This document shows positions 1 through 64,000 of a stretch of 64,000 nt of DNA, in pieces. The DNA is from Flammula alnicola (taxonomy: Eukaryota > Basidiomycota > Agaricomycetes > Agaricales > Strophariaceae), in contig JADNRV010000193.1 in the NCBI GenBank assembly GCA_015499995.1, forward strand, positions 29,686 through 93,685, in the 5' to 3' direction. The position numbers and the translations under genes were made by a program. The notes beneath the pieces are model-generated. The model was not told the origin of the DNA. It made no database searches and was given only the letters and a program-made list of their open reading frames with translations. Position 1 is the first letter of the stretch, and every line of letters begins with the position of its first letter.

Positions 1-960
1 CGATTTCGTCTCCGTTTCCTCCCCCTCGACCTCGACAGCAGGTTGTGTGATCCTTCTCTTCTCTTCGTTTAGGAGGGTCATGCATATTCAGGTAGCCTTT
101 TCAACCATTCCAATTTGGATGTCTTCAGAATGACAGGTCCAGTGTGTTCAATAAGAATGGTCCGGCTTTGTTAGAACAGGTGTTTCCATCAACCTAACGC
201 GAGTTGTACGAATTCACAGGTAAGCATGAAGCCTGGTCGTTGTTCTGATCTAGTAAGCGAGAGACGAGTGGGGTCGACCTTCAAGCTTCAACTTTCAACA
301 CTAATGCGTGAATGACTTCAACGGATATCCATCGGTCTTCGCTTGCCAGTCGATTGAATACGCCCGCTACCTTCAGGTGGTGGGTCTTACATACGGGGTG
401 CTCGGGTATATTTTTGGTAGACTCGCCCAAGACTCACGACCAGCTCTTGACCATCCGTGATGCAGCTCTGCGTCCGAAAAGAGCGATTCATCATCAACTC
501 ATATCGTAGTCTGCCCTCGGGCCCGGGGAGACTAATTATATATATGTTTTTCTTCAGACGGCTTGGAATTGCCATTCGTCGACCTGACCAGCTAACGTGA
601 GCTGGCTATAGCTAGCTGGGTTTAGACCGTCGTGAGACAGGCTTCTATATATACTTGACTTCGTTGTGTTTCCCATCAAGTTTGAAGAGGAAGGCTGTGT
701 AACATGTGGTTTGCGGTTAATTCGGGGTTGGCATAAACCACATCACCAAAAGCACGTATCACATTCTGCTTATCATGATAACTCAACAGCACACCTCTCA
801 GCCTCACATTTTCTGTGGTGACCATCTCTCAGTAACGTATCCGATATACAGCCCAACGCTAGAGAAATCGCGTCTCGGCCATTGCCAACCTGCGACAGGC
901 GGTATGTGCATAAGTTCGGTAGAGCCGGTGAGATGGGCTAATTATCGGCCTTTCCTTTAG
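1..960. other. intergenic region, no gene recognised
   Basis: Only short unrelated open frames are present. Nothing recognisable is encoded on either strand. The right end is the promoter of the glutamine synthetase-like gene. Confidence 0.5.
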
Positions 961-968
961 TATAAAAG
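961..968 (+). promoter_or_regulatory. TATA box of glutamine synthetase-like gene
   Basis: TATAAAAG lies about 105 bp upstream of the ATG at 1066. That is a plausible distance for a fungal core promoter with a 5' leader of some 70 bases. The call rests on motif and position only. Confidence 0.5.
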
Positions 969-1065
969 GCGATTTCGAAGTCTCCTACTGGTCTCACCAA
1001 ACAATACGACTGGCAGATCTACACGTGTTTTACCCAAGCTCTGCGACTCCTTCCCGAGAAGTGCA

Positions 1066-2735
1066 ATGTCGGCAGCCAATCTAGCATACCAAGGCGTTCA
1101 GTACGATCTTCCTCAAGACGGAGCCTCTCGGCCCTCCATCTCCATCGATGATCTGAAGGCCGAAGGCATCAAGCACGTCCGTATCCAATGGGTGGACCTA
1201 ATCAACAATATCCGATACCGTGTTGTCCCTCTTCCCTACTTCGAGAAACTCCTGAAAACATCGCGTCCTGGAACCTCATTGGCCAAGGTGTCTCTCGGGC
1301 TCGTTTTAATCACTGTTGTTGAGGGCTTTAAGTATGTGCGCTGCCGTTTTTCTTGAATCCACCAGTACTGATTCATACTTTCATTCATAGTCCAGTAGGA
1401 GAATACTTATACGCAATTGACTTGTCCTCGTTAAGGATATGTCCATATGCACCTGGACACGCGAGTGTGATGGGGTGGTTCGAGGAGAAGAACCCCGTTG
1501 CAGGTATAGATGGCCATCGGGCTGTTGAGGTCGACCTCTGCCCACGGACGATCCTCCGGCGCGTCGTCGAGTGAGTCAAGTCTATTATCTGGGCAATATC
1601 AAGGTGTAATCCTAATATTTTCCCCGTCAAGAAATGCGAAAGAGATAGCCGGCATCGAGTTTCTAGTAGGATTCGAAACTGAATTTATTCTCCTCGAAAG
1701 CACACTACCCGTCAAAGCCGTCAACCAGCACGGGTGGTGCAACGCCCCCGCACTCCCATCGGGGACAAAGGAGGCGCAGGTGATGGAAGAGATATCGGAA
1801 GCCCTGACTCTTTCGGGTGTGGAGTTGCAAATGTACCACGCGGAAGCGGCACCAGGACAATACGAGGTTGTGACTGGACCTTTACCGCCGCTACAGGCAG
1901 CCGATGCCCTGATCCACACACGCGAGACCATCTTCAACATTGCGAGCAAACATGGGCTGCGCGCCACGTTGGCGCCCAGGGTCTTCCTGGATAGCTGTAG
2001 GTCCTCCCTGCGGTATCGATGACAATGTCTAACGAAAGACAATAGCCGGCAGTGCAGCACACTCCCACATCTCTGTCCACGCTCCGAACGAGCAACCACG
2101 GCCCTCAGCACACGAGAACCTTTCCGAGCTCGAAGCAACCTTCCTCGCTGGGCTGCTCGAACACCTGGCGTCGCTTGCCCTGCTAGTCTTGCCCACCACA
2201 GCCTCGTATAAACGCATGCAGGACGGTGTCTGGTCTGGGGGCACATATGTCTGCTGGGGCACCGACAACCGCGAGGCGCCCATACGACTGTGCAACGCGA
2301 CCTCGCCCTCCTCGCGCAACTTTGAGCTGAAGACCCTCGATGGCACCGCCAATCCGTACTTGGCATTGGCTGCGGTGCTTGGTGCCGGGCTGAGCGGGGT
2401 CCTGCTGTCGAAGGAGCTGACGATCAAGGACTGCAGTGGCGGCAAGAGCGCTGCGTTGCTTGGCGAGAGTGGCAGAGCCGAGTTGGGCATCAGACAGCGG
2501 ATGCCGTTGAGCTGGGAAGAGGCAAGGGCGAAGTTTGAGAAGAGCGTGATCGTGGATAGTGTGTTTGGGATGGACTTCAAGACGAAGTATTTGAGTGTGA
2601 ACAAGGTGCGTTGCATGTCTGTTTTTCTTGTGTTGGCTTGAGCTTAAATGCATTCATTGTTAGGGCTTGAAGGAACAAATGACTTTCGGTCTAATGGATG
2701 ACGAGGCATTGAAGCTCCTTGTCGAGACATTCTGA
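1066..2735 (+). CDS. type I glutamine synthetase-like enzyme (FluG C-terminal type)
   Basis: Five exons (1066-1331, 1391-1570, 1632-1996, 2046-2605, 2664-2735) give about 480 residues in one open frame. The N-terminal part matches the beta-grasp domain. The catalytic domain shows GFETEFILL (metal-binding Glu), AEAAPGQYEV, HSHIS (ammonium/ATP-site His pair), and the SYKRM...DNREAPIR and RNFELKTLD...NPYLAL blocks usual in GS type I. Members ligate ammonia or an amine to the gamma-carboxyl of glutamate using ATP. The fungal stand-alone members are not the main glutamine synthetase (a type II enzyme), so the substrate may be another amine. A TATA box precedes the gene. No frameshift or missing key residue was seen. 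The family call is firm; the substrate is not known. Confidence 0.9.
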
Positions 2736-4295
2736 AGAGTACATCCTGTCTTATACCTCAGGTTCTTATACCTCAGGCTTGACTCCTTTTTTCTGGACCT
2801 CGTCTCTATAGAATTGATTTACAAGGCATGCTCGTGATCGTAGCGTTGTACAATGTAAATGTCATGTTGACATTCGGGTTCGGGCTGCATCGTCGAATTG
2901 CATCGATATCTCAACTGGATCATGTCAAGACTTTCTTGTTCCTCGGACTGGTACCAGAAGGGAGTGCTGTCCTCAGGATGAAGAACCTAAAACAATTCAT
3001 GGTAGTCCCTAAGCTCCGAACACGATAAGCGAAGACTTGCGGCCATGCAGAACCTACATGGGATGAAATACCAGATATCTGAAGAACCATGAAGTCGAAC
3101 GACGAAAAAAAGCCTTTTGTATTTGGGAAAATCACACCAATACATAACCACCAATGAACCTACGACTATGTAGCAAAAATTTCTAGCGGTGGGTACTACC
3201 GAGGAGTCTAAGCCAAGCCCAATAATGAATGGATCATAATCGAGCAAACGTTGTCATATAATTAGATGCTGCGTGCTAACCAGCCTCCTGATCGTGAAAA
3301 TCCGATCCCAAGAGAGGAAAGGAGATCCGAAGATACGCTTCGTGATTGTGATTGAGGTTGAGGTTGAGGGTCAATGAACGATGCTGGAGGTCGGGGTTAA
3401 GTATGTATGTATAACGAGGCCTGATCTTGACGGCTAGTAGGGTGCCCGAGTCCCAAGGACTTCATGGCGGGTGTATGCGTAGTAGATGCAGCTTATAACG
3501 ACTTGAGGGGGTTGGTCGGCAGTTCACAGAAGACACTTATACGTGGCAGTTATAACCGCGAGGGCGACGCTAAACTCGACACTCGAGTTGAAAGAGGGCT
3601 TTATGCTGTGCGATTTCCTATCTTCATTCGCCCAAAGGCGGGGGTCAATGGCGGCCACCGACGGCGACGGACACTGCCAGTGATACCATACTCGAGTATT
3701 CACGTCCAAAAGCGCACAAAATTCAACCAGTCGATCTGCGGTGATCGTGATTCGATAGCCCTGGCCTCATCGATCATCTGTCGAACCTAACCGTGCAAAG
3801 ACTTGGACGGATGATCGACAGACAGCTCATCAATTTCGCATCGGCCATGAACCGGATTGTGCATATGAATCGGAGAATAACGGACGGCCGAGAAATTGCC
3901 ACGACGGAAGATTGGTTGGTTGGGATGATGATGCGTGCATTATAATGGTACATGAATGCGTAAGGTTCTGATGCTACGAGAAGAAGAGAGCGACGAAAGT
4001 AAGGGTAAGGGGTATGCGGGGCACGACGAAGCCAAGAGGGAGGGAGGTGCAGAGAGAAAAGGGAGGGCGGCCTCGCTAGAGGGGAGAAGAAGAGCGAGTG
4101 CGAGGTGTGGCGGAGGTCAAATTCCGGAACTGAAGTCGGAAACAAGGAAAACCACAGCAAGAATAGCGCGATTGAAGACCAGGAGGGACGCATGTCGGCG
4201 GTGGATAGGAAAATGGGGGCTTGACACTGTCGTGGCTGCTGCAGAGAAGCCATTTCCAGCCGGCCCATCACGCTTCTTTCAATACTGACAAGCGG
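2736..4295. other. intergenic region between convergent genes
   Basis: This 1.5 kb between the ends of the glutamine synthetase-like and UBL3-like genes has only short low-complexity frames (purine-rich around 3960-4180). No conserved protein was recognised. It presumably holds both 3' UTRs and terminators. Confidence 0.45.
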
Positions 4296-5584
4296 TCAGC
4301 AAATGATGCACCTGCAGCACCCCGCTTCGTCAATTTGTTCGTTTGGCTCGTTGCTGGCAGCAGCATCTTAACAAAACAAAACAAAAAATGATGACGTCAG
4401 AACGCAACACCCATCGCCATTGAAACCAAGGACTAACCCTCTGGAACGCGTTTCTTTTTCTTCTTAATGGCATCGCCTTCACCTGGGAGAGCGTAGGGAC
4501 GAATAGATAAATGCATGACGGTTGTTGTGGGCCCGGTTGATGAAGATGATGACGGTGTCAGTTGGTGTGGCGTGTGGGTGGGCAGTTTGAGGTCTATTTA
4601 CGGATGTGGCAATTAGTGAACTGAAAAGAGCCTTTCGACAGAAGTACAATGGGAATGTGCGCAAGGAATAGGCATGGTTGGGACCAAATTAAAAGGACAT
4701 TGAGAATAGTCGAGAAACATGCCGCCAAACTGGCGGAAACTTGAGTGAAATTTCAAGGTCACAGGACAAAATAATGTCTCGAAAGTTGGGATAAAATGAG
4801 CTCCTCGAAGGCGGAGACCGGGGAAAGATACGGAGAAGGCTGCAAAGCAAAACCGAAGTAGAAAGCCAACAGGGCAAAGAACTCACGATTTAGAGTCTCG
4901 TCATCCTGGAGCATTCTGCCCAGATACAGAACTCGAAGATAAGACGGTGCAGGGGGACGGTCATCTTGCCAGTCTGTGCCATGCACGAGTGAAACATGAG
5001 GGAAGCACAAGAGTCAGACAGACAGAAAGGTTGATAGACAGATGCAGGAGGAAAAAATAAACGTCTGTCAGCTAACATGCGTTGATGAGAGAGTAAGAAG
5101 ACAGACCTGCTGGCCACGAATTCCATACCAATTCTTTGACCCTGCCGACCGTTGTATCAGGCTCGAAGGACATCGTTCGCCGTTTCCCAGAAATAAGAAG
5201 GAAATTGAGATATATCTGAGGCATTTGCGGTACTGTCCCTTCCATAGCCGGTTCTGCTGGAGTTGGTGTTTCTGTTTGGATCTTGAGCTGTTGTTGTTCC
5301 TGAGAGAGAGTTGAAATCAGGGTCTGGTCGACCGCCACAATGTTGGCAGTATGCAGAAGTGTGGGAAGTGTCATCGAAGGGGTTATGGGGTCGTGTGACG
5401 CTGAACGGTGCAATCGCTGCTCATCGTCCAGGTCTACGCGCGTGAAGGATGACCGCGAAGAGGGGGGAACGATATCTTGCTGTCCAGGTGTCACCGCAAA
5501 CGGGGCCGCAAGTAGCTGCATGTGAGATGGTGATGTGTCCTCCCTGTTGTCCATAGCGATGACCTGTGCGTCGTTTGAAGACAT
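4296..5584 (-). CDS. UBL3/MUB-type membrane-anchored ubiquitin-fold protein
   Basis: Four exons (5584-5107, 4973-4887, 4593-4438, 4366-4296) total 792 nt, or 263 residues. The first ~115 residues are polar and probably disordered. A ubiquitin fold follows: YLNFLLISGKRRTMSF, VWNSWPADW across intron 1, LRVLYLGRMLQDDETL, then LKLP and TTTVMHL. This is the pattern of animal UBL3 and plant MUB proteins (Rad60-SLD_2 family). The last exon ends in CCRCIIC, a cysteine-rich CaaX-like tail that would be prenylated and/or palmitoylated. The protein should therefore sit on the plasma membrane or endomembranes. A lysine run (KKKKK) precedes the tail. Stopping in exon 3 by intron retention would remove the anchor. 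The start is the first ATG of the open frame. Confidence 0.85.
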
Positions 5585-7607
5585 TTACGCTGCTTGTCGT
5601 CGTGCGTTGCAACGAGCGACAGAGGGGAAGCAGGAAAGAAGAAGAAGGTGTGTTGGTAGAGATGAGAGAAGACGGAAAGAAAGGCAAATCAAGAAACAGG
5701 GGACTGGTTTATATATAGCACATAAGACAAAATATTCCGCTTCAAGTCTAGAATTGAAATAAAAATTCCACTTACCACTGCCCACTAATGAAAACCTCTT
5801 TTCTTTTCAACAAAGCCCAATCAGACCCAACTATAACCGCCACCACCTCGGCCATGACGAACTGAAAATCTCCCTGGAGGCCCCCGTTCTTCTCCGTTCA
5901 TCGAGTCCAACTTCTTCCTAATGCCTGGGTAAAAATGGTTCCTCAAATTTTGCAAAAAAAATTATCAAGGCTATTCGGTCATCGTATCGTCTAGCCAACT
6001 TCCCTCTCGGCCTCGGGTCTGGAGTCCACAGAAGGACGCATTTTCTCATTCGTCAATGTCCACGTGGGATTCCTAGACAGGATTGCTGTGGGTTCAGAAG
6101 GGCGTTTGCCGTATGTATCCCAACACTTGTTCATTTTCTCACTTCCACCAATAGGTTGGCCAGAGCAGTGCCAGAGCACCTGTTTATAGGTCATGCGACC
6201 TTCAAAACCACGCATTTCCATGTCATGTCGACCTAATTGAGCACTAGTAAACAAACCCATCATCTGCTTAATGACGACGACAACAAAATTGCCCCAGATT
6301 ACATTCTCTAGCTATGTCTGCGATGGAGTACTCTTTCTCTTTGCCTTCTGACATCTCCATGGCGTTCCATTCGCTCATACTATTGTCATGCGACGTCAAC
6401 GATCGTTAATCGGTCCACAAGTACGTGTCCATGAAGAATGCTTTTTGACCGGCAAGACTGACAGATGTTTTCAGGCATTTCGTGGTACTCTTTCAAGCCG
6501 CATAACAGCCTACGAGCGATAGTGGTTATCAGATGCTGAATGTCAAGCCCGGTCTGGTTAGAACATTCAATCCAACTCCGGTTTTCTCAGTTATTCTCGG
6601 ACCTTCTGGACTTCCTCTTTATCTCTGACATGTCCCTTACGTTCGGACCGGCGGACCTATACTGTACGCTTCGTTCGACAATATTCGCCTACTGCATCCT
6701 CCTGGATCCGCCGGTGGAACCTTCGACGGTAATAGCTTGGACTGCGCGCCTAATGGTCACACTGGATCCAACGCTCCTTGTATTTGTCATTTATGACGCG
6801 GGAAACGTGTTTCCAACGAGTCCTTTATATAACAGATGTCAGCAATGACGCCTTCAATTAATACGACGACGACGTTCCTCGCATTCCGAACCTACTGGCA
6901 CCGCTTGCTGCGCTCTGTATACTTGTATACTAATACGTGGGCCACGTCTCCGTCTACCTTTTCCCGGAGCCTGCGATTAAGAGTAACAGTGGGAAAGACG
7001 GCTTCATTGACGCCTCCTTACCGAAGCCGTGAACACCTATAATCCGCGACGACCCAATACTCAGGACTCCGATACATGTGAACTAGGCTGTGTATTCTAA
7101 GTTCTCCCGTACTAGGTCGAGTGAGACCGAGCCACCCAAAATAACTCGGAGCGTTGTGGCCGTCAACTTAAGGTCAGTTGCTGAATCCTGCTGAAGCGAC
7201 TACTCGGACTTGTTCCAACAGAAGTTAAAAGAAAATCGACGGTGATCAATGGCCACTTCTATACTGGACTGCTGTGTCTCGCGCTATGGCCCGATGCTTG
7301 CAAGTGGCGTGGTCATGAGGCGATATGCTATCAATAGGACTTCGAAGACTATTCTTGACCACCGCATCAGCCTCATGCGACACCCACGCGAGTGTAGCTG
7401 ACCGCAGCTGTGGACATGCTACTAGTCTCCTGTGTTGGTACCTATACACTAACTATGGACCTTTCCGACCCCTTTCCGTGGTAGAGACGATACTTTGTTC
7501 GGAATGGTTACCTTACTCATTGAAGTTGTCTGTCGCAGATGCTCAACCGCTCTTTTGCCTGCTGCGACTGTACACTCCTCGGAACGAAGATATGCTATTC
7601 TACATCA
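5585..7607. other. gene-poor region
   Basis: The first few hundred bases are the UBL3-like promoter. The rest (about 5.9-7.6 kb) has only short frames. The plus frame at 6540-6848 has somewhat protein-like composition but no family was recognised. It may hold a decayed gene or transposon remnant. Confidence 0.4.
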
Positions 7608-8068
7608 TCATTGCGTGATCCAGCAGCCGACTACAAGCTCCTCGTTCGAACTAAGCGCATAGTTTCTTCGTATTACTGCACTACTCAGCTTCTCACCGAC
7701 GCTCCGGAAAGATGTCGCCAATGTAACGGTACGACTCACATTTATAACCCACCCCACGGATCCGAATTCAAACTTACCACTATCCTGTAACTCCCGCACC
7801 GTCGCCTCTGAGAATCCCGCAGCATACCATGTACGAATATACTTATAGTCTGACGGGTATGGACCGGGTTGACACGGTGTCTTTTCAAATGCCGCAGCCA
7901 GAAGCCGTGCAACCTCCATGGAATTTTTAGACCGCCGGTTGAGGGTGCTTGGCTAGATGGACACATGCCGAGGGAGCGATTATAGCCCATCTTGTCTAAA
8001 TTTGCAATGTAGAGAAATGGGCTTACGGTACATATAAACCACTTCATTGTGTACGGGTTGTTCATCAT
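7608..8068 (-). CDS. unrecognised small two-exon frame (uncertain gene)
   Basis: A possible exon from the ATG at 8068 (start MMNNPYTMKWF) joins, by a GT-AG intron of ordinary length, to a second frame containing MEVARLLAAAFEKTP and YIRTWYAAGF. The second frame runs to another possible donor near 7790. The fragment around MEVARLLAAAF loosely resembles the start of GNAT acetyltransferases, but no acetyl-CoA motif was found, so no function is assigned. It may be a decayed gene. Confidence 0.2.
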
Positions 8069-8421
8069 GTTAGTCTATGCTCAAAAATATGATCAGTGAC
8101 AAACGTTGTAGTTTTCTTCTTCTTAACAGCTGGGACGTGTATGTCCGTCTGTGAAACCACAGGCTTTATGGATATTGCGCTCCACATCTGCCTTCTCACC
8201 AAACAATTCTAGTCGGGACCAGGAAGCTAAAATTAGATTCCACCAAGTACTGTACGGATGATCTAATCTACTTAAACTTGATCGTGGACCTTGGTAAAAA
8301 TACAGTCGAATAACTTTATCTACAACCCAGTGTATGGACATCGTCGATAAAGCTTAGGCAAAGCTTAGGTCGACGGTAGCTTGCCATAAATTCGTTTCGA
8401 CATTTCATAGCAGGGAATTTC

Positions 8422-10679
8422 TCAATCTATCCCGGCGACGCGATGTTTCACAAGCGATACCACCTCCTGATATCTGGGTGTGAAACAAGCTTCGAATGGT
8501 TCTGGGTAGCTGTATACTTGTATGAGTCCTCATAACGAATTACTGCAATGGAACTCCCCATGAGAACCACTCACCTGACCAGACCATCAGTGTAGGTAAC
8601 ATTTAGTGGCTTTTCTATTCCTTGTTCGTCTTTGGGTTTGGAAATATTAACAGTGGCCATCAGCCATGAGATAAGGAGGAACATGTTATTGTCTGCCAAT
8701 GTCGTCCAGGGCATTCGCTACAGTGAAGAGTTTGAGATCGTAAACAATGCAAATGCGCGTACTGGATATTCAATAGAGAAGACTTACCGACGTCCAAAGC
8801 CAAAGGCGTACGAATGCGGGTCGAGAGCATCTTTAGCATGTTCGCCTGTCATGAATCGCTCTGGAGAAAAGTCCCCCGACGGGATGCCGCTTGTTTCATC
8901 AGTAGATATGGCCCTTATAAGTCAACAACTTTGAGTAGTCTGATGCCACACAAATCTAACACGGATGACACGGTGAAAAATAGCATACCAGATATTCGGC
9001 AAGACTATGGTTCCAGCGGGATAAAATACCCTGCCAAAAAAAGCACGTCAACATGAACATTCAACGCACCACCATGAAATAAGATAAAGTTCATACCCCT
9101 GTAATAATCGTCCGCACTAGTCCTTCGTGCGACACCCAACGGCGCAGCTGGCCTCCAACGCATCGTTTCCTTAACCGCCGCGCACGTATACGGCAGCTCG
9201 GGGCGGTCCTGAATGGACGGCATGCGGCGTCGTCCAACGATACTATCGATTTCAGCCTGTATTTTTCTCTGCACATCGGGGTAGAGAGCCATGGCATATA
9301 TAAATGTCAAATCGATGCATATGTCTGATAGAGGGATGAACGAGGATTTGATAAAAAAGAACTCGGAACTCACAGTTTCTCCGCCAGCTGATGTAGGAGG
9401 GGAAAGCGAATGAAAGGGATTTGAATCAATATTTATTGAGAACACAGCGAGATGAGCATAAGCGACCTACGTGCGTACATGGCACCAGCAGCCCAGCGGA
9501 TCAGGTGTTCAGCATCCTCGTCTATCCCACCTGCCTCCGATTCGTAAGCCTGCAAACATTCGGCAGTAAACGATGGTCTAGCGACTCCCTCTGCCATCTC
9601 TCGCTTGACGTGTTGATACGGTTGACTGATCACGGAGTAGAGCAACTTCCTTCCGTGTTCTGCTGTTTTATGGATTGTGTTAAATGGGAGCCAAGAGGGT
9701 AAATGTTTCACTGTTGAAAAAGAAGCCATCAGACTCAGAAAAACGTCGAGTAGGAAGTACGATACGGACACATGGGGACGAGATCTACGAGGTACGCGCC
9801 AGGAACTGAGGCCTTCGAAACAATCTCCATCAGCTCTTCCGCTTCAGTGATATACTGCATGAAATCATCAATGAAGTGTACCTCAATGCGCAGATATTGA
9901 TAAAATAAAAACGTACAATGTCGTCAGGCGTCGTAACGGGAATCCCGTAGATGACAGACATTATGATTCGTCCAGCCGTCCTGGACCAAGGATGAACCAT
10001 CGATGCAGACGAAGATTACGATTAATTACTCACATGCGCAATTGTGCCGCAAACTCGTTGGGCTGTTCCAAAAGACTGTCGATAAACATAGCGGCGGCAT
10101 CTTCTTGGGCTGTGTAATATTTCTTCACACTTTCTTGTCCCAATGCAGAATGGCATAACTTCCTGTGCTGCCTGAGCGTCGGGCCGTACTGAAGCAAGGG
10201 GATGCTCTGTGAAGACACAGGCTATATGTAGTAGTTACTTGACGGTGACACAGACAAGGTCAACTCACATTATCGACCCCGATTAGCTCGCCGAGCATAA
10301 CAAACGTGGGCCGGTCGGAATACACGCCAGCCCTCTTCACGAGCAGGTCATTGACTGCTTCCATAGTATTGAGGATCAAAATTCCATTCCCTAGCACATC
10401 CACGTAGACCACGTCTCCTGCAGACAAATGTGCAGCACTTTCACTTGATAGATAAAGATGACCAACGCACCATAGTGTTTCTTCCACTCGAGAAACGTGT
10501 TCCATGGATGAAAACGCGGCATGTCGAGGAGATTGCCTAGCAAAGGCCTGCGTCTAGGTCCAGGTGGAAGAGGGTGCCCTTTGACCTAGACTGGAACACT
10601 GTGTGTCTCCACCACACAAAGACAACACCGAGCGCAAGCAGAAGCAAGATGGAGTCGATCAGTGAATCGTTGGTGTCAT
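8422..10679 (-). pseudogene. cytochrome P450, damaged by single-base frameshifts
   Basis: Most of a microsomal P450 can be followed through about ten exons. It has a hydrophobic anchor (LIDSILLLLALGVVFVWW), the proline hinge HPLPPGPRRRPLLGN, the C-helix region YGPTLRQHRK, the I-helix (GGET), the K-helix EXXR motif in KETMRWRP, the haem loop AFGFGRR with ECPGRH, and a normal end near YPEPFEACFTPR. Two frame breaks are clear. One lies between the anchor and the hinge (near 10578). The other lies right after the haem-loop ECPGRH (near 8699), where LADNNMF continues one base out of frame. A third is likely at the start, because the ATG at 10679 soon meets a stop. Either the gene is decaying or the assembly has dropped bases. 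Substrate unknown. It is related to, but distinct from, the P450 at 23-25 kb. Confidence 0.75.
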
Positions 10680-11562
10680 TTGGCTGGGATACTTGATCAG
10701 TACGCGCTTGGGAGTTGAAGGACGTTGATTCAGCGGTTTCTGGGATTGAAACCTCGAGTACCGATGCTATTCGCATGAAGTATAGCACTCGGAGGTAAGC
10801 TGGCCTGGCTAAGGTTGCTTTCCTTGCCGTCAGGGCAATTCGGGTCCCATGGATTGCGAGAGTGTCAAACGAGAATAGGGTGTGAAAACTTAATATGTTC
10901 AACCTCCAGAAGCGAAGCCTTCGCGAGGGTTGAACGTTGAACACTGACATGGAAAGAGCCAAACGAGTTTCGCATAGCAAATTCTGGTAAGAATCAGAAT
11001 TTGAATGGGAGGATTTATTCAGCAGTCGCATTATTTCAAGTCGCATCGTCGTTGAGGAGAAGAAAAGAAGGGCGGAAGCCGCGGCCCGCCACGCCTTCGA
11101 TAAAGACCGTCATTCGTCCGAGTCCAGAGGCCACGGGAATACAACAACCGTTGTACTTCAGCAAGGCAGTATCTAATTTACAGTCACTTAGTACAGACAA
11201 CATAGTGGTCTAAAAAAGCACGCAGTACTTAATATCATCATAAAGTAGATGATCGAGATAATGCATCAGCTAGGACGCAGGAATAGTAGTATCCTATTAA
11301 TTTTAAAGGCCATGGATGATGGTGGTACCGGTACCGGTATATGGGGTATGAAAAAGGATGGAAAGACTTGTGGTTGTGGCAGATTGGGTATATGGATCCG
11401 ATAGCAGAACCTGCCCCTCCGGCGGGAAAAGATTCTCAATAGATAACTAGAATAAAAAAAGTTGGAAGACATTCTAGGGTATGCATGCGTGAATGAAGAC
11501 GTGCGAGCAAGTAGCTGTCTGAGCAAGAAGCGAGAAAAATTTTGGTGTTGGAAGAGCGAGGT
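10680..11562. other. intergenic region
   Basis: No protein family was recognised between the damaged P450 and the glycosidase. Both neighbours lie on the minus strand, so this holds the P450 promoter and the glycosidase 3' end. Confidence 0.4.
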
Positions 11563-12882
11563 TTAACTGCTTCCATGGATAAGATGCGAATAACGATGGA
11601 GGCCACCATGCATGCGTTTCCTGAGTGCGCCCGATCCCGTAGAACACTGGCCAGCCTTGACACAGTCCCTCCAGCCGGCGTACATGAGGACGATGAACGC
11701 CTGGCCTTCGGGACTGCCGCTGGTGAACGGCGTAGTATCCTGCCACGCCATGGGGTTGACCGCGGGCGTGGCGATTCCCGTACTGGTAATATGTGGGTTG
11801 CCGTCAGTGCCGTTGCCCGTGATGGTCATCCGGATGCTATCCGCCCATGCGACATAATTTTGGCTGAACACTTGCGGTTGAAGCACGGCCATGCGATACA
11901 CCGCCGACGCGAGGAGACTGCTGCCCGAAATTTCGCCGAAACCGTGGCCGTTGCTGTCCAGGTTGTCGAGGTAGTTGCGGAGCAATCCCCCGTCCTTCTG
12001 GGCGGTCATGGCGCCATCCACAATTTCCTTGATGTATTGCGTGAGATTGTCGATGGCTTGCTGACGCCAGGCCAAGTTGTTGATGAAGGGGGCTTTCGTG
12101 ACGGTGGCAGGACGCGCGTCATTCCTGCAGCAGCCCAGGCGTTGCCGGTCGACCAGAGTCCTGTATCCTGGTAGCCGGTGCCCATGACGTGCATCCAGAC
12201 GCCTTTGAGGTCAGTCGTGTTGGATTGGAGGATTTGGCGATACAATTCGCACTGGCGAACGGTGTCTTGCAGCAGTTGAAGATCTTCCGTGTCGGCAGCG
12301 TAGTACGCCAGGAATGGAGGAACCATATACATGAAATCCGCCCTAGGATAATGAATAATTAGAACACTGTCGGCAACTCTTCTTTGTTCGAACATACCAA
12401 AGCTGGGGTACGTCTGCGCGATGGGAAATGGCGCCATTCCAGAAGCGAGGTACGTCCTGGAGGAGTCCGTTTACGGTCTGCTGTGCTGCATCCGCGAAGG
12501 TCGCGTTCGTCTTCCCGAGCATCACAGCGCTTACGCCTAAACTGGCAGGATCTCCAGCAGAACCATCCCCCTTCGCGAGAGCACTGTAACCGGTGCCAAA
12601 ATCCACGGTGTTCGCAGCATAATTGAGGGCGCGTACTTGACTCTTCGGGACGGAAGGAACAGGGAAAGGTGTCGCGCCGAATACTGATAGCTCGGGGTTG
12701 TAGAGTTCCAGTTGTGCCTCAGCGCTCGTACCAAACTCCCAGGAGTGGGTGGGGATGGTTTCAGCAACCTTGGCGACCGTCCTGATATCGAAATTTGGAG
12801 AGATTGGAAAGGCATTGAAGTCGGCGATCGTGGCAGAGATCAGGCTGATCGCAGGGAGAATCGTGCTATCGATGTTGACCAT
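11563..12882 (-). CDS. six-hairpin glycosidase (GH105/GH88-like), one frame break
   Basis: Exon 1 (from the ATG at 12882) joins exon 2 by an intron at about 12391-12336. The protein has the alpha/alpha-barrel look of unsaturated rhamnogalacturonyl/glucuronyl hydrolases: DFMYMVPPFLAYYA, TGYQDTGLWSTGNAWAAAGM, and a tail with CVKAGQC. Such enzymes remove an unsaturated uronic acid from pectin or glycan oligomers. The N-terminus is only weakly hydrophobic, so secretion is uncertain. After GMTRVL the conserved sequence resumes as ATVTKAPFINNLAW one base out of frame (near 12108). No GT-AG pair can explain this, so a base is missing in the gene or in the assembly. The family is likely; the exact substrate is not known. 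Confidence 0.7.
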
Positions 12883-14013
12883 ATTGACAATGGGATAGGT
12901 GGTAGCCGTAAGCCGGTTGTAAAGACAGAGTTCGAATTGGAAGTGGGTAGATCAGTTGGACGCCACAAAAAAAAGTCGTAAAGGCTTGGGCTGCCAAATC
13001 GGAACTTCCGCGATAACTGGAAGGTGAATGAGAGGTGGAGGGGATAAAGAAAGAAATGAACGTCCGAATGTGCTGTCCTGCCTGTAACGGGGAGATAAGA
13101 GGCCCTGGCCAACCCACTCGTCGTGATCGCCTTTATTTATGAACCTTGCTGAGGAACGTGACGAACCAGTGGACAATCATGATATCAATAAATCGGTCAT
13201 AGTCAAAAAGTATCATCGTCAATGAATGACAAAAATGATCATCAATAAATATGCATCTGTGCGTGATGGATGCGTGCTGATGTAGCGCTGATGCTGTGCT
13301 AGTGTCTCATGGTCAGTGCGCTGCTTGAATGCGTGGATCATCAAAGTCATCAAATGACGTATACAGACAGTCATTCGATGACCGTGATGCAGAAGCAGAC
13401 GTAACTGACCAACATCGTTCAAATTGCCATCAAAGCGCTTAAATTTCAAGCCGCAACGACCTGCAAATTGCAACGAACGAGCGTTCACCTTGCGCAGTCA
13501 AAAATACGATTCAGCTCGATGCAAATACATCGATAAAAATGGCAGACAGTACCTCTTTCCTCTGTCAATAACAAAATCTGTACGCCCAGTTGGTGCCCAG
13601 GTCCACTCGCCGCTCGGTGCGGAGCCAACATGATCGTAATAAAGGTCGTCAACGGAATTTTTCCAAATGCGGTTCTTTCTGCGACCGGATCAGAGAGCCC
13701 ATGAGTCGACCTCCGGGACCTATCCGGGACCCTGGAAACTTCTAACAGAGTCCTGCGGCGTCAGCGTCACGACAAAAAATATAAGTCCTCCTCACCTTCA
13801 ACAAAGCAGTGGAGTATTCAATTGGTAAGGGAACGGAATTGATTTTTTTATGTCACCTGATCAGTGCTAGTAACGCGACTGCACTCGATGGGCGCAAGTT
13901 GCAATTCTCACTATATTGCTACTTATTGGCTTGCGGAATAAGTCGAAATTCCAGAGCCTTTGCAGAGAGAAAGACTATGACCTTTGAATCAAAACAGCGA
14001 CCCTACTCCGTGT
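12883..14013. other. intergenic region
   Basis: This is the glycosidase promoter side plus the 3' side of the kinase gene. It is A/T-richer with repeated short ATCA/TCAT words around 13170-13400. No gene was recognised. Confidence 0.4.
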
Positions 14014-17000
14014 CTACCATCCACCGGAACAACAAACGTTACCCCACCAGCCCTCTACTCCTGCGCTGCCTGTAAGCCCTCCAGCTGGTGTACTCATCCA
14101 CAAGACACTCAGATGGAACAAGGCCAACCCTGCCGTGATCCAAACTCCTCTCATCCTTCTCACGATCAGCCCACCTCGTCGTTCTCTGACAGACTTGTGC
14201 TCTACTTCTTTCTCTCGTCTGGCTCTGTCCAGCGGCTCATATTCGTCGCCGTGGTCTATCACCGTGTCCACCAAAGCCACCGACAGAAGTAACACCGCAA
14301 CCAAAGGACGAGGGCGCGTCGTCGGGTCAGGACAGACACGAGGGATAGTCACAACCTTCATGACCAGCAATGAGCTCCGGAAAACTCGCATGCCAACGAC
14401 GCCCCATCCTTTGTTGTTACCAGGGCGCCACGTCTCCTTTTCTTGCGGGAATTGTTGCCTTTCCCAATATCAGGCTTGTCGTGAATCCCACCCAGCTCTC
14501 CCAACTAACCCAACTAACCCAACTGCCTTCTTCTGGTCCCAGAACCTCGGTAGGAGATGGGAGGGCCAAAAGACGGCTGGTTTCAGGGTCGGCAGTTGCA
14601 GTTGAGGAAGTGACAGGAGAAGTGCGCGCTAGCGATAAATTATCCATCGTGGTTTCTCCCAACGGGTCAAGCTACAGTCGTAGAACAAAAACAAGATAAA
14701 ATGCATCGTCAAATCTTCACCGATATCGAAATAAAAATAAAAATGAACGCGCCTTGCCTTCCCGAAGAGCCACACTGACCCTCTCACTGCTGGGTCTTGC
14801 CGCAGGTGACTTGTGCAGCAGATTCTCGAGCAACACAAGGAAGGCTCGTGGTAGACGCCGCGCTTCGAAGCCAGCCACCAGGCTCGGCGTCGATTTGAAG
14901 CTATCAGTCAATCGTCAGTTATGCATATAGTCCGACAAGAAGGGTTTATAACCCAGGATATGCCAAAACTTCCTTCTCTAGCCTATCCATCTCTCTCCTT
15001 CCTCGTCCCTACTTATCGGTTCGCCGTTCGCATCTCCTTCTGCAGCATACCTGAGGTTGAAAGTATGTTCGTCAGCATCTGTTCTCTACTTTTATTTTTT
15101 TGGCGAGGCAACAGAAATGACGTACCGATAAGGTAACTTGAAGAACAGCAACTTGTGCAATATCATCCCCAGACTCCACATATCCGCCTTCGAGTCAATC
15201 TGTTGTAAAAGCCCGGTGTGTGGCGAAGGCAGAGATTCTGGGGCAGTATATTCCAAGCTATTTCATATCCATCCAACAAAACCGTTATTAACACAATGAT
15301 ATAAACAGATAAACACCAACGAAAAAGCCACGACGACAAGACTCACGTTCCTGTATTTCCTGAGCGCTGCACCCGCGTCGAGTTGATCATATCGCGCGAC
15401 GTTCCAAAATCCGAAAGCATTGCGCGTGGGCTGTGATTGTAATGCATCACGACGTATCGTCAGTCAGAGCATACAAAATCAACACGAACAACGACGCACA
15501 TAAGCCTTCCTTCATCCCAAGTCAAAAGCACGTTTCCTGGCTTCAAGTCGAGGTGCAAGATCGACTTATCATGCTATGGGCAGTATTGTGAGCGCCGCTC
15601 TCGGGAGAAGAAACAAATAATAGCAAGAAGGCAGACGCACCAAAAATGCCAGCCCTTCCACAACATCGCAAACAAGCTCTTGACCTCCTCCGCGCTCAAC
15701 AAATGCACCGCGGTCCACTCTGCAGGGCCTCCTCCCCCTGCACCCGGAGAACCAGCTACTCCAGGCGGCATTCCAGCACCGAACGTGCCCTCCATCTCGC
15801 TCCTCATCCGCTCCTTCTCCTCTGGGGGTGCACGCTGGAACGCCCGGAACGCCCGGATGCGCGCCGAGCGCGAATGCGGGTCGTCAGGCTTCGAGGACGC
15901 GTGTTGTTGTGGTTGCTGCGTTTCGTGTCCGTCCGCATGGTCGGCGTCTGCGACCCGAGGACGCTTATCCTTCCCATGTGCCTTGGGTGATGCGCCTGTT
16001 TGCGTTGGGGTCGTCGGTTCGGCGGCGTCGCCATCAGGTGGGAGTTCATGCGTCGATGATGCTGGAGATGGAGGGAAGGAGGGGTCGAAAGTCGAAGAGG
16101 CGGAGAGCACAGGATGCATATGGATATGTGCCGGTTTACGTCCGAGCCGGACGTCTATGAAGTCGTCTAGACTGTAAATTTTTTAGCACGAGGTGCATTG
16201 ATTGATTTAGATATGAAAGCTACCTGCCGCCTTCTGCCCATTGCATGAGCACACTGAGTTATGCGTGAGTGCAGGAGATTGACGTAAGAAAGGCGACAGA
16301 CGCACTGTAGAGTCGGCACTTTCGGACCAAACGACGAGAACTGCGAGTTTTCCAACCACGCGTGGCTATTATATAGGTCATATAAATCAGCAGTCTCCTG
16401 GTGGACAAGGAAAGGAGCGCACTGATAGGTGATGATATTGGGATGATGCAACCTCTCTAACAACCTCACCTCCCGTAATATTTTAAGCAAGTACGAATGC
16501 GACTCGCCCACTGCAATCTTCTTCACTGCAAAGTGACCGAGAGGGTTGCCATCCAGTACGTGCTACACGCCATAATGAGAGGCGAAAAGGAACGAAATGA
16601 ATGCAAGACTTACTTGACATAGAAACACGCTCCCATTTGCGCCCATCCCTAGCTTATATTCCTCTTGGAAGAAAGCCTTGAAGTACCCTTCTGCCATCTT
16701 CTCAGCCGGAAAGGCGCCCCTTGTGCTCCGGTTCTCTCTCGCTGGGTCGGGCGTTCGCGGTCGATCTCTACTCCTTCTCCTACTTCTGCTCCTGCTCCTT
16801 CTCCTGCTTCCTGTATCATCTCCTTCGCCCACTAGATACCCACCCGGACTCAAGCTCGGCCTCCTCGACCCCGACGCAGCGGAGAACGTCTCATTCGCGA
16901 TAGCCAATAAGCGGAAGTAATCCGACGCTCGCGAATGGTATGCCGGATCAGTGCTGAACTCTTCGATTTCGCCCTCAAACTCGTCCGAACTGTCAACGCT

Positions 17001-17444
17001 GTCTTCCCATCTTCCCTCGACTTCTACCGCCTCCTCGTCCACTCCGCGACCCACTCCAACACCGACAGGCAGGCTCTGCTTGCAGTAGGGGCACGTATCC
17101 CCGATCACACCTGTCGCGGTACCCGCACTTTCACGCCGCTGCCGCCGGGCAACGACGACACCAGGCCCAACTCCATTAGACGTCGAAGCGGCTGCGATAG
17201 ACAGCGCATGTGAGCGGGGGTTGTACAGGACAACCTGGTTAGAGGCATGTAAGATAGGCTGCCACTGTTCTTGCTCTTCTTCCAGCGTGTCCTGAGATGA
17301 AAGGAGGCTCGACCGCGAGCTCCGTGTGCGGAGTGGCGAATGCGACTCGGTGAATGGAAATGCCACGAGTGCGCGTGAAGAGGCTGAGTTGGGTGAGTTG
17401 GAGGTCATTAGTGGTGTTTCGTTTGTGAATCCGTGTATATTCAT
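14014..17444 (-). CDS. IKS-type serine/threonine protein kinase with C-terminal membrane segments
   Basis: A long first exon (17444 to about 16607) encodes a polar region with a CPYCKQSLP zinc-like pair and RS-rich stretches, then the glycine loop LGMGANGSVFLCQ. Later exons give AVKKI (ATP Lys), the acidic-proline insert, HLDLKPGNVLL (catalytic loop), SDFGTSRD (DFG), YTAPES and DMWSLGMILHKLL. After the kinase come two hydrophobic stretches (LVAVLLLSVALVD and ITAGLALFHLSVLW), a known feature of fungal IKS kinases. Two single-base losses are inferred: SLFA|DVVEGLAFL near 15667 and before MDRLEKEVL near 14992. One intron would need a GC donor near 14750, and the last splice junction (about 14370-14480) is unresolved. 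The substrate is unknown; the kinase is probably membrane-attached. Confidence 0.8.
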
Positions 17445-18066
17445 AGACCAGCTTTCGTTGTGGCGTGTCGCAAACTGTACAATCCGTCCTTACGCCGCAG
17501 TGTAAAGCTCTGGATCGCGCTGATTCTGGTGTTTTTACAGACAGAGGATACCAATGGTGTGTTACGTCGAATAGAGATCTGTATTGACGAGTATAATGCT
17601 GCAATCCATTCATAAGATGATAGTATCAACGAACCAACAAAGAACGCTCAAACATCTTTGAGCCCACCTTTTGGCTTTATTATTTCGTCTGCCCGCTGCA
17701 GATATCTTTCAAATGCTTCAATGTCGAGGATTATAAACAAGAAGTGATGTACCCACCGGTTTTAGCTCAACCGAAAAAGCTCATTCGCGAACACTGTGAG
17801 TCTGACTCTGACTCTAGAGGACTCGAGCTCGCTGTCCGCAATCACGTGCCACTGGTGAGCAACGACTATGACGTATGCAGCTAGCCTCGTAAACTCTAGC
17901 TTGAACTCTAGCCTCCACCGAGTAACTCAGGACCAATAAAACGTGTCATTATCTAGTCATTATTTTCGTACGTCGGCCAGATATTCATTACTGTAAGTAC
18001 AACTAGGCTGATGGACTTTCGTCGTCTGTCCTCCTGAGTCCTCGGCGTTGGACTCTTAAATGACAT
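17445..18066. other. intergenic region
   Basis: This lies between the kinase start and the PMP3 stop, both on the minus strand. It holds the kinase promoter and the PMP3 3' UTR. No further gene was seen. Confidence 0.45.
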
Positions 18067-18441
18067 TTACATGGCACCCTCGCTCCTGGAGATGACGTAC
18101 CTATCCACACAAATTTATATTAGCTATGTTTGTGGTCTCCTGCTAATTGAAAGGACAAAGGTGCATACCACGCATGGATGACACCTGGTATCCAGCCGAG
18201 GATAGTCAAACAGATGTTGATCCAAAATTCTTGCGCAACACATCGTTAGGATCCTGAAAGCAAGATTACAAATATATGTACCTGATTTGAATCCTTTCTT
18301 TAGGAAGACGGATACTGGAGGGAGGATTCTGTCGTAACGCAAAGCTCGTTAGTTCTGGAACAAACAACGTATAGCTGAGGGAACATACATTGCGAGAAGA
18401 TACAGGAATACGTCCCAGTTCGAAGAAACGACCTTTGCCAT
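18067..18441 (-). CDS. PMP3 family plasma-membrane proteolipid
   Basis: Four small exons (18441-18389, 18328-18282, 18229-18169, 18100-18067) give 64 residues in frame. The two hydrophobic helices read VFLYLLAIILPPVSVFL and FWINICLTILGWIPGVIHAW, the signature of the Pmp3/Sna/RCI2 family (PF01679). These small proteins sit in the plasma membrane and affect membrane potential and salt tolerance. The gene is easily missed because no exon exceeds 61 nt and each intron carries in-frame stops. The end YVISRSEGAM is short, as in yeast Pmp3. No damage was seen. Confidence 0.9.
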
Positions 18442-19129
18442 CTTTCTTGTTCGATAAGGATGGGGGTTACTGATTGGAAGTTGTAATTGGTATAAGTTGG
18501 AGATGGTCTTGCTGGCCAGTGCTTGTTTAAATATGGATCCACAACGGGCCTCGGCTTATGCAGTACACGCTGCATTCAAATTGAGGACATTGGCCAAAAT
18601 ATGACGTCATGTTCCCTATTTATAAGGTCAATGAAAAGTGCTAGGACCATCGCTCTCTATGATGAAAATTGATGTTCTATCGACGGCCTTAGAACCAGCT
18701 AAAACGTAGATCTTTTCATGAGGTTTCCGGGAGCCTGAGAATGAGTGAATGAACACAATAAGTAAGCCCAGATTGGAGCCTGGACGATGACCTTCCGGGA
18801 GTTGGATGCTATTTCCCGGAGACGTCAGGAATCACACATTTAAGGTGTTAATGTTTTTATGTTTTTCTCCAAAGTTAAAGCTTAAAGGACTGGATGTTAT
18901 GCTTGAGAGATGCATTTCACGCGACTGTTGAGCTTAATTACTAAATTGGCCATTTCTCGTAAAGCGATCACGTGATCTTCACTTCGCCCCTGAAATGAAC
19001 AGAACAAGCAACAAAAAATGAATTTTGCAACTCGAACTTTACTTTGACACGCGCCATTTCTTACGAGAGACCAGAAAAAGGACGCCTACCTTAGTGGACG
19101 CGCCAAACACGTCGAATTTTACCCAAAAT
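18442..19129. other. divergent promoter region
   Basis: This is the shared upstream region of the PMP3 gene (minus) and the large oxygenase gene (plus). No coding sequence was recognised. Confidence 0.45.
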
Positions 19130-22100
19130 ATGTCGTTGACGAAGCTGGGAAACAGTAATGCCGTCGCCGCCGGTGAAATGGGGTTTTCGAACGCGAGTTA
19201 TACCGCAAACGACGACGAAGAGGATGAAGAGAATGACCGGAATGAAGATGAATCGGAGGACGAGAACGAAGGTGCAGATGAAGAAGAGGATGAAGACCTC
19301 TCAGATGGCGAGGATCTCTGCGTAACTTTTCGTTTTCCTCCGAATTTACGCGTCATACTTATCATGCGTATAGGAAGACCTCGAAAACGCCCTCGAATCA
19401 AGCAATTTCGCGTTTAAAGGCTCTTACTACCATGCTTCTCTGCAACCCTCCGCACCCAATCCATGCATAAAAATATCCGGATGCGGACTTATTGGTCTTC
19501 CGCTCAGCGAGCGTGATGCGAGAGGAATTATCTCTCGTGCCTCCCTCGCGCCTTTTGGGAGAGGCGTACAAACCGTCGTGGATCAATCGGTGCGGCATAC
19601 TTGGGAAATTGAGCCTAGAGACATCAAGTTTGGGAATTCAGAGTGGAAGGCATGGATCGAGGGCGTTTGCTTGAAAGCAGTCTGCGAGGGGTTGGGAGTG
19701 GAGATGAACGCGAAATGTGGGCCGAAGATGGAGCTATACAAACTGCTTCTCTACGAGAAGGGATCACAGTATGGGTTGCATTGAAATATTTATCCGACGC
19801 AATATTTACCTCTATTCTCTCTCTAGCTTTTTACCACACCAAGAGTAAGTCCTGCCTTGGTCTCTCCTTGGAAGTTGTCAATCATAATTCCCTTTGATTT
19901 TTTTTACAGTACCGAAAAGGCGAATGGAATGTTCGGAACCGCAGTTATAGTACTTCCATCCGAATATACCGGCGGACAAGTCGTCGTTTCTCACTCAACA
20001 ACGACCAAGACTATCGACTTTGCGTCAAACTCTCTCGCTTCCACCGCTCTCCTCGCGTGGTACACCGACGTCAGACACGAAGTCAAGCCCATCACCTCAG
20101 GATACCGCCTTGCGCTCTCCTACAATCTTGTGCAATCCACGCCCGGCGTTGGGCGTCCAATGCTCCCTGACACGAGCGACAACGCTGACCAACTCCGGCG
20201 CATCCTTAAAAAGTGGCACCTGAGGCGCTACAAGAAGGAGCCGGAACCACGGTTTGTCGCGTACTTGCTGCAGCACCAGTACAGCGCTGCGAACCTGACA
20301 GCGGGGCAAAGCGCGTTGAAGGGCACGGATAAGCACCGGGTGGCCGTTCTCCGAGAAGTTGCGGAAGAGCTAGGGTATCTGGTTGGACTCGCTAGCCTGG
20401 AGCACATTGTTTCGGGCACGGCGGAGCCTGAAGATTATGAGTATGGGCGGTATAGTAAACGAGGGAGGTATGGGCATGGATGTGCATACGACGACGATGA
20501 GGAGGAGGAGGAAGATGAGGACACGGATGACTATGAAGGATGCTCACCGGGGATGGAGGAAATTCTCGAAATGAGCACCACCATGTCGGATCTTACGGAT
20601 TTGGATGGGCATATGCTGCTTGCTACGGCGGGCCGAGGTGTCAGCGTTCGCTTACGGGAAGGGTGTTTGATACCGCAGGAGCCATTCGAAGATGTGGAAC
20701 CCGATCATAAAGAGTATGAGGGATACATGGGCAATGTGAGTAGGTTTCTGTGGACATTGCGAATTAAATGACTGACCAGGCGTTCTTTTCGGAATACACA
20801 GTATGGGGAACGGTAGACCACTGTAAGAGTTTCGAAGATCAGTAATGCTACAGAATCACTGACAATAAAATTGAATCTAGTTTATCGCCGCACCGTGCTT
20901 GTGCTCTTGCATGAAGACGACAAAGATGACATCCTCTATTCTATATATGGCCTTAGATATGCCTTTCAGATGCTCGACCGTTCCACAACCATCCCGCCAT
21001 CGGAGGACGACAGGCGTTGGGTGGAGCGCATCCTCAAGAGCACCACGTCCTTGAATAAGGAACAGGTGCTGAAGGTGGTCGAATACGCGAGGAGATGGCG
21101 AGATGTTAATATGTGGAAGCGCATCATGAAGGCGAATATCTGCACGCTGGGGAATCTGGGTACCGAAGAACTCGTGAAGGCCTGGAAAGCGTTTGGCTTC
21201 GAAGGCGTGCATCTCAGGTTGGTGTTAGCCTGTTTGTGTGATTTAATTTCTTCGGTACTGACGAGATTTTGATTAATTCAGCTTCGAGGAGATTTTAGCG
21301 CGGTCGGCGTATGTAACTCAGCTTCAGGAACGACTCGACTTCATCAACAAGTTGCCAGAGTATGCATCGTCAAACGAGAAGCAGGCCGTCGGCGCTTGGT
21401 GCCAGAAGGAATCGGATAAAGTCATCGCATCGTTTAAGACCACAGACGTGAAAGGAATCCCAGTTCTTATGCAAATTATTCGTACAAGTGGATTAGACTC
21501 GTTCCAGCGGGTGTGAGTCCCTTTTCTATTTCTTTTCACGAAGGTCCCCAATTAATTTCAATATGGCTAGCATCTTGCCAAATTTGTTAAAGGTTGATGG
21601 CTATGCTTTCTTCATGGCGCTGGGAAAGGCTTTGAGAGATGACCGACCCGCCGTCATTGAGCGGCAGCGTCAGACGCAAGTTGTAACCCATGAACAACCT
21701 GTGAACCCCAATTCTCCTCAAAAAACTGTAGATGATTTGATTCAGCAGTGTCTACAAACAGCTGCGTCGCAATGGTCCTCCTCAATCGACCGCATTATCG
21801 ACATCATAGACAAGACCTTGGTCTACGATTACCCCGATATTTGCAGGACGCTGCTTGTTGATATCTTGAAAAGTCCAGGATCGTCGGCCAACAAGTTTTC
21901 CCAGCTGTACACCCCGTTGATACCCCGCTTGCATGATCTCTTACGGAGGAGGAACCAGGACATCTGTTCGCCTCCGTTCAGCGGCCTCATACAGGTGCTC
22001 ATTGGCATCTACCTACGCGACATCCTCGGGAAGAAACCCAATTTTCACCAGCAGCGCTTGCGCAAGATTGGCTGCGGATGCGGAGATTGCAAAATCCTTG

Positions 22101-22594
22101 ATCATTTCATTGTCAACCTTCCCAATGAATCGCAGACCTTTAGTATGGCTCAGCCACGTCGAACGCACCTCGAGCGATACCTCGCAACCTGTCCAGATCT
22201 GTGTACTTACACAACGGTTAGGTACGGCAGCCCGCATCGTCTCATCGTGACAAAACTCCCGGAAGTGGTGCTTGCGTCGACGTGGAATGCAAGACAGAGA
22301 GCCGCGTTGAAGTTTTTGGCTTTGATTGGGCCTGACGACATCATTGCCAAGATTATGGGCGGGAGATACGGGGACGTGAAGAACGCGATCGCAGGATCTC
22401 AGCAATTTGGTTCTGCACCACCAATTATGACAGTCAGCATGGCTCGGAGCAGCAATTTGGGAACACAGGCTGCATCGTCCCGAGCTTCCCATCTACAAGC
22501 AGCCCACAACGTACCATCAGCCGCTGCAGACGGACAAAAGGCGAAGAACAAGAGGAAGAATGGACCCAATACCATCTCCGGCCCTGTTACCTGA
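19130..22594 (+). CDS. large 2OG-Fe(II) oxygenase family protein
   Basis: About eight exons give roughly 1,000 residues (first four: 19130-19321, 19374-19768, 19826-19843, 19910-20735). An acidic, probably disordered start (about residues 30-60) precedes the oxygenase core. LPHQD carries the first iron ligands (HxD), DVRHEVKP the distal His, and SGYRLALSYN the Arg expected to bind 2-oxoglutarate. A long C-terminal region has a conserved-looking IGCGCGDCKIL cysteine cluster and a basic tail (KAKNKRKN). The HxD motif is encoded in an 18-nt microexon. One junction near 20736-20800 is ambiguous: the acceptor at 20779 keeps the frame, while the stronger-looking acceptor at 20801 would need one extra base. 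The family is common in Agaricomycetes; its substrate is unknown. Confidence 0.85.
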
Positions 22595-23037
22595 AGCCCT
22601 TCAGGCTGATGGGCGCAACACTCAGTTTCATGGCCTACACTGCACATATTTTATACCCTTCATTGGTTATATTTCTCGAAACTATATTTTTCGAAACTAC
22701 TCGACTTCTCGATCTCTATGTCACCGTATAATGCTTTAAATTTTCTGCATACTCTTTCCGACTGTATCGATCCAGAGTTTTCAGGGTCTGAAGCAGCTGG
22801 ATATAAACAATGATCATTGAGCAACGGTCCCATGCAAGGACCGCCGTAATTACAATTGTCATGAAAACTTTTATGTAAATCGTGAACTATAAAGGTCGTG
22901 AAAAATGTCCATGCTAACGGACAGGCTTATTTTCAAAGTCAAAAGCCGTGGAATTAATTAATATCACTGCTTCAAAATTGATAGTGATACCTGGCCACAT
23001 TGAGAGTCATCATTCGTTTTAGGAGGAAAGGGTTATA
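22595..23037. other. intergenic region between convergent genes
   Basis: The oxygenase (plus) and P450 (minus) genes converge here. It is A/T-rich with no gene, and presumably holds both 3' UTRs. Confidence 0.45.
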
Positions 23038-25234
23038 TTAGTTTGCTGAAAACACGTACTCTTCCGTTTCAGTTGAGCGTATAAAGGCCTCTATCTCCTT
23101 CGTCCTCGGTCGAATGGAGCATTTGAAAGGAAGGGGAATTCTAGGAACAGATGAGTATTTTGACAACTTCTTTGCATGCTTAACGTACTGAATGACGCCA
23201 GGTCCGTATGGATGATCTAAGCCTCCAGTCACATCTGACCTGCTGATTTCAAAGGCTGCTATGAGAGACGCGACAGTGATCCAGATAGAGGAAGCAGCCA
23301 TGTAGCGACCAGGACAAATCCTAAAGAAATGAATCGATCATGTACACGTATTTAACAAGGGTAAACCTACCTTCTGCCAAATCCCCAGATAGCGAATCCT
23401 GGATCCTTCACAGTCTTGTTTAAGCCTAGGCCATCTTCCGTCAGGAACCTTTCAGGCTTGAAGATGAATGGATCAGGATAGAGGGTCTCGTCGTGTAACA
23501 TCGCCCTATACAAGGAGAATTTCAGTATAATGAGATAAAGATTAAATAGTAATGGATCACACTGACCATGCATTCCCAATGATGATGCATCCTTTCGGAA
23601 TTCTGTATCCTTTGTATCCACCTTCGGCATTAGAAAAGTGAGGCAAAGCTATTTGCAATGTTTAAAAAAATCTGAGACAACTGGAAAAACATGATGCTCA
23701 CCGAGGGGGGTGGTGGGCCTCCAACGCATACTTTCCTTAACTATAGCAGTGATGTACGGCAGCGAAGATTCGTCACTAAAAGTGGGCAGAGTTCCAGGTT
23801 TAACCACCCTATCGATTTCCTCGTGAGCTCGCTTCAGAACTTCTGGATGATTAAGAAGCGCCAAGATGCAAGTTGCAACCGCTCCCATAGTCTTTAAAAA
23901 ATGTGAATAAAGATATACCAGGAAGATACTTATTGACATACTGAATCAGCTCCGGCTACCGCATATGAGCAATTATGAGTTCAATATATCCCTAAGCATG
24001 AGTATGAAACGACAAACCTCCAAACAAAGTACCTGCGACAGATTTAATATCGTCTTCCTGTTTACTGATATCAAGCCTGTCGTCAAGCTTGCCCAGGCTT
24101 GAAAAGCAGAATGACGGTCGAGATGCTCCTTTTTCCTGGACAAGGAAAAGAAAAAGGGTTATACGCGCATAAATTGTTGTAACCATAGAACTCACAATTT
24201 CCTGCTTGGCGCTCTCATATGGTACATCTCGCATTGCTAATGCAAGGCGATGCCACTCCTTTGCCTTCCTCTTAAACCCTGCACCCGGCAGCCAGCCGGG
24301 CACATATTTCAATGCAGGAATGATATCGACAAGATATGTTCCTGGAATAAGGGCAGAGACGACCGGGTCAACCCCAGCTTTTGCCATAGCAATGTATTTA
24401 TCAGTCTTCGTGGCAATCTCCAGGCCATAGGCAGCTGAGAGTATTGCCTCTCCAGAAAGACTAGAAGCCGTCAACATTCCATGACATAAATTGAGGAAGA
24501 AAGACGGACTGTCGGAGGTTCCCTAGCAGATCATCAGGATCGTCCAATAGGCGACGAACAAGGCTTCGTGCAGATTTGAGCTCGTGCGGAAGAAATTTCC
24601 TGGCAGCAGACGGGTGGAAGGAGTGATGCATGAGCCGTCGATGCCTACGCCTGTAGAAGTAGGTTAGAATGTGAACAAAGCATCAATTATTTTGAAAGAA
24701 TACCATCGATCTCCTACGTATACCTGCATTAGATAGCGAAGCTCATTAAAGCAGAAAAAGTCAACGTACCATAATCCATAAACCCAAAGTTGAAATCCCA
24801 TCCCATTAACTCGGTAACCATGGGTAATCGTGACCTATAGATAGGACATCAACTAAGATGTTGCAGTGGACAGCTGAACCATCGTACCGGCCAGAATATA
24901 GCGACGATTTCTTCTCAAGTAGTTCTATCGCTGCCTGGTGCGTTCCAAGCACAACAATATGAGTGCCCGCAACATCAAGATGAAGAATGTCGGTATCTGG
25001 GGAGATGTCTAGTCATTAATTCGCTAGCTAGGATAGGTTTGACGAACCAAGTTCTTTGCTCCACCTATCATACGTCTTCCATTCCAGCTCGCGGGGCATA
25101 TTCAGCAAGTTTCCAATGAAAGGCAGCGTTTTGGGGCCAGGAGGGAGAGGAAGATGGTTTCTCCGACGCGCTACATAGTGATACAAGGTCCAGAGAAATG
25201 AGAAAGTGGCGAGAGCATCGAGAATGCTAATCAT
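23038..25234 (-). CDS. cytochrome P450 monooxygenase, intact
   Basis: A microsomal P450 in about thirteen exons, with all frames continuous. The ATG at 25234 starts a membrane anchor (MISILDALATFSFLWTLY), followed by the hinge LPLPPGPKTLPFIGN. The order is then RWRRHRRLMHHSF (C-helix), AGADS (I-helix), KESMRWRP (EXXR), FKPERF (PERF) and the haem loop FGRRICPGRYMA. The C-terminus ends near IRPRTKE. The exon for GDRW is only 10 nt (24713-24704), yet it preserves the motif exactly. Expected role: oxygen-dependent hydroxylation in the ER with a separate reductase. The substrate cannot be told from the sequence. An upstream in-frame ATG (25357) is less likely because it would place 41 polar residues before the anchor. 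Confidence 0.9.
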
Positions 25235-26054
25235 GTTCGATACAAAGGGTGTCAAGAGACTCCAGGGCACCAGCTCATGGTTGGGTCTCCATATATGTTG
25301 AAGCGGGGAATTCAGTGCAGGTGAACTAACCGGTTCCAACCCATATGCAAGGGTCACCTACATATGTCAAGTGGCCCCCGAACTGTCACTCTTGAGAACC
25401 TTATCAAGGCCTCGTGGTGAAGTCCTTTCAGATGTCGAAGCAGGACAAGGATGAACTAAGTAGCCGAACTTTCTTCCCGTCATGTGCATTCTCGTATGAA
25501 GATAGTCAGAATGTTGAAGTTCTGACTCGTATTGTGGATTCTGAATTGAAAAAGATGGTTGGTGTATCCCGATGTATCAACGCTGCAGATGAAAGATACG
25601 CTCTATGTTGTGGGCAGTGCTCGGGATGGTTTACATAAATTACGTTGTTCGAATTCTGTTCTAGAAACACCAACGGCTAGCTCCGGCTGCTCTAGGCACC
25701 CGTTGGCGGCATTTCATCTCATTATAATTGGGGTTCGGAAGTCACCAAATTCAAGCTGAAAATCCAGACAGAGACGGAGACACTACTATGTACGAGAATG
25801 GTCATGATTTCAATTCAGAAATTGCTCAGTTCCAAGACACCATCGATAAGTACTAAGTACGTACGTACTCAAAAGGAAACCTGGCGGTCGTAGATGGTCG
25901 ATGAATGGTTATAATTACGCAGGCCTGGCTGGGCTAGAATGCAGCGGCTGATATGTGAGTTTTGTATGTGAACGCAGAATGTTGGATGCAATTGGTGGGA
26001 CCAAATGAGTAGACGTCAGAAATGGCGAAAGGGAGAGCCTGGGCAAACCTCAAA
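25235..26054. other. intergenic region
   Basis: P450 promoter side and the 3' side of the F-box gene. No coding sequence was recognised. Confidence 0.4.
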
Positions 26055-27779
26055 TCACCACGTCTCGCCATCTAAGCCATACGCACACGCCACGCGACCG
26101 TCTGGACAATATTCGCCATCAAATTTCGGTCTCGTATTTGGAGGATCCGGGATGTCCATATCACCATTTTCTGCGAAGCTTGAGATCGCGCGGATGTGAT
26201 CGGCGCAAAAAAGCATGAGGTTCCATAGAACTAATTCTCCGCAGCACGAACGTCTCTGTATCGTTATATCACGGAGATCCCACTTCGCAAGTGACTCGTA
26301 AGTTCTCAACTCGTTTATGAAAGGATGGACGTCTTCGCTGGGTGGCTAACGAACATTTGATCACTATCGTCAGCTTCAGAATATGGGCATAGATCAAATA
26401 CGCACCAAATGCCGGGGAAAAACTGTCCTGGAGTAATCGAAAACATCGTCTCGCATGCGATCTTGCCAATCTGCAGCTTCAAAACCTTCAAGCGTTGTAG
26501 GTCTTCTGCGAAATTGGCGAGAAGCCTCGAATCCAGCTGATAAAGTGAAACGGAGAACTTGGAGAGAATGCATGCCGGATTCCTATGGTTCAGAACGCTA
26601 AGAAGTCGGGCAAGTTCCGACGGCGCGATGGGGCCGTCGATTTCCAGGGATTCCAGAACGGCTGCATGTCCTTTCAAAAAAGCCAGTGTGTGTTCCCAAG
26701 ACATTGCCATGATTTCTGCCGACATTGTCAAGGATCGCAGGTTGGAGAGTTTGAGATTAGAGAAAGTGAATTGATAAGAGCTCCATGGGGTCAGGGGCAA
26801 GGATGTCAACAAGGAAAGGTTACGGACGGTCTGGCCATGTTGTTGAATAAACAGGGTCGAGCGTATAGGTTTGTCGGGAGGAAGGGGCGCGGGTAGGGAG
26901 AGGTCGAGATCCATTGATGAAAGATGTTCAAAATGTCCGAGGTTCTCGTAGAAGAGAGACATATCGTGCATCGGCATGCATCGAACAGAGAGGGATTCAA
27001 GACTGTCCTTGATCCAGTTGACAAAAGATGCCACAGCAACCTGAGCGTTAGCAAGTTCGTCCGCGCGCGAATGGTGGCATTTTATGGTGATCCGTAAATT
27101 TCTGACGCGGGGCAGCGCGGCTACCGGTAGAGGAAACATGGAGTTCAATTTTGTCGTGGTAACGCATGACCTGAGATCCTGTAGGGTCTGGGAGACACAA
27201 GGCCATAAGACGTCAATATAGGGTGCCGGAAAATCGTTGAAAAAATCCCAATCCATACTGAACTCGTGGATGTTAGTCAAGAGAGGCATAATCACGAGCA
27301 GTGCTTCCGTGACATGGACTGAAGATTTAGAGAAAATGGAATGTTTTTCTCTCTTCCTTGTCTGGTGTTGCCTTCTACTTCCCACATGTTTAATCATACG
27401 ACGCAAGACATTTGAAAATGCCCAACGCTTGCCCGCATCAGACGTTTCTGACTCTTCATCCTCCTCAACAAATTCCAGTTCGTGGAACAGATGCGGGGTA
27501 ACGCTGAACGTACGGACACGACGGGCGATGTCTACGTTCCTTCGAACAGCGACTACGTCAGTTCATCCGTTTGAATTATTTATTCATTGCCTGGGCATAC
27601 CTAAGGCTGTGCAGCATGCGCATTAAACAGTTATCAACCCGATCGAAGGTGATAACCCGATACTTTTCATCCATTGCTAGGTCGAAGAATATTCGATTGA
27701 CCTCATAGAGGCCTTGCAAGGTTGCCAGAGAAAGATATCGGATGATGTGGCACCATATCTCGGGAGGGAGATCAACCAT
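26055..27779 (-). CDS. F-box-like protein
   Basis: Three exons: from the ATG at 27779 to a donor near 27610, a long middle exon, and a last exon from about 26352 to 26055. Acceptor choice (TTCGAAG before GAACG, and CACCCAG before CGAAG) keeps one frame throughout. The N-terminus MVDLPPEIWCHIIRYLS fits an F-box-like domain. The rest alternates leucine-rich stretches (LRNLRITI, SLESLSVRCM, VLESLEI), the degenerate LRR-like pattern common in Agaricomycete F-box proteins. Such proteins link substrates to SCF ubiquitin ligases through Skp1. The target is unknown. A start further upstream cannot be excluded because the frame is open to 27956. Confidence 0.65.
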
Positions 27780-28568
27780 AATATTTCGAGCCCAAAGGTA
27801 CTGTATGCCTTGAAGAATCCTTGCGTGGAGAAGGGCGCAAGGATGAGAGGAATTGACGACGACGAAGTCCGGCGACGCCGCGTCACCAAAGCCGAGTCGG
27901 AGTCCGGCCCGTCCGGGGATACAGCTGCCGAGAATGGCAACTGAGCCGCTCGGCATATTCGGCTCCGAAAGTCAGCAAGCCCCGCACTGTAATTTGTGCG
28001 CATTCTACTGCTCAATAAGTTTCCTTTATTGAAGGTCAAGAGCATGATAAGTATATATTATACCAGCGTCTACGGCCTTGCTCTGAATTTTCAAGTTAGT
28101 GATGCGTGAGACGTTGAGTGCCAGCGTCTGGTCCCTGCACAAGGCGAATGCCAAAAAAAGAAGGCGATGAGTTAGCAAGAAGCCACACTTCCCTTCGTTT
28201 AGCACTCTCTCTGAAGATATGGTTAAAAAGTATTACCTGGACGCCGATATTTCTTCGAGGTTGTGCAGCACGGTCACCCAGGTTCTTGAAGCATCTTCTC
28301 GGACATACATAACTCTTACTTATCTGACAACGGAGCTGTGAACAAGGCCCGTCGTTTAAATGTAAGGTCTTTATTTCATATCATTTTCATGATTTTTACT
28401 AGGTGCATATATACAGAAGGTTGAAGTTGTCATTTTTATAGAATGGTTCAGTTCACCGTTGAACTCTGGTTGAACTGGCAGAAGGTTGAAGTCGTCGGTT
28501 CACGCGCTCAGCAAGATTCGGACACGGACAGGGCCACCAAAAGACAGACGGGCAAGGAGCAATAAAGG
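27780..28568. other. intergenic region
   Basis: No recognised gene. The plus frame at 28118-28312 has no family resemblance. Confidence 0.4.
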
Positions 28569-29318
28569 TCAATAACCATCCCGCAACCCGGGCACGATAG
28601 GCTGGCCGTCTGGACCAACAAAAATTGTATCTTCGGGACCTAAACCTTTCGAGTGCGCGGGTATGGATGGTCGAGCCTGAGGCTGCCACACGATAGTTGC
28701 ATCGCTGGAAAAGTTGTCGGACGACGCATCCGCAATTAAGTGCGTTCCATGTCGCCCGAGTTTGGGTCTAGGAGGTATGATATTTGCTTGAGGCTGCTCA
28801 GGAAACGGCGGCGCCAGTCGTCGATGAGTTCGAGGCGGGTTATCAGAAGGCGATGCTTCAACTTCAATCCCTTCCCCATAATGCCGCCTTTGGAATTCGG
28901 CAGCAAGATTTCTTCCCTTTTGTGCGCCAGAAGTCTCCGTGAAGTCCTTGATATCATCCTCAGGAGGACTGAGCGAGCCAGGGACATAGGCATGACCGGA
29001 ACGAATATGACGCTCGAGTTTGGGTGGCGTAGTCGGGTGTACTGAGTTCTTGGGAACTGGGGTTACAAAACGATCTTGGTGACCCACGTTCGTAATGGGA
29101 ACGAAGATCTCCTGAGGCCGACCAGTTCTACTAGGAGGCCGGACACGATTTGTATGTGTGCTTTCACCTGTCTCAGAGGCGTCAGTGCGAATTATAATCC
29201 CTTGAGCATAGAGAGGACCTCCTCTGTGTTCTTTTTCACGCTCCGCTTTCCTTCTAGCGCTTCGAGTTTCTACTGGCATTTCGATGAACAGTGGGTAAGG
29301 TTTGGGATTCGTTGGCAA
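28569..29318 (-). CDS. hypothetical disordered protein
   Basis: A single open frame of 249 residues that ends in IFVGPDGQPIVPGLRDGY. The composition is rich in P, S, T, R and D with no hydrophobic core, so it is probably intrinsically disordered. A second in-frame ATG at 29279 (MPVETRSARRKAE) is an equally good start. No domain was recognised. The length and the regular composition argue for a real gene, but no homolog can be named. Confidence 0.5.
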   Translation of the reverse strand: MPTNPKPYPLFIEMPVETRSARRKAEREKEHRGGPLYAQGIIIRTDASETGESTHTNRVRPPSRTGRPQEIFVPITNVGHQDRFVTPVPKNSVHPTTPPKLERHIRSGHAYVPGSLSPPEDDIKDFTETSGAQKGRNLAAEFQRRHYGEGIEVEASPSDNPPRTHRRLAPPFPEQPQANIIPPRPKLGRHGTHLIADASSDNFSSDATIVWQPQARPSIPAHSKGLGPEDTIFVGPDGQPIVPGLRDGY

Positions 29319-30148
29319 TGAGGGAACGAGGGAATTGGTGTGGTGCCACGGGAACGGTCAAGGTTCGTTGACGAGTCTTTTCTCATTTTGCGGTGCTTAT
29401 ATTCGTGATTCTTGCTTTTGTCTCTCGCTTTGATTCCTACATGGTGTGGCATGGCACATGAGTCAAGCAGACGCCTCTCGGCAAGAGTTGGTCTTGTTGT
29501 CAGTGTCACGAGTGGCACACGGGTCTCAATTTGAATACATCCACGACTCATGAAGATCATCAAAGACGTACCGCCAGCATCTTGCTCGTTTTCTTTTGAT
29601 GCTTTTCGTTTCGATGAATGCTCACTGGGACTGGCGTGAGCGCTGGGTTCTGGTTAGCAGTTAATGTGGGTAACTCACAAGCAAGATACTGATCGACGGA
29701 AGGCCATGGAAACACTGCTGTGGTAGTTGGGCCACTTCTGTGCCATGGTAGACAATGGAGGTGAGGGCAGCGAGAGAATTTTTCTGTGATCGTTCTGCTG
29801 AACAATGCGATATATCATATTGGAAATGATCCCGCTTGATCGATACCATGGCCCGCTTGTCCTAAAGCGTGCCACGACAATTCAACCGCAAAACTTACTT
29901 GTTACGGTAATAAACTTGAAGTCCTAGTTGGATTGGTGCTTCTTCAAGTCTGGTGAGTTCATGACAATAGCGAGAATTCATTTCACGCTTGACTGATTCC
30001 TGAATTGCATAAATAGCGGACGGCATCCTATCGTGCGTGCCCATTCTATCCTCCTACCATCGTCCTCAAGAGACGCCTCAAGATCAACCGACATCGCTAA
30101 TCCTTCCCTCACAGCCAATCCTCGACATCTATCCCTTGTCAGAATAAC
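29319..30148. other. divergent promoter region
   Basis: This separates the disordered-protein gene (minus) from the coiled-coil gene (plus). Only short frames are present, with no recognised product. Confidence 0.4.
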
Positions 30149-32206
30149 ATGTTCACTACTCCCAAGAAAGCGACTAGGTTCCGCCCCCACCCATACAATT
30201 CCCCCGTGACATCTTTCGGTATCCGCGAGATCCCCACTGTCTCTCCTCGCTCCAGCCCTGGTGGCCCGACGCTCCCTTCTACCACTCCTTTTCCTTCTCC
30301 TCGCATTTTCCAAACCCCCACCCCGCGCAAGCGGTACTATGCCGCCGGCAATATCCCATCTACCCCATCCCCAATGAGGACGTCCGTCAAGGGCCACCAT
30401 CGCGTCGGCGTCCGCCATGCGCGCTCCCAAACTCCTCTCCGGAAGCAACGCGCGCCCTTCAGTCCCGGAAGACCCTCCTCGGTGCCCACCAACCTTCACT
30501 CCAATCCTCCGTTCGCCACCATCAGTCAAGAAACCTTCCACGCCGTTCAGCAATCGCGTCTTCCGCTTACCCAGGAGGACCGCATTTTCGTCGAGGAGAT
30601 GGAGAGACTTACCAATTCGCACAGTTTCGCGACCGCCCTTGCTGATGCTCGTCAAGCCGTCGATCGCGCCGCCGAAGTAGCCCCTATCCTCAACGCTGAG
30701 ATCGAGGCCAAATCCGAGTGCCGCCTCGCGATGGACACAGACTTGGCTGAGGAGCGAGAGCATGCAGATGCCCGTCGCAAAGCTCTCCTGGAGGCGAAAG
30801 CGAAGGAAGAGAAGCACCGCGCTGAGCAGGAGCGACTGCGGCAGGAGCAGGCACGTGCCGACCGAGAACGTCGCTTGCAGGAGGAGCGTAATGAGGAGCA
30901 CAGGCGCTATCAAGAGAACCTCGCTGTGATGAAGCGACGACGCGTCGAACGCGAGCACAAAGAAATGGAAGCTGCCCCGCATTGCGATGCCGCTCCATGC
31001 AGCGAGGAGCCAGCCACCGCACTGCCTGAAGAGCGTATGCAAACTGAGCAAGATCAAGAAGCGGACGCTCAGAGGCGGATGCAAGAGGAGGCGGAGCGCG
31101 TTCGGCTGGCAGCCGAACTTCAAGCTATGGAAGACGCCCGCTCTCGCTTCGAGGCTCAGCAAGAGGAAGCTCGCCGTCAAGCAATCCGCGCTCAACAGGA
31201 ACTCAGACAAGCAGAGGAAGACCGCAGGCGTGCAGACGAGGAATTTATGCGTGCACAGCAACAACGTATGCGCGTAGAGGAAGAGCGTCTGAGGGTTGAA
31301 AAAGAGCAGGAAGAAATACGGCGGATCCAACAAGAAGCTGCTCGTGCCAAGTTGGCTGCCCAGCTGAAGGCTGAAGAAGAGGCTAGTCAGCAGGCAGCCC
31401 GTGCCCAGGCTGAAATCCAAGCTCGTATTCAGGCTGAACAAGCAACGTTCGCTCGTCAACAAGCGGAGGCGCGCTATCGGGCTGAACAAGAGGAGGCTCG
31501 CGCTTGGGCTGGGCAGAGGGCTCGCTTGGAAGAGATGGCACGCCTGGAAGCAGAGCTGGAAGCTCGTATTCGTGCTGCACGCGAAGCTGAACAAGCTGAA
31601 GAGGCCGCGTTTTATGCTAATCGCGAACGCACTCGCCTCTACGAGCAATATCAGCAGCAGCAGTATGCGCAGCAACAGTACCACCAACAGCAGCAAGGCT
31701 TCGCCGATAGCTCCCAACACCAATACAACAACGCCGATATCCCGATGCGAGAACCTTCCACGTATATTGACATGGATGCCTCCATGCATTCACTACAGGA
31801 TGGTACTCCATATGCCGATGAACCCCCTCCCGTTTTCTGTCCTCCTCCCCCACCTCCCACCGACGCCGAACGCTTCGCCATTTACGAGGCCAAATGGGAA
31901 GCGTTCCAATGTGAGGCCAATCTTCTTCTCACCTTTGAACAACTTCCTTGGCCCGTCCTCCACGATATCGACAGTATTGAAGGCATAACTCGCGAACGCG
32001 TCCATACCTTTGTCTTCGATCCAAAGCGCCCTGGCTTCGCGGGCAAAGGTCATCGGGCGCGCGTCAGGCCCGAGATTCTTCGATACCACCCAGACAAGTT
32101 CGAGAACCTCATGGCCAAGATTCGCCCAGATCAGCGCGAGATTGTCAGGGAGGGCGTACTTGAAGTCGCTCGTTTTCTCGTGGAATTCAAGCTAGTTTCG
32201 AAGTAG
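30149..32206 (+). CDS. coiled-coil protein with NFKBIL1-like C-terminal domain
   Basis: One uninterrupted frame of 685 residues. Residues about 1-130 are Pro/Ser/Thr-rich and basic. About 200-500 is a long charged coiled coil of E, R, Q and A heptads. About 505-560 is Gln/Tyr- then Pro-rich. The last ~115 residues hold the conserved part: YEAKWEAF, then LPWPVLHD, RPEILRYHPDKFENL and VLEVARFLVEF. The WP...RYHPDKF pattern is seen at the C-terminus of NFKBIL1-like proteins and of many Agaricomycete coiled-coil proteins. The function is unknown; a nuclear or scaffold role is a guess. The absence of introns is unusual for this window but explained by the repetitive coil. Confidence 0.75.
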   Translation: MFTTPKKATRFRPHPYNSPVTSFGIREIPTVSPRSSPGGPTLPSTTPFPSPRIFQTPTPRKRYYAAGNIPSTPSPMRTSVKGHHRVGVRHARSQTPLRKQRAPFSPGRPSSVPTNLHSNPPFATISQETFHAVQQSRLPLTQEDRIFVEEMERLTNSHSFATALADARQAVDRAAEVAPILNAEIEAKSECRLAMDTDLAEEREHADARRKALLEAKAKEEKHRAEQERLRQEQARADRERRLQEERNEEHRRYQENLAVMKRRRVEREHKEMEAAPHCDAAPCSEEPATALPEERMQTEQDQEADAQRRMQEEAERVRLAAELQAMEDARSRFEAQQEEARRQAIRAQQELRQAEEDRRRADEEFMRAQQQRMRVEEERLRVEKEQEEIRRIQQEAARAKLAAQLKAEEEASQQAARAQAEIQARIQAEQATFARQQAEARYRAEQEEARAWAGQRARLEEMARLEAELEARIRAAREAEQAEEAAFYANRERTRLYEQYQQQQYAQQQYHQQQQGFADSSQHQYNNADIPMREPSTYIDMDASMHSLQDGTPYADEPPPVFCPPPPPPTDAERFAIYEAKWEAFQCEANLLLTFEQLPWPVLHDIDSIEGITRERVHTFVFDPKRPGFAGKGHRARVRPEILRYHPDKFENLMAKIRPDQREIVREGVLEVARFLVEFKLVSK

Positions 32207-32440
32207 AATTTGCCCGGTATGTTTATGACTAAATTATGACCGTTATGAAGATCTCGTCCCCGCTTTACCTTTTTTTGTTTTGTTTACACTGTATGCTTTC
32301 AATATTCAAACGCTCGTTCCTTTATAATTTAACTTCAATCTGCTACATAAATCTTGTATAAACCATCCTTTAAATATAAAAAATCCAAATTCATTTGAAC
32401 TACTCGGCGGACGCGTTGACGCTTCTCGCGTTTGTGGATG

Positions 32441-33817
32441 CTAATCAGAGTCGTGAAAGGCGGACGAATCCCACAGAATTTGAAGGATCCCACAGGCAGA
32501 TAATCTCGGAAAACCCTCCCTTAGCACATCCTCCCATTTCTCCTTCTTTCCGGTCGATCTAATCCGCACTAATCTGAGGCGAGAAAACTTAGGCGAGTCG
32601 AGCTCTCGTGCCACAGCAGACCATGGCATCAGCAATAAATCCCGCGGTGCGTTTACAAAGTGAAGATCGATCTTGGCTACCTGTAGAGAGGATATTTGGC
32701 CAAGTATCTTCACTAACCCACCGGACGGTGAGATATTCTCGCTTGCGAACTCCCCTATCAGATAGTGGCTGATGGATAGACTTTGTAATGTCGTGTTATG
32801 GGATAGATTGACTAGTACGGGGCCGTTGTGATGTCAGATTTAATATTGAGGCATGCGGGCTATGTACGACTTACTTTCATGTGTCCACCTCACGAGATTT
32901 AGCTTCAGATGCTTTAAGTGTGGGCCAAGCGCCCTGAGGAAGCGCCCAATAGTTTGTTGATCGTCGGCGTCCTGGAAAACCCCCAAACACACGGCCTTCA
33001 ATACTGGGATACGAGGATGTGAGAGAATCCACTTCAAGATAAGAGATTGGCCTGGGGTATTCAAGCTTAAATGTTGGAGTCTTCGAGGGAGGTGCCAGCT
33101 GTCCGGAGGCGTTTGATCGGACCAATGCAGCACCGTGATGTCCGTCAGTAAAAGTTCCAGAAGGCTCGCACCGGAGCAAATAACCAACAGAAATTCCTCG
33201 AACGTCGAGAATGCACATCGAGTGAGCTCGAGCCTTGTCAAGCGCGACAAGGCTTTGATTTGCGGTGCAATTGCGCTAAATCTGCTGGACGCTCGGGGGC
33301 GGATTTTGACGCCATGAAATGTAAGAGTTTTGAGGGAGTCGGAAGCTCCCACAAAGGGTAGCAAATATTCGTTGAATGAGATCCCCGGTTGATGCAGGTC
33401 AGTGCATCCATTAGTGAGTCGCTGCTTCCGAATGGTGAAAGTTGCGGTGGTTTGTATGCAGAGCTGATGGACAAAGCCAGCCAAGGTCGATCCAGGAGTT
33501 GTTAGGATGGTGAATACCTCGTCTCCGGTGTGATTTTGGATGTATACGGTAAAATTCTTCCGGAATAGGTGGAATCTGGCACATACAAGCCACGCTTTAC
33601 AGACCAGGCCGCAATTTCGGAGTGTTTCCTTGTCATTATGAAGGAAATCGATGCAATATTCCACCAGCTCCATGCTGAGTTGATCTGTCAGCGAAGTTGA
33701 TAAGGGGACGATTCTTGTGGGTGGTTGGATCGAAATGGTAAATTGAAAAGTCGGTGATTTAAGTATGGATCTTCTAGCAGGATTTGACCGAGGAGGTTCG
33801 AACGTCATGCTGAACAA
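32441..33817 (-). CDS. F-box/LRR-like protein
   Basis: Exon 1 runs from the ATG at 33817 to the donor after RWTHE (near 32873). Exon 2 resumes after ...TACTAG near 32814 and stops at 32441. The F-box-like stretch is LSMELVEYCIDFLHNDKETL with the usual LRNCGLVCKAWLVCAR. Repeats of L-rich segments follow (LTRLELTRCAF, LQHLSLNTPG, LKHLKLNLVRW). This is the commonest F-box layout in mushroom genomes. It is predicted to be an SCF ubiquitin-ligase substrate receptor with unknown target. It is not a close copy of the F-box gene at 26-28 kb. Confidence 0.75.
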
Positions 33818-34093
33818 TGGTTGCTGAATACTGTCCGAGAGAGAGGTGCGTTCTGCGGCAAAGGATCGGCTGAGAGTCGAATTGAGTCCTCGAATTGAGC
33901 GAACACTGCATTCGGGCCCAGTCCCCGCATATTAATACGCTGTGCAGCAAGACGATAAGGATAATTCTAGAGAAGGATAGATTTCTAGATTTCTATGCCT
34001 GTATATAAATATGCATGTCAAGTCACGACAGTTGGTTGGGAAGTCGAACTCGGAAACTCGAAATATAAATGGAACTGCGTTGTTTATGTGCTT

Positions 34094-35260
34094 TTACACC
34101 TCAGTGGCACACCAACCACAGGAACAGGTCGCCTCTCCCATTACCCAGTCCGTTCCAATGATCATGAGATCGGGCGCGCTTGGTCTTTCAACTGGGTCAA
34201 GGACAAGACACGATCTGAGAAACGACGCAGTGAGGGGAATGTCCTCCTCCGACAACTTGCCGCTTGATGCCAGTAGATACTCTAATTTGGACAGCGTCTG
34301 CTCAATATACTCAACAGGGGAGTCGGTGGGTTCGGATGCGAAAGGCGGGGCGCCATTGAGGCGGAGGTAGGCCTATACCGACAAATAAGCACAGCAACAA
34401 CTGGGGAGCAAGAAAAAAACGCACAGTACAGCCCAGCATCCAAATATTGGCTTTGGTGTTGATCCTTCCACTCTGCAGAGCGTCCGGGGGAAGTAGATTA
34501 TGCGGAGCGTCAAGGGTGACGGCTTCGCTTGCTATGTGTGCTGCAATCCCATCGATGTCAGCGCCGTCTATAGAGACGTTAACCTCGATGAAAGTCAGCA
34601 CAAGTTGCCATGAGAGAAATTGCTCAAATAAATAGACACATCGGCAAAGTTCTGCCGTGTATCATTCCACTTGAAGTCGTGGTCCATGGGTTAGGAGATG
34701 ACAGCATAGTCGGTCCCATCGACATGTTAGCAGTGGCAGTGTTACATGTTACATGCTTGAGGCCAGGAGACGCGGAAAGCACTTCCTTGATGGGATCGCT
34801 CTGTTGATAGGCGATGAAGAGTAAATTGCCAGGGGTACCGGTAATGGCCAAAGATATAAATCAGCATGGTATTGATATGGTTCGATGAAATGAGCCAGAT
34901 ACCTACTCACCACCGTGAATGACGTTCTTTGAGGTTCGCATAACACCTCAAATACGTCTGACATTACCTTCTTTACGATGTGGGCAGGCAAGTATCTTCC
35001 TGACTCGTTGCTGAGTTAGAATGACTCGACCGATGGGCCTAGGACGTGCAGCACCAGGCAGAGATGTCTTCCCTTGGGACTTTGCTCGTAGAAGTGATCC
35101 ACCCGAACTGGAAAGCAAGGGGTCTTCGGTATTCGCATTGACTGCAAGCCAATTGGAAGATCTTGGTCCCCAACCCAATTTTCGGACGATCTTCCATCTC
35201 CGTGACCATTCTGAAGCGTTTGACCAGGTTCAGCGGTGCAATAACCGAGGGGAGTCAAGT
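34094..35260 (-). pseudogene. SRPK-like protein kinase pseudogene
   Basis: Pieces of an SRPK-type kinase run in order on the minus strand: the P-loop KIVRKLGWGPRSSNWLAV, DHFYEQSPKGRHLCLVLHVL, GRYLPAHIVKKVMSDVFEVL, HDFKWNDTRQNFADVSIYLS, IASEAVTLDAPHNLL, then ASFLRSCLVLDPVERPSAPD. Two in-frame TAA stops interrupt the conserved sequence, at 35018-35016 (after VESF) and at 34693-34691 (just before PMDHDFKW). Frames also fail to join near the ATP-lysine and catalytic-loop regions, where no HxD loop or DFG was recognised. The gene is therefore dead. It belongs to the Agaricomycete expansion of SRPK-like kinases. The original start was not found. Confidence 0.75.
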
Positions 35261-35269
35261 TGTTCTTCT

Positions 35270-38200
35270 GGGGAGGGTGACATCTGTGTGGTGGTTAACT
35301 TGAAAGTTCAAGCAATCAAGGACTCTGAAGATAAATACCCCAATGTTGCCCCAATGCCCAACGGTTCCCAAAGGATGTAAGTAGAGTCATCGCCATTGGG
35401 CGCCCGCCGCCATCAACTTGTTAACCAGAGAGTTTCCTCCTGGAGAGCATCCCGCTTGGACTTTGCGCGAGGTCAATTATCTACATACTCGATAGCACTT
35501 ATGTGCGATATCAGAGATTTGGGTCGGTGATACCAGCCGATAGTACTCTGATGGGCCAACCTGCGGAAACTTATCAGCACTTCAAATATGTACAAGTGCT
35601 TAGCGTGAGGTTACATAACCTAACAAGGTGGCGATATGTCTGCCCGCAGAGACTGATTCACGCTTATGAGAGCATCAGCTGCCGCAAGCAGTGATAAGCA
35701 AATTGGGATTTTTCCGACATAGTCACAGCGCACCACGTATGATCCAGATCCCTTCATAAATGGAAATCGCTAACACGAATACGAACACGAATATGAACAC
35801 GAGCGTGAAGGAGAGCAGTGTGGGATCGGCCGATCCTATTGTCCGATACGCAAAATCCACGAATGACGGACATACAAAGCGTGGGTTGCAGTGATCTCGT
35901 ATGTCCGAGCCGGAAAGGCGGAGAGAGGGCTGTGTTTATCGTTTTTCTTTATCATCCATTTCGTTTTCGTTTCGAATCATGGTATAGCCTGGAAGAAGAG
36001 ACGAAGACGTCGTCGTCAAAAGAAGTACAGATAAAGGATGAAATGCGAACGACTCGACTCTATCCTGCTGAATCTCGCAGCATTTATGCCAGCATGCGTC
36101 ATGTTCACAACAGCGATACTGCATCTCCCGCAAATACAACGACAGTCACCATTTGGAGCCGAACCCGCGAACGCGGAGGGGATGTGGATAGTGGGATCTG
36201 CCAAGGTCTTTGTCGTCCGGACACGCGATATCCACGAGGGGGTCCTGTCTTTGCGCATATCGGAATGGCTGTCGTGGCCATGGGCACCGATTTTGACGTG
36301 GACTTCGGAACGGTATTCCAGAGAAAGTCAGATTTCCATTTGGGTGTATTCGGAACGCAGGCTTGAGACGAGGGTGGGTACCATTAATCCGAGTATCTCC
36401 TGTCAAGAAGTAGGCATTGAAAGACACTGACAGCAAAGAAGTGATCTGAACATACACGAGATGGGTAATTGGTATTTCGTGGATGCATACCAGGTGCATG
36501 CAACGACGCATTCCCATGTCCATGGGCAGACAAGTCGATCGTAGACCATTTGTAAGTAACTCGTTCTGGAGATACGTTATGACCGACCCCTTCGGCCGAC
36601 GTGTAATCCTACGCGTCGAGTGGACTTGAGTTCATGTTAAATATCTAGACGAGATTGACTCCGGGCCACCAGGGTCGATGAGCATCTGGCAGAGAGGAGT
36701 AGACGCGTTGAAAGCACGACGAGAGATGAATGTGGAGGTGAGTTGAAGCCTTTGATGCGACAAAGGGTTTTTGGGGGGTGGAATTTGAGTTATCGGGAGA
36801 TGCAGAGACACGAGGACTGGGATTTGTGTAACCGACCACGAGAAGCAACGCCCCTGTGGATGAGAGCGAGACGCGTTAGACGAAATGAACGCATACTAAG
36901 ACGTGGATAAGATGAAAGGACGTACGTATGGACAATAACCGGAGTCCTTTGAGGCGGTGGACGAAATCGAATTGCGAATTTCATAGCGCGGTGGGTAGAT
37001 AAGTGAAATGAAAGATGGTAGATGGCCCTACCGAGGCCGACATCGTGCTGCTGAGCCCTTGTGTGCGGTGTGCACATGTGCAGTGCAGCGCGATGGCCGA
37101 TATGATGGATGTGATGCGTGCTGCGGAAGATGACCATGAAAGGAAAAGATGGTGAGATCAGGCCATCTTGGTTATATTTGGATCCTCGCACTTTGAAGCT
37201 GGCTACGATGATGATGATATTCTCTGTCGCAGAGATGAAGAGAGATGAGGGATATGTATAGAGACAACATCGATTTGGCAGAGCTCCGAAAAAGGAACAA
37301 GGCAAAGGGTGGACCGACGATTGTCGTTCTCGCCTCGTGGTCAGTTATAACTCTTACATATAGTAATACAACGCGACCGCCGAACCCTAGACCGGAAGAC
37401 AGAAAGGTTCTCAGCGGCAAGAGGCAAGCAAGGATGGTTCGATCTGGCATCTATCTATGGACATGCACAACCTCTGATCCTATCTAATCTAATCTACCCG
37501 AGGATCTCTGCCAAGACCACTCGGGACTACCAATATTATCTAGTGTACTTTGAGTGTACTACTACTATATTGCCGCAAGGTCTGCTGGTACCACCACCAA
37601 ATTGTTTGCCATGTGACAATGACCTGGAGGTACAAACGGTTGGATGTGTTTAAGCCAACCGCTTGTACCACTTTGGTACCGTATACATATCGGCGGATAG
37701 CCCAAAATAAAACGGGATCACATTTGAACATTTTAACTGTGAACATCCATCGGCTAGGACAAAGGACTGTACCACGGATTTTCGGTCGCCGTAACCTCTG
37801 TGTTGCCTCTGTGAGGGTCTCCGTCTGCGCCCATAATTGAACATTCTCGACTCTCATTGTTCTTCGGTAATTGCGTTCCCATTCTCATTTTCTTTCTGAT
37901 TCATTCTGCATTCAATATTCAATTCCCATCAACATTCCCCATGCTCATTTCGTGCTTGGCTCGCTCTCCACCCTCCTATTATTCTCATTTTTTAATTTCT
38001 GACTCGTCATACGTACCTAGGTAGTATAAATATGCTCCCAATGTACTGTAGAATGTAAGTTGAATGTTGTATTCTTCTCACCCATAGTTAGTGCCTCTCG
38101 GCTCGGTTGCAGTACGAAGGAAATGTCGTCTGGCATCGTTTTGGATCGCTCCCCACCGTATCGCTCTCGTCTCATCATTATATCGCACAAGATTCATCTA

Positions 38201-38499
38201 TTGAACATTTATGTGACTTCTGGAATGAACTTGTGGTGCTTGAGCTTCGACGTTGCCGCGTCATCCAGGAGAAGGTGATGAACAAACAATACTTTCCAGT
38301 GGTTGTAACACAAAACCGCAGGCGATTGATAATCACAGGAGGTTTTGAACGCCTACAAGAGGCAGTTTGTTTCACGACTCTGGTAAGTACAATTTATTAA
38401 AACGGGAAATTATTTATCTAGCTGGCGGACTGACACACGCAGTGAAGCTTCACCTAGTCCATTGGACTGCTCAACCGATGCCCACCATGTATTCACCCT
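35270..38499. other. gene-poor region with short dispersed repeats
   Basis: No convincing gene in 3.2 kb. It contains two of three copies of a short dispersed repeat (about 35776-35868 and 36150-36245; the third is near 46155-46250). A minus frame starting MKFAIRFRPPPQR at 36984 has one possible intron but was not recognised. A plus frame at 38107-38400 is also unassigned. Confidence 0.4.
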
Positions 38500-39471
38500 C
38501 TAGCAATATCCCTCGCCAAAGTTGTTTGAAGCACCAACAATAATATTCTGTGTTATCGTAAATTCATAGCGCTACAAGTAAATGGAACGGCAGACTCACG
38601 TAGTTCTGGGTGTCCCAAGCCTGGCCAGAAAGCGTGCAGCTACCACTACAGACAGCACATTGGTTCAAAATGGCCTGGGCCATACCATAGCCCAACTGGA
38701 TGAATTATTAGTATCGAAAGTTGGCCAGTTACCGATAGCCAAGAAAATTTACATAGTTGCAGCTGGGGCCGATGGTGTAAGAGTTCTATGGTCACGTTAG
38801 TCTAGAGAAACCAAACCCAATTGTATGGTCTAGGAGATAACACTCACGTCATTGCAGTAATATATGGCAGAGTTATCAGAACAGGTGACACGCGAACATG
38901 CTGGCTTGGGGCCAAGGTTACAGGCTCCAGCCCCGAGGTTGTTCAGGTAGTCGATACCCTCAGCGATGACGCTATAAATAGCATCGCCTTCGACGTTGCA
39001 GGCGACACGATCCTTTACAAAGTTAATTTCCGAGTCCTTCCTCGACTTCTCTCTTGGTTGAACGAAAGAAAGTCTTTACTTACGGGAGTGCGCTCTTCTA
39101 TGGATATGAAATCACGCTTTTCAAGGTTGAACGCCACAATGTTATACTTGGGGTTCATCTCAATGATTTGGTCATAGATTTCCTAACGGTGTATATTAGT
39201 GTATACACACCACAGTGGAGAAAAATGCCTGCGTCGTCTGGACTAACCTTTGGAGTTCCAGTAATGGTGAGATTGGCTCCACCTGGGGTAATCGGTCCAA
39301 TATAGGTAATTGGGACGAGCTTGGCGGTACCCGCGACTGTACTGGCCAATATGCCATTTCGAGTAGCTGAGGCCTTTCACGAAGTCAGTTAGGGGCTCTT
39401 GAATGATAATCTCTGGAAACATACAAATAAGGCCCAGATAGTGGTTAAAGCGAAGATTGAGAATTTCATTG
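38500..39471 (-). CDS. secreted cysteine-rich protein, unknown function
   Basis: About seven exons encode some 210 residues. The start MKFSIFALTTIWALF is a signal peptide. Conserved-looking segments follow: GPITPGGANLTITGT, EIYDQIIEMNPKYN, VACNVEGDAIYSVIAEGIDY, then a cysteine-rich half. Ten cysteines are visible in the mature part (ACNV, ACNL, ACSR, TCSD, YYCND, SCNY, QCAV, VCSG, SCTL, final C). The layout suggests a disulfide-stabilised secreted protein, and I take it to be a small secreted protein of Agaricomycete type. The first intron has a weak donor (two choices), and the third intron is short with several possible acceptors. No enzyme motif was recognised. An effector role would be a guess. 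Confidence 0.6.
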
Positions 39472-40503
39472 TGAAGAATGCGTCTTGGTCAAGCGAGTTA
39501 CGAGATTTGAAATGGACCACTGGCAGTCTTTATATGCTTTGGGGCAGAGGAGAAAGGAAAAAATAGGATTGTAGGCAAAATGATAGATCTTCCTTCGCCA
39601 AAAGATAGTTGTTCTTATTGTAGATAGTAGATTCAATATGCCTCAGAACTACTTGAGCCGTCATGTCTTGAGACCACTTGTGAGCACGAGGATCGTATTA
39701 GAACATCTCCCATCGACCGATGATGGGCATTCCTGCTCAATTCCTGCTCTTCTGACCGCTGAAAACCCGAACTTCATACGTCATTTGCGCTTCGCATCGC
39801 ACTTTGGTGCAGCCCCTTTTGAAACTCAGCATAGCTCGCACCTCCAGAGCTCCAACCCTCGGACTCCGGCACATCATGCCTCCCAAACTCCGTCGATTCA
39901 TTTCGGACCCAGCTACTGTGATGTGCACCACGCAATCTCGCTTCGTCTTCGACTTCGATGCAGCCTTCTAGCCTGATTGAGGCTTGAACGAAGGCAAGCA
40001 AATGAAGGGTTTGGACGGTCAAGAGATATGGATTGGTGGACAGGACGACACAGAGGGGCAAGCGATGGTGCGTACTCGCACCGTCTTCCAGTCGATTTTT
40101 TCTTCATCCGTCCCTTTAGAACTGCTCAGTTTTACCATATCGCCGTTCTTGTCGCTGGCTCTCTGCCCCTGTGACCTGGCGACGTAGAAGCCTTCTTGTC
40201 CCGACACGAGGGTTCATTGTTCCTCACTGTTCGTTCTCTTGTCGGTCAGGCATCTACTCATGCCCACTTTTGTTCGTGACCTTTCCTGTGCGAGGGACTG
40301 GCTTAATTCATGACGTTAGAAAAGCTGCGGGTCTGTCTGCCTAAGACCTCATTATCCGCTGTATCTTCTATCTTCTGCTTACCCATTTAACCTGCTACGA
40401 AGCCGAGGAAAACCTAGTTAGACGCAGCTCAGGATGCCTCCTGTCTGTCCCATACCATTGTAGTCCTCTTATCTCACTGGTCAGTCCATCACTCAATGAA
40501 GAG
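39472..40503. other. intergenic region
   Basis: Upstream of the secreted-protein gene and before the first DUF6533-like segment. Short frames only. Confidence 0.4.
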
Positions 40504-41445
40504 GGCGAAAGTTCTGTACATGTTCGCTCGATATTTTCCCCTCGGTATACAATGGTGAATGTCTATCTTCAAATACTCACAGTGCTGACCATGAAATCGT
40601 TCTAGGGTAAATACATATATTGTGTTCATTCCACGGTCTCGCGTATCAGTTCCAAGGCGTGGATGCATGGGATGGTTTCTTTTATTAACTACCAACGCAA
40701 GCGTTCTTCTGACCGCCGGTGACAGCTTGATTATGCTCAGAGGTGAGAATCATGGTCTTGTAATGTCAACAGATTGAATAAAAACCAACGACATGTAGTG
40801 TACATCCTCTATAATTGCAGCTGGAAGATGGCGGTATTCCTCATAAGTCTATTAGTTATGCAAGGGATGCTGATCGCGATATATACCTCGCGACCTCTCC
40901 ATCTCTTACCCTTCGGCGAGACCTGCAACATTCTCAAAATTCCCCGTGAGGCGGCACATATCATGTGTGTTTGTTCATCATTTTGAAAAGAGCCCGGTAA
41001 TGGACATCGATTTACAGGGCTGGCGTTGTGGTTACTCAAGCAATTTCATTACTTTTAACCACCACGAAAAGAAAAGTAGCATTTGGCGAGTCGGTTGTTG
41101 TCCACCTTGTAGTCCGTGACGGTGCTTGGGTATTCGTTCTCATTGTTTGTGAGTCGAGTTTGAGTTATCAATGTATACATTCTGATCTCTGTTTACATCT
41201 TACCGTTAGCCTTGTGGGTGACAATTATACCCTACTTTCTGTTTACACAAGTGGCAAAGCCCCACATCATGCTTGTGTACGTTCCTTTGCTTCCCATACT
41301 CGAGCAACGATAACGAGGCTATTTATCACCCTCATGTCAATCGCCGTATGTGTCCCCTTTTTTGCTTTGGTTGCTCTGGTGTTGACCTCACTTATCTCGT
41401 AGATCTGTCGCGTCATAATCAACATGCAGAAAGCTGCTATCGAGA
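40504..41445 (+). pseudogene. truncated DUF6533-like seven-helix protein gene (copy 1)
   Basis: This copy starts abruptly at the point that is mid-exon in copy 2 (KVLYMFARYFPL) and lacks the first exons. It then follows the same exon order: CMGWFLLLTTNASVLLTAG, LYNCSWKMAVFLISLLV, FGETCNI, HLVVRDGAWVFVLIV and ICRVIINMQK. Near 41477 it carries an 8-base loss relative to copy 2, which brings an early stop. The missing 5' part and changed 3' end indicate a non-functional duplicate. Family proteins are fungal integral membrane proteins of unknown function. Confidence 0.6.
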
Positions 41446-41832
41446 TGCGAGCTAATCGACATTCTGATTCTGGATATGGATATTGAATTCACAAGCTGCA
41501 TCGAAATGTTCGAAAACTCTCAGATATATACCGCGCCTGCACATCCGAGTCGTGCAAGAGGATCGACATCATAACTGACATTGCCCTGACTAATCGACTG
41601 GGAATAAGTAATGTGTACCTCCAAAAGGCTTTCCCCGCTGGCACCCAACTACTTACACAACTGTATTGAGGAACCTTGTGTAAACTTCAGACTGTTCTCG
41701 TCAACTCCAGGGTAGAGGTTTCCCTGGACGATATGCTTCTGGGCCTTTGTACCAATTGTTGTCCAGTGGTTGTCCACAGCCTAATACATTCTGCTATCCA
41801 TAGGAATTCATGTTAATTGGGTAGTACTAGGG
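40504..41832. repeat. direct repeat unit A, copy 1 (1.3 kb)
   Basis: It matches 44033-45390 in the same orientation with scattered substitutions and small indels. The match runs through the gene segment and on to the shared end (GTCCAGTGGTTGTCCACAGC ... AATTCATGTTA). The first base pairs with the middle of an exon in copy 2. Confidence 0.8.
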
Positions 41833-42151
41833 AAGAAAGATGTTATTATTTTGGAAATTGGCGGTATTCACATGTAGATAAAGCGTTTTACAGCAAAGGT
41901 ATAAATAATAGAGCCTGGGGGGATGATTGAGAAGCTACCGTCAGATGCCATGAATGAATGCGATCGCGAGGCGCTGGCGTTTTCTTGACGCTTTAGGCAA
42001 TTATTCTCCGGATTGCTCTGCACGGTGATTCTGGCGGCCCTGTAAGTAGCCCTTTGACAGAATCAAATCAGAACGGCTTGATGGCCCTGAAGAAACCTGA
42101 AGTTTCAAGGCGCCATGTTTAGCAGGCTCTTTCTCAGCTACCTTCAACTTC
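41833..42151. other. promoter region of reductase gene
   Basis: About 320 bases between the repeat and the ATG at 42152. No gene was seen. Confidence 0.4.
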
Positions 42152-43652
42152 ATGGCTATAGAGTTGCTCGTCTTCTGGCAATGGATTGGGCTTGTTTCCA
42201 TTCCATTCATCCTCCTAGGACTCTATATTTATCAAAATGACAAAGCTCTCGCCACTATTCCACAAAATGTTCTCTCCTTCTCTCCCAAGCGATGCAGCCC
42301 AAAGGACGTTCGAGAAACAGCTAAAAAAATCGCTAATTCCCCTCCAAAAGAGGAGGCTTTACCACCGAAGACTGGTCGAAGATATATTGTGGTCGGAGGG
42401 GTGCGTCTTACCTGAAATTCTATTCTGGTTCCAACCAATGGCTTACATACCTTGTAGGGAGGTTTCCTGGGAGGTTGGATCGTGACGAAATTACTGGAAC
42501 GCGGAGAAGCCTTCGATCATATCCGTTTGCTGGACCTACGCCCGCCTATAAATTATGTCGTGAAGGATGCTCTCCTCAAAGGCGTGCAGTTTATACCTGT
42601 GGACATTACAGATGCTGCCGCTTTAGAAGCAGCGTTCAAAGCACCCTGGCCAGCGGCTTCCACTTCCAATGGGCAACCCGAACCTGAAATCACAGTGTTC
42701 CACACCGTCGCCATCATCCGCTTCTATGAAAGACAACCAGAGTTCATGGAACGGTCAGCCAGGGTAAATGTAACTGGGACAAAGAACGTCATCAACACAT
42801 CTCGCGCCGCCGGCGCAACTGCGCTAATTTTCACGTCTTCCGGCTCAGTCGCTGTTCATAGCATTGGACTTTTCCTGTGGCCTTGGCAGAAGGAGCCTGA
42901 GAAGTTCCTGCAGGTCATAAACGACGATGACAGTCGCCTCCCCAAGCGACGAGAAGACTTTTTCTCGAACTATGCTGTGACGAAGATCCAAGCCGAAAGG
43001 ATCGTGCGGGCCTCCGACCGAGCACCCACCGGGACAGAGCTGGGGGCGAAGAAGGTGATGAGGACAGGCTGTACTTATCAGGCCCGGAAACCCAATTTTT
43101 GGTCCCCGGGGAGACTTGGTAACCGACATATACTTGGCGCGCGGAAGCAACCCCACTTGGACCTCCACTATGATACAGCCTTTCTCGTACATCGAGAACT
43201 GCGCCGCTGCACATCTATGCTACGAGGCGCGCCTTATCGACCTCCTCAATGGTAGCACGAACCCAGATATCGGGGGGCAAGCGTTCTGCATCACAGATCC
43301 CGGACCACCACCTACTTTCGGGGATTTCTACACCGTTCTTGAGACACGTACAGGCGGAAAATGCAATTTCCCCAAAGTTTCACCCACTGCCATGCTCCTC
43401 CTCGCGCACCTGCTTGAATTATATTCTCGAGTACACCACGCACTGCTCACTGCAGGCTGGAAGTTTGCCAGGTTGCTCCCACCATTGCAAGGCGATATCA
43501 TAAATCTCCAGCCCCCATTATTCTCTCTGACATCCATACATGCCATCGTTGATGACTCTCGTGCACGTTTACCCCCAGAGAAGGGCGGACTTGGGTATTC
43601 TGGAACATGGACGACTCTCGAGGGTGCCCATCGGTATCAAATTGACTACTGA
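42152..43652 (+). CDS. Erg26/3-beta-hydroxysteroid dehydrogenase-like NAD(P)-dependent reductase, one frame break
   Basis: The N-terminal exon begins with a membrane helix (LVFWQWIGLVSIPFILLGLYIY) and reaches RRYIVVGG. An intron (about 42401-42457) interrupts the nucleotide-binding loop, which continues GGFLGGWIVTKLL. Downstream lie HTVAIIRFYE, NVTGTKNVI, TSSGSVAV and YAVTKIQAERIV (the YxxxK catalytic pair). After VMRTG the frame changes by one base near 43074. RPGNPIFGP and PFSYIENCAAAHLCYEA then follow. The shift equals +1 (or -2), the opposite sense to the other breaks in the window. The family acts on sterols or sterol-like and isoprenoid substrates at the ER. Erg26 itself would be a C4-decarboxylating dehydrogenase; the exact substrate here is unknown. 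Confidence 0.75.
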
Positions 43653-43879
43653 AACGATTCGCCAATAACTCAAGTCAACATCAAGGTGCTGGTTATTCTG
43701 ACTTCAAGCTCCAAGGTCTACAAGCTTTCGTTCCACATCATCGAGGAGCGTTAAAAGGAGCGTATGGAGGAGGTGCAGGCATTGACCCAAAACCGTCTGC
43801 AAGAAGACGTCTTTCTACGGAAAGTGCTATGTTGTGAGTACCGTCCATGTTGATTTCGGATTCCAACGGGTGCCATTGA

Positions 43880-45141
43880 CCATCTCCCCGTTAATAGTGG
43901 CTGCTGCTGTGTGGCTGGTTTGGGAGTACATTATTACATGTCGCGATGAATATCTCTGTATTTGGAGGTCCGTATGTTGATATTTCCGCTGGCCTTTACT
44001 CAGTGACGTTGCCACAGAGGTTCCATAAGCAGGGTGAAAGTTCTGTACATGTTCGCTCGATATTTTCCCCTCGGTGTACAATGGTGAATGTCTATCTTTA
44101 AACACTCCCAGTGCTGACCGTGAAATCTTTCCAGGGTAAACACATATATTGTGTTCGTTCCACTATCCCGCGTGCCAGTTCCAAGACATGAATGCATGGG
44201 ATGGTTTCTTTTCTTACCGACCAGCGCAAGCGTTCTTCTGGCTGCTGTTGACAGCTTGATTATGGTCAGAGGTGAGAATCATGATCTTGTAATGTCAACA
44301 GATTGAATAAAACCCAATGACATGTAGTGTACGCCCTCTATAATTGCAGCTGGAAGATGGCGGTATTCCTCATAAGTCTATTAGTCATGCAAGGGATGCT
44401 GAGCGCGATATACTTGTATACCTCGCGACCTCTCCATCGTTTACCCTTCGGCGAGACCTGCAATATTCTCGAAACTCCACGCGAGGCGGCATATATCATG
44501 TGTGTTTGTTCATCATCTTGAAAAGAGGCCGTTAATGGACATCGATTTACAGGGCCGGCGTTGTGGTTACTCAAACAATTTTATTACTTTTAACCATCGC
44601 AAAAAAGAAAGTAGCATTTGGCGAGTCGCTTGTTGTCCATCTTGTAGTCCGTGACGGCGCTTGGGTATTCGTTCTGATTGTTTGTGAGTTGAGTTTGAGT
44701 CGTCCATTTATACATTCTGATCTCTGTTTACGTTTTCCCGTTAGCCTTGTGGGTGACAATTATACCCTACTCTCTGTTTACACAAGTGGCGAAGCCCCAC
44801 ATCATGCTCGTGTACGTTCCTTTGCTTCCCATGCTCGAGCAACGATAACGAGGCTATCTATTGGCATCCATAGCTGGCCAATCACTCTTCTGTCAGTCGC
44901 CGTATGTTTCCCTTTTTGCTCTGGTTGCTCTGGTGTTGACCCCACTTATCTCATACTGTAGATCTGCCGCGTCATTATCAACATGCAGAAAATTCCTGTC
45001 GACATGCGAGCTAATAGACATTCTAATTCAGGATCCACTGACATGGATATTGAATTCACAAGCTACATCGAAATGTTCGAAAACTCCCAGATATCTACCG
45101 CGTCTACACATCCGAGTCGTACAAGAGGGTCAACATCATAA
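43880..45141 (+). CDS. DUF6533-like seven-helix membrane protein (copy 2)
   Basis: Exons joined by short GT-AG introns keep one frame: AAAVWLVWEYIITCRDEY, KVLYMFARYFPL, CMGWF, VYALYNCSWKMAVFLISLLV, FGETCNILETPREAAYIM, HLVVRDGAWVFVLIV, ITLLSVAICRVIINMQK, and a polar tail to the stop at 45141. The order (WEYIIT, RYFP, LYN, ETC, VRDGAW, NMQ) is that of the DUF6533-type integral membrane proteins of Agaricomycetes, with about seven hydrophobic segments. The function is unknown. The first exon and start codon could not be settled; an ATG at 43829 does not splice cleanly. A 5'-truncated duplicate lies at 40504-41445 on the other side of the reductase gene. Confidence 0.65.
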
Positions 45142-45390
45142 CCGACCTTGCCCTGACTGACAGACTAGGAATGATGCATATTTTCGAAAACCTTTTCCCG
45201 CCGTCACCCAACTAAGTACTTACATAACTATGCCGAGGAACCTTGTGTATATTTCAGACTGTTCTCGTCAACTCCAGGGTGGAGATTTCCCCATGATGCT
45301 TTTGCCAGTCCTTTGTATTGATTGTCAATTGTCCAGTGGTTGTCCACAGCCTAATACATTCCACTATAGGAATTCACGTTAGTTGGGTGG
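44033..45390. repeat. direct repeat unit A, copy 2 (1.36 kb)
   Basis: The partner of 40504-41832. The two copies are close enough to align by eye over their whole length. They differ by small indels such as an extra TTGTATA in the membrane-helix exon and the ATTGGCATCC block near 44860 that is absent from copy 1. Confidence 0.8.
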
Positions 45391-46271
45391 TACCTAATAA
45401 CCATGCCATGAATGACAGCGCTGGTTCGCTGGGGTCCTACGTATCTTCGCCGCCATATCAAACAGTAATACCACCGTGGAATCAATTCATCTCTTCATGG
45501 GCACCAGCACCACGGAATCGGGAATCGAGGTGATGGACTCTCTGCCATGGGAATTATTCCAGGCTCTATTTTCTCTGCATTCGCTCGCCTTCAAGTTGAA
45601 CTGCCCAACACTTTCCCGAATTCATATTATTATTAATTTCGTAGCGTCCCAGGACGAGGAAGGAACAAAATTAACAACCGGCCCAAGCGGCACTTATCGA
45701 GCGAGTCCTAAGTTTGAGATTAGCAGACCTACTGTTGAATATTGAAGTGTGGATCTTTCTACTTCTTCGTACAGGGTTCTAAATTAGAGCCTCCTTCTTT
45801 CGATCACTTCTTGGAATATGCTACATGTATCTGTAGTGAAGCGTATGATTTTAATTTGGACTAACATTAAATATAGATGGGGTTGTTTGACGGATAAAAC
45901 TGCCAGGAAACCCCCAAAAGATGGTGAAAGATTGTAAAAGTTGTAAGTAAGTAACTGGAAAGAAGGGAAGCTGCGGCAAAGACAGCGACTAAAAAAAACC
46001 ACATGTAGAGAGACAAAGGATGAAGTTGAAGCAGCATGGAAACATGACCAACCCCAGTCTCGATTCTCTATCTCGTAGTAGCATTATCTTTCTTCGAGTC
46101 GTGTCCGCAGCGCACCGCACATCTTCCCAAGTTCGGTCGCCTTTCGTAGCCTAAACCGTGAACACGAATGCGGACGCGAAGAAATTGTAAATAAGTAGGA
46201 TCGGCCAAGCCTTTAGCTTTAGTGTCAGACACACAAGATCCACGAGGGGATGGGAGCACCTAATGCTGACA
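45391..46271. other. gene-poor region with dispersed repeat
   Basis: Short frames only. The third copy of the short dispersed repeat (GGATCGGCCAAGCC...ATCCACGAGGGG) lies near 46155-46250, immediately outside the hairpins that may mark a transposon end. Confidence 0.4.
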
Positions 46272-46322
46272 GTGATGTGCACATGCCTACTCTAGTAGAG
46301 TATTTAGGCATGTGCACATCAC
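46272..46322. repeat. large hairpin 1 (18-bp perfect stem)
   Basis: GTGATGTGCACATGCCTA at 46272 pairs perfectly with the sequence ending at 46322. The loop is about 15 bases and contains the smaller palindrome ACTCTAGTAGAGT. It lies 340 bp beyond the stop of the KDZ transposase. Confidence 0.85.
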
Positions 46323-46336
46323 ACTCTGAGCAGAGC

Positions 46337-46380
46337 ACTCTAATGTGCACACGAATGCCTAATCATGTGCACATTAGAGT
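46337..46380. repeat. large hairpin 2 (15-bp perfect stem)
   Basis: ACTCTAATGTGCACA pairs with TGTGCACATTAGAGT across a 14-base loop holding AATGCCTAATCA. It shares the ATGTGCACAT core with hairpin 1. Confidence 0.85.
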
Positions 46381-46660
46381 CAGCTCAGCACATGCTCAAG
46401 GCCATACAAGCCGTGCCGGCATATCCAAGGCATGCCTGCCGGCCTCTTGGTGCGCTTGTGGCGTGCATCCACACGCGCCTCCACACGCGCCTTGTGCGCG
46501 CTCAGGTGCGCCCATTCCCATATTTGTCAGCCCCCGCCGTTCCTCCAAGGGGCAACCGCCACATACCATTCTGGGTAATGTACTTAGTAGCTAGATCCAG
46601 TAAATCATTAAACCGCGTAATAAGCATCAATAAAATGTAATGCTTGTATTTCTAAGGATA

Positions 46661-49600
46661 TTACAGTGCATCTACAGATATAGACCCGAGGGGTGCATTA
46701 TGCTCAGCCTCATCTTGAAGCGGTGACACCTCGTCATCCTCACCATCGTCCTCCTCCCTCATGCTACTACTACGTGGAACAATATCACAGCGACCTTCAG
46801 ACTGTACATACTTTGCGACATTGCACCAGAGCATGCCACAGTGACACGCCATCATCAAGAATTGCTCCTGCTGGTTGAGCGCAAATGCGACCCGTCCTGC
46901 GTCGAACAGTGGGTCCGCCGGCACATTTGGAAGACACCAGCTAGCCAGATCCGCGGCGCGCTTAGACCAAGTTGCGGCACGATGGAGGAGGAACTGTTGA
47001 ACGCGCCGCATCTCCTCCTGCAGCAGTTCGACTTCCTCCCTCCATCGGTCTTGCCGTGCTCTGCTCTTACACCACTCCACGCGGAGAACTAAAGGTGTAA
47101 CATGTAGATATCAGTATAATCTGTCAGAAATTTCGAAGCATACACGCACTATCGTGGAGCGCCCCATCGCCGTGCATCTGCTCGCCAACCCCCGCATGCC
47201 TCCATATCCACGACAACATTCTATGACCCTCCGATGCGACCTCCTTCTCCGTCCCCCCTGGCTTCCTCCTTTGCTTCTTCCTCGCCTTCTCTGAGTCGTC
47301 ATCTTCAGCCGCTGCTGCACGGATGTCACCCTTCTTCAGTTCTGGAACAAGGTTCTCCCACCCCTCAACCCCTAATCGAGGCGCCAATCCAGCCAGCGCA
47401 GATCGCGCTGCACAGTATCGGTTTGCCGCAGCATTGACCTTGGCCTGACACCTCACGACGATGGTATTCACTCGAGTATTTGCCACTTGGCCACGCTGAA
47501 ACCGCGCCTTGTCGATGAGGACATAGGATCGAAGGCGGAGACCCTCGCGAAGATCGTCAAGCGCATCGGAGGCCTGTGCTTGGCGCAATTTCCATTCAAT
47601 ACTGAGCAGGCGCATGTCGCATGGAGTCGTGGAGGTCAGGGAGGAGGGAAGTCTGAGGAGCACCTCATGCGCGGGGATTTCCAGTTGTTCATCCATAGCG
47701 TCATGGGCACGAGCACGAACCATTCGTAGGCTGGGAATATACATGTGTTGAACCTCAATCCAGGCCTCGATCTTCCTCTTGAGTGTTGACATACGAAGCT
47801 TGAGGTTTGTCTTCTGTTTATCGGTAGCAGTAGTTGAGCTCAGACTTGCAGCGGTCATCGCCGTCTGACGTCTAGGATGTATGTTTAAATTGATATCTTA
47901 TTGAATAACATAACTAGAGACTTACTGGCTCTCCTCAAGGTCAATGCCCATAGAAATAAGGTGGCTGGCCGATATTTCCTCGTGCATTACATATGCGACA
48001 CCCAATGATGCGTCTGCATGTTCCTCGTCAGCAAGCTGAAGACGAACTGCATTTTGAGACAGCGCTAGACAGGCTCGTTATAAATAAAAGAATAAACCAT
48101 ACATTAGTCTGGTAACACACCTTTAACACGAGTTTCCATTGGATTAGGAAGGCTGGTATCCTTCTCCCAGGCAGATAGCTCCACCTCCCATAGCGAAACA
48201 TCCTCAGCGGGGAGCCTTTCTGTCAGCGCCTTGTGCAGCTCCCTATGCTCGACCATCTCAGGTACCGCATCTGTAATTCGCTTCAGGAGTATCGTCGCTA
48301 GAAATTTAAATGATCAGTTTCATTAAAATGTGCATAGAGGTGAATAACGCACCGAGCTTCACCGTCTTCTTCCAGTTCCAGTCTCCGAAATGGTCATCGA
48401 GAGTATCACGGCGGGCCCCCGGCCCCATTTCCCGAGTGCTTGAAGCAATGGGATTGATGTGAGCCCATCCACGTTCAACGCCTTCGCCATCTGTTCGCCC
48501 AACTTTGGGATTGAAATTGAACGAATACTTGGTCTGGCATTTCAGGACATGAGCGGGAAGATGGAATTTGGGGACCAGGAATCGATACGAGGTAGAGCTG
48601 TCATGATTAACGCGCATCCAGGATGGGTAGATTTTGAGGCGTTCCCAGAGGTTGATGCTCCATTGGCAGGCGATATCATATGATATCACGACCTCGACCA
48701 GCTCCTCGAGCTCCACGCTTGAGCAAAAGAGATAATCCATATTCACGTAGCTAAAAATAGATGCATTAGCAAACTTGTTCTATAAATATAAATGTCGTAG
48801 ATCACACACCGTTCGCCCTTCTGGAGATCTCCAACAGAGCTTGGGCGCTTCATATCGTGCCGAGTACAATCCACAGTCCCAGCCCCAGATGCTGCCAGCC
48901 CATCCTTTCCCCTCTCTTTGTTGACAGCGTTGTGATTGGAGCAAGTGCTGGGCTATTGTAGCGTTCATCAGAGGCGGCGACCATGAAAGAAATAAATCGG
49001 TACTCACCTCCTGTATTACGAGGGTTCCAAAAGTGTTTAAAAACTCCTTGAATTCACTCTCATGGACAAAGTATGCCCATCCATTGCTCAAGCTAGGATC
49101 CGAGGCATTATTGCTCACCATCTTCCGCTTCAATCGGAAGTTGGCATCCATTCCAAGGAAAAGAGTGTAGAGAAATCTAGAATGAGACATCAGTGACAAT
49201 AGATAATGAGATTCAATCATTCACACCTTTTTTCGGGGGGTGCATCCCTCCAATCGCTCTCCAGGTTTACTCCGGGATGAGGACATGCGGGACAGAGCAC
49301 GGCACATTCGCGTTGGCGCGTACCAGCTGCCCCAGAAGACTCGTGTCCACGTCCAGACCGCTTGAGCATCTTGATATTCCGGTACTGCCGGACCATTCTC
49401 ATGAACGCACGGTAGCGATCCTAATCAAGGCAGTTAGATAGATACTAAAGCGGCCCACTGGAATGAAATAGTATCTCACGGGAATTGTGGTCGTCCCTAT
49501 ATTGTCTGAAAGTCTTGCCAAAGACTGATAATACTCGAACGCAGATGCCTTGGATTCAAAGGATAGAATTTGAAAGGTATTGAGAACCCGCAGAGTGGCG

Positions 49601-50507
49601 GCTGAGCGAGGAAATCCGACGGTGGATGGGTACCAGCCAAAGCGAAGCAGTTGGACGAAATGGGGTGGAGGGGTACCACAGCCACAGTAGTTCAGCGTAA
49701 CTTCATGTATGCCATTCGTCTCTATGACAGTAAATGTGTTGTGGGAAGAGCGGACAGGGAAGTGGCAGGATTCGCCCAGCGGATGGCCGAGCTGGAAGCA
49801 GAAGCCTAGTGACTTGAAGCTAGTCTTTGCGAAGTACCCTTCTTCCCGCCAGACCTGTTACCACAAGGTAAGACATCCACATATGACATCAAGCAGGCAA
49901 ACTGACCTCGATCCGGTGCAAGCCATTCTGAAAGTGCCTGCGAAGAAGACAGCCAGAGCAGTACAGCTCACGGCCATCACAGTCAATGCACCGGTAAACC
50001 TGCGCGCCAGTATCACCACAGTCACGGCAGGTAGGCGTTAAAGTGCCACGGCTCTCTAATCGTAGGAACTCGGCGAGAAAGACTTCGCGATCGAGAAGCC
50101 ACTGCCGCATAGGAAAGTCCTGCCAGAACATTATTAAATTTTGTAATAGACAACAAGACTGTACATACCCCTTTGCGCTGTTTGCGAGTAGATGATTTTG
50201 GAATGCTGGTTTCTTCCAGAAACTCTGCGTATGCTGGATCGATTGCATCGTCAACATTTGCCTCCCAAATTGGGGCAGAGGATGGGTAAATTGGGTCATA
50301 TGGGTCATCCAATGCCGCGAAGTCGCCTGCATCAGTCAAATCGTCCAGCTCCACTTTACGGGAACGGTACCCCATTTGCCCGCTAGGCAGCATGCTGAAG
50401 GATGTCGAAAGGATAGGAGTGGATGCAGGCACAGGGGGATCAGGCTCGTCCGCGATGGAAATCATGCAGCCATTGGGTGAGCGTTGGCGGCGCCGTCGTT
50501 TCGACAT
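46661..50507 (-). CDS. KDZ transposase with N-terminal CxC2-like cysteine cluster
   Basis: About ten exons give a protein of roughly 1,000 residues. The start is MSKRRRRQRSPNG (ATG at 50507), a nuclear-localisation-like basic stretch. Next comes a treble-clef-like cysteine cluster: CRDCGDTGAQVYRCIDCDG, then YCSGCLLRRH. The KDZ core shows LFLGMDANFRLKRK (first Asp), CTRHDMKRP, VISYDIACQWSINLWERL (second Asp), PKFHLPAH, GRTDGEGVERGWAHINP (catalytic Glu region), and MGPGARRDTLDDHFGDWNW. The remainder is a long charged helical region and an acidic tail. All splice phases I could check are consistent and no stop or shift was found, so the gene may still be functional. KDZ transposases move DNA by an RNase H-fold mechanism in the nucleus. 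Confidence 0.9.
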
Positions 50508-51484
50508 GTCAAGATAGTATTCTGTAACAGTATGAACAAATTCTACATAGGCAGTACATGGAATATTATGCACCATGAGCTCACTCGTGGGTTCTGTGGT
50601 GGCAAGATCTCCAGATTTCTGCCGGATCGGTTCATTTCAATGCCATACGCAACATTTGCTGTTGAATTTTCCTTGTGTCGCGGCCCACGTTCGTGCGAAA
50701 TTACATTACCCTCCCCTCGTTTGACCTTTTGCAATGCAGAAGTGCCGCAAAGATCGCGTGATTGCATGCAAAGCGCTTATTCAACCATTATCCGTGTTTG
50801 CTCCATGCGTGCATGTATTCAAACCTGGCGACCCGATCATTATGTACGGATGCAGTAGATTAAACTGTAAAACCTTGTTCCATCATTGGTGCCTGATCGT
50901 TGTGATGGCACAGACGTCAGTTGTGGGTCCATGTCCACCGACACGCTCACTCGACGCAGGGTAGCTAGCTCATAGCTGTATGCAGTTCAACAGAACCACA
51001 GAAATTTCTTAGGAGATACTACTTGTGGGCATGTCTCAAGTGCTCTGAATACATACATATGCGCGATGCGTGAATTTCAAACAATGAATTTCAACGCATC
51101 TGCGTGACTAATACATATGCGCGATGCGCGAATTTCCAACAATGAATTTCAACGCATCTGCGAGACTTCAGTATTGCAAAAAGCTTCTGGATTTTTTTTT
51201 CCAGGCGCACGTTTGCTCATGAATACATTACCCCCCCCCTGTTCGACCTTTTGAGATGCGGCAAAAGGAATTCCAGCTCGGTCAGGAATATATTACCCGC
51301 CCCCTCATTCGACTTTTTGGGACGCGGTGCCGGCAAAACTCAGCCGTGCCCTTATTCAACCGCTATCTGCGTTGCTCGATGCATGCGGGAACATGCGGCG
51401 GCGGCCAGCATATTCTGAATGTGGCGATGCTCATGATAACAGAGCTGCATTGAGGAAATACGCCTAATACGCTAATACATTTGA
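50508..51484. other. spacer between TET/JBP and transposase genes, with internal repeats
   Basis: No gene. It holds the promoter of the transposase and the 3' end of the oxygenase gene. It contains a 58-bp tandem duplication (51055-51165) and a diverged duplication of about 120 bp: 50690-50830 resembles 51285-51405. Shared words include CATTACC...CCCTCGTT(T/C)GACCTTTTG and TTATTCAACC(A/G).TATC. Confidence 0.6.
51055..51165. repeat. 58-bp tandem duplication
   Basis: Two adjacent copies contain ACATATGCGCGATGCG, GAATTTC, AACAATGAATTTCAACGCAT and CTGCG. They differ by a few substitutions and lie in the spacer upstream of the transposase gene. Confidence 0.8.
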
Positions 51485-53216
51485 CTAGGTTGTACGGAAA
51501 GTATTTCTACCAAAAATAAAGGCACGATCATCGGGGAGACTGGCTGCAGTCGAAAAAAGTTGCAGCGCAGCCTCGGTCCGATCTTCTAACTTACCGTCGA
51601 TGAGTTTCTTCTGCGCCCTACCTGCCGCGGTCAATTTGAGAGTGGTTCCAGTTTGGAACCCATAGTCTACCCATCGAAACAAACCGCCTGAGCAGTATTG
51701 CGTCATGGACATCCGCTGCACTCCCTCTCCAATGACCGGGGTGTTCCCATGCCGAAGCACACTGGACGGGATCAAGATAGTGGCACCAGGGGGGAACTCG
51801 ATCACCAGGCCGAGGTCAAAAAGGACCATATGACCGCCGAGAGTTGGATCGAAATTGCCAAGTGCAGTGATGGCACAGAGGCCGTAGGCGACATTGTTGT
51901 AATCCGTGTGATCAACCGTTATCGTTCCAGGCCCAAGGTTGAACGTACAAGCTGGGAAGATGCTGCATGTAGGGAAGTTGGGGCGCAGATGTGGGGAGTG
52001 GTCATAGAGCCGCGAGAGATAGGATCGATATACGTTGTAGAGCTTCGGCGCATAGAATGCAAATGCACCTGTAGAGTTAGAATGGCAGTTAGCAATTATA
52101 GGCCCGAAGATTCTCAAATGAAACTTACCACTCTGGAAGCCGGCTATGCGCTTGATGTCGTTGTGCTGGCAGAGAGATTGAATGATGGCTTTAAGTCTCC
52201 CAGGAATGCCCAGATTACCCGGTTGCTGGAATAGAGTTGTTAGTATGAATAGATGCACCACAGAGCCACCACCAAATGATACTCCGGTCGGAATCGCGTA
52301 ATAATTGCCTCGACGGTGGTTGAAAGGGTCCTTGCTCGCCGACGGTGCAAAAGCTCCATTCCGCTTGCCTTCGACGCGCGCCTGGGTCATAGCAGATGCG
52401 GCCTTCCTCACAGAAGGCATCCATGTCGGATCTTTGGGCCGGGCCACGAGGAAAACCAGGCCGTGACCGTCCATGTCAGTGTACGTCTGGGATGACCTGA
52501 AAATAAATTAGTCTGATATCCGTAAGAAATAGAATTGAATATGCACTCTCCGTCCCACGGAACACGCTCCATGTTCAACGCCATGAGCTCATCCAGCGTC
52601 CAAGTCCTAGGCTGGCGTTCAGCTTCCACCTTCACAGCGCGACGCCCAATCCAATTACCGGCAGGAAGGTTGCGAGATTCGAGGGACACCTTCTTTGCAG
52701 GGATATCGCGATAGCGCGTGAGGGCGTTGAGCCTTGGACAGTGAGCAGGGATGGAAACGGTAGGTGCGGCAAGCTTCCAGCGTGCTTTGGATCGATCCTT
52801 GGCACGCGCTTTCTCGATCTTCCCCGGTTGTGCAATGGTGTATGGGCGAGCTGGGATTGGAGCTGATGCAGAGGCGAGGCGAGCAGATTGTCGAGGGATG
52901 GGACTGGATGAGAGTCGACATTGGGATAAACGCGCAGATTGTCGGTGTGGAAGGGCGTCCTCAAAGGGTGTATCCTCGTTGTCACCCACATCGCGATCAG
53001 AGCGAAGTTCGGCGACTTCCAAGGCGTTTCGAAAGAGGGGGGCCATGAGCACTTTGAACGCCGTGCACTTGTTGAGGCCGATCGAGAATGCGTCACGTAT
53101 TCCAAGGACATAGTCCCCGAATGAAGTCCCACTGCGCGTCTGGACATATCAATTAGAAACCGAGTAAGTGAGGAGGGCCAAAGGGAACTTACCACACGAC
53201 GGATTGGAGTTTCCAT
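51485..53216 (-). CDS. TET/JBP-family 2OG-Fe(II) oxygenase (transposon-borne)
   Basis: Exons run from the ATG at 53216 (53216-53193, 53139-52547, then from 52496 onward with two further introns) to the stop at 51485, in one frame. The N-terminal ~190 residues are basic and Ser/Arg-rich, possibly DNA-binding. The domain starts near MDGHGLVFLVARPKDPTW. Key residues: VDHTDYNNVAYGLC (iron ligands HxD), SSVLRHGNTPV (distal His), and RMSMTQYCSGGLFRWVDYGF (2-oxoglutarate Arg and C-terminal signature). TET/JBP enzymes oxidise 5-methylcytosine or thymine in DNA. In basidiomycetes they are amplified together with KDZ transposons. This copy looks complete, with no missing ligand. It probably acts in the nucleus on methylated DNA; whether it helps the element escape silencing is inference. 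Confidence 0.9.
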
Positions 53217-53322
53217 ATTGCAAATGCACTAGTACACACTAGTGCGGTGTTCGTCGCCAACTGTAAGGGCGTATAATCACGTTAGTCAATGCATAAACAC
53301 AGAGTAGCAACTGCAAAAACTG

Positions 53323-53550
53323 CGGCCAGGGTGTCTGGGTGGACTCGCCTGCACCGCGGAACGAAATGACGGAAATGGAAAACGCGCGGCCAGGGTGTCT
53401 GGGTAGACTCGCCTGCACCACAGAACGAAAGGACGGAAAACGCAGGTGCACGCGGCCAGGGTGTCTGGGTGGACTCGCCTGCACCGCGGAATGAAATACA
53501 AGAAGCACCGGTGCACGGCCAGGGTGTCTGGGTGGACTCGCCTGCACCGT
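53323..53550. repeat. minisatellite, four copies of a 63-66 bp unit
   Basis: Units begin at 53323, 53387, 53453 and 53516. Each has a conserved core of about 38 bp that includes CGGCCAGGGTGTCTGGGT and GACTCGCCTGCACC, with variable spacers between. It sits 107-335 bp upstream of the TET/JBP start codon. Confidence 0.9.
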
Positions 53551-53569
53551 GTACTCACATGAATGGCCC

Positions 53570-54772
53570 TTGAGTGACGACGTTGGAAAGTTGTGGGGGG
53601 AGGGAATAAAAAAAAGCAAAACGCCCACCTTATACCAGAGATCGAGGGCCCCTAGCGAAAATATGATACCCGCACCTACGGGTCAGGCATCATCCGCGGG
53701 TGCCAAAACCGGTGCGGGCTGGGTTGGGGGTATGGTATTGAGGGCGGCATGCGAGGGTGCGTGGGGCACTTGCTGCGCAGATATCGGGTTGGGAGGGGCG
53801 GTCGTTGTGCGTTAACTGGCCAGGGGTGGTCGGTATGCCTTAGGGGGGTGCAGTGCAGCAGAGTGTGCAAGGCGATGGGCGGTATTCGTCCATTGGCGGT
53901 GGTGATGCTGTGCGTACAAGTTAACACTGGAAATCACGAAGAAAATCGTTCGTTGACATACCTGGCGGGCCTCCCATTGCATGGGTCCCCCCTTCTGTAC
54001 TCCAAGTCCCCGTGAATCCGTCATCGTCGAATGAAAACCCCGCCACACCCATGTCTGACGGAGGGGAAGGGCTCACACTGCACATGTCGTCGACGTTGGA
54101 GGTCCACGGCGCGCGTGTTAGTCTGAGCGGTTCAGGTTTGCTGAGTGCGGTACAACGTTGGGAGCCGTGCCGGTTTGAAACCCATGTCGTTCACGCGGGA
54201 GGCTCACATTCCTCTTTTGGTAAATGTGATGATCGCCCCTTTTGGACGATCAAGATTCACATTGACGATCTGCCAAATATAGTAATATGGCCTAGCGCCT
54301 GTGCCTACGGCTCGCATACGGTCGCATATGGGTCGCATATGGTCGCATACGGGTCGCATACGAGTCGGACCACTGTAGATGGTCGCATATCAGTCGCATA
54401 CACCTCTTATTTTGTCAACCGTGTGCGCTCTGCTGCGTTATATTAAATATACAAGATATACCATAGTTGAGTAATGTACTAGCTACAATTAGATAGTGTT
54501 TGGGAAGCTCAGAGAATCTATTGCATGTCGGTAATAAATAGATCAGTACATGCAACTAAACATATATATTTAACATACTACACTCAGTACCACCATGACC
54601 AAGAAATCTGGCAAGGATGGTTTGACCAAGCATCAACGTTATTATCAACGGTGAGCAGTGATATATTTGATTATATCACTTCTCTAGATATTCACTGTAA
54701 ATACAGGCATCGAGATACAGTAAACGGGAAGAACGCAAAGCGCAATAAGGAGAGACGGGTCAAACGGTGCGG
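53570..54772. other. non-coding region between two mobile elements
   Basis: No gene was recognised. It holds the TCGCATA array and G-rich stretches, and may contain the true right end of the KDZ element. Confidence 0.4.
54312..54400. repeat. short tandem array of TCGCATA words
   Basis: TCGCATA occurs seven times, at 54312, 54322, 54333, 54343, 54354, 54383 and 54394, mostly with 10-11 bp spacing. It resembles sub-terminal repeats of DNA transposons or MITEs. Confidence 0.8.
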
Positions 54773-55797
54773 TGTGGAGGAGATGGATAGCGCGCTCGTA
54801 GAAACAGCGGGCAAGTCCGAATTCCCACGTGATGCCGATCAAGCCGTGCACACTACCGCGCGACCATCGATTTGAATACCCCGCGTAGCATACCCTTTTC
54901 TCCCCATTTCAAACACTTCATACACTCATTACATGATCCTTTTTCATCTCCGAAAACCCCCGTACTCTCACCTCTCTTCGTTACTCCACAGACACCGTAT
55001 TTCACACGCAATGGCCGTGAGAACGCGCCTCGGCAAGCCCCGTTTTGCGCTCAAGGTGTACCGCGGTCTGCCTCGACGAAAGAACAACTTCAAGTACGAT
55101 CTACACCGATGGAAGGATGGGAAACCAAGCCAAGAGGAACCATACGGCTGGTAGGAGGTCCTATTTGCAAATTCTATTCCGTTTTATTCCATTTTATCTT
55201 GTTTCATCTTGATTCTCGATCACTTCCGCATCTCTTTCTCTTTTCAAATAGCCGACACCGAGTGCAACGAGACGACACGCTGTACGCAGGAGGACGCCCC
55301 GCCCTAACGTGCGACGAGCAGCGGACACGGTCTGGTCCACCGTGGAAGATTGTATGTCCCTTGAGCAAGGATGTACAGTTCACTCGCGCCCGCACCAAGC
55401 CTCAATCTTGCCTCCTATCCTGCGTGCGGCCGAAATATCGTTGCACAAGGTCGAAGACCCTTTTTCTTTTTCAAATGGACAATCTAGCACATGCGTAGTA
55501 TATTTGATTTGATTTCTTGGGCCTGGCGACGCAAGAGTACGCGTGCGCCAGGAAAATCTCTATATACCCGCGTTTGTAAACTTAGGAGTCCTTAGTCAAT
55601 CTACCCCCACTTTGATTCGGAAAACACTACGAGGAGCACGAGCTATTGAGCAAGAGCATCGAGCAGAGCGCGCCGTGACATTCGCTATCTACACAACTTC
55701 TCAAATACCCCGTACTTAGGCGCCCATCAGCGCCGCTCTCTCTTCTCTTTTCGACGACCTCAATCCAACCTACCTGGAAAAGATCAGCTCTTCCACA
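54773..55797 (+). repeat. 5' LTR
   Basis: 1,025 bp, starting TGTGGAGGAG and ending CTTCCACA. Short inverted ends (TGTGGA/TCCACA) are visible. Confidence 0.95.
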
Positions 55798-55935
55798 GTA
55801 GCTATCGAGACTGGATCAAAGGTTTTCCGTCGAAAACAACCACTGCTGAGTCCCTGAATTTCGATTTTTTCCCACTTTCCATTCTGTCTACACTTCTCTC
55901 CCAAACTTCCCTTCTTCCCTGTCGAAGCTTACAAC

Positions 55936-58356
55936 ATGGCGACCCCGCCGCAGTTGTTCACGCAGCTGAAGCCGATGCCGATTCCTCGGACATTAAGCGC
56001 ACCTTTATTCGATGGGAAATATGTCAATGACTTCTTAGCTATTTTAGAGCGACATGGGAATTCCGCGGGGCTGCTCACTTCCGAGCTCCCAAAATACATT
56101 GTCCAATACTGCACTGACGAAGTTAAACAGGTCATCCGGTTTTGCGATGAGGTCGAGGGTGCTGACTGGGACAAGGCGAAGCAGCTCCTCGTTGACTTAT
56201 ACGGGTCTAATGACGAACCGGCAAAGGCGACACTCGAAACCCTCAGGCTTTTCGTCAAGGAACACGCGAAGGGTAAAGAATTTGGCAGCCGAGCTGACGT
56301 TGATATCTATCATAGGAGCTATCTCACGATTGCCGCGCAACTTAAGTCAAAGACGTTGATTGACGAGAACGAAATGAAGCTCAAGTTCTTTGCGGGTCTT
56401 CCACGAAGAACCCGAGCGTTTGTAACCTCTCGCCTTCCTCCCGCCAACTTGGCTACCACCTCACCACCTCAAATCAAGACGGTGATCGAAATTATATGCC
56501 GCCAGTTCAACCCGAACAGCATCGAGTCCTACAATGTGGAATCAGATGCTGACGACTCTGACGACGATACGCCCAGCGCGGCCCCATTGACAAAGCCTTC
56601 ATTACTGCCTCTCACTAGTGTCCTCGAGTCAGCTAGACCCAAGAGCAGCAATATCAAGACCGACATCGATCTTCTCACCCAGCAGCTGCAGCAGCTCTCA
56701 ATCAGCCAAGCTCAGATGCAGCAGATGTTTCAGACCGCGATGAGCGCAGGATCCTTCTCTCGTCCTTCTAACAGTACGAACCCCGCTGATAAAACTTGTT
56801 TCATTTGCGGACAGGTTGGAACGCACCGGTTGCACCCTCGTTTCTGCCCGGAAACAGCCAAGCTCATAGCGGAATCGCTCATCAAGTTTGACGCCGCCCG
56901 CGCTCGATACACACTCATGGACGGAGCAGACCTTCCGTTGATACCATTCACGCCGGGCGGTGTCGCTCAATACCTGCGCGAGCATCGAAGTGACTTTCCG
57001 CGGCGCGAACCACCACCTCACACCTTGACAGCGAGCGCGTCTCCCGCGACGCTAATGATGGGCGACTATCCGGCGTTGTGCGGTGACGTGTACGCCATCG
57101 CATCAAACCAAGATGAGTTCGATTTCAGCGACTCTTACCCTGTGACACGCACTGGCAAAGATACTGCTCCTAGACATGACCCAACACGACGACCGCCTGC
57201 GAGGAAACAGCCCGAGCGGCCGAATACGCCTGCAAGTGCACCGATGCCTGCACCTCGCCAGCCATCAGGACCGGCGCCTACGACATCTCAACATATTCCC
57301 AACGAAGCGCGTGTTCCCGGCACTAATGGGTCCGCACCGCCGCCGCCCATCAATACGCGTGAAGGGTGGAAGGAGTCGCTCCCTCGCAACAACAAGGACG
57401 TCGAAATGAAAGATGAACCAAAGAGTAAAGCCCCTCAGTACCACTACACGTCGGACGTTCAGGAGAAGATCTCCATGCAAGACATCCAGGATCTCATTCT
57501 GCAGACTCAGGTAACCCTGACATTGCGTGACATCTTAGGCATATCCCCGGGACTCCAAAAACGAATGGCGGATGCTACGAAGACTCGACGGGAATATTTG
57601 ACAAAGTACGGCGAGTACGATCTCTACACGGCGCAAGCCGAAGAAGAGTTCGCGAAGACCAGCGTGGGAGCGCAAGTAAATTCGGCGAGTTCTCTCCAGT
57701 TTGACGAATTGAATGATCCTTCCATGCTTGATTCATTCATGCTCAGGTACTCGAATGCAGTCAGCTTCAGGCCTACAAAGAAGTACGCGATGACTACAGG
57801 CATTTTTACTGCTGATCTTGCGGGAATGTCCATCCGTCTCATGGTCGATTGCGGCTCTGAGCTCAACATTTTCCCTGAGCGCCTTCTCGCCCAGACCAAC
57901 TTACCTCTTGACTACGAGGGCACGCGTTGGTCCCTGAAGGGCGTCAACGGTGGTCCTGTGGGTCTGAGAGGGGTATGCAGAGACGTACCGATATCGATCG
58001 GCGGCCACAGATTTGACCATCATTTCTTTGTTACGCGCGAGGACATGGACTCACAAGATTGCATTTTAGGACAGCCTTGGATTCAGTGGTTCGCCGCGCG
58101 TATCGATTACTCAAGAATCGGTCACATGAAGATTATGCTATGGAAGGATGGCGATCGAAGCAACAACCCTACGATCTCGGTACAGCTGACACGACCCAAT
58201 GACCCAAGGAATGTCGATGCAACAGGACCACTCCCAGGGGCCTCACGACCAGTAACCGAAGAATCGGAGACAGCTCATCAGCAGCACTCGCACCACCAAC
58301 GAGCATATATCGAGGAGGTCGACGATGATGATGCGTACGCCCGATATTTTCATTAG
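55936..58356 (+). CDS. retrotransposon Gag with aspartic protease
   Basis: A single frame of 806 residues. The N-terminal third is capsid-like (LFDGKYVNDFLAILE, VIRFCDEVEGADWDKAKQLL). A zinc-knuckle-like CFICGQVGTHRLHPRFC lies near residue 290 (56797), with unusual spacing. A proline-rich linker follows. The C-terminal ~180 residues hold a retropepsin-like domain with LMVDCGSELNIFP (active site near 57847) and CILGQPWIQW. Carrying the protease at the end of gag rather than the start of pol occurs in some fungal Gypsy elements. The frame ends in TAG, 69 bp before the pol ATG. Confidence 0.9.
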   Translation: MATPPQLFTQLKPMPIPRTLSAPLFDGKYVNDFLAILERHGNSAGLLTSELPKYIVQYCTDEVKQVIRFCDEVEGADWDKAKQLLVDLYGSNDEPAKATLETLRLFVKEHAKGKEFGSRADVDIYHRSYLTIAAQLKSKTLIDENEMKLKFFAGLPRRTRAFVTSRLPPANLATTSPPQIKTVIEIICRQFNPNSIESYNVESDADDSDDDTPSAAPLTKPSLLPLTSVLESARPKSSNIKTDIDLLTQQLQQLSISQAQMQQMFQTAMSAGSFSRPSNSTNPADKTCFICGQVGTHRLHPRFCPETAKLIAESLIKFDAARARYTLMDGADLPLIPFTPGGVAQYLREHRSDFPRREPPPHTLTASASPATLMMGDYPALCGDVYAIASNQDEFDFSDSYPVTRTGKDTAPRHDPTRRPPARKQPERPNTPASAPMPAPRQPSGPAPTTSQHIPNEARVPGTNGSAPPPPINTREGWKESLPRNNKDVEMKDEPKSKAPQYHYTSDVQEKISMQDIQDLILQTQVTLTLRDILGISPGLQKRMADATKTRREYLTKYGEYDLYTAQAEEEFAKTSVGAQVNSASSLQFDELNDPSMLDSFMLRYSNAVSFRPTKKYAMTTGIFTADLAGMSIRLMVDCGSELNIFPERLLAQTNLPLDYEGTRWSLKGVNGGPVGLRGVCRDVPISIGGHRFDHHFFVTREDMDSQDCILGQPWIQWFAARIDYSRIGHMKIMLWKDGDRSNNPTISVQLTRPNDPRNVDATGPLPGASRPVTEESETAHQQHSHHQRAYIEEVDDDDAYARYFH

Positions 58357-58424
58357 CGCAGGACACGACCACGCGGCCGCCAACTCTCTTCAACGTGTCT
58401 TGCGCAACTATAGGCCGATCACTC

Positions 58425-61400
58425 ATGGGTCTTCTCGGAGATCCTGAGTTTCGTGAGTTTGATAATTTTCTCTATTCTTTTGACCCTCCAGATTCGTTTG
58501 ATTATTTATTGAGACAAGTAAGTCTCGCATCTAATAGTTTAAGACCGCTAACTACGTCGTGGACGCTCCGAGCATTATCTAGCTCACCATATACCCATTC
58601 GCGCACTGTATCCCTCACTGCGAAACGCAAATACAAACCCGTGGACCGCAAAGTACGGCCAGTACCTACGTACATGCCAAACCCCGTGGCTCTCGAGTTC
58701 AAACCTATCCCCTTACCGCCGATATCACAACTCCCATCAAAACCTCCGCATTTTGCTTCGCTGGAACCTACGGAAAGGATGACAGCTGAGCGTCTCTCTC
58801 TTCTCTTAAACACAATACCTGAAGGATTTCTTTCTCCAGAGGAGGTAAACCTGCTCGCGTTCGTGGTGGCGAGGCGCGAGAAAGCGTTCGCGTTCACGTT
58901 TGCTGAGAAAGGAACATTCCGTCAAGAATTTTATCCAGATTATGAAATACCAACTATCGAACATACGCCGTGGCAGCGTCCTCCAATCCGAGCGCCTAAA
59001 GCCCTAGAGGAGGTTATACGCCAAGAAATCCTGGAGCAGGAGGCTGCGGGACGCTTTGAGGCGACATCATCAAGCTATAGATCGGCCCTCTTTGCCGTGG
59101 CAAAGAAAACGAACAAAGTACGCCTGGTCCTTGACCTTCAGGAACTAAACTCCGTCACGATCAGAGACGCGGCGCTACCTCCGTCGGTGGACGATTTTGC
59201 TGAAGCCTTTATCGGGCGAGCAATCTATGGATGTGTCGATCTATTCGCCGGATATGACGCACGCATATTAGCTGAGTCCTCACGTCCTCTCACGGCATTT
59301 CATTCACTTTGTGGACCCAAACAACAGGCAACTCTACCAATGGGTGCTACAAATGCTGGAGCGGAATTCCAGCGATGTGTCAACCACGCTTTACAAGAAG
59401 ATATCGATGTCAACGCGAAGGCATTCATGGATGATGGAGGAATCATGGGACCGCACACGACGTACGACGACGCGCCCATTGACGACAACCCCAACATCCG
59501 ACAATTTGTATTCGAGTACGCTACAACGTTGGATCGGATTCTCGCGCGATTCATTGCAGCAGGAATCACGGCGTCGGGACTCAAAACCACGCTCGCAACG
59601 CCGCGCCTTCGTATTGTTGGGTCTGTAGTATCGATCGAGGGATGGCACCTTGAGAAAGGGCTCATCTCGAAGATAACGAAATGGCCTTCCTGCGAGAACG
59701 TGTCTCAGATCCGAGGTTTCCTAGGAGTAATGGGATGCGGAAGAAAATGGATCAAGAACTTTGCTTTAATCGCTAAGCCTTTGACATCTCTATTGCGAGT
59801 CACTGATGCCGATTTCTCATTCACGCAGGAGGCGCAGGATGCGATGGATTCTCTCAAGCAACTTGCCACGACAGCGCCGGTGCTCATCAAGATCGACTAC
59901 GACAAAGCCAAACTCATCACTCAACTGCCGCGGGCGTCTGACGAAGGACTTGTAACTGTCGCCGTCGACGCAGCAGCCTTATATGGTGCGGGGTGGGTGG
60001 TATATCAACATCTCGACAATCAACGCCGACCTGCCGTTTATGGGTCATGCACCTACAATGAGCGCGAAACGCGATACTCGCAACCAAAAGCAGAGCTCTA
60101 TGGAGTGTTTCGCGCCTTCAAGCACCTCAGACATCGCATTTGGGGCATCCGATTTTGTCTAGAACATGACGCTAAGTTCCTTCGTGAGATGATCGTGACA
60201 CCTGATTTACCAAATGCTCCTATGACCAGGTGGATTGCGTATCTGCAGCTTTTTGATTTCGAAATGCACCATGTGAAAGCCGAAAAACACCAAGCTCCGG
60301 ATGGCTTATCTCGAAGGCCGAAATCGGACCAAGATTCCGAAGATGAGGAGGAGTCGGAGGAATATCTTGATAGATTTATCGGGAATTTCTTAGCGTCGGA
60401 TAAAGAGTTGCCACAGGGGTTCTGGCATAAAGATTCATATAAACTCTCAGCAAGGCAAGTTAAATCTGTTCTTCGAACCATACAACTTGCTCGCAGTGCT
60501 TTCTCTATGTCATCAGCTCCGTATACCCGACTATTGCAACCACAGGCCCAATATAATATTCACGCCAATGCCTCTCGACCGCCGGCGCTTAACTTCTACA
60601 ACCTATTCACCACCGGAATCTTGGTCGACTCGGAGCCGCACTCGGGCGCTAGGCATCCGCAGTTCCCAATTCGCCCAACTCGGTTCGATCCTTCCAACTG
60701 GACTCGCAATAATCTGGCCGACTACACCCTTCTCCGGGTGACTGACACCATGACGTACATGGGCCGTGAATTCTTCGACCGCAAAACGCCAATCGAGCAA
60801 GAAGTTGAATACCGTTTGGGTGATGAGGTCATCAACCTTTCTGTCACCTCATATCACTATACGTACGCGTCGCGGCTGCGAGCAGGTGAGTACCCTCCAG
60901 CTATAGTCGATCATTCAGTGGTTGGATATTGTGCGGTCGAGGAGAGGACTGATAGCCGAGCCAACTATGAAATACTCACTGCGCCAGAGCATCGCGAGGC
61001 TATTGCATGTATTGGTCATAAGTTTGGAACCACAGACTTGGACGCACCTGAGATGTGGAAGGACCTCCGAGCCTTCTTTACCGATGGATCACTTCCTGCT
61101 CTGTGTCTGACGGACACGAAAGAGAAGGAAAGGTTCCTTAAGCGTGCTAACCGTTTTCTTTTCTTCGAGGAACGTTTATGGCTCAAGCCCAGCAACAAGA
61201 GCTCGTCCCTGCCCCGCCTCGTTATCGAAGATAACCAACGACGCCAAGAATTACTCGTAAAAGTACACGATGAGTGTGGCCACCGAGGACGAGACCCCAC
61301 TTACGTCAAACTTGCCGAGCGCGTATACTGGCCGAACATGTATAACGACTGCGCGTATTTCGTGAGATCGTGCGTACCCTGTCAATTCGAGTCAAATGCT

Positions 61401-61778
61401 AAACCTATCATTCCATATAACCCATCCTGGATGTCATCAATCCTCCGTCATTGGCACATGGACTGCATTCACATGCCTCTCGGCGTCGGCGGAAAGCAAT
61501 ACCTCATCCAAGCAACTTGTTCAGCATCGAAATGGGACGAAGCCGAAGCTATACGTAAGGCTAATGCCGACACCATCGCGAAGTTCATTTATAAGTTGGT
61601 GTGTCGTTTCTCTTGTATTCCCTACATCACGGTCGATGGCGGCTCTGAGTTCAAAGGAGTCGCTGAGGAGGTGTTCCGCCAATATGGCATTGTCGTTATT
61701 GTGTCTACAGCTTATCACCCCGAGGGAATGGCGTGTCAGAGCGCGCAGCACATCAGACCCTCGTCCATGGCCTCATGA
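58425..61778 (+). CDS. retrotransposon Pol: reverse transcriptase, RNase H, integrase (frame 1 part)
   Basis: The ATG at 58425 is the first in a frame that is open from 58395. The RT shows KVRLVLDLQELNSVT, YGCVDLFAGYD and the catalytic box FMDD (59423). RNase H begins near VTVAVDAAALYGAGWVVY, with the Glu in AELYGVFRAF. The integrase has the zinc-binding HH-CC (HDECGHRG ... SCVPCQ) and the catalytic Asp in HWHMDCIHMP and in TVDGGSEF. The expected AYHPEG is reached, then the frame turns to unrelated sequence. True Pol continues one base out of frame from about 61727. It is expressed separately from gag, by re-initiation or readthrough. Confidence 0.9.
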   Translation: MGLLGDPEFREFDNFLYSFDPPDSFDYLLRQVSLASNSLRPLTTSWTLRALSSSPYTHSRTVSLTAKRKYKPVDRKVRPVPTYMPNPVALEFKPIPLPPISQLPSKPPHFASLEPTERMTAERLSLLLNTIPEGFLSPEEVNLLAFVVARREKAFAFTFAEKGTFRQEFYPDYEIPTIEHTPWQRPPIRAPKALEEVIRQEILEQEAAGRFEATSSSYRSALFAVAKKTNKVRLVLDLQELNSVTIRDAALPPSVDDFAEAFIGRAIYGCVDLFAGYDARILAESSRPLTAFHSLCGPKQQATLPMGATNAGAEFQRCVNHALQEDIDVNAKAFMDDGGIMGPHTTYDDAPIDDNPNIRQFVFEYATTLDRILARFIAAGITASGLKTTLATPRLRIVGSVVSIEGWHLEKGLISKITKWPSCENVSQIRGFLGVMGCGRKWIKNFALIAKPLTSLLRVTDADFSFTQEAQDAMDSLKQLATTAPVLIKIDYDKAKLITQLPRASDEGLVTVAVDAAALYGAGWVVYQHLDNQRRPAVYGSCTYNERETRYSQPKAELYGVFRAFKHLRHRIWGIRFCLEHDAKFLREMIVTPDLPNAPMTRWIAYLQLFDFEMHHVKAEKHQAPDGLSRRPKSDQDSEDEEESEEYLDRFIGNFLASDKELPQGFWHKDSYKLSARQVKSVLRTIQLARSAFSMSSAPYTRLLQPQAQYNIHANASRPPALNFYNLFTTGILVDSEPHSGARHPQFPIRPTRFDPSNWTRNNLADYTLLRVTDTMTYMGREFFDRKTPIEQEVEYRLGDEVINLSVTSYHYTYASRLRAGEYPPAIVDHSVVGYCAVEERTDSRANYEILTAPEHREAIACIGHKFGTTDLDAPEMWKDLRAFFTDGSLPALCLTDTKEKERFLKRANRFLFFEERLWLKPSNKSSSLPRLVIEDNQRRQELLVKVHDECGHRGRDPTYVKLAERVYWPNMYNDCAYFVRSCVPCQFESNAKPIIPYNPSWMSSILRHWHMDCIHMPLGVGGKQYLIQATCSASKWDEAEAIRKANADTIAKFIYKLVCRFSCIPYITVDGGSEFKGVAEEVFRQYGIVVIVSTAYHPEGMACQSAQHIRPSSMAS

Positions 61779-62755
61779 AAGCGTGCCATAAGGATAAGTC
61801 CAAATGGCCGCTCTATGTTGACGCGATTTTGTTCTCGATTCGCGTTACCACTAACCGAGTCACAGGGTATCCTCCTTATTACCTGGTCTATGGTATATTC
61901 CCGGTATTCGCGTTCGACATCGAGGACGGAACTTGGCAAACCTTGGATTGGGATACCGTCCGCACCACCGCTGACTTAATCGCCCTTCGCGCCCGACAAA
62001 TCGCTCGCCGAGATGAAGATGCAGAAATCTCTTATGAGCGTGCGCGCTTTTCACGTCAGCAAGCCATCGATAACTTCAATAAGCGTTACGGTAAAAATTT
62101 CTCCTTTCATGGGTTTGATGTTGGGATGTGGGTGCTTCGCCACGAGACGTGGTTGGACAATCAATTTGGCAAAAAGGACTTTTGGCGCTGGTCGGGGCCG
62201 TACATTATTCACGAGAAGCGCGATAATAACACCTATGTGTTGCGCGAGCTCAACGGCACGGTTATGCGAGGCCATGTTACTGCTCACCGCCTCAAACTTT
62301 TCTTTTTTAGGTCAGAAAATCACCTTATGAAGACCGTCACCAACACACGCCTGTACTATGATATTCAGCACTTCGAGAAGCACTACATCCAGACACTTCG
62401 TTCTTCGAGCGGCCTTCACGCAGTACGCCACCCCGACATCGACTACTACCACTACAACAAGGAGCCGCACGGCGACGACGAGCTTCCGTTTCCAGACTAC
62501 GCATCAGTGGGCGCGCGCTTTCCGCTCCGCATATTATATTTCCCTGGTATGGCTTCCAAGCCTGTCAACCTCGCCCTTGCACACCGACCGCACTGGGGCG
62601 GTTCTATCCGTGATGACCCCGCCTTTGAATCTTTCGAAAAATGGTCCAAGAAACTCGCGATCATGGCCACGGATGAGACGTCAATCACCGAGAAGATCTT
62701 TTCGCCTGCTAACGCGAACCCGAACCGCTATGCCTTGGGGTTTATTCGAACGTAA
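61733..62755 (+). CDS. retrotransposon Pol: integrase C-terminal part (shifted frame)
   Basis: An open frame of about 340 codons without its own good ATG. It begins VSERAAHQTL, the direct continuation of AYHPEG in integrases, followed by PLYVDAILFSIRVTTNR, PYYLVYG and a GPY-like module (FWRWSGPYIIHEKRDN). A single missing base near 61725-61728 (GAGGGAATGG) explains the break. Either this copy is defective or the base was lost in assembly. No chromodomain was recognised after the GPY-like module. Confidence 0.85.
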   Translation: MSERAAHQTLVHGLMKACHKDKSKWPLYVDAILFSIRVTTNRVTGYPPYYLVYGIFPVFAFDIEDGTWQTLDWDTVRTTADLIALRARQIARRDEDAEISYERARFSRQQAIDNFNKRYGKNFSFHGFDVGMWVLRHETWLDNQFGKKDFWRWSGPYIIHEKRDNNTYVLRELNGTVMRGHVTAHRLKLFFFRSENHLMKTVTNTRLYYDIQHFEKHYIQTLRSSSGLHAVRHPDIDYYHYNKEPHGDDELPFPDYASVGARFPLRILYFPGMASKPVNLALAHRPHWGGSIRDDPAFESFEKWSKKLAIMATDETSITEKIFSPANANPNRYALGFIRT

Positions 62756-62923
62756 TGTCCCCTTCTTTTTCTGTTGATTTTGCCATCACACTCCTTTCAC
62801 CGCGCCGTTTCTATGCCTTACTTTGACTCTCTTATTTTGTTCTTGTTGTTCTCTCACTTACTACCCATCACACTCCTTCTTTTATCTTCCATCTCATCAC
62901 TTTGGATGTTGGGGACAACATCT

Positions 62924-62932
62924 AAGGGGGGG
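62924..62932 (+). promoter_or_regulatory. polypurine tract
   Basis: AAGGGGGGG lies three bases before the TG of the 3' LTR, as needed to prime plus-strand synthesis. Confidence 0.8.
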
Positions 62933-62935
62933 CAC

Positions 62936-63958
62936 TGTGGAGGAGATGGATAGCGCGCTCGTAGAAACAGCGGGCAAGTCCGAATTCCCACGTGATGCCG
63001 ATCAAGCCGTGCACACTACCGCGCGACCATCGATTTGAATACCCCGTAGCATACCCTTTTCTCCCCATTTCAAACACTTCATACACTCATTACATGATCC
63101 TTTTTCATCTCCGAAAACCCCCGTACTCTCACCTCTCTTCGTTACTCCACAGACACCGTATTTCACACGCAATGGCCGTGAGAACGCGCCTCGGCAAGCC
63201 CCGTTTTGCGCTCAAGGTGTACCGCGGTCTGCCTCGACGAAAGAACAACTTCAAGTACGATCTACACCGATGGAAGGATGGGAAACCAAGCCAAGAGGAA
63301 CCATACGGCTGGTAGGAGGTCCTATTTGCAAATTCTATTCCGTTTTATTCCGTTTTATCTTGTTTCATCTTGATTCTCGATCACTTCCGCATCTCTTTCT
63401 CTTTTCAAATAGCCGACACCGAGTGCAACGAGACGACACGCTGTACGCAGGAGGACGCCCCGCCCTAACGTGCGACGAGCAGCGGACACGGTCTGGTCCA
63501 CCGTGGAAGATTGTATGTCCCTTGAGCAAGGATGTACAGTTCACTCGCGCCCGCACCAAGCCTCAATCTTGCCTCCTATCCTGCGTGCGGCCGAAATATC
63601 GTTGCACAAGGTCGAAGACCCTTTTTCTTTTTCAAATGGACAATCTAGCACATGCGTAGTATATTTGATTTGATTTCTTGGGCCTGGCGACGCAAGAGTA
63701 CGCGTGCGCCAGGAAAATCTCTATATACCCGCGTTTGTAAACTTAGGAGTCCTTAGTCAATCTACCCCCACTTTGATTCGGAAAACACTACGAGGAGCAC
63801 GAGCTATTGAGCAAGAGCATCGAGCAGAGCGCGCCGTGACATTCGCTATCTACACAACTTCTCAAATACCCCGTACTTAGGCGCCCATCAGCGCCGCTCT
63901 CTCTTCTCTTTTCGACGACCTCAATCCAACCTACCTGGAAAAGATCAGCTCTTCCACA
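62936..63958 (+). repeat. 3' LTR
   Basis: 1,023 bp, the partner of 54773-55797. It is identical by eye apart from a 2-bp loss (near 63047) and one substitution (near 63352). Confidence 0.95.
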
Positions 63959-64000
63959 GCGGTCAAATTCAGAACTTATGATTTCAATGACTTCTACTAA

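What the first reader, a model, noticed from the sequence alone, without database searches (positions are those of the whole stretch)
46272..53570. Apparently intact KDZ transposon carrying its own TET/JBP DNA-base oxygenase
Seen: the transposase and the oxygenase are adjacent, on the same strand, each with continuous reading frame and all catalytic motifs (transposase GMDANF, YDIACQW, DGEGVERGWA; oxygenase HTD, distal His, Arg). Known: basidiomycete KDZ elements travel with TET/JBP genes that oxidise 5-methylcytosine. Inference: this copy may still be mobile and could lift methylation silencing from itself.
Basis: partly seen in the sequence, partly recalled or inferred. Interest (0 to 1): 0.85.

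Follow-up and report, generated by a model that had tools for sequence, protein, structure and literature searches.

The report
Mobile mushroom transposon carrying TET oxygenase
A jumping DNA element of a wood-rotting mushroom carries its own TET-like enzyme, of a kind distinct from the one already studied in mushrooms; it has spread recently, yet its copies still show the scars of DNA methylation, so the enzyme has not kept them clean.

Summary
The KDZ transposase and the oxygenase are real, adjacent and on one strand, inside one mobile element. That element is larger than the finding and incomplete in the window: left end at 46257, right end beyond the window, found in sister copies. Eight copies share the left end with eight different flanks; three left/right contig pairs share exact 7-bp target duplications, so transposition is shown. 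Without an inserted Gypsy retrotransposon it is about 13.6 kb, with a third gene outside the window and 14 TGTGCACA palindromes (0.35 expected).

The oxygenase folds as a TET but lacks both marker residues of the CcTet-like 'AG' type. KDZ-linked TET hits in this genome are convergent to the transposase when found by PF12851 (16 of 16; one checked, AG), tandem or divergent when window-type (17 of 17; many are copies of one another).

'Intact' holds partly: this copy lacks 21 bp of a TET intron, leaving 33 nt. 'Lifts methylation from itself' is not supported: 66 of 79 substitution events among copies are CpG transitions, as in the one KDZ pair without a detected TET. The Gypsy stretch at the contig end looks shared by the assembler.

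The parts
46257..54772 (-). left half of the KDZ-TET element (genes on the minus strand, so this is the 3' half); left terminus CACCTAATG at 46257
   Evidence: 7 other copies share this boundary with different flanks; a divergent copy on C4 (85%) starts at the same base
46276..46373 (.). four TGTGCACA palindromes at the left terminus (46276, 46311, 46344, 46366)
   Evidence: 14 in the whole element against 0.35 expected; 4 at each end and 6 upstream of the third gene
46661..50507 (-). KDZ transposase gene, 11 exons, 1098 aa, with CxC2 and KDZ domains
51485..53216 (-). TET-like dioxygenase gene, 5 exons, 511 aa; HTD (H371, D373), H424
   Evidence: fold
52226..52258 (-). TET intron 3, 33 nt here and 34 in C856; 54 nt in C848, C605, C612, C852 and C557
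   Evidence: splice site by homology
53316..53549 (-). tandem repeats of about 63 bp upstream of the TET gene
   Evidence: offset self-matches; sequence
54773..63959 (+). Gypsy LTR retrotransposon nested in the element (LTRs 54773-55798 and 62936-63959, 99.7% alike; protease, RT, RNase H and integrase zinc-binding domains found by Pfam); presence in this very copy uncertain because of the assembly
63960..64000 (-). first 41 bases of the right half of the element; the contig ends here
   Evidence: the right half with the third gene is read in C856:43564-48618 (L018, L023)

Best explanation
This is the left half of an autonomous-type KDZ DNA transposon (Kyakuja-like by its 7-bp target duplication) in Flammula alnicola. 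It encodes a KDZ transposase, a TET-fold dioxygenase and, outside the window, a third protein of unknown fold. The transposase, probably with the third protein, binds the TGTGCACA clusters at both ends and moves the whole unit, so the TET travels as cargo (movement shown; binding inferred). The TET most likely oxidises methylated bases in the element family or the genome at large (inferred from fold and active site). It does not keep the resident copies free of CpG methylation over time: they decay by CpG transitions like a KDZ pair without detected TET. Its benefit, if any, is more likely short-lived, at the time of expression or transposition, than lasting protection in cis.
Against: Among the contigs examined none holds a copy with both ends. 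TET frames are open in only 2 of 6 fully covered copies (window, C848); C605, C612 and C856 have indels that may be assembly errors, C557 a stop. Four listed homologues outside the alignment have lost the H or D (P0086, P0116, P0125, P0166). The termini are CA..TC, not the CA..TG given for Kyakuja. No expression or activity data. One control pair only, and a TET acting in trans could affect both.
Confidence: 0.75

Rival explanations
1. The element's TET demethylates the element itself in cis and so lets it escape silencing (first reader; proposed in general by Kojima 2025).
For: TET fold with catalytic residues; over 99% alike copies, so recent spread; Kojima 2025 argues for escape (PMC12730594).
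Against: CpG transitions make up 66 of 79 events, spread over transposase (36 of 446 CpG sites), spacer (12 of 118) and TET (16 of 250) alike; the bias is no weaker than in a KDZ pair without listed TET.
Confidence: 0.15
2. The TET oxidises 5mC and the oxidised bases are themselves prone to deamination or faulty repair, so that TET activity adds to the CpG decay.
For: Heavy CpG decay in a TET-bearing family; in L. bicolor and C. cinerea 5hmC/5fC are enriched at TET genes and in TEs (PMC8889193, passages).
Against: A KDZ pair without listed TET shows about the same ratio, 25 against 30 (site definitions differ slightly), so TET in cis is not needed.
Confidence: 0.1
3. The window shows an ordinary old repeat cluster whose adjacency of transposase and oxygenase is accidental or an assembly product.
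For: Contigs C105, C605, C612 and C848 all end at the same base, and beyond about 53.8 kb C605 and C612 have no substitution against the window, unlike the first 7.5 kb: an assembly effect for the Gypsy part.
Against: TET and KDZ hits lie 2737-2739 bp apart in 6 copies, at 2761 in C318 (cut by the contig end) and further in C557 by its insertion; substitutions differ between copies across both genes.
Confidence: 0.03

Closest known systems
TET+ Kyakuja DNA transposons (Kojima 2025, PMC12730594; Kyakuja-1_LB and -2_LB of Laccaria bicolor)
   Same: KDZ transposase, TET inside the ends, 7-bp target duplications, no terminal inverted repeats
   Different: termini CA..TC instead of CA..TG; TET lacks the AG-type markers; subterminal TGTGCACA clusters are not mentioned in the sections I read
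CcTet of Coprinopsis cinerea (7vpn, 7w5p, 8jkk), the solved AG-type TET
   Different: 16% identity; no sequence match by phmmer or profile; Gly331 and Asp337 are N and C here by ungapped count from the HxD
PE-type TETs of fungal transposons (Kojima 2025)
   Same: distant from known TETs in sequence; recognised by structure
   Different: HxD here (50 of 50), HxE is the PE hallmark; no PE sequence was at hand, so a deeper link is open
TETs found by PF12851 in the same genome
   Same: 16 of 32 lie within 10 kb of a KDZ hit
   Different: two were read: C49 (KDZ-linked) and C323 (no KDZ hit within 10 kb), both with AG markers; the 16 linked ones are all convergent, the 17 linked window-type ones tandem or divergent

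Membership tests
KDZ transposon | KDZ transposase domain above the curated cut-off | tested here: met
   PF18758 228.1 bits (cut-off 26.6), PF18803 CxC2 129.4 (27)
Kyakuja | 7-bp target site duplication | tested here: met
   TGGACGG (C848/C156), CTAATGT (C605/C663), ACTCAAT (C318/C222)
Kyakuja | 5'-CA..TG-3' termini | tested here: not met
   CACC..GACTC in the 8 left and 5 right ends read; the feature is described from two L. bicolor families
Kyakuja | no terminal inverted repeats | tested here: met
   termini unlike each other; only subterminal inverted similarity, 75% over 105 columns
Kyakuja | transposase groups with Kyakuja in a tree | not tested
   no reference transposases of the three lineages at hand
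TET/JBP dioxygenase | TET fold with HxD...H iron site | tested here: met
   (model of P0001, the annotated C856 copy, 99% identical)
TET/JBP dioxygenase | Pfam Tet_JBP above its cut-off | tested here: not met
   18.7 bits against 34.9; 18 of 50 homologues match at E 0.01 or better
TET/JBP dioxygenase | oxidises 5mC or 6mA | not testable with these tools
   needs an enzyme assay
AG-type TET | Asp at the CcTet Asp337 position, Gly or Ser at 331 | tested here: not met
   C and N, by ungapped count from HxD; invariant in the 50 aligned; positive controls C49 (S, D) and C323 (G, D) meet it
PE-type TET | HxE instead of HxD | tested here: not met
   HTD; HxD in the 50 aligned
PU-type TET | residues conserved in Pucciniomycete TETs | not testable with these tools
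   reference sequences not held

The most novel reading that the evidence does not exclude
Agaricomycete KDZ transposons captured TET enzymes at least twice: the known CcTet-like AG type, convergent to the transposase, and a second, to my knowledge unnamed HxDxxN.....C class (this one), tandem or divergent to it. The second class is common in mushrooms and may have another substrate or role than cis demethylation, in an element whose ends and third gene are tied together by TGTGCACA sites.
Probability: 0.4. Interest if true: 0.6.

Novelty: new variant of a known kind. Interest (0 to 1): 0.5.

Why it matters
TET-carrying transposons are usually explained as self-demethylating. Here a recently mobile family with open genes allows a test from sequence alone, and its copies still carry CpG scars, no fewer than a relative without detected TET. 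If the second TET class is a separate capture, a large set of mushroom TET-like genes lies outside the biochemistry known from CcTet. The defined ends, duplications and end motif also give handles for testing KDZ transposition.

Tried and rejected
Tried without result: sequence searches of the PDB with the oxygenase, its profile and P0066 gave no TET; only the fold search worked. Pfam on the third protein: no family over its cut-off, only homeodomain matches at E 0.09-0.13. I recall that Iyer et al. 2014 report an HMG-like further protein in such elements, but could not test this (paper not held). A regex count over listed homologues (HxD in 161 of 162 with a match, N at D+3 in 159, C at D+9 in 160, 31 without a match) gave one apparent HxE, scanning for HxE anywhere, showed three, all in other parts of the proteins, and four proteins that lost the H or D. 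I therefore lean on the alignment. A telomere origin of the C856 left junction was dropped: one CCCTAA only. Dating by LTRs was not pursued, as the shared contig ends make the Gypsy copies unreliable. My first splice site for TET intron 3 (36 nt) was replaced by one 3 nt further on after comparison with P0001 and P0002; the copy table still uses the first. CpG counts: one search gave 94 events (68 of 76 C:G>T:A at CpG). For one search I masked C605 and C612 beyond 52700 and C318 beyond 51600, where clustered indels or a contig end gave doubtful differences, leaving 79 events. In the fold comparison CMD1 appears but not among the 50 entries; this is no evidence against it.

Full report
Where it is. 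The window is contig C105:29686-93685 of a 74.4 Mb, 861-contig genome, and the contig ends with the window. The best protein match of the oxygenase, P0001 (99% identity over 58% of the query), is named Flammula alnicola and lies on a contig of 213917 bases, the length of C856. I therefore take the organism to be Flammula alnicola.

What is there. On the minus strand, a KDZ transposase reads through 11 exons (50507-46661, 1098 aa) and, upstream of it, a TET-like oxygenase through 5 exons (53216-51485, 511 aa), with GT-AG introns and no stop. Pfam gives KDZ 228.1 bits, CxC2 129.4 bits and Tet_JBP only 18.7 bits, under its cut-off.

The ends. Blast of the window against copies fetched from the genome shows a sharp left border at 46257 in seven further copies (C848, C605, C557, C215, C612, C318, C852), each with another flank; C856 matches from 46490 and lacks the first 233 bases; a divergent copy on C4 (85%) begins at the same base. 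The right border was found through C856: four other contigs (C156, C663, C205, C222) share the sequence up to C856:48618 and then differ. Of the five right flanks, three begin with exactly the last 7 bases of a left flank: C848/C156, C605/C663 and C318/C222. C205 matches no left flank read, and the left end of C856 is lost. This is the signature of transposition with 7-bp target duplications. Without the Gypsy the unit is about 13.6 kb. The finding covers roughly half of it.

The right half, outside the window, holds a plus-strand gene of 708 aa. My model equals the annotated BDZ97DRAFT_1761864 (P0195, 100%). The capped search (7989 candidates scored) listed four proteins, that one included: a second from F. 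alnicola, one from Pholiota molesta and one unnamed. No Pfam family passes its cut-off. The gene is also present, whole or damaged, in the right halves on C156, C663, C222 and C205. Distant relatives (29-48% identity) lie on C160, C307, C857 and C649, each roughly 7 kb from a KDZ hit, so it looks like a recurring companion of KDZ transposases.

A motif. TGTGCACA occurs 14 times in the element, against a mean of 0.35 and a maximum of 3 in 200 first-order Markov sequences: four within 120 bases of each end and six upstream of the third gene. It occurs once in the 46 kb of the window to the left. The simplest reading is a binding site shared by the ends and the third gene's promoter; this is inference.

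How intact. The transposase frame is open in the window, C848, C605, C612, C856 and C318 (6 of 9 copies); C852 has a stop, C557 a 598-bp insertion, C215 is cut off at 50384. The TET is fully covered in six copies: open in the window and C848; C605 and C856 have net frameshifts, C612 a compensated shift over some 75 residues, C557 a stop. Some of these indels may be assembly errors. The window and C856 lack 21 bp of TET intron 3, leaving 33 and 34 nt against 54 in five others. Such a short intron may not splice; if kept, it is in frame in the window (the frame 51485-52507 is open across it) and adds 11 residues. Against C848 the window TET also differs at six residues, four of them in the N-terminal part.

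The Gypsy. The LTRs 54773-55798 and 62936-63959 are 99.7% alike, and the empty site is seen in C663 and C222. But C105, C848, C605 and C612 all end at the same base, 41 after the LTR, and beyond about 53.8 kb C605 and C612 have no substitution against the window, although the part before it differs at 25 and 28 sites. C848 has two. C663, which shares the C605 duplication, lacks the Gypsy. I conclude that the end of the window contig was probably taken from a shared repeat path, and that the Gypsy is certain only in C856, which is read through.

Two arrangements. In the genome, 16 of 32 PF12851 places lie within 10 kb of a KDZ hit, all convergent. Of 42 window-type places 17 do, 10 tandem with TET upstream (8 of them this family) and 7 divergent. 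The two sets do not overlap. Many of these places are near-identical copies, so the counts are copies and not independent events, and only C49 of the 16 was typed. I read the contrast as separate captures. The homologue searches found 243 and 477 proteins, 120 listed each; the names that I recognise are mushroom-forming fungi. A Laccaria protein (P0096) carries CxC2 and a TET part of this class in one gene model. Whether Iyer et al. 2014 already set this class apart I could not check (not held); the paper searches on this were made, of which I opened Kojima 2025, PMC11040006 and PMC8889193.

Does the TET protect its element? Among 9 copies over 46257-53200, 66 of 79 substitution events are CpG transitions, 30 times the rate at other C sites, spread over transposase, spacer and TET (unmasked 68 of 76 C:G>T:A events at CpG). 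Another KDZ pair, L001/L002, with no listed hit of either TET kind within 10 kb, shows 26 CpG transitions among 35 differences, ratio 25. The two do not differ (p = 0.30). This is one control pair, and the genome searches list best candidates only. CpG-biased C-to-T hypermutation of repeats is reported from another Agaricomycete, Tricholoma matsutake (PMC6980582, passages), while Kojima 2025 cites that hypermutation was not detected in Agaricomycotina. The data say that these copies were methylated, or mutated at CpG, since they spread. They do not exclude a brief effect at the time of expression, nor a trans effect on all families.

Verdict. A real, recently mobile KDZ element with a TET cargo: a new variant of a known kind. 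Its most notable points are the TET class and the failure of the self-protection prediction.

Noticed in passing
54773-64000, window end: Four contigs end at the same base 41 bp past the Gypsy right LTR and share an almost identical last 10 kb: likely an assembly product, so gene order at the window's right edge should not be trusted.
   Followed up: partly
L016 (C557), about 4145-4742: 598-bp insertion in the KDZ gene with GGTAGGGG..CCCCTACC inverted ends and a TTA or TA duplication, like a small non-autonomous DNA transposon.
   Followed up: partly
L010 (C856), about 1400-1640: The C856 copy lost 233 bases of its left end and abuts short degenerate repeats.
   Followed up: partly
C222:48731-55655: The right half on C222 is interrupted by about 7 kb of other sequence.
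   Followed up: no
C160:66964-68026, C307:41201-42263, C857:198925-199987, C649:8292-9820: Distant relatives of the third gene near other KDZ hits, a possible second family with the same companion gene.
   Followed up: no
window 40499-41827 and 44027-45393: Direct duplication, 86% identical, flanking a 3-beta-HSD-like reading frame at 42458-43255.
   Followed up: no
P0096 (Laccaria bicolor): One gene model holds a KDZ CxC2 part followed by a TET part of the same class: the same association in another genus.
   Followed up: partly
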